Source: Agelas oroides
Taxonomy: Eukaryota > Porifera > Demospongiae > Agelasida > Agelasidae
Length of the DNA: 64,000 nucleotides
NCBI GenBank assembly: GCA_949130485.1
Contig: OX422183.1
Span: 1,755,436 to 1,819,435, forward strand
Direction: 5' to 3'
The position numbers and the translations under genes are program-made. Position 1 is the stretch's first letter, and each line of letters opens with the position of its first letter. A model generated the notes under the pieces. That model saw only the letters and a program-made list of their open reading frames with translations. It was not told the DNA's origin and did not search any database. Of this stretch, positions 1 to 64,000 are shown piece by piece.

Positions 1-440
1 AAAAGCACTAGGACTCACTTGATGGAGGTACGTCTTCACTAAGGATACCTATTCTGACATGCAACACTGTTAACATGGGTGTGATCCCAACTGCATTACA
101 ATCACATTCCTTATTCCTTAAAAAAGGGTGCTACAATGCCTGTTCAAATATAACACCCCTGGAGTGTTAATATACAAAGTTGGTCACAAAGACTTCAACC
201 TTCATTAGAATCTTTACAAAGTTTCCCTATGATAGCCAAAATATAGCCACTGATAAAATATGAAGTTACCATGGCAACCATGCACAGCAGGTGTTACTTT
301 AGTATTACCATACATGGTACTGATGCTGTTACTGTTATACATTCATCTCAGCATCTGGTCTCCTTTGGTGGTCCTAAGGTGCAACATTCATGTGCTATGA
401 ATACTTGGTGCATACAGTATTCATTTCATAATTACATGCT

Positions 441-560
441 TGTGCCAGAGAAGGGGTGGAACTCTGGCTATATTCATGGCACTCTGTGTTTGTGCCAGAG
501 AAGGGGTGGAAATCTGGCTATATTCATGGCACTCTGTGTTTGTGCCAGAGAAGGGGTGGA
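441..560. repeat. 50-bp minisatellite
   Basis: Three steps of a 50-bp unit beginning tgtgccagagaaggggtgga at 441, 491 and 541. Repeated at 3935-4054 in copy B and shortened to two steps in copy D. Confidence 0.85.
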
Positions 561-1352
561 AATCCATGTATTATTGGCTGGACTTAAACCATGGCAAAAA
601 GTAGGAGGTGAGCCAAGGCCTGGATCAGGCCAAACTGCAACTGAGATGACCCATCATGGGCTAAATCAATCTCTGATTTCCTATCCATGGTGCTTGCAAA
701 AGGCACACAGTACAGATAAGTCTCCACAGCCTTTTTAGTTAAAAGTACCACCATAGTCCTACATAACCGTACTCTCGCGTCGAGTCGAGTGGCGAGACCT
801 TTCACACGCAAGCACTATTCTGGTGGTGAAAAGTGCGTAGGCGTGTTACATGCCTAACAACATTCTAGTCGTGCTCGCCCACATTCAATTAAGGTCTTTC
901 TACCGTCTTTCTACCCGTGACGTCACTCACGTGAGAAAATGTACCAGGTCCTCTCCCGCTTAACCGTACTGAAAGCGATGGGAAGCTGGGCTAGGGCCTG
1001 GGAACGAGGCTAGAGTCTGGATTCATTTAGTTCCAGGCAGTTTCCCACCTCCTTTTGCCATAGTTTTAGGGTTACTTCCTTGTCCAGTGAAAAACAATGA
1101 AGTTGCAAATGAAATTCATTTTGTAATTGCCCAAAAGGGGGGTGGAACTCAGGCTGTGAACTCTGAAAATATTCATGCACTTTGGGCTAATGTTTGGGCA
1201 GTGATTATTTACTTCACACCTTATTGGAACTTTGAGTAGCAAAGGCTGTAACCCTACACTGTGGTAAAAGTGGGAGGCAGTTTAGGCCAAGGTCCTGCAA
1301 CTGAGATAACCCATCTTGGAGATAAATCAACCCTCCAGTTTTTTTCCAGTGC

Positions 1353-1466
1353 ATGTGTGTGTGTGTGTGTGTGTGTGGGTGTGTGTGCGTGTGTGTGTGT
1401 GTGTGCGTGCGTGCGTGTGTGTGTGTGTGTGTGTGTGCGTGTGTGTGTGTGTGTGTGTGTGCGTGC

Positions 1467-1528
<62 letters not shown>

Positions 1529-1560
1529 CTGTAGTGTGTGTGTGTGTGTGTGTGTGGCTG
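1353..1560. repeat. TG microsatellite with CG-type variants
   Basis: About 200 bp of TG dinucleotides with scattered GC steps, ending in two copies of a short ggctgtag motif. Long open frames across it are repeat artefacts. Equivalent tracts are at 4839-5120 and 6476-6595 in the other copies, with different lengths. Confidence 0.95.
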
Positions 1561-1724
1561 TAGTGTGCACACGAGATGCAGTGTACAGTGTGTATTACAT
1601 TCCACTCCACCCTACATGCTGAGAATCCCACAGTACTTCATGAATGGAGTTCTTCGCAGCCTCATCCAGTGACTTAGGGATATATAAGTTTGTACATGTA
1701 CAGTTATGTTTGCATTCCAATTAA

Positions 1725-2903
1725 CTACCTAATGACTTTCTTGTAACAGTCCTTCACCTTGGGTGAGGAGAGCCACTTTGTTTCTAACCACTCCTGTACT
1801 TGCTGGTTATGCTGCCCTGTCTTCAGGTTGTCAACATGCTGCTGATAGTGATGATCAACAGGAAGATCCAAAGCTGTAGGAGAGGGAGCATGAGCGCAGT
1901 CTGGTAGGAGGCTGAACAGCACTTTTGCATCATCAGAAGGCAGGCCCATGCTTTCGATCTTTAGTCCACCACTCCCATGACTGCCCTCTGTGGAAATCAC
2001 ACAGGTACATCTGGCAAGTGGGAAAGACAGTTGTAATTGCACCCATCCTCAGCCTCCGAGTAATCAGTAAGGAGGTTGCCATTCAGGGGTATTACAAGAT
2101 GACAGGATAGATAGAGCTTCCGCTATTCGGTCTGCAGTTTCTAACTGCACCACAACTTCTCCCACCACTGAATAACCAATGTTTGTCTTCACTGCAAGAA
2201 AGAACAGGGCTAACTCACACTTGGTGGTGGTTTTGTATGTAGCATCCATAAGTGAGATGATGTTGCCATATCTTTTCATATGTTGTTGCCACGGCTCTTG
2301 GTGGACATAGAGTAGTGTCTGTGTGTAGTTGCTCTCCTTCTTCAAGTGACTCTTTGTCACTGTCTAGTGTTGACTTGTAGGGGCGGAAGTGGAAGTGAGA
2401 CTGTGAGGTTTGTTTTTGCCACTGTTCTATTTTTTTCCTGATAGCAGAAACAGTGTATGGTGTGTTGTCAAAGTCTACTGTACAGCCTTCTATGGTTCGG
2501 CTCCAGAAGAACCTTGTTTTGGCCTGAGTGTATGTAAAAAAAAATTGTTACTACTCACAATATAATTTTTTCACTACTACTCTTGTACAAGTGTTTACAG
2601 ATGGTGGTATAAATTTCTCAATATCAGGTATCAGCTTTGAACTGTAACAATTACCTTGTATGTAGCGTCTTCATGATTTTCTTTGCCACCAGTGGTACAA
2701 GAGTGAGCTTTCTTGGTGGAGCTTCTCATTCCAAAAGAACACTGAGTTGCAACCTTGTGCCTCTCCATCAGCTCTTCAGCATTTTCAACAACACCAGCAT
2801 AGTGGTGCAGTCCAACAGGAAAAAGATGGTCAGCCCATGATGGGTGTTCAGCCATGACTGAATCTTCGTACATTCCCGCGTAGACGCACGCGTGCATGCA
2901 CAA
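1725..2903 (-). pseudogene. MULE-type transposase remnant (copy A)
   Basis: Reading the minus strand, 2903-2631 gives an N-terminal piece. 2550-2360 gives a stretch with AIRKKIEQWQKQ and HFRPYK. 2340-2064 gives the DDE-region signature LMDATYKTT, then KTNIGYSVVGE. 2042-1725 gives LPVDHHYQQHVDNL and QVQEWLETKWL. This order matches the Mutator-like (MULE domain) proteins that are abundant in cnidarian, mollusc and sponge genomes. The frame changes between HFRPYK and YVHQEPW, the part between the DDE block and the C-terminal block is missing, and there is no continuous reading frame, so it is decayed. It belongs to the tandem unit that surrounds it. Family assignment rests on remembered motifs, not a search. 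Confidence 0.72.
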
Positions 2904-3125
2904 TTGGGATACGTGTGCGCAATGCAGTCGCGCTAGTATGGCACACCGTTTGTAACAAAATTCGAATTGCTTATGGTAACCACATATGCTTACAAGGTCA
3001 CCACGTACACTGTAAGCTTAGCACATTGTAAAATTACCAAGTGTCGTGTAAAACTACAAGACGCCTTGTAAAAGCCCACATTTTGTAAGACAAGAAAAAA
3101 AAAGGAGTGCATTCCCTGTCTCCAG

Positions 3126-3164
3126 CCCTAACCCTAACCCTAACCCTAACCCTAACCCTAACCT
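3126..3164. repeat. Interstitial telomere-type repeat
   Basis: Six or so tandem CCCTAA steps, the complement of the TTAGGG telomere unit of most animals. It is embedded in the 3.5-kb unit and repeated at 8158-8190, so it is not a chromosome end here. Confidence 0.9.
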
Positions 3165-3494
3165 TCTTCCACAGCTTAGTGTGTGTCAATTGCTGGAGAA
3201 GTTGGTAGATGACGATGCCATTAAATGTTACAAGTGAAATTTTTCATGGCGGGAGCATGCCCTAGGTCCCCTAGCAGATGAGCAGATGCGTGTTACTCAC
3301 GCACTGAGTGTACCCATGCTGTGCCCACATAACTTGCTCATCCTGGCTACGCCACTGCTCACACATGTGTTTTGTCATCAGATATTGACAGATCTTCACA
3401 GCACATATGACCCCCACTCTTAACAGAGGTTCAACAACCCTTCATACTGTGGTACTGTAGAAGAGTTCTCATTCACTTGTACTTTCTCTGACCA

Positions 3495-4849
3495 AAAAGC
3501 ACTAGGACTCACTTGATGGAGGTACGTCTTCACTAAGGATACCTATTCTGACATGCAACACTGTTAACATGGGTGTGATCCCAACTGCATTACAATCACA
3601 TTCCTTATTCCTTAAAAAAGGGTGCTACAATGCCTGTTCAAATATAACACCCCTGGAGTGTTAATATACAAAGTTGGTCACAAAGACTTCAACCTTCATT
3701 AGAATCTTTACAAAGTTTCCCTATGATAGCCAAAATATAGCCACTGATAAAATATGAAGTTACCATGGCAACCATGCACAGCAGGTGTTACTTTAGTATT
3801 ACCATACATGGTACTGATGCTGTTACTGTTATACATTCATCTCAGCATCTGGTCTCCTTTGGTGGTCCTAAGGTGCAACATTCATGTGCTATGAATACTT
3901 GGTGCATACAGTATTCATTTCATAATTACATGCTTGTGCCAGAGAAGGGGTGGAACTCTGGCTATATTCATGGCACTCTGTGTTTGTGCCAGAGAAGGGG
4001 TGGAAATCTGGCTATATTCATGGCACTCTGTGTTTGTGCCAGAGAAGGGGTGGAAATCCATGTATTATTGGCTGGACTTAAACCATGGCAAAAAGTAGGA
4101 GGTGAGCCAAGGCCTGGATCAGGCCAAACTGCAACTGAGATGACCCATCATGGGCTAAATCAATCTCTGATTTCCTATCCATGGTGCTTGCAAAAGGCAC
4201 ACAGTACAGATAAGTCTCCACAGCCTTTTTAGTTAAAAGTACCACCATAGTCCTACATAACCGTACTCTCGCGTCGAGTCGAGTGGCGAGACCTTTCACA
4301 CGCAAGCACTATTCTGGTGGTGAAAAGTGCGTAGGCGTGTTACATGCCTAACAACATTCTAGTCGTGCTCGCCCACATTCAATTAAAGTCTTTCTACCGT
4401 CTTTCTACCCGTGACGTCACTCACGTGAGAAAATGTACCAGGTCCTCTCCCACTTAACCGTACTGAAAGCGATGGGAAGCTGGGCTAGGGCCTGGGAACG
4501 AGGCTAGAGTTTAGTTCCAGGCAGTTTCCCACCTCCTTTTGCCATAGTTTTAGGGTTACTTCCTTGTCCAGTGAAAAACAATGAAGTTGCAAATGAAATT
4601 CATTTTGTAATTGCCCAAAAGGGGGGTGGAACTCAGGCTGTGAACTCTGAAAATATTCATGCACTTTGGGCTAATGTTTGGGCAGTGATTATTTACTTCA
4701 CACCTTATTGGAACTTTGAGTAGCAAAGGCTGTAACCCTACACTGTGGTAAAAGTGGGAGGCAGGTTTAGGCCAAGGTCCTGCAACTGAGATAACCCATC
4801 TTGGAGATAAATCAACCCTCCAGTTTTTTTCCAGTGCATGTGTGTGTGT

Positions 4850-4925
<76 letters not shown>

Positions 4926-4942
4926 ATGTGCATGCGTGTGTG

Positions 4943-4987
<45 letters not shown>

Positions 4988-5043
4988 CTGTAGTGTGTGT
5001 GTGCGTGTGTGCATGTGTGTGTGCATGTGTGTGTGCGTGTGTG

Positions 5044-5120
<77 letters not shown>

Positions 5121-5676
5121 CTGTAGTGTGCACACGAGATGCAGTGTACAGTGTGTATTACATTCCACTCCATCCTACATGCTGAGAATCACACGGTACT
5201 TCATGAATGGAGTTCTTCGCAGCCTCATCCAGTGATTTAGGGATATATAAGTTTGTACATGTACAGTTATGTTTGCATTCCAATTAACTACCTAACGACT
5301 TTCTTGTAACAGTCCTTTACAATACCTTGGGTGAGGAGAGCCACTTTGTTTCTAACCACTCCTGTACTTGCTGGTTATGCTGCCCTGTCTTCAGGTTGTC
5401 AACATGCTGCTGATAGTGATGATCAACAGGAAGATCCAAAGCTGTAGGAGAGGGAGCATGAGCGCAGTCTGGTAGGAGGCTGAACAGCACTTTTGCATCA
5501 TCAGAAGGCAGGCCCATGCTTTCGATCTTTAGTCCACCGCTCCCATGACTGCCCTCTGTGGAAATCACACAGGTACATCTGGCAAGTGGGAAAGACAGTT
5601 GTAATTGCAGCCATCCTCAGCCTCCGAGTAATCAGTAAGGAGGTTGCCATTCAGGGGTATTACAAGATGACAGGAT
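3495..5676. repeat. 3.5-kb tandem unit, copy B (right part missing)
   Basis: It matches bases 1-2108 of copy A and then jumps at about 5676 straight into sequence equivalent to base 554 of the unit. The break falls inside the transposase remnant. TG tract length differs from copy A. Confidence 0.88.
4839..5120. repeat. TG microsatellite (copy B)
   Basis: Expanded allele of the TG tract of copy A, interrupted by ggctgtag near 4986 and at its end. Confidence 0.95.
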
Positions 5677-6475
5677 GGGTGGAAATCCATGTATTATTGG
5701 CTGGACTTAAACCATGGCAAAAAGTAGGAGGTGAGCCAAGGCCTGGATCAGGCCAAACTGCAACTGAGATGACCCATCATGGGTTAAATCAATCTCTGAT
5801 TTCTTATCCATGGTGCTTGCAAAAGGCACACAGTACAGGTAAGTCTCCACAGCCTTTTTAGTTAAAAGTACCACCATAGTCCTACATAACCGTACTATCG
5901 CGTCGTGTCGAGTGGCGAGACCTTTCACACGCAAGCACTATTCTGGTGGTGAAAAGTGCGTGGGCGTGTTACATGCCTAAGAACATTCTAGTCGTGCTCG
6001 CCCACATTCAATTAAAGTCTTTCTACCGTCTTTCTACCCGTGACGTCACTCACATGAGAAAATGTACCAGGCCCTCTCCCGCTTAACCGTACTGAAAGCG
6101 ACGGGAAGCTGGGCTAGGGCCTGGGAACGAGGCTAGAGTTTAGTTCCAGGCAGTTTCCCACCTCCTTTTGCCATAATTTAGGGTTACTCCTTGTCCAGTG
6201 AAAGTTTCTAGCAAACAATTAAGTTGCAAACGAAATTCATTTTGTAAATTGCCCAAAAGGTGGGTGGAACTCAGGCTGTGAACTCTGAAGATATTCATGC
6301 ACTATGGGCTAATGTTTGGGCAGTGATTATTTACTTCACACCTTATTGGAACTTTGAGTAGCAAATGCTGTAACCCTACACTGTGGTAAAAGTGGGAGGC
6401 AGGTTTAGGCCAAGGTCCTGCAACTGAGATAACCCATCTTGGAGATAAATCAACCCTCCAGTTTTTTTTCCAGTG

Positions 6476-6529
<54 letters not shown>

Positions 6530-6553
6530 CATGTGTTTGTGTGTGTGTGGCTG

Positions 6554-6587
<34 letters not shown>

Positions 6588-6595
6588 CTGTAGTG
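6476..6595. repeat. TG microsatellite (copy C)
   Basis: Contracted version of the same TG tract. Confidence 0.95.
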
Positions 6596-6754
6596 TGCAC
6601 ACGAGATGCAGTGTACAGTGTGTATTACATTCCACTCCATCCTACATGCTGAGAATCACACAGTACTTCATGAATGGAGTTCTTCGCAGCCTCATCCAGT
6701 GACTTAGGGATATATAAGTTTGTACATGTACAGTTATGTTTGCATTCCAATTAA

Positions 6755-7933
6755 CTACCTAACGACTTTCTTGTAACAGTCCTTCACCTTGGGTGAGGAG
6801 AGCCACTTTGTTTCTAACCACTCCTGTACTTGCTGGTTATGCTGCCCTGTCTTCAGGTTGTCAACATGCTGCTGATAGTGATGATCAACAGGAAGATCCA
6901 AAGCTGTAGGAGAGGGAGCATGAGCGCAGTCTGGTAGGAGGTTGGACAGCACTTTTGCATCATCAGAAGGCAGGCCCATGCTTTCGATCTTTAGTCCACC
7001 ACTCCCATGACTGCCCTCTGTGGAAATCACACAGGTACATCTGGCAAGTGGGAAAGACAGTTGTAATTGCACCCATCCTCAGCCTCCGAGTAATCAGTAT
7101 GGAGGTTGCCATTCAGGGGTATTACAAGATGACAGGATAGATAGAGCTTCCGCTATTCGGTCTGCAGTTTCTGACTGCACCACAACTTCTCCCACCACTG
7201 AATAACCAATGTTTGTCTTCACTGCAAGAAAGAACAGGGCTAACTCACACTTGGTGGTGGTTTTGTATGTAGCGTCCATAAGTGAGATGATGTTACCATA
7301 TCTTTTCATATGTTGTTGCCACGGCTCTTGGTGGACAAAGAGTAGTGTCTGTGTGTAGATGCTCTCCTTCTTCAAGTCACTCTTTGTCACTGTCTAGTGT
7401 TGACTTGTAGGGGCAGAAGTGGAAGTGAGACTGTGAGGTTTGTTTTTGCCACTGTTCTATTTTTTTCCTGATAGCAGAAACAGTGTATGGTGTGTTGTCA
7501 AAGTCTACTGTACAGCCTTCTATGGTTCGGCTCCAGAAGAACCTTGTTTTGGCCTGAGTGTATGTAAAAAAAAATTGTTACTACTCACAATATACTTTTT
7601 TCACTACTACTCTTGTACAAGTGTTTACAGATGGTGGTATAAATTTCTCAATATCAGGTATCAGCTTTGAACTGTAACAATTACCTTGTATGTAGCGTCT
7701 TCATGATTTTCTTTGCCACCAGTGGTACAAGAGTGAGCTTTCTTGGTGGAGCTTCTCATTCCAAAAGAACACTGAGTTGCAACCTTGTGCCTCTCCATCA
7801 GCTCTTCAGCATTTTCAACAACACCAGCATAGTGGTGCAGTCCAACAGGAAAAAGATGGTCAGCCCATGATGGGTGTTCAGCCATGACTGAATCTTCGTA
7901 CATTCCCGCGTAGACGCACGCGTGCATGCACAA
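6755..7933 (-). pseudogene. MULE-type transposase remnant (copy C)
   Basis: Second copy of the same remnant in the same relative place in unit C, differing by only a few substitutions. It has the same block order, frame change and missing middle, so it duplicated after it had decayed. A third, shorter piece (5317-5568, minus) lies in copy B and is cut off at the B/C junction. Confidence 0.72.
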
Positions 7934-8157
7934 TTGGGATACGTGTGCGCAATGCAGTCGCGCTAGTATGGCACACCGTTTGTAACAAAATTCGAATTGC
8001 TTATGGTAACCACATATGCTTACAAGGTCACCACGTACACTGTAAGCTTAGCACATTGTAAAATTACCAAGTGTCGTGTAAAACTACAAGACGCCTTGTA
8101 AAAGCCCAGATTTTGTAAGACAAGAAAAAAAAAAAGGAGTGCATTCCCTGTCTCCAG

Positions 8158-8190
8158 CCCTAACCCTAACCCTAACCCTAACCCTAACCT
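8158..8190. repeat. Interstitial telomere-type repeat (copy C)
   Basis: Five CCCTAA steps at the same relative place in copy C. Confidence 0.9.
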
Positions 8191-8520
8191 TCTTCCACAG
8201 CTTAGTGTGTGTCAATTGCTGGAGAAGTTGGTAGATGACGATGCCATTAAATGTTACAAGTGAAATTTTTCATGGCGGGAGCATGCCCTAGGTCCCCTAG
8301 CAGATGAGCAGATGCGTGTTACTCACGCACTGAGTGTACCCATGCTGTGCCCACATAACTTGCTCATCCTGGCTACGCCACTGCTCACACATGTGTTTTG
8401 TCATCAGATATTGACAGATCTTCACAGCACATATGACCCCCACTCTTAACAGAGGTTCAACAACCCTTCATACTGTGGTACTGTAGAAGAGTTCTCATTC
8501 ACTTGTACTTTCTCTGACCA

Positions 8521-9090
8521 AAAAGCACTAGGACTCACTTGATGGAGGTACGTCTTCACTAAGGATACCTATTCTGACATGCAACACTGTTAAAAAAGGG
8601 TGCTACAATGCCTGTTCAAATATAACCCCCTGCAGTGTTAATATAACAAAGTTCGTCACAAAGACTTCAAACTTCATTAGCAAAGTTTCCCTCTGATAGC
8701 CAAAATATAGCCACTGATAAAATATGAAGTTACCATGGCAACCATGCACAGCAGGTGTTACTTTAGTATTACCATACATGGTACTGATGCTATTACTGTT
8801 ATACATTCATCTCAGCATCTGCATGGTCTCCTTTGGTGGTCCTAAGGTGCAACATTCATGTGCTATGAATACTTGGTGCATACAGTATTCATTTCATAAT
8901 TACATGCTTGTGCCAGAGAAGGGGTGGAACTCTGGCTATATTCATGGCACTCTGTGTTTGTGCCAGAGAAGGGGTGGCTATATTCATGTATTATTGGCTG
9001 GACTTTCATGGCAAAAAGTAGGAGGTGAGGCAAGGCCTGGGCCTGGATCAAGCAAACTACAACTGAGATGACCCACCATGGGTTAAATCA
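8521..9090. repeat. 3.5-kb tandem unit, copy D (left end only)
   Basis: It matches the first ~680 bases of the unit but is more diverged, with several deletions and only two minisatellite steps. Similarity ends at about 9090. This copy is older than A-C. Confidence 0.8.
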
Positions 9091-9249
9091 ATCTCTGATT
9101 TTCTTACAGTGGCATGCATGGGCAGTGTTTGTACATTTGTTGGATGTTGCTTAGTAACCAAATCTTTGAACTTGAATAACACGAAGTGGAATGGGTGGAG
9201 GTGATAATGGGTGTGGCAGTGAGTTGCTAGGGGTAACATCCAACAAATG

Positions 9250-9318
9250 AGTTACATTCCCCAGACAGAACAGCATTCGCCCTTCGGGCTCATGCTGCTC
9301 TGTCTGGGGAATGTAACT
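9250..9318. mobile_element. Small hairpin MITE
   Basis: Arms 9251-9276 and 9292-9317 are inverted copies (25 of 26 match), with a loop that itself pairs (gcccttcgggc). Stem starts gttacattccccagac. Confidence 0.75.
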
Positions 9319-9448
9319 ATTATATGCTAGAAATACCTGCAAATGCACATAATATTAACGGCATCATTACCATGTATGGTAATACTAAAGTAACCCCTGC
9401 TGTGTATGGTTGCCATGGCAACTTCCTGTGGCTACATTTTGACTATCA

Positions 9449-10800
9449 GACTATAGGGTTGCCAAAGTGAAAAATCGACCTCCGGATTTCGAACAACTTA
9501 CACCACACGCATGAAGAGCTCACTGATGCTTAAACAATCGCACACTAAAACTTTCCCCCAAGCGTATATTGCGTGCGAATGGCACCGAAACTCATTTTCG
9601 TGACTATGGGGTTAAAGTACGGGTGGTATCACCATGATGATGTAATGCAATTTAGCACTCTAGTTTCACCAAAACCTTGCTTGAGTGTAGGAGTTTCAAA
9701 TTTGCAAACTTGAGTCTCAGAGGTCGTTGTGCAAAGGCAGTGGAGCTTTTTCTTTCTTGTAGGTGAGTAAGAAATTGCTGGAACTCTGAGAATTAGCACT
9801 TATTACAGGTAAGCAGTTAGAATGAAGCAATCCCTCCTAGTTCAGTTTTGTGAGGCTTAGTCCAAATAACATATAAACCAAGTTTGGTAGTGATTGAAGG
9901 TTCTTTGCCGTCTGGCTAACATCATTGAAACTGTGACATTGGCATGGGTGAGGTTAGTGATAGCTTTTCAGTCTTTGCTAAGTTGCAATTCTTGAGCACA
10001 GCTAGGTTTGTCATTCAATTTGGAATGTAATGGTATTTGTTTTGTCCAAATCGGTGCTTTAGAAGTGGAGATATCATTTTTTATTTGTAATCAACCACTT
10101 ATGAGAATTTTATCTTGGAAAGTTACCAAACTGGTGTAGTTAATTCCAAAAATTCTTCAAAAATAAATATCTCCACTGTTATTTCACCAATTTAGATGCT
10201 ACAAAAACTGTTCTATTCAGAATTAAATGATGAATTTAACTGTACCCAAAACTAGTTACTCATATAAGCTTGAAAAGGTTCTCCTGAATTGCTTTGCCTC
10301 ATCCAGACGCATGTCACATTAATTTTGTATTTTTAGCCAGACGGCAAAGAACCTTCAATCACTACCAAACTTGTTTTATATATTATTTGGACCAAGCCTC
10401 ACAAAAATGAAGTAGGAGGGATTGTTTCATTCTAACTACTTACCTGCAATAAATGCTAATTCTCAGAGTTCCAGCAATTTCTTACTCACCTACAAGAAAG
10501 AAAATGCTCCACTGCCTTTGTACAGCAACCTCTGACACTCAATTTTGCTATTATGAAACTCCTACACTCCAGCAAGGTTTTGGCAAAACCAGCGTGCTAA
10601 ATCGCATTACATCATCATATTGATACGACCTGTACTTTAACCCCTTAGCCACGTAAATGAGTTTCGGTGGAGTTCACACGCAATATACGCTTGGGGGTGA
10701 AGTTTCAGTGTGCGATTGTTTAAGCATCAGTGAGCTCTTCATGCGTGTGGTGTAAGTTGTTCGAAATCCGGAGGTTGATTTTACACATTGGTAAGTCTTA
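9449..10800. mobile_element. Foldback element 1 (long inverted repeats)
   Basis: The left ~650 bp (from ctccggatttcgaacaac) reappears inverted in the right ~650 bp (ending gttgttcgaaatccggag), with a short AT-rich centre near 10110-10160. Flanking bases 9441-9448 and 10801-10808 are both gactatca, an 8-bp target duplication. The element sits inside the inverted end of the MULE repeat: 9362-9448 and 10801-10920 are the two halves of that end. No coding frame is apparent. A second copy is at 17712-19102. Confidence 0.85.
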
Positions 10801-10918
10801 GACTATCATAGGAAAACTTCGTAAAAATATGAAGTTTGAAGGCTACCCTTGTATATTAACACAGTAACACTCAGGGGTGTTATATTTGAACAGGCATCAT
10901 AACACTCTTTTTGTAACA

Positions 10919-11475
10919 TACCGTAAAATTGGGATAATAAGCACCCACACAAAATAAGCACCCCAGGCACCCATTTTGATTACAACAACCACGTCGCGTT
11001 TATAAGCACCCATGCAAAAATAGGCACCCCACATGAAAAGGCATGCACCCTTTCCGTGCAAATTTCGAACGTAGCAGCTACTTTTCGCCAGTGTCTATCT
11101 CCGATTGTAAGCAAGCCATCGACACGGGATAAAAACCGAAATTTAGGCAAGGCCTCTTGGTAAAACATATCCAGGAATTAGCAAAACCCGCTCACGGATT
11201 CGTTGGTTCCAGGCGCTTTACGTTGGTGGGCGGGGGTTGGCAACGATCGATCGATTGCTGACTGTATCTCTGGTTGTAGTAAACATTGGAGAGAAATTAG
11301 CAGAAAAACAACCTCTAAAATATACACAGCTAATCCGTTCCCACACAATTGCGCTACCAGAAAATTACATGCACCCCAGCACCCCATGAAAATAAGCACC
11401 CCTCGAAAATAAGCACCCATTCTGGCTGCCAATTTCGAAAATAGGCACCGGTGCTTAATATCCCGATTTTACGGC
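10919..11475. mobile_element. MITE with ACCGTAAAAT termini
   Basis: Ends are inverted: accgtaaaattgggat near 10920 and atcccgattttacggc near 11458-11474. Next to each end are irregular runs of an ataagcaccc motif. No gene is seen inside. A structurally similar element lies at 42456-42880. Confidence 0.75.
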
Positions 11476-12341
11476 AATGGGCAATGGCCTTTTTTCAAAG
11501 TGTCTGTATTAAGAACCACTCCACAGTATGTTATTACACTAGGGTACCTTGCATTACATACTGCATCCATAGTGTGGGGAAGTTTGAAGCAGAATGGACT
11601 GTAATCAGCCTATGATCTACAACCTGACAGCATAATGAACTATAGATTCCAACTCTGTCAGGATTTCATGACGTGTTATTCCTCCCTTGCATTCATTCCC
11701 CTCAGACTATTGAAGCAGAGGATAACAGAGAGAAGGAAGAGACCTATTACATCATGGCACAGTTTTCTTGCATGATTCCCTATTCAATGACTGCTGTATT
11801 TAATATATACATCATCATAAGCTAAATAAATTCACTTCACTCCATTCCCAGTGGACCTTGCCAGTCATGGCTATCCTGAAGCTTGCAAATAACAAATAAG
11901 CATTGTAACTAGAAGCTGACCCCCAAGCAAACCAGCTTATAGATAACAGAATGCAGTTTTAATTGGCTCAGAAATGCAATTAATGACCTTACAGTCATGT
12001 GGTAAAGAGTGCTAGTCCTGTGCTGCAACCAAATTGCAGACCTCACATCAGCCAAAAACAAGCCTTGCAGCCTGCAGCTGGCTGTATTACACCTAATTTC
12101 TTGCAGTGATGTGCATGCGTGGTAGTCATTCCTCATCCCATCATGTTCCAGATGCCAGTATTGAACTGAGTGTGACAGAAAGCTGTCTCTCTTACTGAAC
12201 CTTATCATATAAAACCCATTCGTTTTTCGACTTGAGCCATTCTGCATATTTTTTTTACGTTACAGTGAACAACCGTATTGTCCCCGTTCTTACCCTGGTG
12301 AAACCAGACACGAGGAATGTGATTAAACGCAGCGGTATCAA
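11476..12341. other. No gene recognised
   Basis: Unique-looking sequence, AT-rich on the left. A minus-strand open frame at 11909-12247 shows no motif I recognise. Confidence 0.5.
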
Positions 12342-12827
12342 TCACCGAATGCCAGTCTTCCTAATTTGCTTGTTCTGCAGTGTGATTGGACTGCAATATT
12401 TCTGCAGCGAGTACAAAAACGCAATAAAGGTTTGCGCCTGCAAACCGACTACCTTCTCCGGGCTCCCAAAGCTGAATGATCCGTTTTGTGAGCTCATTCC
12501 CGATTGGAGCTCTTCCCTAGACAGTGGCCCGGATTGCCCTCGCCGAAACACTCTCTCTTTTGCGAACGTTCCCACAGTATACATAAATCGAAAAGAGTTG
12601 CGTCCAAAACTGACCGATTGAGTGACTCGTTGCAGCCCCTTCCATATTTCACTGCTCAAGTCGAAATGAAGTTTGCGATCGCCTTCCAAAAGTTGATCGC
12701 TACATCTGGCACAGCTGATGTTTGAGTAAGGTGGGACTTCGAATTTCAGTGTTGAGTTAGTGAAGTGCACTATTTCTTTGGTCCCAATGCTGTCCTCTCT
12801 TGTCCCAATTAGTAGTATATTATCCAT
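12342..12827 (-). CDS. Hypothetical open frame, 161 codons
   Basis: A minus-strand frame opening with MDNILLIG and containing a CxxC pair (ISCARC). I recognise no family. The length is unusual for this AT-rich region, and the plus strand is also open over part of it (12232-12621), which weakens the case. No clear splice context or neighbouring exon was found. It could be a lone exon, a transposon fragment, or chance. Confidence 0.2.
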   Translation of the reverse strand: MDNILLIGTREDSIGTKEIVHFTNSTLKFEVPPYSNISCARCSDQLLEGDRKLHFDLSSEIWKGLQRVTQSVSFGRNSFRFMYTVGTFAKERVFRRGQSGPLSREELQSGMSSQNGSFSFGSPEKVVGLQAQTFIAFLYSLQKYCSPITLQNKQIRKTGIR

Positions 12828-12942
12828 GGCAGTGACCCCAGCAAAGCAATGTTGGGGTATAAGTTATAGTGACGTGTGCTTTTGAAATGAGCTGAAACGG
12901 GTAGGCCCTATTCCAAATTACAGTATACAGATACAAGTTTGG

Positions 12943-13045
12943 TAGCCTCGTTCCCAGGCCTATGTCACCATCCAGGTTTTGATCGCTTACAGTTTGCATA
13001 CTGCAAGCGCTCAAAATCTGGAGGCGGGAACGGCCTGGGAACGTA
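12943..13045. mobile_element. Hairpin MITE, tagcctcg family
   Basis: Outer arms tagcctcgttcccaggcc (12943) and ggcctgggaacgta (13032) pair, as do inner arms ccaggttttgatcgctt and aagcgctcaaaatctgg. Shares its terminus with elements at 982, 17404, 19427, 39640 and 43756. Confidence 0.75.
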
Positions 13046-13205
13046 CTCCCATAGATAATATAATTTATACCCGGTATATATTATCTATGGTACTCCTAAC
13101 AAGGAAGTGTGTTTCTGAAACAAAGAGTAGGAGGGTCGGGCAGGGATTTATCTCCGGCTTGTTTCAGAAACAGTGCAGGGGAGGCTATAGGTCGCGGTAC
13201 ACCTA

Positions 13206-13368
13206 TCGTACAGCGGGAAACTTTCGAGGGAGAAATCTTTCGCGATTTTCGAGGTTTTGTGGCTATTCGCGAAATTGGGGGGGGGGGGGGGGCGTGGCGT
13301 CTCCTGCAGCCGCGGGCAAGCAATCCGCAAAAGTTTCCTCCGGGTCTCGAAAGTTTCCCGCTGTACGG
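13206..13368. mobile_element. TA-flanked MITE (Tc1/mariner-like size)
   Basis: Inverted ends cgtacagcgggaaactttcg and cgaaagtttcccgctgtacg, flanked on both sides by TA (13204-13205, 13369-13370), the target duplication typical of Tc1/mariner-type elements. 163 bp; contains a run of about 15 G from 13279. Confidence 0.75.
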
Positions 13369-13545
13369 TATTTCTCAAACTTAGTTGCTAGAACAAGGCT
13401 ACTGGAACCATCTTCATGCATAATAAATTTGATGCATTAGCACAGGTCAATAGAAATAGCTGTATATAGGCTATATATGAGCTAGACCTTACAACAAAAC
13501 TAAACAACAACACAATAACAAGACATAGTCTACGAATACAACTAG

Positions 13546-13800
13546 TTATGTACCATGTTTAAAGGACAACAGAGAGTTCTTGCTGGCAACATCAAAGTGT
13601 AGGGAGTTCCAGGCCTCGATAGATGATGAAAAAAAATTTTTAAAAAAGTGGTCAGTTCTGGCATGTAGAGGGGAGAGTTGTAGAGAGTTCTGGAGTCGGT
13701 TAGGATAGGGTGATAACCGCCTAACAAGTAGGGAATCGTTGTATGAGCTCAGGAATTTGCAGATTAAAAATTTATGCACTGTTTTTGTTCTGGTACCCAT
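13546..13800 (-). mobile_element. LINE fragment, 3' end of reverse-transcriptase frame
   Basis: The minus-strand frame ends with RTDHFFKNFFSSSIEAWNSL, then SLLSFKHG and a stop. This is the usual ending of CR1/L2/Jockey-type ORF2 proteins (FFPRTI..WN.LP...SL..FK). Only the last ~80 codons are present and the catalytic core is gone. The intact LINE at 15976-17166 has the equivalent ending on the plus strand. Confidence 0.6.
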
Positions 13801-15000
13801 TCCACAAACAGCTTCACATACAATCGAGATGAACTCACTGTGAATATTAGTCTCTACCTATTGAGTCCAGTGAAGGCTACACATTTGGAGTAGGACTACG
13901 TATCTAGTATTGGATTGGAAGGGAGAGTATACCTTACAAACAGTGAATATTGTGGTGGAACATAGCCATGTTTAAGGCCACATGCAGCACATTTTGTAGT
14001 GGAACTGACATATGACGCTGTGTGAGGCGTCGAAATGCAGTGATCATCTAATTTTGATTATAGTGGGTACTCTTTTTAACAATTATGACCATATAGATAT
14101 AGCTAATCTCGTGCCCAGACCCCTAGCGGACTGTAGAGCGTCACGTTAATCGCTACGTGATCAAATCTGTGCACAAGTTGGCGTTGTGACGTTTACGGAA
14201 CTAACAACCATGCGCATCCAAAGTATGCAAAAAGCTGTTGTCATAAAACAACCTGAGCAATCCACTTACTGGAAGCCTCAGGTGCGCCTGCGTTTACATT
14301 GCAGCAAGGAGGGTGGGTCTTTGCGAGTTCGATTATTGGCCATTGGCAGTAAGTATGCCTCCAACAAAGGTATGCCCGCAGTGTAAAGCTGCTGTACCTG
14401 TAATTTATCGTTATGGTTTTAGATGCTACGAATGAATTGTTAATCTCCTCACACTACATGCAGAGGCTGGTTGACCACCCCAGAGAATGTACGCCATGCC
14501 TCTCCTTTTGGGGGTGAGCTGGACCTACCAGAGGCTAGTGCTGCACATTAGCAGGAGCAGTTAGGAAAGCACATGCACCCAGTAATTAGGTTACACCCAA
14601 CAATAAGTCTATTGTCCGAAGCTTGGGGGTATATTACTGGGGGTGAAGCCTCCAGGTATTGGTCCAGTTCGAGTCACGTCTTATGAAGACGGAGTAATGA
14701 TAATCAGGAGGGGTTGGGTACAAGGGTGGGAAAAGCTTTGAAATAAACCAGTTGCAACCAAGTGCAGAGCAAAGCGACTGAGCGCACTGACTGTGCTGCC
14801 AGGACGACACCCAAAGTATGCGTGCGCAGTCACCAGCCAATGATGCGACTGCGCAATGCGCTATCAGGACTCGATCGTCGATTAACCTTGTTTAACCATT
14901 GTTAAACTTCCTATATCGAAAGGCGTGCCATATAAACTCGAGAGCAAACGTCATGATACTATTGTTCATGAGACAGTGATCGATTCTAGTTAACACACAA
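13801..15000. other. No gene recognised
   Basis: Moderately AT-rich sequence without motifs I can name. Short frames (14186-14386 plus, 14634-14840 minus) have no supporting features. Confidence 0.5.
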
Positions 15001-15661
15001 GTACAATTAGCGTGTCCAAACAAAAAATAAAATTTTGCAATGCTGAAAATTTGAAATTACCGGCATAAAGAGCAGCCTTACAGTAACTGAAAAATAATGC
15101 ATATTGCCTGGATTACCTTCTTTTTGCATCAGGATATGGCTTTCCGAAGTTAAACGTCGTCGTACTCGTCGACTAAAAATAAAAATGCAGACAAGAATTT
15201 TTTAAATGGATGTTTTTACCAGCAGAATTGGAAAGAAGAACCAAAGCGCTTCAATTTGATGTGTGTTGTGAGGCTATTGGCCAAATTTTGACTGGTTGCA
15301 TTCTCAAAAAAAGTTGCGCAAATTTGCGATTATTAGCAAATCCAAGCAAAAAAATTGCAATACAGAAAATTTGAAATTACTGGCCTAAAGAGCAGCCTTA
15401 GAGGAACCGAAAAATATGCATATTGCCTGGATTACCTCTCAAGATATGGCTTTCCGAAGTTAAATGCTACATACCATTTTAATATAAAAAGCGGTTGAAA
15501 CGAAAATACAGGCCAGAATTTTCGAACTGCACGTTCTTACCAGCAGAACTTGAAAGAGGAACCAAAGCGCTTCAATTTGATGTGTGTTGTAAGGCTATTG
15601 GTCAAAATTTCGTCTGTGGTTGTAACCGCTACGCAATTTTACGTTTGGACACGCTGGTACA
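15001..15661. mobile_element. Non-autonomous DNA element with internal tandem repeat
   Basis: Ends carry inverted agcgtgtccaaac (15009-15021) and gtttggacacgct (15642-15654). The inside is two direct copies of a ~325-bp module (start ~15040 and ~15365), each with gaaaatttgaaattac and ggatatggctttccgaagtt or a variant. No transposase is seen. Confidence 0.65.
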
Positions 15662-15975
15662 ATCACGTGCACTGCTGCGCCGAGGGTTTGGCACTTCAGT
15701 GCCTTTCATTGCTTTCGTAAACAATTGGCCCTTGTATGCATTCCACAGGTTTCGAACCAGTTGATCGTAACCTTAAGAGAAAGAATGGGGTCTAAAAAGT
15801 TGTTGCTGAAACAAAGGGAGGTAGGGGAAGCTTTCGCTCCTGGGAGAGATACATTCAGGAGCCTAAGCAAGCGCTAAACGCGGAGGTTTATTGCGCGCGC
15901 GCTTAGCGCACGTAGCTACTCTGACACAGCGCACATCTCTATTATGAATCACCGCTTCATGTCCTACAAACATAA

Positions 15976-17239
15976 AGCACTCAAATCTCCAGCTCCCAAG
16001 AGACAATTGTGTGGCAGTGCCTCATATACAAACTCATGGAAAATGGCTTTGATGTCTCCCTTGTCTTTTTTGACTTGCGTAAAGCATTCGACAGTGTTCC
16101 CCATCTTCCTCTTCTGCATAAGCTAAAAGACATTGGTCTGGACCAACACATTTTGCAGTGGATTGCTTCATATTTATGCAACAGACAACAATACGTTGTG
16201 GTGGATGGTGCTTCATCTGATACTACTTCTGTGCTGTCTGGTGTCCCACAGGGTTCAGTTCTGGGGCCTTTACTGTTTCTTATCTACATCAACCATGTTT
16301 CCTCCCTGTCACTTACTAATGGATCCAAGCTGACAATGTACGCAGACGACATCCTCCTCTACAAACCAATCAGTCAACCTGAGGATTATAGTGGCCTACA
16401 AACTGATATCGATGCCATACAGGATTGCATTAGCACCAATTACTTGACGATGAACCCACACAAATGCAAGTATCTCATTTGCTCAAGAAAGATACACCCC
16501 AATCTACCTCCTTCAGGACTCCTACTGGGTGGCGTGACATTAGAGCAGGTTGAAAGCTATCGCTATCTAGGAGTTTTGGTGTCATCCAGGCTAACCTGGT
16601 CTGATCACATCGAACATATATGTGCTAAGGCCAGGAAGCTAGTTTGGATGTTGTACAGACAGTTTTATAGCTGGGCTGACTCCAACACCCTGCTGCTTAT
16701 CTATCGTACATGCATAAGACCTCACTTGGAGTATGCCTGCCAACTCTGGGACCCATTCTTGAACAAGGGCATGCAGTCACTGGAAGCTGTGCAAAAATTT
16801 GCTTGTAAAGTCTGTCTCAAGCAATGGGACTTGGACTATGACAGTATGTTGCAACTGCTCAACCTCCCCCGTCTGTCAGTTCGTCGTAAATATCTTAAGC
16901 TAACTGCAATGTACAATATTGTTAGTGGTCATATGGACTTCCCATCTAGTATCTTTGTACAAAGTAATTTACCATACCACCTTAATCGTACAAGTACGTT
17001 TAATTTTACTAGACCTTTTGCACATACTAATTACATGTATCGCTCATTTGTACCTTCTGTAATCTCCTCCTGGAACAATTTGCCTGACTCAGTTAAATTA
17101 TGTTCTTCTATCTCCTCCTTTAAAAGATCCTTGTTGTATCACTTTGAGGCACATGTCTCACATTAGCTATCAGCTATACTCATGTTGCCTTTGTCATTTA
17201 TGACATAAATTTTATAGAAAAAAAAAAAAAAAAAAAAAA
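15976..17239 (+). mobile_element. 5'-truncated LINE with reverse-transcriptase core
   Basis: An open frame from 15976 to the stop at 17164-17166 encodes about 396 residues of a non-LTR reverse transcriptase. Visible motifs are VFFDLRKAFDSVPH (palm motif A), SGVPQGSVLGPLLFLIYIN (motif B), the catalytic MYADDILLY (YADD box), YRYLGVLVSSRLTW, and the thumb/C-terminal block IRPHLEYACQLWDPF. The last part, VPSVISSWNNLP then SISSFKRSLLYHF, is the standard end of CR1/L2/Jockey-type ORF2. An A-rich tail (17217-17239) follows. Endonuclease and first reverse-transcriptase motifs are absent, so this is a dead-on-arrival 5' truncation. The remaining frame is unbroken, so insertion was fairly recent. Confidence 0.92.
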
Positions 17240-17403
17240 GGCTGATTCCGAAGGGAAGGGCTCCGAGAAACTACCATACGATGAATGAATCGCCTGAGTT
17301 ACAGTCCAGTTGCCACAAATTTTGCGTGGTTATGGTGGTCTTCGACGGCCTCAGAAGCACTCTCATATGGTCTAAAATTTTCCTGGGGGAGCATGCCCAG
17401 ACC

Positions 17404-17520
17404 TAGCCTCGAACCCAGGCTTTCCGTTCCGGATTTTGTCTCGCAGCTTTGGAGAAAAACCGATTTTTTCTCCAAAGCTGCGAGACAAAATCCGGAACGG
17501 AAAGCCTGGGTTCGAGGCTA
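17404..17520. mobile_element. Perfect hairpin MITE with 9-bp target duplication
   Basis: Arms 17404-17459 and 17465-17520 are a 56-bp inverted repeat with no mismatch I can find and a 5-base loop. Flanks 17395-17403 and 17521-17529 are both gcccagacc. A 9-bp duplication is characteristic of Mutator-like elements. Terminus tagcctcgaacccaggc belongs to the tagcctcg hairpin family. Confidence 0.9.
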
Positions 17521-17711
17521 GCCCAGACCCCCCTAGAACGCTGTGCGCTTTACGCGCAAAAAAAAAAAAAATGCGAGCGCTGCATGCACCGCATGGTCGC
17601 ACCACCCCCAACTCTATGTGTGCCCCTTCCCCTTCAATCTCTGGATCCGCCCCTGACATTCGTCGGTCTTCTGTCGACTTCTGACCAGCTGCGGTAAGAA
17701 CTTTTGCTACC

Positions 17712-19102
17712 GTAGGCTTGCCATTGTGAAAAATCAACCTCCAGATTTTGAACAACTTATACCATGCGTATGAAGGGCTCACTGATGCTTAAACAATCGC
17801 ACACTAAAACTTCTCCTCCAAGCAGTGGCGTAGCCCGAGTTCAGCGATTACCGGGGCACTTAGTGGGCGTGGCCACGTGCTATCACAAGGTGAACTTTGA
17901 CCCCGGCTTTGAGACAGCGTAGCTCGCACCTGGGGCTCATATTTGTTGCTGAAGTTGACGGGCAAAGAAGCTAAAAATCGTAGATAAGCGGCATTGGCAG
18001 CTTTATTCTACATGACAAGATTCGATATACAGCAATGCTGTTGCGGTTCAGGTAAGCTGACCTCGCATGATTTACCAGGGCACTCAAAAATTCACCAGGG
18101 CCTGGGCCCGTATGGGCGTGGGTGTAGCTACGCCACTGCCTCCAAGCGTATATTGCAAGCAAACCGCACCGGAACTATTTTACAGAGGTCGCTGTACAAA
18201 GGCAGTGGAGCATTTCTTTCTTGTATGTGAGTAAGAAATTGCTGAAACGCTGAGAATTAGCATTAATTTCAGGTAAGGAGTTAGAGGTTAGTGAAAACTT
18301 TTCAGTCTTTGCTAAGTTATAATTATTGAGTACAGCTAGATTTGTCATTCAATTCTGAATGTAACGATTCATTCAAATCGGTATTGTAGAAGTGGAGATA
18401 TCAGTTTTTATTTGTAATCAACAAGTTCCTGAGAATTTTACCTTAGAAAGTTACCAAACCTGGTGTTGAAAATTCTTCAAAAATATCTCCACTCTTACTA
18501 CACCGATTTAGATGCAACAAAAAACTCTTCTATTCAGAATTAAATGACAAATTTAACTGTACACAAAAGTGAACTTGTTACTCATAAAAGTTTGGAAAGG
18601 TGGTCCTGAATTGCTTTACCTCACCCAGACCCATGTCACGTTTGTATTTTTAACCAGATGGCAAAGAACCTTCAATCACTACCAAACTTGTTTTGTTATT
18701 TGGACCAAGCCTCACAAAACTGAACTAGGAGGGATTGCTGCATTCTAACCGCTTACATGCAATAAATGCTCAGAGTTCTTACTCACCCATGCACAACAAA
18801 AAAAAAACTCCACTGCCTTTGCACAGCCCCCTCTGCAACTCAAGTTAGAAAATTTGAAATTCCTACACTGCAAGCAACGTTTAGGTAAAAATCAGCCTGC
18901 TATATTGCATTACATCATCATGACGACACCACACATACTTTAACCTCTTAGCCACGTGAATCAGTTTTGGTGCATTCCTGCACGCAATAAGCATGGGGAT
19001 GAAGTTTTAGTGTGCGATTGTTTAAGCATGAGTAGCGCTTCATGGGTTTGGTGTAAGCTGTTCGAAATCCAGAGGCCAAATTTCTATTTTAGCGACCCTA
19101 GA
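17712..19102. mobile_element. Foldback element 2
   Basis: Older copy of the element at 9449-10800. The same inverted arms are present with many substitutions and small gaps; a hAT element is inserted in the left arm (17823-18138). Possible duplicated flank ctaccg on both sides. Confidence 0.8.
17823..18138. mobile_element. Non-autonomous hAT element nested in foldback 2
   Basis: Ends cagtggcgtagc and gctacgccactg are inverted copies. Flanks 17815-17822 and 18139-18146 are both cctccaag, an exact 8-bp duplication. CAGTGGCG-type ends with 8-bp duplications define the hAT superfamily. No transposase inside. Confidence 0.88.
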
Positions 19103-19426
19103 GCCTACCGGTAGCGGATATTGTTGAGAAGAGTTTTTGTGAGCTGCAGCCATGATTTGAACGGCGAGAAACACGTTCTACGCATAAAGTGTGGCCGATC
19201 AGACCGTTCTGTTCCTACAATAGTGAGTAATTGTTTGGACAGTAACATGCGTTAGCTCTAGCGCTTTCGGGTTCACGATCTCTTGCCAAGCAGCGTTGCT
19301 TGCTGATGTATCGTAGCAGCAGTCGTCGCTCATAGGCGAGGCTAGTGCCTCACCGCCAGACGGTCACAAAAGAACTAACACAATTTGTAGTATTAATTTT
19401 ACTAACCAATCCAATCACACATGCAC

Positions 19427-19482
19427 CCTTGTTCCCAGGCTCTCTTCACAAGTTACTTGTGGGGAGTCTGGGAACAAGGCTA
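19427..19482. mobile_element. Hairpin MITE, tagcctcg family (short)
   Basis: ccttgttcccaggct pairs with agtctgggaacaagg across ~26 bases. It lies about 80 bp upstream of the proposed GTPase start codon. Confidence 0.6.
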
Positions 19483-19560
19483 AGCTGTGTTAGGTTCACA
19501 ATGGTACCCACTTTCTGAGTTATTCTTTGATGCCATCTTTGTTTTCTAGCAGCAGCAACA

Positions 19561-19587
19561 ATGAGTCGCATTGAGTTACCTGAGGAG
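19561..19587 (+). CDS. Proposed first coding exon of the GTPase gene
   Basis: ATG at 19561 follows a pyrimidine-rich acceptor (ttgttttctag) and a caaca context. Nine codons (MSRIELPEE) end in a phase-0 donor GTGTGT at 19588. The next constitutive exon starts in phase 0 with ELQEK, so the LPEE-ELQEK join reads naturally with or without extra codons between. A donor-like GTGAGT near 19222 could end a non-coding leader exon. This exon is inferred, not proven. Confidence 0.55.
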
Positions 19588-22500
19588 GTGTGTGCATGTC
19601 TCGTATTGTGTTGTTGTGAGGGAATATGCATGCACATGGAATAGGATAGTGCTGCATAACAAACTTAGTCTCATCTCCAAACCAAGTTTTTCACGCATCG
19701 CCTCATTGAAAATAGGATCTGGACACTTTCACTGGGAGTACTGGGGCCTTGTATTGGCATGTTGTTACAACAATCAGTTGTATTGGTGGCATATGGAAAA
19801 GAACATGAATGGAAACTGGAAACAGAACTAGAAACAGAAATGGAAATTCAATATAGCAAGATTCACGTTTTGTTGGCTTTCATTCCTATAGGCATCACAG
19901 AGCTCTCCCCATCTCCAGTTTTTTATCACATGCTAGTCTAACCTCATTAGGCAGACATGCATAATTTAGTAAGAAACTCTGTCACATGCTTTCCATGCAT
20001 GAAGGTAAATACTTTCCTTTCCCGGTTTATCTCCTTCTAATTCCCCTTCACCCACCTCCCACTCCTCTTTCCCTCCCATGTCCCACCGTCTTCAGTGTCC
20101 TGTCTAGCAATTTTTGACCTCACTGCCACAGGAGATTACAATACCACCCATATCAGCAAACAAGCCAGATATGCAATATAACAGTGAGCATGATAGTACA
20201 CAACTAGTGTGTGATAAACAATGGTATGTACAAACTTGTACATGGCAGCCTTTTGTAGATGTTGTCATATTGTAGGCCTTCATCAGTCTAATTTCTGTGA
20301 GGAGGTTACATAAGTAATGTTGTTTCACTTGTTTGTTTTCTCTTTCCCACATGAACTGATCCATTCACTCATACTCAGGAGGTAAGTTGGCTATTAGAAT
20401 GATACATGTGCACATTGTCATACAATGCCACTGATAGAAAAACATGCATGATTAAGCAAGAAACTCTGTCACATGCCGTCTGTATCAGTGGATACTTTCC
20501 CGTTTCTCCCCTTCTTATTCCCCTTCTCTCATTCCCCACTTCTCTTTCCCTCCCCTGTCCCACCCTCTTCCATGTCCTGTCTAACAATTTTTGACCTCAC
20601 TGTCACAAGAGATTACAATACCACCCATATCAGCAAACAAGCCAGATATGCAATAGAACAGTGAGCATGATAACACACAACTAGTGTGTGATAAACAATG
20701 GTATGTACAAACTTGTACATGGCAGTCTTTTGCTGGTCTTGTCATATTGTAGGCCTTCATCAGTCTAATTTCTGTGAGGAGGTTACATAATAATGTTGTT
20801 TCACTTCTTTATCTTCCCCTCCCCACATGAAATGGTCCATTCACTCCTACTCAGGGGGTAAGTTGACTATTGGAATGATACATGTGCACATTGTCATACA
20901 ATGCCACTCATAAAAACATGCATGGTTAAGCAAGAAACTCTGTCACATGCCGTCTGTGTAGGTAGATACCTTTCCCCATTTCACCCCTTCTTATCCCCCT
21001 TCTCCCCTCCCCCACTTCTCTTTCCCTCCCATGTCCCACCCTCTTCCATGTCCTGTCTAACAATTTTTGACCTCACTGTCACAAGAGATTAGAATACCAC
21101 CCATATCAGCAAACAAGCCAGATATGCAATAGAACAGTGAGCATGATAACATACAACTAGTGTGTGATAAACTATGGTATGTACAAACTTGGACATGGTA
21201 GTCTTTTGCTGGTCTTGTCATATTGTAGGCCTTCATCGGTCTAATTTCAGTGAGGAGGTTATATAATAATGTTGTTTCACTTCTTTATCTTCTCTTCCCC
21301 ACATGAACTGATCCATTCACTCCTACTCAGTTCGTAAGTTGACTATTAGAATGATACATGTGCACATTGTCATACAATGCCAGTCATAGATAAACATGCA
21401 TGATTAAGCAAGAAACTCTGTCACATGCCGTCTGTATCAGTAGATACTTTCCCGTTTCTCCCCTTCTTATTCCCCTTCTCCCCTCCCCCACTTCTCTTTC
21501 CCTCCCATGTCCCACCCTCTTCCATGTCCTGTCTAACAATTTTTGACCTCACTGTCACAAGAGATTACAATACCACCCATATCAGCAAACAAGCCAGATA
21601 TGCAATAGAGCAGTGAGCATGATAACACACAACTAGTGTGAGATAAACAATGGTATGTACAAACTTGTAAATGGCAGTCTTTTGCAGGTCTTGTCATAGT
21701 GGCCTTCATCAGTCCAATTTCAGTGAGGAGGTTACATAATAATGTTGTTTCACTTGTTTATATTGTCTTCCCCACATGAACTGGTCCCTTCATGCACTCC
21801 TACTCAGCGGGTAAGTTGACTATTAGAATGATACATGTGCACATTGTCATACAATGCCAGTCATAGAAAAACATGCATGATTTAGCAAGAAACTCTGTCA
21901 GATGCCATCTGTATCAGTAGATACTTTCCCGTTTCTCCCCTTCTTATTCCCCTTCTCCCCTCCCCCACTTCTCTTTCCCTCCATGTCCCACCCTCTTCCA
22001 TGTCCTGTCTAACAATTTTTGACCTCACTGTCACAAGAGATTACAATACCACCCATATCAGCAAACAAGCCAGATATGCAATAGAGCAGTGAGCATGATA
22101 ACACACAACTAGTGTGTGATAAACAATGGTATGTACAAACTTGTAAATTGCAGTCTTTTGCAGGTCTTGTCATAGTGGCCTTCATCAGTCCAATTTCAGT
22201 GAGGAGGTTACATAATAATGTTGTTTCATTTCTTTATCTTCTCTTCCCCACATGAACTGATCCATTCACTCCTACTCAGATTGTAAGTTGACTATTAGAA
22301 TGATACATGTGCACATTGTCATACAATGCCAGTCATAGATAAACATGCCTGATTAAGCAAGAAACTCTGTCACATGCCGTCTGTATCAGTAGATACTTTC
22401 CCATTTCACCCCTTCTTATTCCCCTTCTCCCCCACCCCCCACTTCTCTTTCCCTCCCATGTCCCACCCTCTTCCATGTCCTGTCTAACAATTTTTGACCT

Positions 22501-25500
22501 CACTGTCACAAGAGATTACAATACCACCCATATCAGCAAACAAGCCAGATATGCAATAGAACAGTGAGCATGATAACACACAACTAGTGTGTGATAAACA
22601 ATGGTATGTACAAACTTGTAAATTGCAGTCTTTTGCAGGTCTTGTCATAGTGTAGGCCTTCATCAGTCCAATTTCAGTGAGGAGGTTACATAATAATGTT
22701 GTTTCATTTCTTTATCTTCTCTTCCCCACATGAACTGATCCATTCACTCCTACTCAGATTGTAAGTTGACTATTAGAATGATACATGTGCACATTGTCAT
22801 ACAATGCCAGTCATAGATAAACATGCATGATTAAGCAAGAAACTCTGTCACATGCCGTCTGTATCAGTAGATACTTTCCCGTTTCTCCCCTTCTTATTCC
22901 CCTTCTCCCATCCCCCACTTCTCTTTCCCTCCCATGTCCCACCCTCTTCCATGTCCTGTCTAACAATTTTTGACCTCACTGTCACAAGAGATTACAATAC
23001 CACCCATATCAGCAAACAAGCCAGATATGCAATAGAACAGTGAGCATGATAGTACACAACTAGTGTGTGATAAACAATGGTATTTACAAACTTGTACATG
23101 GCAGTCTTTTGCTGGTCTTGTCATATTCAAAATGAAATTTCCCATCTGTCCTGTGGATATGAAATCTGACATTTCTTTGACCCTTCTCCACAAATCCTGT
23201 AGAGGATAGAGCCAAATGTTGGATGTGTATGACATTTGGCTCTATCCTCTACAGGATTGGTGGAGAACGGTCAATGAAATGTCAGATTTCATGTCCACAA
23301 GACAGATGGGAAATTTCATTTCTCGCCCTGTGATTGTAGGTCTTCATCAGTCTAATTTCAGTGAGGAGGTTACATAATAATGTTGTTTCACTTGTTTATC
23401 TTCTCTTCCCCACATGAACTGGTCCATTCACTCCTACTCAGCGGGTAAGTTTACTATTACAATGATACATGTACACATTGTCATACAATGCCACTCATAA
23501 AAACAGGCAAGATTAAGCAAGAAACTCTGTCCCATGCCGTCTGTGTAGGTAGATACCTTCCCCCATTTCTCCCCTTCTTTGTCACCTTCTCCCACCCCCC
23601 ACTTCTCTTTCCCTCTCATGTCCCACCCTCTTCCATGTCTTGTCTAACAATATTTGACCTCACTGTCACAAGAGCACCAATATCAGCAAACAAGCCAGAT
23701 ATGCAATAGAACAGTGAGCATGATAACATACAACTAGTGTGTGATAAACTATGGTATGTACAAACTTGTAAATGGCAGTCTTTTGCTAGTCTTGTCATAT
23801 TGTAAGCCTTCATCAGTCTAATTTCTGTGAGGAGGTTACATAATAATGTTGTTTCACTTGTTTATATTGTCTTCCCCACATGAACTGGTCCCTTCATTCA
23901 CTCCTACTCAGCGGGTAAGTTGACTATTAGAATGATACATGTGCACATTGTCATACAATGCCAGTCATAGAAAAACATGCATGATTTAGCAAGAAACTCT
24001 GTCACATGCCATCTGTATCAGTAGATACTTTCCCGTTTGTCCTCTGCTTACTCCCCTTCTCCCATCCCCCACTTCTCTTTCCCTCCCATGTCCCACCCTC
24101 TTCCATGTCCTGTCTAACAATTTTTGACCTCACTGTCACAAGAGATTACAATACCACCCATATCAGCAAACAAGCCAGATATGCAATAGAGCAGTGAGCA
24201 TGATAACACACAACTAGTGTGTGATAAACAATGGTATGTACAAACTTGTACATGGCAGTCTTTTGCTGGTCTTGTCACATTGTAGGCCTTCATCAGTCTA
24301 ATTTCTGTGAGGAGGTTACATAATAATGTTGTTTCACTTGTTTATATTGTCTTCCCCACATGAACTGGTCCCTTCACTCCTACTCAGCGGGTAAGTTGAC
24401 TATTAGAATGATACATGTGCACATTGTCATACAATGCCACTCATAAAAACATGCATGGTTAAGCAAGAAACTCTGTCACATGCCATCTGTATCAGTAGAT
24501 ACTTTCCCGTTTGTCCCCTTCTTATTCCCCTTCTCCCATCCCCCACTTCTCTTTCCCTCCCATGTCCCACCCTCTTCCATGTCCTGTCTAACAATTTTTG
24601 ACCTCACTGTCACAAGAGATTACAATACCACCCATATCAGCAAACAAGCCAGATATGCAATAGAACAGTGAGCATGATAGTACACAACTAGTGTGTGATA
24701 AACAATGGTATGTACAAACTTGTACATGGCAGTCTTGTGCTGGTCTTGTCATATTGTAGACCTTCATCAGTCTAATTTCAGTGAGGAGGTTACATAATAA
24801 TGTTGTTTCACTTCTTTATCTTCTCTTCCCCACGTGAACTGATACATTCACTCCTACTCAGAATGTAAGTTGACTATTAGAATGATACATGTGCACATTG
24901 TCATACAATGCCAGTCATAGAAAAACATGCATGATTTAGCAAGAAACTCTGTCACATGCCATCTGTATCAGTAGATACTTTCCCGTTTGTCCCCTTCTTA
25001 TTCCCCTTCTCCCATCCCCCACTTCTCTCCCTCCCATGTCCCACCCTCTTCCATGTCCTGTCTAACAATTTTTGACCTCACTGTCACAAGAGATTACAAT
25101 ACCACCCATATCAGCAAACAAGCCAGAATGCAATAGAACAGTGAGCATGATAGTACACAACTAGTGTGTGATAAACAATGGTATGTACAAACTTGTACGT
25201 GGTAGTCTTTTGCTTGTCTTGTCATATTGTATTGCAGGCCTTCATCAGTCTAATTTCGGTGAGGAGGTTACATAATAATATTGTTTCACTTGTTTATCTT
25301 CTCTTCCCCACATGAACTGATACATTCACTCCTACTCAGATTGTAAGTTGACTATTAGAATGATACATGTGCACATTGTCATACAATGCCAGTCATAGAA
25401 AAACATGCATGATTAAGGTAGGACAATCTTGAATTGCGAATCGGGTCGATTCCGCTCATGAATAATTAATGAGGTCGGGTGACCATAATGGCGCGATTGA

Positions 25501-28500
25501 AATTCATTGGCTTGTTTACACTTTCCCATTGCGGCAACCGGAATCAACAAAGGGGCGTGTCCCTTTGATGTGGCCTGCGGCCCTTTGTAGTGGTCTGGCG
25601 GCACTTTCATGTGGCTGGGTGGAACTTTGAAAAAATCCTCCAACACTTAAAAAAAAAAAGAAAAAAAAAAAAAACACAGTAAAAAGATTTTCTAGCTCGT
25701 TGAATGTGACGGTTGGCTTTTTGTGTGTGCAAAGCTTGCCTGAGTGGGCTTGAATGTTTGTGAGTGTACTGGAAAGGCAGAGAGCCATCCTGGAAGACGG
25801 GCATCATCACATAGTTGTCTGGCAAATTAAGGTACTGTAGAAAGCTGACTTTTCGGGCTTGTAGGCCCCGCCCAATTTTATGCTAGCGGGAATGTGTGTA
25901 ACTTGGCTCCATTCTAGGGGCAATGACAGGGAGTAGGTTTGTGGGCATAACTCCCTGGCCTGGAGGTGAGCGGGAAAAAGCATACATAGTTTTGTAGGGG
26001 GTGAGTTGAGCTTTCTGAAACTGGGCTCAGTTTGGTTGGTTTGAGTGGAGGTGTGTCGAATTTTTCTTGAAAGCCAGCACAGCCAAAATGACTGTTTTTG
26101 AGGTCAAATGTGTGTTTTGGCCTGTAGACTGGAATTGAAGTGGTCCCAGGACAAATTCATACGTAAAATTTTTACTTGTTTTGTGTGTGTGTTGATGATG
26201 TGGTCAGACTGGGGGTGGAGCCTTGGAGAGGATGCAAATTTTAGTTTTAGCTGAGGGACTAAAAATTGAGTTTTTTGGCATTATCAGGTTGAGAAAGCAG
26301 TTTGGTACAAACTTTTTGTGAATCTTGTGTACACTTTGACATTGCCCATCCATCCATCCACATTACTCGGAGATCTGGGATGCAAGGTTGTCTTACCTTA
26401 AGCAAGAAACTCTGTCACATGCCGTCTGTATCAGTAGATACTTTCCCATTTCTCCCCTTCTTCTTCCCCTTCTCCCCTCCCCCACTTCTCTTTCCCTCCC
26501 ATGTCCCACCCTCTTCCATGTCCTGTCTAACAATTTTTGACCTCACTGTCACAAGAGATTAGAATACCACCCATATCAGCAAACAAGCCAGATATGCAAT
26601 AGAACAGTGAGCATGATAACATACAACTAGTGTGTGATAAACTATGGTATGTACAAACTTGGACATGGTAGTCTTTTGCTGGTCTTGTCATATTGTAGGC
26701 ATACATCGGTCTAATTTCAGTGAGGAGGTTACATAATAATGTTGTTTCACTTCTTTATCTTCTCTTCCCCACATGAACTGATCCATTCACTCCTACTCAG
26801 TTCGTAAGTTGACTATTAGAATGATACATGTGCACATTGTCATGCAATGCCAGTCATAGATAAACATGCATGATTAAGCAAGAAACTCTGTCACATGCCG
26901 TCTGTATCAGTAGATACTTTCCCGTTTCTCCCCTTCTTATTCCCCTTCTCCCCTCCCCCACTTCTCTTTCCCTCCCATGTCCCACCCTCTTCCATGTCCT
27001 GTCTAACAATTTTTGACCTCACTGTCACAAGAGATTACAATACCACCCATATCAGCAAACAAGCCAGATATGCAATAGAGCAGTGAGCATGATAACACAC
27101 AACTAGTGTGTGATAAACAATGGTATGTACAAACTTGTAAATTGCAGTCTTTTGCAGGTCTTGTCATAGTGTAGGCCTTCATCAGTCCAATTTCAGTGAG
27201 GAGGTTACATAATACTGTTGTTTCATTTCTTTATCTTCTCTTCCCCACATGAACTGATCCATTCACTCCTACTCAGCTCGTAAGTTGACTATTAGAATGA
27301 TACATGTGCACATTGTCATACAATGCCAGTCATAGAAAAACATGCATGAGCAAGAAACTCTGTCACATGCCGTCTGTATCAGTAGATACTTTCCCGTTTC
27401 TCCCCTTCTTATTCCCCTTCTCCCATCCCCCACTTCTCTTTCCCTCCCATGTCCCACCCTCTTCCATGTCCTGTCTAACAATTTTTGACCTCACTGTCAC
27501 AAGAGATTATAATACCACCCATATCAGCAAACAAGCCAGATATGCAATAGAACAGTGAGCATGATAACACACAACTAGTGTGTGATAAACAATGGTATTT
27601 ACAAACTTGTACATGGCAGTCTTTTGCTGGTCTTGTCATATTGTAGGCCTTCATCAGTCTAATTTCAGTGAGGAGGTTACATAATAATGTTGTTTCACTT
27701 GTTTATCTTCTCTTCCCCACATGAACTGGTCCATTCACTCCTACTCAGCGGGTAAGTTGACTATTAGAATGATACATGTACACATTGGCATACAATGCCA
27801 CTCATAAAAACAGGCAAGATTAAGCAAGAAACTCTGTCACATGCCGTCTGTGTAGGTAGATACCTTCCCCCATTTCTCCCCTTCTTTGTCACCTTCACCC
27901 ACCCGGCCCCCCACTTCTCTTTCCCTCTCATGTCCCACCCTCTTCCATGTCCTGTCTAACAATATTTGACCTCACTGTCACAAGAGATTACAATACCACC
28001 CATATCAGCAAACAAGCCAGATATGCAATAGAACAGTGAGCATGATAGTACACAACTAGTGTGTGATAAACTATGGTATGTACAAACTTGTAAATGGCAG
28101 TCTTTTGCTAGTCTTGTCATATTGTAGGTCTTCAGCAGTCTAATTTCTGTGAGGAGGTTACATAATAATGTTGTTTCACTTGTTTATATTGTCTTCCCCA
28201 CATGAACTGATCCATTCACTCCTACTCAGCGGGTAAGTTGACTATTAGAATGATACATGTGCACATTGTCATACAATGCCAGTCATAGAAAAACATGCAT
28301 GATTTAGCAAGAAACTCTGTCAGATGCCATCTGTATCAGTAGATACTTTCCCGTTTCTCCCCTTCTTATTCCCCTTCTCCCATCCCCCACTTCTCTTTCC
28401 CTCCCATGTCCCACCCTCTTCCATGTCCTGTCTAACAATTTTTGACCTCACTGTCACAAGAGATTATAATACCACCCATATCAGCAAACAAGCCAGATAT

Positions 28501-31500
28501 GCAATAGAACAGTGAGCATGATAGTACACAACTAGTGTGTGATAAACAATGGTATGTACAAACTTGTACATGGCAGTCTTTTGCTTGTCTTGTCATATTG
28601 CAGGCCTTCATCAGTCTAATTTCAGTGAGGAGGTTACATAATAATGTTGTTTCACTTGTTTATCTTCTCTTCCCCACATGAACTGATACATTCACTCCTA
28701 CTCAGGTTGTAAGTTGACTATTAGAATGATACATGTGCACATTGTCATACAATGCCAGTCATAGCAAAACATGCATGATTTAGCAAGAAACTCTGTCACA
28801 TGCCGTCTGTATCAGTAGATACTTTCCCGTTTCTCCCCTTCTTATTCCCCTTCTCCCATCCCCCACTTCTCTTTCCCTCCCATGTCCCACCCTCTTCCAT
28901 GTCCTGTCTAACAATTTTTGACCTCACTATCACAAGAGATTACAATACCACCTAGATCAGCAAACAAGCCAGATATGCAATAGAACAGTGAGCATGATAG
29001 TACACAACTAGTGTGTGATAAACAATGGTATGTACAAACTTGTACATGACAGTCTTGTGCTGGTCTTGTCATATTGTAGACCTTCATCAGTCTAATTTCA
29101 GTGAGGAGGTTACATAATAATGTTGTTTCACTTCTTTATCTTCTCTTCCCCACGTGAACTGATACATTCACTCCTACTCAGAATGTAAGTTGACTATTAG
29201 AATGATACATGTGCACATTGGCATACAATCCCAGTCATAGTAAAACATGCATGATTAAGCAAGAAACTCTGTCACATGTCGTCTGTATCAGTAGATACTT
29301 TCCCATTTCTCCCCTTCTTTGTCACCTTCTCCCATCCCCCACTTCTCTTTCCCTCCCATGTCTCACCCTCTTCCATGTCCTGTCTAACAATTTTTGACCT
29401 CACTGTAACAAGAGATTACAATACCACCCATATCAGCAAACAAGCCAGATATGCAATAGAACAGTGAGCATGATAACACACAACTAGTGTGTGATAAACT
29501 ATGGTATGTACAAACTTGGACATGGTAGTCTTTTGCTGGTCTTGTCATATTGTAGGCCTTCATCGGTCTAATTTCAGTGAGGAGGTTACATTATAATGTT
29601 GTTTCATTTCTTTATCTTCTCTTCCCCACATGAACTGATCCATTCACTCCTACTCAGTACGTAAGTTGACTATTAGAATGATACATGTGCACATTGTCAT
29701 ACATTGCCAGTCATAGTAAAACATGCATGATTAAGCAAGAAACTCTGTCACATGACGTCTGTATCAGTAGATACTTTCCCGTTTCTCCCCTTCTTATCCC
29801 CTCCCCCACTTCTCTTTCCCTCCCATGTCCCACCCTCTTCCATGTCCTGTCTAACAATTTTTGACCTCACTGTCACAAGAGATTACAATACCACCCATAT
29901 CAGCAAACAAGCCAGATATGCAATAGAGCAGTGAGCATGATAACACACAACTAGTGTGCGATAAACAATGGTATGTACAAACTTGTAAATGACAGTCTTT
30001 TGCAGGTCTTGTCATAGTGTAGGCCTTCATCAGTCCAATTTCAGTGAGGAGGTTACATAATAATGTTGTTTCACTTCTTTATCTTCTCTTCCCCACATGA
30101 ACTGATCCATTCACTTCTACTCAGATTGTAAGTTGACTATTAGAATGATACATGTGCACATTGTCATACAATGCCAGTCATAGAAAACATGCATGATTAA
30201 GCAAGAAACTCTGTCACATGCCGTCTGTATCAGTAGATACTTTCCCGTTTCTCCCCTTCTTATTCCCTTCTCCCATCCCCCACTTCTCTTTCCCTCCCAT
30301 GTCCCACCCTCTTCCATGTCCTGTCTAACAATTTTTGACCTCACTGTCACAAAAGATTACAATATCACCCATATCAGCAAACAAGCCAGATTTGCAATAG
30401 AACAGTGAGCATGATAGTACACAACTAGTGTGTGATAAACAATGGTATGTACAAACTTGTACATGGCAGTCTTTTGCTGGTCTTGTCAATTTGTAGGCCT
30501 TCATCAGTCCAATTTTTCAATGAGGAGGTTACATAATAATGTTGTTTCACTTGCTTATCTTCTCTTCCCCACATGAACTGATCCATTCACTCCTACTCAG
30601 ATTGTAAGTTGACTATTAGAATGATACATGTGCACATTGTCATACAATGCCAGTCATAGAAAAACATGCATGATTAAGCAAGAAACTCTGTCACCTGCCA
30701 TCTGTATCAGTAGATACTTTCCCGTTTCTCCCCTTCTTATTCCCCTTCTCCCATCCCCCACTTCTCTTTCCCTCCCATGTCCCACCCTCTTCCATGTCCT
30801 GTCTAACAATTTTTGACCTCACTGTCACAAGAGATTATAATACCACCCATATCAGCAAACAAGCCAGATATGCAATAGAACAGTGAGCATGATAACACAC
30901 AACTAGTGTGTGATAAACAATGGTATGTACAAACTTGTACATGGCAGTCTTTTGCAGGTCTTGTCATATTGTAGACCTTTAGTCTAATTTCAGTGAGGAG
31001 GTTACATAATAATGTTGTTTCACTTCTTTATCTTCTCTTTCCCACATGAACTGGTCCATTCACTCCTACTCAGGAGGTAAGTTGACAATTAGAATGATAC
31101 ATGTACACATTGTCATACAATGCCACTCATAAAAACAGGCAAGATTATAAGCAAGAAACTCTGTCACATGCCGTCTGTGTAGGTAGATACCTTCCCCCAT
31201 TTCTCCCCTTCTTTGTCACCTTCTCCCATTCCCCACTTCTCTTTCCCTCCCATGTCCCACCCTCTTCCATGTCCTGTCTAACAATTTTTGACCTCACTGT
31301 CACAAGAGATTATAATACCACCCATATCAGCAAACAAGCCAGATATGCAATAGAACAGTGAGCATGATAACATACAACTAGTGTGTGATAAACAATGGTA
31401 TTTACAAACTTGTACATGGCAGTCTTTTGCTGGTCTTGTCATATTGTAGGCCTTCATCAGTCTAATTTATGTGAGGAGGTTACATAATAATGTTGTTTCA

Positions 31501-34500
31501 CTTCCTTATCTTCTCTTCCCCACATGAACTGGTCCATTCACTCCTACTCAGTGGGTAAGTAGACTGTTAGAATGATACATGTGCACATTGTCATACAATG
31601 CCAGTCATAGAGAAACATGCATGATTAAGCAAGAAACTCTGTCACATGCCGTCTGTATCAGTAGATACTTTCCCGTTTCTCCCCTTCTTATTCCCCTTCT
31701 CCCCTCCCCCACTTCTCTTTCCCTCCCATGTCCCACCCTCTTCCATGTCCTGTCTAACAATTTTTGTCCTCACTGTCACAACAGATTAGAATACCACCCA
31801 TATCAGCAAACAAGCCATGATATGCAATAGAACAGTGAGCATGATAACATACAACTAGTGTGTGATATACAATGGTATGTACAAACATGTAAATGGCAGT
31901 CTTTTGCTGGTCTTGTCATATTGTAGGCCTTCATCAGTCTAATTTCTGTGAGGAGGTTACATAATAATGTTGTTTCACTTCTTTATCTTCTCTTCCCCAC
32001 ATGAAATGGTCCATTCATTCCTACTCAGCCGGTAAGTTGACTATTAGAATGATACATGTGCACATTGTCATACAGTCCCATGCATAGGCAGACATGCATA
32101 ATTTAGTAAGAAACTCTGTCTCATGCTGTCTATGAAAGTAGATACTTTCCCCGTTTGTCCCCTTCTTATTCCCTTCTCCCACCCCCCACTTCTCTTTCCC
32201 TCCCCTGTCCCACCATCTTCCATGTCCTGTCTAACAATTTTTGACCTCACTGTCACAAGAGATTACAATACCACCCATATCAGCAAACAAGCCAGATATG
32301 CAATAGAACAGTGAGCATGATAACACACAACTAGTGTGTGATATACAATGGTATGTACAAACTTGTAAATGGCAGTCTTTTGCTGGTCTTGTCATAGTGT
32401 AGGCCTTCATCAGTCTAATTTCTGTGAGGAGGTTACATAATAATGTTGTTTCACTTCTTTATCTTCTCTTCCCCACATGAAATGGTCCATTCATTGCTAC
32501 TCAGCCGGTAAGTTGACTATTAGAATGATACATGTGCACATTGTCATACAGTCCCATGCATAGGCAGACATGCATAATTTAGTAAGAAACTCTGTCACAT
32601 GCTGTCCATGAAAGTAGATACTTTCCCCGTTTCTCCCTTTCTTATTCCCTTCTCCCATCCCCCACTTCTCTCCCTCCCCTGTCCCACCCTCTTCCATGTC
32701 CTGTCTAACAATTTTTGACCTCACTGTCACAAGAGATTACAATACCACCCATATCAGCAAACAAGCCAGATATGCAATAGAACAGTGAGCATGATAACAC
32801 ACAACTAGTGTGTGATAAACAATGGTTTGTACAACCTTTCACGTGGCAGTCTTTTGCTGGTCTTGTCATATTGTAGTCCTTCATCAGTCTAATTTCAGTG
32901 AGGAGGTTACATAATATTGTTGTATCACTTGTTTATCTTCTCTTCCCTACATGAACTGATCCATTCACTCCTACTCAGCGGGTAAGTTGACTATTAGAAT
33001 GATACATGTACACATTGTCATGCAATGTCCCTCATAGACAAACAAATGTGCATAATTTAGTAAGACACATGCCGTCCATATAGGTAGATACCTCTCCCAT
33101 GCTTTCTGTTCTTATTCTTGTTCTCCCATCTCATCCTGTTCTATCTCTCTCCCGTTACCCTCCCTATTTTGTTCTGGAATATTCTACAGGCCCACTGTCC
33201 CAAGAGATTAAATTCCCCCCATAGTTATTGGCAAACAAGCCAAAAATGCAATAGAACAGTGGTTTACTCCGAGTGTGGTAACACACAACTAGTGTGTGAT
33301 AAACAGCTCCTCCCCCTCCCACTTCTCCCCTTCTCATTTCCTATCTCTTTTTTCCTTTCTCTTCTCTGATTTCTTCTCTTCCTTTCCTCCTTCCTCTCTT
33401 TTGTTTTTGTATGTTTTGCTGTTTACTAATCACCTTTTTTTCTCAATTTCTCGCTTGCTATGAATTGGTCCATAAAATTCAGGGCTGTTGACAGAGCAGA
33501 GGGGTTCTGGAGAAAAGATTTTGCATGCTTTGCGCATAAAACATTTTGTAACTAATTTAGTGGGCATGGTCACTTAATTAACACTGTTGATTAGTGAAAT
33601 GTACCACGTGTTTACATGTGTCAAAGTGTCCCTTTACTGAAAGCGTTACTGATCATTCTATCCAAGCGTTCACTGACAATGCAACAGAAATATATGTCTG
33701 GTGCTGAAAAGTGAAAAAAAAAAATGCAGCCCAGAAAGGTAAAAATTTAAATGCCTCATGGAGCCCCTTTTCGGGAAAAAAGTTTGGGGTTCCCGGAGAA
33801 CTATCCTCTGCTTCCCAGCCCTGTTGGTGGCCTGCATAAATTCAGTCCTACTTGAATCCACTTGTATTCCACTGCTTTTTTGATAGGAACTGCAAGAGAA
33901 GAAGATGAAAGGTGAAGTTTTTATGCACAGTTGTTACATGGCAGCCTTGTGTCAGCTGCACAAAAATTTCTTCCTGGGAAGCTTGGGGGGGGGGGGGGGG
34001 GGGTAATTCCAGACAAATTTTTACCAAAAAGAAGTGTCTCCAGCAGACAGAGAGCCAATCAGAAGGTTCCCTTACACACTTGCGGACAGCGGATGATTTG
34101 GGTGAGGAAGCCTATGCGAGCGAGGCTAGTGCTTACAATAATTCATCTAATCCAGAAGCAAGAATTGCAATATTATTTTCCTTCTGTAGTGTTGTAAATA
34201 AAACAGAATTACCAATTGATCTTTCTCACCAAATGATTCACATTTAGGTTATTATTAGATTATTTACTGCTGGTTTGGGTGAGGTCATTCTCCAATATCT
34301 CTTGAAATAGCTTCAGAGGGTCAGTGCATTTAAAACGGAAATTAGCTTTACAGATAAATGACATTGACTTCGAGTGAAAGCTTGTCCGACAGATTAAACC
34401 AAAGTGTGTTTCCAAAATGAGCAACTGAGTCGACTAGAGGCAAAGATTGTCCATCAAACCAGAATCGACATTGGACAGGGCAAGCTGATAAGATGGTACC

Positions 34501-37500
34501 TACTATATTGTGCTACACACTGAAATAGTGCAGCAGACTTGTGCATAATTGGATAACAAAATCTTCTAAGAATAGAATTTCTTTCACTAGATTATTGGAG
34601 AGAGACTGAGTGAGCCCCATATGAGTTTTGAGATGCATCAAGCTTGTGTCTCTTGGTTTGCAACAGGATTTCGTATGTACTCCAACCTTCCATTAACACA
34701 GAATAAGTTTTGAAGTTTCACCAGTACAACAAGCGGGTTTGCTAGACTAACTTGAATGCTTGTGGCAAGTGTTCTTCTATACAGGCTAAACTCACACCTT
34801 CACTCTGTGTCTCTTCTCACTAAATCTAGTATGTACAAATTTTTTACAGTGTACCACTGTCGGGAAGGTAACTCACTCAGACTCACTCCCACAATGCCTT
34901 GTATTTATCTAGTATCTACTGTTGTATTTACCTGTAAAGATGATATTTTGACCAATAGCTAAGTAACTAACTCATTGTGTCCTTTTGCCAAGTTCAATCA
35001 CCAAGGTGGCTAGGGGGCCTCATGGTTCCACTGCCCTTGTAACCACCAGTGATGTGGAACAGTAGGTGTTATAACTCTGCAAGCTTTTGGAGGTATGAAA
35101 TGCTAAACTGACCAAAAGATGATTCTTCAAGTGTTTTTTTTTAAGTTTCCTTCAAAGCAACAAGGGAGTGCATGTCTAGACTGAGGAAACCAAATTTTGT
35201 GAATGTTGTAAATCATTCAGGTCACTGTCTTTTACAATGAAGAAACAAATGTTCAATTTTACAAACTGAGAGTACACGTAATTTCACCAAATTTTAAAAC
35301 CACTTTTGGAGCTCTGCACTTTTTCAGTCATCAAATTCAGTTCCTACCTCTTTTTCTGAAGCTTACCTGGCAACACAGTTGAGTAATTCATGCACAACGA
35401 AAGTGATTTTGCTAGAAAAAAAGTGGCTACTATATGAGCTTTTGATTCTTTTAGACCATACTAGCCCATCCCCCCCCAACACACACACACACACACACAC
35501 ATGCACACAACTGTTCAATTTTGTATGGTAGGTGAAATGTTGCATGGGTGTTGGCTAACAGATGATAGTATTTGCACATGTAGCATTGGTAGACTGCTGC
35601 TAATTCCTGCTTGCAGATTATCAAGAAGCTTTGAAACTTGGCATGGTGTTGGTAGCTTACGCACGAGTAATGATGGTTGGTCCAGGAGGTGTTGGCAAGA
35701 GCAGTCTTCTTAGGGGACTCATGAATCAGCAACTACTTCAATCTGATAGTACTATTCTTGCAGACACTAAGGTGGTCAAACGACAGTTTTGGGCCAAACC
35801 AGGAACGTCTGCTGACAGCTACTGGGCTGAAGTCACTGATCAAGATGAAATTGAAGAACTGGCCAGACTGTTCCAGCTAGTACTATCAAAATTACATCCA
35901 TCTAAAGTGGCTACAGATAATCAAACTGGACTGTTCCAGCTGATACTATCAAAATTACGTCCATCTAATGTGGCTACAGTTAATCAAACAGTGGTTGCAT
36001 CTGCTGCTGTTGATGAGTTTTACCCACGAGGATACAAACCACAAAGCATTCAAACCATCAATGATGAGTATGTGTCCAGTATCAAGGACAATGATGTTCG
36101 AAGTGTGCTCCAACAGGTTGCAAAGCGTGCATTAAGTCACTCAAAAGATCAAGCTGTCCCACATACAGAAGTACTGATGCATGTGTGGGATTGTGGTGGC
36201 CAACCTGTCTTCCTTGATGTCCTCCCAGCCTTTCTGACATCCAGGACAATGTTCCTCCTCTTCTTTGATGCTCACCAAGACCTATGTGAGAAATGCAGTT
36301 CATTGTTTCACAAAGCAGGGAGGCTAGTTTCCAAAACTGAACAGAGTTTCACGACACTGCAGCTCCTAACTCAGTGGATGGCCAGCATTCATGCTATGTA
36401 CATACGAAAGGATGCAATAGAAGGTGCCAACCAAAAAGCATCCACTACACCATCAGAAGGTGAAAGTCCAGCTACACAAGGAAGGAAAACACATGCCTCT
36501 GATCCTGCTCATGATCACAAAGAGCAACAAATTTCTGCCAGAAACCAGCACAATTTTGAGGAGAGCATCATCCCAAAGTTCCCACGCATTATTCCAGTTG
36601 GTACACATGGTGATGAAGTACAAGAAAAAGAAAAAATCCTCCATACCCTCCTATCTCACTGTGAGGGTAAAGCATATGCTCCTCTACTTCTGAACGGTGT
36701 CATTGTTGACAACACCACAGCTGGCCGAGGCAAGGAGTGTGAAGACAAAGGGTTCAGATACATCCGAGAAAGAGTGCATCAATTTGCCTCAAAGCATCTT
36801 GCAGTTCAAACGCCAGTAGGCTGGGTTCTGTTTAGGAAAGTCCTTCAGATGGTTGCAAAAGGCAGCCCCATTGTCTCATATGAGCAAGCAGTTGCAGTAG
36901 GACAAGCTTGTGGGATAGCGGAGGATGTTGTCCCCAGTGTTCTTCATTTCTATCATGAGCTAGCTGTCTTCCTCCACTACACTCAAATTGAGAGTCTCTT
37001 CGACAAGGTGATTGTTGATCCACAGTGGCTGGTAAGGCAGCTTGGCAGGCTACTAGCACCAGAAGGGTTGGAACAGACAGTTTCAAGCCAATTGCTTTGG
37101 AAACCACTGCATGAGAAGGGCATCCTTGTTCAAGCTTTGTATGAAGAAGTTTGGGATGAAAGCATCCTAAAACCACAATCACTTGCTGACCTTCTTGAGC
37201 ACTTCCTTCTTGCAGCTGAAATTCATCCTCCAAAATCAGTTACTCCATATGAAGGCCTAAAATACTTTGTCCCCTCTGTTCTGAAGCTCTCAATGCAGGA
37301 TACTGACAGCACGCCTACATCCAGGGAACCTGTGAAGATGTCTTCTCCTCTTCATCTCACATTCAGCACACAGTATGTACCTCCTGGCTTCTTCACTCGC
37401 CTGGCAACCACTCTTACAAAGGAACCAAAATGTGAACCACTCTTTGAACACAATGTCTACCACAACAAGATAACATTTGCCTATGACCAAATTGATGAAT

Positions 37501-39514
37501 TTACAATCTGTGAACAGTCCTCAAGTGTACAAATCAATGTAGTTCGAATCCAACATCGCCAGTCACACAAGATAATGACTTTTGGAAACACTTGCTGCGC
37601 TATCATGGAACTAATTCATGCATGTTCTGCCATAGTTGGTCAATGGCTACCTTCAGTAGAGGTAAAACCAGCCATCCTATGTGAAAAGTGTCCAGACTTC
37701 ATCACCATTCCATGTGGTGCGGATACAGGTTTAAATGTCTACTGTAAAGCACGTCATCACTGCAATCTCACCAAGGAAAAACAGTACTGGCTGAAAACAC
37801 CTAGTACTCCAGAGGTTTGTTGTTTGTGTAGATGTTATAGGTGTTAGTTTGCACGTTTCTGCTATTGTGATACATCAGCAGTGGATAACTATTAAAGATC
37901 GAAGTATTATGCACTCCTGGATGTTTTTGATAACATTCCCATTTCACTAAAAGTATATTTGGTTCATCCTTAAGACTCGTCCAAATACATTAAAGGGACA
38001 TATTCGTTACACATATTTTATTTCTGTAGCACCTCGCACAGAAGGGTGACCTCAGTGATGCAGAGTTGGAAGGAGTAGCGCGTGATATCCAGAAATATGA
38101 CAAACTAAAACAACTAGCAGATGAACTGGAAATGGTTCCCCAGCTAAAGTCACTACAACATGGTGTGAATGCCCCACTAACACTACTTCGTCGTTGGCGT
38201 GATGAGATAAAGGATGGGTTAGAAGCTCACTCCCTCTTGGTATATCATCTCAAGTGCATTGGATTGCCAGGAACATCTGACAGGTAACATTTGCGTTGCA
38301 CGATGTACAGTCCAACATGTTGACAACTCAAGATGTGAACCAGATCATTTTGTGTCTCTGTTACCTCTTTCACAGCCTCTATTATCGAGAGTTTCTTTCA
38401 CCCTCTAAAATGAATCCCATTGCAGTAAGTCAATATAATAGCACTTTATGTGGCAAAGTATTGCAAAGAACATCCCATGTTCACACTGTAGCTATTTTCT
38501 GCAGAGGACATGCTGAGGTAAATTAACCATGCAAACATGGAATGTTATAATTCCTCTGATACTTAATGTGAATTCACATATCAAATAATAGTGCATAGCG
38601 TCATATTACTGTAGGACCACCAGTTTTTGTTCCATAATTGCTGCAATGTCTTTGATATTAGGTTTGAATATTTGGAGGTATGTTGGTTTGTGGGTGTTCA
38701 TTTACTCAACTATAGAAAAGTGCCTTCATTCCTGTAGGACAACAATAGAGCTGCAAGGGACGGTGGTCGTGGTTGTGAACTAGTCAGTTCAGTTGACAAC
38801 ACTTCCAGAACATCCAGAGGTAGTGTTCCCCACTATGATACAGTTGAGAGTACTTAAAATTTCAGTGTCAGAATTTTCATAGTAAATGTGTATAGGCAGT
38901 ACAATATCTTACACATTTCTTGCAAAATTAATTCCTCCTCCCAGGTAATTCGGACCGTTGTCAACCAGAGAATTCGAAGTGGGAGAATGTGGATGACACT
39001 CCATTAGGCAAGTAACACATCATGGACTATACATTATATGAAGCAGGCCAGTCCAGTAAAATTGAAACTGACTAGCGCATTGATCAATCTTCTAGTACTA
39101 CTTCAAATCCCCAGAGATTTTCCCAGTACCTCACCAAGATTATACCTTGGTTACTTCAACTGTGCAAGGTGTACTTCTTAGTTAGGTACTAATGTGTTGT
39201 GCATTACAATCTCTATTGTCTCCAACCCTTCAGCGGAAGACTCCCTGAGGACTATTCTGGACAGCATTTCCACCCTCACAGCAGAGTGGTTCAAGCTTGG
39301 TGTGGCACTTGGACTGTCTTATGGCACATTGAGAACAATTGAGTCTAACTACCGAGATGCACACAGGTGTCAGACAGAAATGGTGATAGCATGGTTGCAA
39401 ATGAAAGATAATTCGCAGCCCAGTTGGCAGTCATTAGCTTCCGCTCTAAGCTCACCATCAGTGAGCAGAATTGAAATAGCCACTATGGTTGCTGCAGAGC
39501 ACGTGTCACATTAG
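19561..39514 (+). CDS. Roc-COR-like GTPase with two death-like domains, intron-1 microexon array
   Basis: Proposed exons: 19561-19587 (MSRIELPEE), optional 3-nt exons 20379-32981, 33887-33911 (ELQEKKMK), 35617-37814, 38030-38283, 38376-38424, 38738-38819, 38945-39007, 39234-39514. Every junction keeps phase; the intron after 39007 is GC-AG. Without microexons it encodes 992 residues. Near residue 39 is a P-loop (GPGGVGKSS). WDCGGQ is the G3 switch, and IIPVGTHGD sits where G4 is expected. A COR-like winged-helix region follows (GWVLFRKVLQMV, then VIVDPQWLVRQLGRLL). Exon 38030 encodes one death-like domain and exon 39234 another (WFKLGVALGLSYGTLRTIE). A 21-residue stretch is duplicated at 35868-35993. 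The protein resembles ROCO/NLR-like cytosolic signalling proteins without leucine-rich repeats. Start and first exon are inferred from the acceptor at 19547-19549, the Kozak A at -3 and phase. Confidence 0.82.
23128..23335. mobile_element. Hairpin MITE inside the array
   Basis: A 208-bp insertion between tcatatt and gtagg of one unit. Its halves are inverted copies (gaaatttcccatctgtc against gacagatgggaaatttc), with possible att target duplication. It accounts for the 684-bp spacing between the sixth and seventh cassettes. Confidence 0.85.
25417..26397. mobile_element. TTAA-flanked piggyBac-like element inside the array
   Basis: 981 bp flanked by TTAA at 25413-25416 and 26398-26401, exactly where ordinary units have a single ttaa. 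Termini are inverted (ggtaggacaatcttg and caaggttgtcttacc). 981 plus 4 bp explains the 1,461-bp spacing of cassettes 11 and 12. Precise TTAA duplication is the hallmark of piggyBac-type transposition, although the end sequence differs from the usual CCC start. No transposase frame. Its right end recurs at 41000. Confidence 0.82.
33481..33827. mobile_element. hAT-like non-autonomous element at the array's right end
   Basis: Ends cagggctg...cagaggggttct and its inverted, imperfect partner ending cccagccctg. It starts just where the last, decayed unit would have had its acceptor, so it removed a 26th cassette. No clear flanking duplication. Confidence 0.55.
33887..33911 (+). CDS. Small second constitutive exon of the GTPase gene
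   Basis: 25 nt between a gcttttttgatag acceptor and a GTGAAG donor. It reads ELQEKKMK in phase 0 and ends in phase 1; the large exon at 35617 begins in phase 1, making GAT (D) at the join and YQEALK next. The phase match on both sides is the evidence. Confidence 0.65.
33985..34004. repeat. Poly-G tract
   Basis: About 20 consecutive G in intron 2 of the GTPase gene. Similar G or C runs are at 13279, 42821, 43341, 51166, 62827 and 63652. Confidence 0.95.
34005..35616 (+). other. Intron 2 of the GTPase gene
   Basis: No further exon recognised. AT-rich with a CA microsatellite near 35480-35500. The intron ends with the acceptor cctgcttgcag at 35616. Confidence 0.6.
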
Positions 39515-40995
39515 TTGACGATTTGAATTGTAACATAGCTGTGCACACATGGTTCTTCATTTCTTCATTGCATTGTATGTATGGCATTTTTTATTCTAAC
39601 AATTAATTTTGATGTTTGCATGAAAGTGTGTTGATGAACTAGCCTTGTTCCCAGGCCTTAATTTACTACTGTACATGCAGTTTCTTACTGACAAAATGGA
39701 GGTGTTTTCATATACTGTATGTAAGTGATCAAAAAACTGGAGGCTATATTGATGAACATCAAGCTATTGATACATGGCATGCAAGCTTTTCTTATTCTCT
39801 TATCAGTAATGACAACAGTGGTCACATGTTTAGGTGTAACTTGATAGATGAAACAGTGAAGTGTTAAAGTTTACATTTAGTGTATATGTATGTAGACATA
39901 CAATCAAGAGTCAAGAACCGCAACAAAAAACAAATTAGTGACATCTTTTTTCCCTCATCCCCATGCCACCTGATCACGACACCTTGTTCTTGTGAGAGAG
40001 ATAAGGCCTGTACTGTGGCAAGACATCTAGGATGTACCACCGTGTGATGTTACATGTACTGTGTAATGTCAAACAGAAACTGAAAGAGGTTGAATGTGAG
40101 GTAAGAGGTGAAAGCATAAAGGATGAGGAGTGGGGGTGGAGGGTGAGGAGTGGGAGGTGGAGGGTTATAGGATGGGGGGTGAGGAGTGAGGGAGACAGTG
40201 AAATGACAGTATTGTGTATGTCATCCTCTGTCACTGTGACCATCTGATGTTTACAGCTGCCACATACAATCACAACTTCACATGACCACGCATAGCAACA
40301 AAACAATTATTTTTTTTACCACCCTTTATAAAACTACTACAGTACTGTACAGTAGTCACATGAAAGAGTGCCCATGGAGAGTGCACTTTACATAATTGTC
40401 AAGAAGGAGAGTGAGTGCTCTTTCAAGTGTTTCTGCATTCATCTATAGACCACTAATGACATATTTGTTTTACAGTGAAATGTCCACCACCCTGTTTGAT
40501 TCAGCTGATCGAGTTAGCTGACAGCCAGCAAGCAATAGATTGCAACAGAGCCCTCCCTGCCCACCAGCCTTCATTTTAAGCTCAAGTTGAAGTCCTGGCG
40601 ACATTGAATACCCTGAACAGCAGCACGCCACTGTAATGTAGCTAGTACCAAATTGAACATGTAGCTACCCCCGGGTATGCCATTTACACAGAGCTATAAC
40701 CATTCATGTGGGGAGAACCCCCCATACGTAAGTGATGTACTAGCTACACAATCATGTTTTTCGTGTTATGTACAATAGTTTCTTATAGAGTGAGAGGCTT
40801 GACTAAACACAACTACTCACGGTCCCATGATGACGAAGTGGCTACATGTCTGGTGCACAGGTCTCACACCAGCTGGTCTGGGATATATTCTACGCAATTG
40901 TCCACACCTCTCCTCATGAGGGCTTGGGATGAGAAAGCACTGATGAATGATAATTTGGGCATGTAACATTGGATAAAACACTCCTAAAACTTTTA
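39515..40995. other. Intergenic, no gene recognised
   Basis: Contains a solitary tagccttgttcccagg end at 39640 and a G-rich run (40085-40200, repeated ggagggtgaggagtggg-like steps) that could form G-quadruplexes on the plus strand. Confidence 0.5.
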
Positions 40996-40999
40996 TTAA

Positions 41000-41125
41000 G
41001 GTAGGACAACCTTGAATCACAAATCTCCGAGTGATGTGGACGGACAGATGAGTAATGTCTAAGTGTACACAAGATTCACGCAAAAAGTTTGTACCAAACT
41101 GCTTTCTCTACCTGATAAGGCCAAA
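41000..41125. mobile_element. Solo end of the piggyBac-like family
   Basis: TTAA (40996-40999) followed by ggtaggacaaccttgaatc and about 125 bp that match the inverted right end of the element at 25417-26397. Similarity stops at the gccaaaaaa run, directly before the proposed HIT-gene exon. Confidence 0.8.
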
Positions 41126-41139
41126 AAAAACTCAAACAG

Positions 41140-43198
41140 GAAGCCCATCTTGCCTGGATGTATCCACCCTCCCTCTCTCATTCTAAATCCTACTAGCCCC
41201 ACCTATAGCCTCACACCACATGCCAAACCAAGAGTAGAAGATATATAGATACCAGACTACTTTTCCCTCCTTCCTGTGGCCCCAGGTACAAGGCTATATC
41301 CTCACCCTAACTCATCTTAGTTTCATCCTCAGGCCTTGCTACATGCATCTAGACAGCATGGTTGCCAAAATCATTGCTAAGTGAGTTAGTTACTGATTTA
41401 TTTAAGATGTGATTAGCTTTGCTTATCAAACATACTATTGAGGGTACTAGCTTCACAAGCCAGACTCAGTCTGGATTGCTTTCAGTATCACACAAGGTGA
41501 TTTGCGCAAGAGTTGGATCAGTCTGGCTTGTGAGACTATATATAGTGACCATCCCTTGGCATTGACATTGGAAGCTTGGGTCAAGTTGGTTGGTTGCCAT
41601 CTTTTCCTTAGCATGACTTGTCAGACATCTTCATCTCCACACGGCGTGTAGTGACACGGTTTGTGGACCTCTCTCCTGAGGAGCCACCTAAAACCATGAA
41701 TAGTAAAAACCTAGGTTTGTGCCTCGATCATCTCCAAATGCCAAATTCTGTCCTGTGAACACTAGCCAGATTACCCTGATTGCCAGGCCCTGCTCAGTTT
41801 TCTGTCATTTGCAGTGCAATCTGAAAGCAAGTGATGAACTCAGAAAGAAGCTAAACTGGATATGGTTGACACACACACATGCACTGCCACACACACACAC
41901 ACACACACACTAGTATGCATACTCATACACACAACCACACATGCAGGATGGTCGTGATGCTGGACAGTGGATGACTGTCCATATCCATATCATCCCAAGA
42001 AGAGCTGTAGACTTTCAACAAAATGATGAGATGCTGGTAACTATATCAAGCTAACTCATACACTTGATGTTAATGTGAATACCAATTCTCTGTGAAGCCA
42101 CTGATTGTGAGACTAGTAGCTATTTCACAGCTAACTGACCAATCAGATCTTAGCACACTACAGTTATCTAGCTAAGGCTTCTGTATGTATGTATGGATTA
42201 GCTGTGAATGTGGAGCTATAGATAAATGTTGATATTGTTGAGGTGAGTCTGAGCAACATACGTATGCCTGGGAACTAATGGTGGGAATGTGTACCATAAG
42301 GCCATGCAAAGTAGTGTTCTTTTGCATAGTGCCTGCTTCATTTGAGACCTGCTGCCTCAACTGTCATTTTTGCCTTCCAAACAATGACACACCCACTTTT
42401 AATGGCTTAGCACTGCAGATTTGCTGAGTATGTATATAGCATTTGCTAGTAATAACGTAATCTCTCAAAAAATAGGCCCACCCTCGAAAATACGCCCACC
42501 CTACTTTTTTGAATGAAGTTGTTGCAAAGAGTGCTTTTCTCTCAAAGTACGTCCACCTATTTGTGCTATCGTACCTGGGTTTAAGCAAGAAGCGGTCCAG
42601 CAACCAGGGACTTCCAGTCCTCCATCTCGGTTGTGTAAGAGGAGGGACAAAGAAATGAAGGCAGACAGCATTTGCTGTTGTCACATAAGTAAGTGCATGA
42701 CAAAAGAGGCATTGCAGAATCACTGCACATGTTACAGTACATAACTAGGGCTGGACTAACTGCATGTGAGGTGAGTGTATTTTTGAGAGAAATATAACTC
42801 TCGAAAATACGCCCACCCCCCCCCCCCTTTGAGGAGCCACTTAAGTTCATTGCCCATGGGTGTATTTTTGAGAGATTACGGTAATGACAAGTAAGTGGCT
42901 GATGGAAAAATAATAAATCTACTCTGTCTGGCCTAACATAGTGATGCACTGTTGAAGTGTTAAAAGTTGTCACTAATCTTGACTCTATGGCAAATTTTTC
43001 TGGGATACCACACAATATTCTTCTTTCCTCCCTCCCCTCTCTTCCCTCTCTCCTCTCCTCTTCTCGTAGCTTGAGAAACATGACTCCAAAGAGGCAGAGG
43101 AGAAAGGTCAATTCCGAACCAGTGAGGAGATGGAGTCTGAAGCAAGACGGCTAGCAGAGTTGCTAAAGAACAATTTGCAATTGGCTCCTGATAGCTAA
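41140..43198 (+). CDS. HIT-domain protein, FHIT-like (partial model)
   Basis: Three or four exons match FHIT (bis(5'-adenosyl)-triphosphatase), which cleaves diadenosine polyphosphates. A short exon ending at 41159 reads NRKPILPG. Exon 41625-41702 reads IFISTRRVVTRFVDLSPEE, aligning with FHIT's VLVCPLRPVERFHDLRPDE. Exon 41947-42036 reads DGRDAGQ, then VHIHIIPRRAVDF, the HIT catalytic segment. Exon 43070-43198 is the charged C-terminal helix ending in TAA. The segment before the catalytic exon (FHIT's GTSLTFSMQ) was not found, the start codon was not found, and the first histidine of the H-x-H-x-H triad is not evident. A transposon end abuts the first exon. It may be a diverged gene or a damaged one. 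Confidence 0.65.
41446..41545. mobile_element. Hairpin MITE
   Basis: tcacaagccagact (41451) pairs with agtctggcttgtga (41520-41533); lies in the proposed U12-type intron of the HIT gene. Confidence 0.65.
42456..42880. mobile_element. MITE with CGTAATCTCTC termini
   Basis: Inverted ends cgtaatctctcaaaaaatag and the inverse of atttttgagagattacg. Inside each end is a repeated gaaaatacgcccaccc motif, plus a poly-C run. Lies in the last intron of the HIT gene. Resembles the element at 10919-11475 in architecture. Confidence 0.75.
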
Positions 43199-43213
43199 CA
43201 TTCTTACCAGACC

Positions 43214-43219
43214 AATAAA
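43214..43219 (+). terminator. Poly(A) signal of the HIT gene
   Basis: AATAAA 16 bp after the stop codon of the C-terminal HIT exon. Confidence 0.6.
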
Positions 43220-43755
43220 TATTCTGTTCTAGAAAACACACCTGTATGCATCATGTAAAGTACTGTAATTCTGTAGCCAGGTATTATTACAGTCAACATC
43301 CTCCGCAGGCCTACATTTTTATGTGCACGCAGGGTTTCATTGGGGGGGGGGGGAGCATTCCATCTAATTAATATGCTACACATTGCTCATGAAAGGTGTG
43401 CAACATAGGTAGTAAATGTATAACTATTTCTTCAGTCCATGTTGCTTTCTTAAACAGCTATTCTGTATTATCATATCAAGATCATTGCCAGATATTTTTT
43501 ATTATTAAGTTTGATAAGCTAATTTTCCTCTCTATAAACGTACTAAACTAGTCATGATGGCCCTCCAAAGCCACCTTATGAATCACAAAATTATCCTTTC
43601 ATTGCTACTTCAAGAGAGAACCATTTTACTTTCTTGTGCCCCCTTACTTTTGTACATATCCCCCTGAAACTGTTCTAAATTAAATCCTTGTTGCATGTGG
43701 CTATAGATTGTGTAGGCCTACATGAGAATGAGCATGGAATGTGTATACATATGTC

Positions 43756-43869
43756 TAGCCTCATTCCCAGGCCTTCCACATTTTACGTTTTTCGCCGGCC
43801 CTCCGCTCCTGTGTATTGTTGTGAACCCAAACGGAAGGTAAAAAAATAGGGGAGGCCTGACAACGAGGC
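43756..43869. mobile_element. Hairpin MITE, tagcctcg family
   Basis: tagcctcattcccaggcctt at the left pairs with gaggcctgacaacgaggc at the right; the loop region also pairs imperfectly. Confidence 0.6.
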
Positions 43870-43961
43870 GCAACATATGTATATATATGTTGCCGCTATT
43901 TTGCCATTTGACTTCAAGACAATACTATTATTAAACAGTAGGATATGGTAAATACAAGTTT

Positions 43962-44180
43962 TCATGACAGTTTGACAATGTCACTAGCTAGGGTAGTGAA
44001 TTCCACATCACAAAGCACTTCTGCTAGTGTTCCCCAAGTAACTGGCTGTTCACCTTCGCCAGCAAACCATAGCTTGAAAATCTCCATATTGATCTGTTCT
44101 GCATCATTCAAGTGTTTGTGCACCAAACTGGTTGCATTTGGTACCAATCTCCTTGGGAATGATTATCCCTCTGCTAATCT
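43962..44180 (-). pseudogene. Death-domain C-terminal fragment
   Basis: The minus frame reads INMEIFKLWFAGEGEQ, then PVTWGTLAEVL and LASDIVKLS plus a stop. This is the second half of a death-like domain such as those at the end of ROCO- and NLR-like proteins. Just upstream, IPKEIGTKCNQFG is the expected preceding part but lies in another frame, and no upstream exon was found. It is probably a broken copy related to the neighbouring GTPase family. Confidence 0.55.
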
Positions 44181-44484
44181 GATCAAGTCCATCATAGTGG
44201 GAAAGTAACACTCACCTACATACGTACATGTTCGGACTATGACTTGCAAATCCACATCTGCACAACAACAGCAGAGAGTCCCCGTTCCCAGTCCACCTTT
44301 AGAAGACTGGTGAATTCAACTCCCCCGCAGGACTACTCTACAACAAATATAATGTTTGTAGACAGTTCATTGATAATAGTATGCTGTTATATAGCTATTT
44401 CAAGTTGTTGTCCCTGTTAGCACAACTGTCATAGTAGTCAAGTTGCATGGCTCTTTCTTTTGCTCTGTTTACATGTTAGGGGAA

Positions 44485-45120
44485 AGGCAAGCTAAAATTT
44501 CTAGTCCCTACTGGTGTATTTTCTGTGTCATGTTTTTGCTTCATCCTTATACAGCTAGATCTATTGCAATTCATGACTTTGTGTCTTGTGGGGTTGGGAA
44601 CCCAAGTGTGACAATGATGAATGTGTGCTCCAGCAGTTGCTGGGAGCATAGGAGTTGTTAGGAAGTCTGAACATACGCCAATGGCAGTTAATTTGACTAA
44701 TTCCACACATTCATGTTGCTGCTCACTCAGTTCTTGAAGCAATGAAAAAGTAGTTCTAAGAGTGCAGCTCCTCTTGAGCAATTTTTGTCTACAGGCAACT
44801 AAAATTTCTAGTCCCTACTGGTGTATTTTCTGTGTCATGTTTTAGCTTCATCCTTACACAGCTAGATCTATTGCAATTTGTGACTTTGTGTCTTGTGGGG
44901 TTGGGAACTAAAGTGTGACAATGATGAATGTGTGCACCAGCAGTTGCTGGGGGCATGAAAGTTGTTAGGAAGTCTGAACATACGCCAATGGCAGTTAATT
45001 TGACTGATTCCACACGTCCATGTTGCTGTTCAGACACTAATTATAACTCAGTTCTTAATTGAAGGTTTATTATTTATTTTCTGCAATGAAAAAGTAGCTC
45101 TAAGAGTGCAGCTCTTGTAG
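44485..45120. repeat. Tandem duplication of ~310 bp
   Basis: ctaaaatttctagtccctac occurs at 44490 and 44799, followed by near-identical sequence through the gcagttaatttgac and aatgaaaaagtag blocks. Minus-strand open frames across both copies show no domain I recognise. Confidence 0.85.
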
Positions 45121-45552
45121 CAATTTTTGTCTACCAATGACAGGCAACGACTGTTTGGTCGCAATTATGTAAACTAAGGTGCATGATCACAGTATACAGG
45201 TTTATCTATTAAACCCGCACATGTTCTGCACTTCATTCACACCCACTGCATAACTAAGGACTCCATGCTAACATGTATGCAGAAGATGGTCGCCACTCAC
45301 GAGTTGATTGCTTGTAGATTTTTTTGTATTCAACTTTCATAAGACAGGTGTATAAGGTTAGATCAGAACTGTCAGATCTGTAAATCATGCACTTGCAGTA
45401 AGCGTTGTATGTGGAGTTAGAAATTCTATAACAAAACACGTACAATAAAAGTGCACAATAACAACAATAAAGTGTAAGGAATGCTTACAGCATAAAAATA
45501 AACATAACAATGCAGTCAAACTGAAAATATGCCATATTGCAACCATAGAGAT

Positions 45553-46704
45553 TTATGTACTGTAGTCATCTAATCTCTCATATTGGTGGTCATCAGCTGG
45601 GTTCTGTTCATGATCATGGCTGTCATAGGCAACATTACCATGAAGACTGATATCAGTTGTGCCATGACGTACTTGTTCATGTGCAATGTTACTGTGGAGA
45701 TTGATCACCGTTGTGTCTGGAAGAGCTGCTGGATTTTTGTGCTTCTGGAATCTTCCTGGAGATTGATTTATATATAACAGATGAATGTTCTTGAACATGT
45801 TGCCTCAGCTGTCAGCTGGAAAGTGAAGACAGGTTGTTTGTTTTGAGGCGAAGGAGAGGAAAGTATATGGAGAGGAGTGTGAGGGTTGGTGGTTGCCCAG
45901 GGGTCGTAGGTCAGTGGTCAGAGCACTGCTGCTGCCAGCTATTCACTTTCTTCCCCTCCACCTCAAACAAACAAGCTGTCTTTATAATAGATGAATACCT
46001 GACTGGTCTACATAAAATGTATGAGCCCCAGAAGCTCAGCACTTCAAATGAAATTCGTACTAAATAATCTATCCAGGACTGCCACATTGCTCTCATACCA
46101 TTTTGTTGTAAAATTTTTTCCTATTTTTGTGGTTTACAAAAATGAAATATATTTTACAACGAAAATAAATCATTATGGTCAGCACATTATGCACACATTT
46201 TCACAACGCAGCTAGTCATTAGTTATTTTGTGCAAGATGGCGGCTCTTTGCTTTAGCACAGCTAGATAGTTATTTCGCATGAGAGGGCCTCCAAGTTTGA
46301 TACCCACCAGTTTAATACTCATGGCAAACACGTGACAACTTTCTCTGTATCCGATAATCTTTACTGCCACAGCACATGTACACAGCATTCCTTTGTACTC
46401 TTACGTACATTAGTAGCTCGCCAACAGCTGCACCAAGCTGTTTGTACTCCATGTTTCTTGATGTGGGTAGTCTCGTTCCAGATCATTAAACCTGGGCACT
46501 TAGAATCAATTTAGTACTGTCAAAAACTTTTCGTGGCTGTTCTAGACCATGAAAATATTTTCACATGCAAAATAAAACACGAAAATTTTATAACACGAAA
46601 ATTTCCATATCTACGGTATACTGAACATGTATTCACGTACCTGCTACAAGTACTCCACAGAAGAAGACAAGTAGGAGGATGCTACGGTGGCCGAGAAGGG
46701 CCAT
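45553..46704 (-). CDS. Possible small membrane or secreted protein (low-confidence model)
   Basis: A first exon at 46704-46641 (minus) starts MALLGHRS and continues with a leucine-rich hydrophobic stretch ending FFCGVLVA, a good signal peptide, and stops at a GTACGT donor in phase 1. A last exon from 45728 to the stop at 45553 (minus) follows an aatccag acceptor in phase 1. It encodes a polar tail with three similar tyrosine/histidine-rich segments (SNIAHE, GNVAYDSHD, HQYERLDDYST), resembling a cytoplasmic signalling tail. Exons between are unresolved; a candidate lies near 46400-46490. The two pieces may not belong together. Confidence 0.35.
45826..45982. mobile_element. Foldback/MITE
   Basis: aagacaggttgtttgttttg pairs with caaacaaacaagctgtctt across ~115 bp; neighbouring gagaggaaagta and tattcactttcttcccctc also pair. 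Confidence 0.65.
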
Positions 46705-46870
46705 TCCATTCTGCCAATCTCCGTGTTTACAATCTTGACATTTCCAATACAGACATTTCCAATCTGGACATTTCCAATCTGGACATTTCCAATATAGACA
46801 TTTCCAATTTGAACATTTCCAATCTGGACCTTTCCAATCTGTATCTGCGTATCATTTTTGCGCATGCGCA
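46684..46870. promoter_or_regulatory. Shared 5' module: 15-bp repeats plus NRF1-like palindrome (copy 1)
   Basis: From 46684 the sequence matches, in opposite orientation, 55269-55379: the ATG-MALLGHR segment, ~45 bp of leader, an array of 15-bp steps (catttccaatctgga type, eight here) and the palindrome tgcgcatgcgca at 46859-46870. That palindrome fits the NRF1 binding consensus. It lies between two divergent genes (minus to 45553, plus from 46914), so a bidirectional promoter role is plausible. Confidence 0.6.
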
Positions 46871-46913
46871 GTCCCGCTTGCATGCGCTTCGCACCCGACA
46901 ACATAATGTGACT

Positions 46914-49900
46914 ATGGCTGGGATACAACTCACTAGGACTATTTGTTGTGAGCTTTCTGATTTGTCACGATGTTTGCGCTGCAGTTCTTACCCCAACTGC
47001 ACTTCTGTATGGAAGAGAACGTGAAGAACTTGTTCATGACTACTTCAGGGACGGCTACGAGTACAAAGTTATTCTATACTTTGTGCACGGGATATGCCTA
47101 TCACTTCGTCAATTAAAGAGAATTTTGAAGCAGCTCGACCTACGTAGAAGAGGTTCTCGGAGTGCAGCAACCGACCAAGAAATCACGGAGCTAATAAAAG
47201 TAGGTGTATCAGAGAATTGACCACTGTAACTACGTAACTGTAAGCTGAAGGGAGCATTAGAAATTTAAAGGTAGATGGTTGTTACTGTCTTGTCTCTGCG
47301 GTTTTGCACACAGGAGGAACTGAGAGGCACTGGAAGCTTGTTAGGCTACCGTGCAATGTGGAGTAGGCTCAAACAAAAGTATGGCCTGCCTGTTTCCAGG
47401 TAAGCACTATTTATGCATTAGTGCTGTCAAGTGACTTTCAGCCAACCATGTGTTTAGAATTTGGTCAGGTGACTGAACATTAAACCGCACTTATGTGTTA
47501 ACGGATGGATGGCAAGTCTAGTATTCACTTCACAGAGAGGCTTAAAACAGCACGGAAGCAAGTACAGGAAAAACACGAACATGGAAAGTACTTACATGTT
47601 GACTTCATTTTGGACTTCTGTGATGCTTCTGCCAGCTTCCCCAACCTGTAAAGCAAGTCCACTAGCATCGACAACAACGAGGATATCAATTTGAGCGGAA
47701 ACCCATGCTCTCCAGACACAAATCCACCAGCATTAGGCCACTGTGCATGTTATCAGTAAAAAAAAAGTCCCTAATTATGTTATGTCTACCATCTTGCTCA
47801 CCAAAACTAGTGATAACACGACATACAACTGCTTGTTTGAGCCACTCACATAGAAACAACTCCCTTGACTGCTTGAAAATTTGACAACATATATCTGTCA
47901 TCTGATTGGCTGAAGGTAACGCGACAGCACTAAAACACTCTTAGGTAGGGCTTCATGGAACTTAATTAGTGCATTACGATGATGCAACAACAGTTGAGGT
48001 TATGTACCTGCAGCTCATGCACCTGCATCGTGTGACCTCGACTGGTAGTTATTGCGTCATCCTTGTGCACTAAATTTAAAACGCATAAAGTGTTCTAAAT
48101 CTTACGTACCTTCCTTCATATCCTGAACAAAATATCAACCAATGGGTGCATGTTTTTACAAAAAGTCATTTATTTATAGGGATATGGTGATGAGAACATT
48201 GCGTAACATTGACCCTGAGGATTCAATGTGGAGAAAGCAACACTGACTATGCAGAAGAAAATACCGTAACAAGGTTCACAGGGCTTAATGTACAGGTTGG
48301 AGGGGCGGGGGGGAATGGGGCAGGGAAGCTTCTCCACCCAAATTTTTGCCAATTGCAGTGTAGAGTAGAATGTAAAGCATTTTGATTTACTGTCATTCAT
48401 AGTATAAGATTCGTTTTAATACTACATATACTTCTGGACTATTTATGGGAAAAAACGAGTGCAAAATGCAGCTTCAGAACGTGATTTTACCTGTTAGAAT
48501 GCCTCAGAATCAATCTTGGAGGACCTGAAAACAAAAATTTGCCTTGGAGGGCATGCCAGCAGACTTCCTTGGAGAACACGTTACAGCTCCCCCCACCTCC
48601 AAACTCAAAATTGATATTTATAGAACCCTGGTTCACATACATGTATAGGTAGCCATGTAGAACACAAGGACTGAATAGTACATTACAGTTGACCCTTCAG
48701 CAGCACTTCTACTGTCTGTAGGGACCCAACTATGTTTGGCATTGTGATGGATATGATAAACTCAAACCATATGGATTTGCAGTACATGGGTGTATAGATG
48801 GGTAAGTTCTTGGTAATTTGATGCTTGGGTTAATCATGTTCTTGATTTGGATATCAAAACTTTCATTTTAGTTACTCTCGGCGGATACTGTGGCTTAATG
48901 TTGGTATATCCAACAATGATCCTGCGGTTGTGGCATTTCACTACCTTGAATGTGTCAAACAGCTCAAAGGTGGATCTAGTTGCATGTACTGGATAGGCTA
49001 TACAGCCATATTCAGCACTGTGAATATTTAGTGACCAAAGTGATGAATTCTTTGACAGGAACACCCCGTGTTCTACGTACTGATTGTGGAACTGATAATA
49101 CCAGATTAGCATTTATTCAACCATTCCTGAGACGTGATCATCTGGACTGTTTTGCTGGTAGTGACAGTTTTCGTTACGGCAAGTCAATTTCAAACCAGGT
49201 ATAATTTGTATCCTTCACACACAAAATCATTCATATATGACTATTGTATTGTTTCAAGCGTATCGAAGCTTGGTGGGGCCAGCTGAAAAGATGGAATGCT
49301 CAGTGGTGGATTGATCTCTTTCAGGTATTATACTTTGTGACTTTGAGTGTTGCATATAACATGTAGTAACATTAACTTTTGCTTACTTTTAAAGGGTATG
49401 CAGCATTGTGGCCTCTTTGATGAGACAAATGTTGTTCATGTGTAAGTTTTTGTTAAATTATTAGAGAATTAATCCTGACATTCTATAATTAAAATCTTTA
49501 GGGATTGTCTGAGGTTCAGTTTTATGCATATCATTCAAAAAGAACTGGATCAAGTTGCACACGAATGGAATACTCATAAGATTAATCCAGGCAGGTGTTC
49601 CTCCAGATCAGCTCTACTTCATGCCACAAATATTAGGTAAATTTTTGCTAACCTAGCTTTTGGCATGATAATTTGTAATGCATGCTAATGTTTCCTAGGA
49701 ACCAGAGATTATCTGTGCCCAGTTGACTTGCGTGATTTGGCTGAAGCTGAAGAGTATGCTACATGTCCTGATCCTCCAGCATCACTTGAGTTCCTTGAAC
49801 TTGCGAGTATAGTTGTTGAGGAGCATCACCTTGTGTTCCTAGTAACATCAGTGAGGCACTGGATTTCTATGTGCAGTTGGTTACCATCATTGGAGAGGAG

Positions 49901-49922
49901 ATTGGATAGATTGACATTGTAA
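46914..49922 (+). pseudogene. Intron-containing integrase-core (DDE) gene, probably inactive
   Basis: Exons: ~46986-47199, 47314-47399, 48180-48273, 48722-48801, 48872-48969, 49059-49198, 49259-49324, 49395-49441, ~49502-49635 and ~49699-49922. Junctions up to the last two keep phase. Readable segments include YRAMWSRLKQKYGL, WHCDGYDKLKPYGFAVHG, GYSRRILWL, RTDCGTDN, YGKSISNQRIEAWWGQLKRW and HEWNTHKINPG. These match the widespread animal family of multi-exon integrase-core proteins of unknown function, related to bacterial-type insertion-sequence integrases (IS3/IS481 kind). The D of HCDGYDK, the D of RTDCGTDN and a later E (RIEAWW) could be the catalytic triad. About two breaks interrupt the reading frame, so it is likely a pseudogene. 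A possible ATG at 46914 implies a ~39-bp first intron. Confidence 0.68.
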
Positions 49923-50155
49923 CTCTCTGCATGAGCTGAGTAATGTATCAGTTTACATAGCAATAAAACCACTTCAATGAAGTTTGATATCACAAAGCAC
50001 TGTGAAATGACTGTTAATGATATATGTCCAGAAAGGTGACAATCAGTGTGGAGTATGGTTTCTCTTGCCCCTATTCAGCAGTGAGGGGGCTGGCTGTATA
50101 TGTATGACATGGAATGATGACTCGAGAGGGATAAGATACTAAAAGTAGTGAAGTG

Positions 50156-53100
50156 TTAGTGATGAAATATGTTCAACAGCTGCTTCAGAATGTAGTCGAT
50201 TGTGGGCTGTGAAGTGGCGAAACATGCATCACACACATGCTGCATCTCAATGGGTGTGATGTGCTTCACAGGTGGGGTTTCGTTTGCCATGGTCACTCTG
50301 TACATGATTTGGTAGGGATTCAATCCTACCCAAAGTGGCTGCTCCCCAAAGAGGACTGCAAGGACACCTCCAAATGCATAGACATCGCTTGGTATGCCAA
50401 CAGATTCGGCTTTCAACTGCTCTGGACTCTGAAATCCTGGGGTTCCTGCCAACATTGTCTTTGTGCCCACTGTCATTGTGTTGGTCATGATCTTGGCCAA
50501 ACCGAAATCACCTAAATATGCATGTTGCTCATGAACATCGACCTGCAATAAAGGTTGTGAAAAAAAAATTGGGGGGGTGGGTGGGGGGGTATGTAATTAC
50601 AATTATGGATCTGGAAATGTCACAAGTTGACCACTGGAATTATATTACAATTATGCTGCAAGACGTATTACCAGGATGTTTGCTGGTTTGATGTCCAGGT
50701 GAGCAAGGAGAGGTGTTGCAGTGTGTAAAAACATTATGGCTTGGGCAATCTGGATCGAAATGATGAGCTTTCTTGTGACTGCAAGCTGCAGAAATTAGAA
50801 TTACGAAATTTATTCATAGGTGTTACATCCTGCTACTTACACAGCAGATACGAATGTTTCTCATGTTACAGTGTGCTGCCTAGGTAACAGGTTATACAAC
50901 AGTTGTATCTCTAACTAGGGGTGGTCTTGCATGAGTAAAACAACCGCTCCCCCCTGAAAAAACATAAATATCACTTAGTGCATGTTGCAATCTATTCATG
51001 AGAAATGTCTTACCTTCCCATAATGGATGCTGAAGACCAGGTCATGCAGATTGGGGCCTAGAACTAGATTTGTGATGATCATCACTTTGGAACTCTCCTC
51101 TATAATTCCCAGCAGTGAAAGGATGTGTGGGTGCTGTATGCACCTATATACATGGTGGTGGTGGGGGGGGGGGGGGGGGGGGGGGTGAAGTTGTCTATAC
51201 CACAACTCATACACCAAGGAACAGTTTATTCGTCAAGTTCATTAGTCTGAGGTACATGCCAACTATGCACAAGAGTGTAAAATTGTTGGTAATTCCAAAC
51301 AGCATAGCTTTTCAGTTTGCTGTCATCATAGAAAGATTTTTGTCTATTCTGTATTAGCAAATACACTTTCAACTACTATACAATATATGCCACTTACTGC
51401 CATACTCTAAATTCTTGAGTCGCTAATTTCATGTCTGCACTGCTGGGCAAAGCAATAACCTTCGCTGCTACCATTGACCCTCTCCAAATTGCCCGATGCA
51501 CCACTCCAAAACTACCTTGCCCGATTATATCGAGCAACATGATGTCAGTAGTGCCTGTGGAATTATACAAATGCTGCATGCATGTATACACAATGAAATT
51601 GAAGCAATACATGTAATTTACCTGAAACTAATGCCTCCTCAAGTGGACGGGTGAGATCTGCGATGGCATGCAACACAATGGTAATTTCAGCAATTAGCTG
51701 CTGCATGTATACACGATGAGCAATAATTTACCTGAAACTAGCTGCTACATGTATAACTTACCACTAGTGCTAGCGTTGCCAGAATCAAGTGAGGCAACCC
51801 TATGAACACTGATGACACCCCCTTCTGTGATTCCTGTGTACCAAAGTAATGACAGTTGTGATAGACTACTCAAACTAATGTAAGATGTATATACATACTC
51901 TCAACTCTGAAGGAATGTTCCTCAACCAGTCCACTTTCTGCAATTGTCATCTGACAGGTATATTTCCCTTTATCTTGAATATAGATGACAGGAAATGTCT
52001 CACTTTCCAAGTTTTCCCCATCCTTTTTCCACTGGTAGGTGGTAAGGGAGTGGTAGCCTCCAGTTGCCACACATACCATCACTACAACACGATCAAGTGG
52101 TGATGCATATGCACCTGACCACACACCAAACTTGCTTCCTACAATCATATCAACAAGCTCAAATAATTTCTTAAACCCACTTTAAGCTAGAAATGAATTA
52201 ACCATACCAATTTCAGGCTTTCTATAGGTGAAATCACCACTTTCTGTATTGACATCCCCCACCAACTCAACAATATCATCAAATCCTACAGTTTTGAGAG
52301 CACATCAATCTGTAAAAGTGGCAGACAACATGCATGGTTGCTTTTAAGCTTTTACCTTCCCTGACTCCAGTGAACGAAAAACCCAAATGACAGGGGTTCT
52401 GCTCAAACAAGCATACCCACTGAGGGTTGTCAAGCACTTTGTCTCGAGTGGAGAACATTGTTTCTGGATCTTCCTCAAGCTGCCACCCAAGAATTTCTTT
52501 GTGGGTAAGACTGATACGAAATGAGAACTTTTTTGATTCAGTCACCTTCATAAATAGAGGCTGGAACTGAAGCTTGCTGCTTCCTGCAATATATATAAAT
52601 TCATGGTTAATTACACAAAAATAAAATTGCACCATTACTCTACACACCTGATGTCACTGGTGAAGCAACCCCCCGCCGTTGACTGCTGGACGGCTGGAGG
52701 GGCAGTGCAACCTCCTGTTGACTGCTGGATGGCTGGAGGGGCAGTGCAACCTCCTGCTGACTGCTGGACGGCTGGAGGGGCAGTGCAACCTCCTGTTGAC
52801 TGCTGGACTGCTGGAGGGGCAGTGCAACCTCCTGTTGACTGCTGGACGGCTGGAGGGGCAGTGCAACCTCCTGCTGACTGCTGGACGGCTGGAGGGGCAG
52901 TGCAACCTCCTGTTGACTGCTGGACGGCTGGAGGGGCAGTGCAACCTCCTGTTGACTGCTGGACGGCTGGAGGGGCAGTGCAACCTCCTGTTGACTGCTG
53001 GACGGCTGGAGGGGCAGTGCAACCCCCTGTTGACTGCTGGACTGCTGGAGAGGCAGTGCAACCTCCTGTTGACTGCTGGACGGCTGGAGGGGCAGTGCAA

Positions 53101-55232
53101 CCTCCTGTTGACTGCTGGACGGCTGGAGGGGCAGTGCAACCTCCTGTTGACTGCTGGATGGCTGGAGGGGCAGTGCAACCTCCTGTTGACTGCTGGACGG
53201 CTGGAGGGGCAGTGCAACCTCCTGCTGACTGCTGGACGGCTGGAGGGGCAGTGCAACCTCCTGCTGACTGCTGGACGGCTGGAGGGGCAGTGCAACCTCC
53301 TGTTGACTGCTGGACGGCTGGAGGGGCAGTGCAACCTCCTGTTGACTGCTGGATGGCTGGAGGGGCAGTGCAACCCCCTGTTGACTGCTGGACGGCTGGA
53401 GGGGCAGTGCAACCCCCTGTTGACTGATAGATTCTGTAGGAATACATGGATATCTCAAACAGTACTTGGAGACTTCATTGCTATGTGACGGATTAGGATT
53501 GGTAATGGTCAGATTGGAAATGTTGGAATTGAATCACTAATGGTCAGATTGGAAATGTTGAAATTAGAAATGTTCGGATCGCTAATGGTCAGATTGGAAA
53601 TGTTGAAATTAGAAATGTTTGAATCACTAATGGTCAGATTGGAAATGTTGAAATTAGAAATGTTCGGATCGCTAATGGTCAGATTGGAAATGTTGAAATT
53701 AGAAATGTTTGAATCACTAATGGTCAGATTGGAAATGTTGAAATTAGAAATGTTTGAATCACTAATGGTCAGATTGGAAATGTTGCAATTGGAAATGCTT
53801 GGATTGGTAACGTCACATTTAGAAATCATGAATTTGATAACGATCAGAATGGAAATTTTGAAATTGGAAATGTTACATTTGGTAATGAAATATTAGGATT
53901 GGTAATGAACCTATACAAACACACCATGTGTAGTGAAAAACATTACCTTGACTCTCAGCACCACGTCCCTGTAACTTTCCAGCATGTTCATTGTCGGGAG
54001 TGATATCTGTATGAGAGGTCGTCACCAAATGCTATGACACCTAACCTTAGCTCATGCATGACTCACGCACCCTTCTTCACACAATAGAATCGTGCCTTTG
54101 ATGGGTACTTGATGTTTGATAGCTGAATATACGTGGCAATTGACCAAGGAACCTCCTGCTTCGTGCCATCCGGCCCATCAACAGCAATGCTATTGCTACT
54201 CCAGACCCCTACACCCCTACTGTCAGCAATATAAAATTCAGCATTGTCAGCCTCCTCTGGGTACACTTCCTCCTTGCACCTCTCCAGCATTCTCTGGTAT
54301 GTACAGTCTCGTCGGAAAATTATGTTTTTCGCCTGGAAAGATCGAACCAATACTCCCCTTCCGCGACGTTCGCAATGATACATTTTACCAATTGGAATCT
54401 GTGAAAACAACAAGCAAGCACTCAACAGTGTTGGATTCTGTGTAGGTCACTTGCCACTTTAAAGTTACAACTAATCTACATTACTGTCTAGCTAGAGAAA
54501 AGCACTATGATGAATGCCACATAACATCATACCGGAAACATTACAGTGTTGCTGAGATACCAACTACCAACTTATAGTGCCTGGAACTAACACATCCCTA
54601 TGAAGTTTCTGCTCACCAAACAGGACTTTGTATTTACATGGGATGGCTTCTACTCTGAGCAGAGTAGACAGTGTGACACTTAGGATGCTTCTAACAGTTT
54701 ATGAACAGTCCAAGACTGTTTGTGCTTAGTGCATGCTTTCCTTACACAATTTGGGATCAATACAACTTATGAATAAACTGTCTCATGCTAGTAATATTAA
54801 CCTCAAAGTTTAACAACTTTGAAAATGCGCTTGAAACCAAGTGCAAAAAGCTCACCGTCAGCTGAGAGTCCAGTTCTGGTGTGGCTGGATCAATCTTGAC
54901 CTTCCGTTTACTCCGAGCAGTCCCAACACTGGCTCTTTTCCTTCTGGCTACCCGGATGTAGTCAGTGATTGCTGTAAGCAACAAAATTAGACATACTTCA
55001 GCTTTGGTCAGCAAAGAATGACTCTGTACCAATTTGACTCACCCTTGTTCCGGGATAGCTTCTCCTGCTCCGCCGTGGTGGTGGTGGTGCTGTTGCTTCC
55101 CACGCCACTGTCGCTCTCCTCGGAACTCATTATCCACCCTTCACTCAACGACACGCGGAAAATAAACAACGATCCCACGCTCGCCAACCATACGATCAGG
55201 ACAAATACTCGAAGCTGCAGCTCGCGGCCCAT
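50156..55232 (-). CDS. Protein kinase with N-terminal hydrophobic segment, coding minisatellite and Ig-like domain
   Basis: Fourteen exons (high to low): 55232-55043, 54971-54856, 54398-54071, 54006-53947, 53433-52648, 52583-52356, 52285-52208, 52138-51899, 51833-51762, 51657-51622, 51554-51398, 51143-51014, 50785-50672, 50542-50156. They total 2,922 nt in frame, 973 residues. Order: a signal-anchor-like stretch (VFVLIVWLASVGSLFIF), a conserved-looking block with MYHCERRGRGVLVRSF and WSIATYIQLSNIKYPS, then ~19 copies of a 13-residue repeat (QQEVALPLQPSSS), an unassigned module, an Ig-like domain (YQWKKDG...KYTCQM), and a kinase domain. Kinase motifs seen: GQGSFGVV loop, VAAK lysine, HLDIKPANIL catalytic loop, DFGLAK, and GTPGFQSPEQ. 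The catalytic-loop lysine (HLDIKPAN) points to Ser/Thr or TKL-type activity rather than a classic tyrosine kinase. Start could also be the later MSSEESDSG, giving a cytosolic protein. Confidence 0.85.
51166..51185. repeat. Poly-G tract in kinase intron
   Basis: About 20 G in a row just upstream of the exon at 51143 (minus strand), so it lies as poly-C in the pre-mRNA close to the acceptor and could affect splicing. Confidence 0.9.
52680..53425 (-). repeat. 39-bp coding minisatellite in kinase exon 5
   Basis: About 19 head-to-tail 39-bp units of cctcctgttgactgctggac plus ggctggaggggcagtgcaa. In the spliced frame each gives 13 residues of type QQEVALPLQPSSS, with E/G and P/Q changes. Because 39 is a multiple of three, length change keeps the frame. 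Other frames on both strands are also open and are shadows. Confidence 0.93.
53509..53885. repeat. 15-bp/45-bp satellite in kinase intron 4
   Basis: Tandem 15-bp steps such as ttggaaatgttgaaa, grouped in alternating 45-bp higher-order units ending ggatcgctaatggtcaga or gaatcactaatggtcaga. The same 15-bp motif builds the arrays at 46735-46850 and 55293-55325. Open frames here are repeat artefacts. Confidence 0.88.
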
Positions 55233-55319
55233 GACACGTGTTGAATGGTTATCAGGCGTGAACGGCAATGCGCATGCGCAAAAACGATGTCAATATTGGA
55301 AATGTTCAAATTGGAAATG

Positions 55320-64000
<8,681 letters not shown>

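Follow-up and report, generated by a model that had tools for sequence, protein, structure and literature searches.

Arrays of putative one-codon microexons with hypervariable content upstream of Roc-COR genes in the sponge Agelas oroides

In the sponge Agelas oroides, a genomic stretch of 64,000 nucleotides (hereafter the window; assembly GCA_949130485.1, contig OX422183.1, positions 1,755,436 to 1,819,435) carries a tandem array in which a variable triplet lies between fixed acceptor-like and donor-like sequences, and the same anatomy recurs across the Roc-COR gene family to which the window gene belongs. Judged from genomic sequence, these triplets are probably real one-codon microexons: splicing would insert them one after another, with the reading frame kept, into the N-terminal part of the protein, and duplication, conversion and strong selection would diversify them.

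All 25 units of the form TACTCAG-NNN-GTAAGT were re-found in the window by exact match (Table 1), and the tally of 11 triplet values given in the preliminary description was reproduced (CGG seven times, ATT five, GAG, TTC, AAT and CCG twice each, and GGG, CTC, GTT, TAC and TGG once each); these 11 codons specify 11 amino acids. The units follow one another at 467-481 bp, apart from two longer intervals, one of 684 bp and one of 1461 bp, both of which contain insertions. The earlier impression that nothing else in the unit varies like the triplet was borne out when the 25 units were aligned with MAFFT (582 columns, scored only where a column held at least 15 letters): the three triplet columns had the highest entropies, at 1.89, 1.82 and 1.44 bits, and the next-highest column reached 1.35 bits, so that the third triplet position barely leads.

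Table 1. Candidate microexons and host-gene features, in window positions.
Feature	Position	Strand	Basis or remark
Exon 1	19550..19587, coding 19561-19587 (MSRIELPEE)	+	phase 0 end, donor gtgtgt
Microexon 1 GAG (E)	20379..20381	+	exact core match
Microexon 2 GGG (G)	20855..20857	+	exact core match
Microexon 3 TTC (F)	21331..21333	+	exact core match
Microexon 4 CGG (R)	21808..21810	+	exact core match
Microexon 5 ATT (I)	22280..22282	+	exact core match
Microexon 6 ATT (I)	22758..22760	+	exact core match
Microexon 7 CGG (R)	23442..23444	+	exact core match
Microexon 8 CGG (R)	23912..23914	+	exact core match
Microexon 9 CGG (R)	24388..24390	+	exact core match
Microexon 10 AAT (N)	24862..24864	+	exact core match
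Microexon 11 ATT (I)	25340..25342	+	exact core match
Microexon 12 TTC (F)	26801..26803	+	exact core match
Microexon 13 CTC (L)	27277..27279	+	exact core match
Microexon 14 CGG (R)	27749..27751	+	exact core match
Microexon 15 CGG (R)	28230..28232	+	exact core match
Microexon 16 GTT (V)	28706..28708	+	exact core match
Microexon 17 AAT (N)	29182..29184	+	exact core match
Microexon 18 TAC (Y)	29658..29660	+	exact core match
Microexon 19 ATT (I)	30125..30127	+	exact core match
Microexon 20 ATT (I)	30601..30603	+	exact core match
Microexon 21 GAG (E)	31074..31076	+	exact core match
Microexon 22 TGG (W)	31552..31554	+	exact core match
Microexon 23 CCG (P)	32029..32031	+	exact core match
Microexon 24 CCG (P)	32505..32507	+	exact core match
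Microexon 25 CGG (R)	32979..32981	+	exact core match
25-nt exon 3 after array (ELQEKKMK + 1 nt)	33887..33911	+	phase 0 start
Roc-COR exon (DYQEALKLG... GPGGVGKSS)	35617..37847	+	PF08477, PF16095; frame open to stop at 37847
Death-domain open frame	39182..39514	+	PF00531 2.8e-7, frame downstream of Roc-COR exon

The candidate microexons are in frame with both flanks wherever these were found. A phase-0 end of exon 1 was seen in three genes, namely the window gene, A1 (MSDRKPSHNQ) and A2 (MGNGESSEK), and exon 3 was recognised, starting in phase 0, in six of the nine stretches searched, the window among them; it was not recognised in C9_8.45 and C17, two stretches with a Roc exon. The window gene contains Roc and COR-A domains (PF08477, 6.4e-10; PF16095, 1.3e-12), and the Death-domain frame downstream probably forms the C-terminus of the same gene, to which it would be joined by splicing.

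Genome-wide, the core was matched 851 times in 259 Mb (399 on the plus strand and 452 on the minus strand), against nine matches (6 + 3) for the same pattern read backward, and a chance origin was rejected on this comparison. An oddity of the window was rejected as well, since core sites are present at 17 genes: every one of the 17 close paralogues found for the window Roc-COR gene has them upstream and on the same strand. In this set, 12 arrays were read as sequence and five were placed from positions only, with one further array besides; distant arrays were tied to their genes by order and strand alone. The better-read arrays comprise 12 to 65 tandem units, the latter at A1, and arrays extend over about 4 to 48 kb.

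The segment between the acceptor and donor consensus is very short and of fixed length. It measures three nucleotides in 25 of 25 window units, and cores with a spacer of 0-2 or 4-15 nt and the TTGAC flank were absent throughout the genome. An anchor-based census of the stretches read, which picks up some but not all of the 283 exact units, returned 217 sites, of which 211 were exact, five had an altered core and one was spurious. Upstream, the kept element across arrays is TGAACT at -27 to -22, with 88-99% conservation per base, in counts where the core reads 100% by construction. Other arrays do not preserve the branch-like ctgat motif of the preliminary description: position -21 is T in 144, G in 136 and C in 2 of 282 units.

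Triplet content is restricted in a manner expected of splice sites. The 283 units, from 12 regions, use 32 codons for 19 amino acids, and the third base is G in 206 of them. AGN triplets were absent (0/283, against 12.7 expected from base frequencies) and CAG was found once (22.7 expected); genome-wide, AGN was seen once, on a contig without another site seen, CAG nine times and TAG never. A triplet beginning with AG would create a competing acceptor, and the absence of TAG may reflect such acceptor competition rather than stop avoidance. Stop codons were absent from all 283 units, but TAG doubles as a competing acceptor and TAA and TGA are rare given the third-base G (together only about one expected in 283 units), so this absence was dropped as main proof.

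Triplets also change much faster than the surrounding intron. In seven of nine arrays tested, the first two triplet positions each had more Fitch changes than any flanking intron column, at 7- to 36-fold the column mean; the full excess was absent in the other two, and one array of five units was excluded as too small. In recent duplicated blocks, triplet divergence was 14-20% versus 0.3-0.5% for introns (14/99 versus 49/16487 bases in nine picked rows, and 33/162 versus 155/31974 in all 26 overlapping rows), a ratio that is inflated because rows were admitted only at an intron identity of at least 98.5%. In the array at 8.55 Mb of C1, five 452-nt introns that differ by 0-3 bases follow ATC, CTT, TAT, CTC and ATC.

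At the level of genomic sequence, one-codon microexons are strongly supported by the 17 paralogues with sense-strand cores upstream, the phase-0 flanks, the sole 3-nt spacer, the lack of AG-initial triplets and a variability far above that of the introns. The preliminary description had proposed that each unit is a one-codon microexon whose content varies while its splice signals stay constant. The sequence itself shows the anatomy, its recurrence in the family, the fixed length, the frame, the codon limits and the excess rate of change; splicing, the inclusion of several microexons in order, the driving part of conversion and selection, and any function in recognition or signalling are inferred. 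Under the proposed mechanism, each unit would serve a Roc-COR(-Death) GTPase gene as a 3-nt microexon. Splicing would begin by joining exon 1 to one microexon; the strong GTAAGT donor of that microexon would then be used with the next acceptor, and stepwise joining would continue to the constant 25-nt exon and then to the Roc exon. Microexons would be added in order with the frame always kept, some probably being skipped, and the product would be a gene-specific variable peptide placed after the approximately 9-10 residues of exon 1 and ahead of the Roc domain. Arrays would grow and turn over by tandem and block duplication, near-identical units may exchange triplets, and strong diversifying selection would maintain variety within the limits set by splicing (length exactly 3, G favoured last, AG never first, stops excluded). 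The helical-order test described below lends ordered inclusion weak support. Searches for an expressed product gave no retrocopy of the exon 3-Roc junction at up to three mismatches, and a protein with the joined N-terminus was not found among 13 database matches, which cover 49-71% of the 45-residue query, approximately what the Roc-exon part alone yields. The best-scoring match, P0044, begins in intron-like sequence ahead of the Roc exon, and the 16 relatives inspected all look like genomic open frames or begin within the Roc exon.

Should the triplets be retained in mRNA, part of a gene would be spelled out with a single codon in each exon across kilobases to tens of kilobases, in every member of a whole gene family. 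Such a segment would constitute a new route to protein diversity, one amino acid at a time, would test how the spliceosome copes with 3-nt exons in runs of dozens, and would be a candidate hypervariable recognition system in an animal lineage. More tentatively, each mRNA might contain a different ordered subset of the single-codon exons, so that germline-evolving diversity, with the triplet as the preferred site of change, is sampled at the RNA level as a recognition label. If this were true, at least 17 Roc-COR genes could each yield as many as 2^n different N-termini from n cassettes, the N-terminal peptide would be a cell- or individual-specific label, and triplets would change by conversion or a targeted process.

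Constitutive inclusion of all microexons, giving a peptide that could run to 65 residues or more, appears unlikely. The A1 triplets read in order (RIEEWIEKVKRIKRDRR...EEKKWLREEN) are helix-like and lead into EQEEKKLK, and the pooled hydrophobic moment of nine arrays peaks at 100 degrees. The helical-order test, applied to seven and then nine arrays with C1_6.07, C1_8.55 and C17 outside, gave a combined shuffle p of 0.005-0.013, but the p value was 0.13-0.19, and thus not significant, under a control that preserved the duplication pattern; the test is suggestive only. In other arrays Pro, Gly or Trp is abundant, and lossless splicing of dozens of successive 3-nt exons would be demanding.

Mutually exclusive choice, in which exactly one microexon enters each mRNA and one residue differs, is somewhat less likely again. 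Exon clusters 4, 6 and 9 of Dscam1 work in this way, each mRNA receiving one exon that is selected in part through docking-selector RNA pairing, and resemble the present arrays at the sequence level as tandemly duplicated, diversified exons between constitutive exons; equal splice signals and the diverse content of the window cassettes fit such a choice. The Dscam1 exons are, however, far longer than 3 nt. One-of-n choice could give at most 19-20 outcomes and is disfavoured because arrays reach 65 units, with GAG present 15 times and CGG 13 times in A1. A docking signal was not found in a narrow test of the window, in which 150 nt from the start and 200 nt from the end of the intron region were paired with one unit: duplex energies equalled those of shuffles (15 each).

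A satellite that is not spliced and has a mutational hot spot of 3 bp, or undergoes site-directed mutagenesis, is improbable. It would account for units whose triplets differ by 2-3 bases although hundreds of flanking bases are identical, a quicker change than point mutation alone suggests, but predicts neither the sense orientation at 17/17 genes nor the phase-0 flanks, the missing AGN and TAG, the fixed length and the nearly fixed GTAAGT. The preliminary description's hot spot without a splicing role leaves the splice-type limits unexplained, although a hot spot could feed a spliced system. Least probable are recursive-splicing ratchet points that aid removal of a long intron, also raised there: acceptor and donor are nearly juxtaposed within long introns as in recursive splicing, and stepwise removal is likely, but the ratchet points described in PMC8605326 have no spacer, a form rejected here by the genome-wide absence of cores with a 0-2 nt spacer and the TTGAC flank, a 3-nt hypervariable spacer would stay in the mRNA, and a by-product triplet would not be expected to outpace its introns.

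One-codon exon arrays were not found in the literature covered (titles and abstract openings, with bioRxiv and most subscription journals outside), in agreement with the preliminary description. The micro-exon genes (MEG) of schistosomes and the bicycle genes of aphids encode proteins from many tiny in-frame exons, which are longer and sequence-diverse, whereas the present units form arrays of near-identical repeats. The repeat-variable residues of TAL effectors and the contact residues of PRDM9 zinc fingers are hypervariable positions in near-identical tandem repeats; by analogy, the repeat there is protein, whereas here the repeat is intron and the variable codon alone would be protein. PMC8831610 and PMC7821500 use "microexon clusters" for groups by sequence or expression, not arrays. 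Isolated 3-nt microexons listed in PMC7392893 include Drosophila homothorax micro-Ex8, troponin T and NCAM; like the present units they are single in-frame codons with canonical splice sites, but they are single exons, in contrast to tandem hypervariable units at 17 genes. Outside this genome, other sequence collections contained the core in one viral contig and three prokaryote contigs, with one core apiece.

The preliminary description claimed 25 units in the window, each with a constant TACTCAG and GTAAGT around a hypervariable triplet, and we found that this holds: the exact core TACTCAG-NNN-GTAAGT was counted 25 times in an array of two tandem-repeat blocks with a period of 476, and the three triplet columns were the top three in variability among the columns scored in the 25 aligned units. 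Two insertions were also seen in the array: one of about 1 kb at window ~25420-26480, between microexons 11 and 12, transposon-like with TTAAG on both edges, and one of about 0.2 kb at ~23127-23333, between microexons 6 and 7, containing a long inverted repeat.

Coding exons around the array and short repeats in the window
Feature	Window position	Strand	Description
Exon 1	19561-19587 (coding)	+	MSRIELPEE, phase 0; 5' of array
Exon 3, 25 nt	33887-33911	+	ELQEKKMK plus one base; 3' of array, in frame with Roc-COR exon
Roc-COR exon, large	from 35617	+	in frame after 25-nt exon
Death-domain frame	39182-39514	+	downstream of Roc-COR exon
Minisatellite, 39-bp	52678-53426		19 copies, 97% matches
Other 15/45-bp repeats	53529-53874 and 46726-46841		

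Across the 259-Mb genome, the core matched 851 times (399 + 452) and a reversed-pattern control 6 + 3 times; part of the 851, namely lone matches on contigs C3, C5, C6, C10 and C12, was taken as background. A different short-period repeat at C1:4092213-4095658 (-), which happens to contain TACTCAGCCTGTAAGT, was also taken as non-array background. A 480-residue query from the Roc-COR exon identified 17 main loci in the genome at 65-100% identity, with 13 additional pieces that are parts of the same 17 exons and the next relatives at 36% or less; this count is at least 17, being based on 89 of 264 candidates scored, and further copies may therefore exist. All 17 loci have core sites upstream on the same strand, with ~1.5 to 55 kb between the Roc exon and the nearest site seen; the order and strand of distant arrays suggest their pairing with genes. 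Arrays of 12 loci were read as sequence, wholly or partly, and five are known by listed positions (C1:5378356, 5717137, 6199352 and 8447456, and C9:8740050), those at C1:5378356 and C9:8740050 with at least two sites each among the positions listed. The array at C1:8525787-8573911 (+), ~48 kb long and with near-identical 452-nt introns, lies 5' of the Roc gene at C1:8628657. It has at least 53 sites among the positions listed and 13 units within 6 kb of sequence, and extrapolation suggests that the whole array may contain close to 100 units. Another long array of the same core lies at C9:8671100-8708000 (minus strand), with no Roc-COR gene downstream among the matches listed.

Altogether, 283 units in 12 regions were examined. 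Unit length varies by gene from ~306 to ~510 bp, and so does the intron that separates the cores. Conservation is seen in a block on the upstream side (GATGAGGTTACATAATAATGTTGTTTCACTT...), in a tract rich in pyrimidines, in TGAACT, in the core itself and in TTGACTATTAGAAT, which follows it; TGAACT, 22-27 bases before the triplet, is a likely branch site, and each base of TTGAC occurs in 92-100% of 282 units. An anchor-based census of the stretches read as sequence gave 217 sites (211 exact, one spurious and five altered, two of these with a changed donor), and a genome-wide search detected no core whose spacer, 0-2 or 4-15 bases in length, is followed by GTAAGTTGAC. Exon 3, searched for with AG before and GT after, was recognised in six of nine stretches (A1, A2, A3, which is the window, C9_9.31, C1_5.64 and C1_6.13), with a constant length of 25 nt and a constant frame. 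The search did not recognise it in C9_8.45 or C17, both of which include the Roc exon, or in C1_5.906, which stops short of the gene. Exon 1 was found in A1, A2 and A3, and all three copies have a gtgtgt donor and end in phase 0. The coding part of exon 1 is strongly divergent among the three paralogues (window 19550-19587; L038 4214-4264; L042 3644-3691) amid well-conserved intron, and hence the whole N-terminus may be fast-changing.

The 283 triplets include 32 codons and 19 amino acids, with cysteine alone missing. Their third base is G in 206 cases, and donor sites prefer G as the preceding base. Relative to the numbers predicted by the base frequencies at each triplet position, stops (0 vs 10.6), AGN (0 vs 12.7) and CAG (1 vs 22.7) were depleted, AAG was observed 8 times vs 8.3 expected, and GAG 46 times vs 18.3; with each codon taken once per array (95 entries), the values were 0 vs 4.7 for stops, 0 vs 4.3 for AGN and 1 vs 4.7 for CAG. 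Genome-wide, core triplets included nine CAG, no TAG or TAA, one AGN (contig C5, where no other site was seen) and one TGA (a lone site on C10). Under the NAGNAG rule, an AG right after an acceptor, or a CAG or TAG three bases on, competes with that acceptor. Because such triplets would compete, the AGN, CAG and TAG deficits look like a signature of functional acceptors; for the same reason, the missing TAG cannot be taken as unambiguous evidence that the triplets are translated.

Parsimony changes were counted on trees built from flanks alone (255-292 flanking columns) in nine arrays, leaving out C1_6.07 (5 units), C1_8.55 and C17. Triplet positions 1 and 2 changed more than every flanking column in seven arrays, for example 18 and 17 times vs a flank maximum of 8 in A1, and 8 and 9 times vs 3 in C9_8.45; four flanking columns reached the triplet in C1_5.64 and 13 in C1_5.906. 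The excess over the column mean was 4- to 36-fold across the nine, and the totals were 108 codon and 106 amino-acid changes. In C9_8.45, where units 8-14 are repeated as 15-21, introns differ at 7/3546 bases and triplets at 4/18. For block duplications with intron difference of at most 1.5%, a threshold that favours a high triplet/intron ratio, the values for introns vs triplets were 49/16487 vs 14/99 in nine rows chosen for little overlap and 155/31974 vs 33/162 in all 26 overlapping rows, none of them from the window array, C1_5.64 or C1_6.13. Some blocks were duplicated without triplet change (A1 lag 9: intron 0/2321, triplet 0/18). At C1:8.55 Mb, ATC, CTT, TAT, CTC and ATC precede five 452-nt introns with 0-3 differences, whereas codons are unchanged in the repeated block of C17. 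All units have nearly identical sequence beside the core, and conversion over a short tract could therefore swap a whole triplet without other trace; conversion, duplication and diversifying selection would jointly account for these data, and a targeted mutation process at the triplet is possible.

An acceptor and a donor 3 nt apart could hardly both be occupied at once, and stepwise splicing would thus be the natural route. The weak gtgtgt donor of exon 1 would be joined first to a microexon, whose strong GTAAGT donor would then serve the next step; each step would add one codon and keep the frame, so that any ordered subset would yield a readable mRNA. For A1 and C9_9.31, inclusion of every microexon is an appealing reading, as their codons, taken in order, resemble charged helices. 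The hydrophobic moment pooled over arrays was highest at 100 degrees, with a combined shuffle p of 0.005-0.013; however, this order effect weakened to p 0.13-0.19 under a control that keeps the duplication pattern, and other arrays contain many Pro, Gly or Trp. The choice of a single microexon per mRNA is unlikely, as the 65 units of A1 exceed 20 useful outcomes. A narrow test for a Dscam-type docking pair revealed none. Taken together, the weakening of the order effect, the Pro-, Gly- or Trp-rich arrays and the improbability of single choice lead us to favour, with moderate confidence and from genomic sequence, ordered inclusion with skipping.

Single 3-nt exons (PMC7392893) and ratchet points (PMC8605326) are already known, and arrays of one-codon exons were not found described in the titles and abstract openings of the papers listed. 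The "microexon clusters" of PMC8831610 and PMC7821500 are something other than arrays. Identity with ratchet points was rejected, as the arrays fail their defining feature. The working principle is like that of tandem exon clusters, and the arrays are at most candidate members of that class. No retrocopy preserving a spliced N-terminus was found. At least 861 protein database relatives had E values up to 1e-10 among 8000 candidates scored, and exon 3 was joined to the Roc exon in none of 17 examined from the best 120 of these; the window's own copy (P0001) and a relative (P0076) both begin inside the Roc exon. Among solved structures, all matches to Roc-COR proteins were weak (nine sequences, best E 4e-4).

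Elsewhere in the window, a reverse-transcriptase-like coding stretch with a poly-A end, read by eye at ~16000-17240, is probably a non-LTR element. An identical 50-bp tandem repeat occurs at 440-564 and 3934-4058, and CCCTAA runs occur at 3126 and 8158; these are perhaps parts of a larger duplication.
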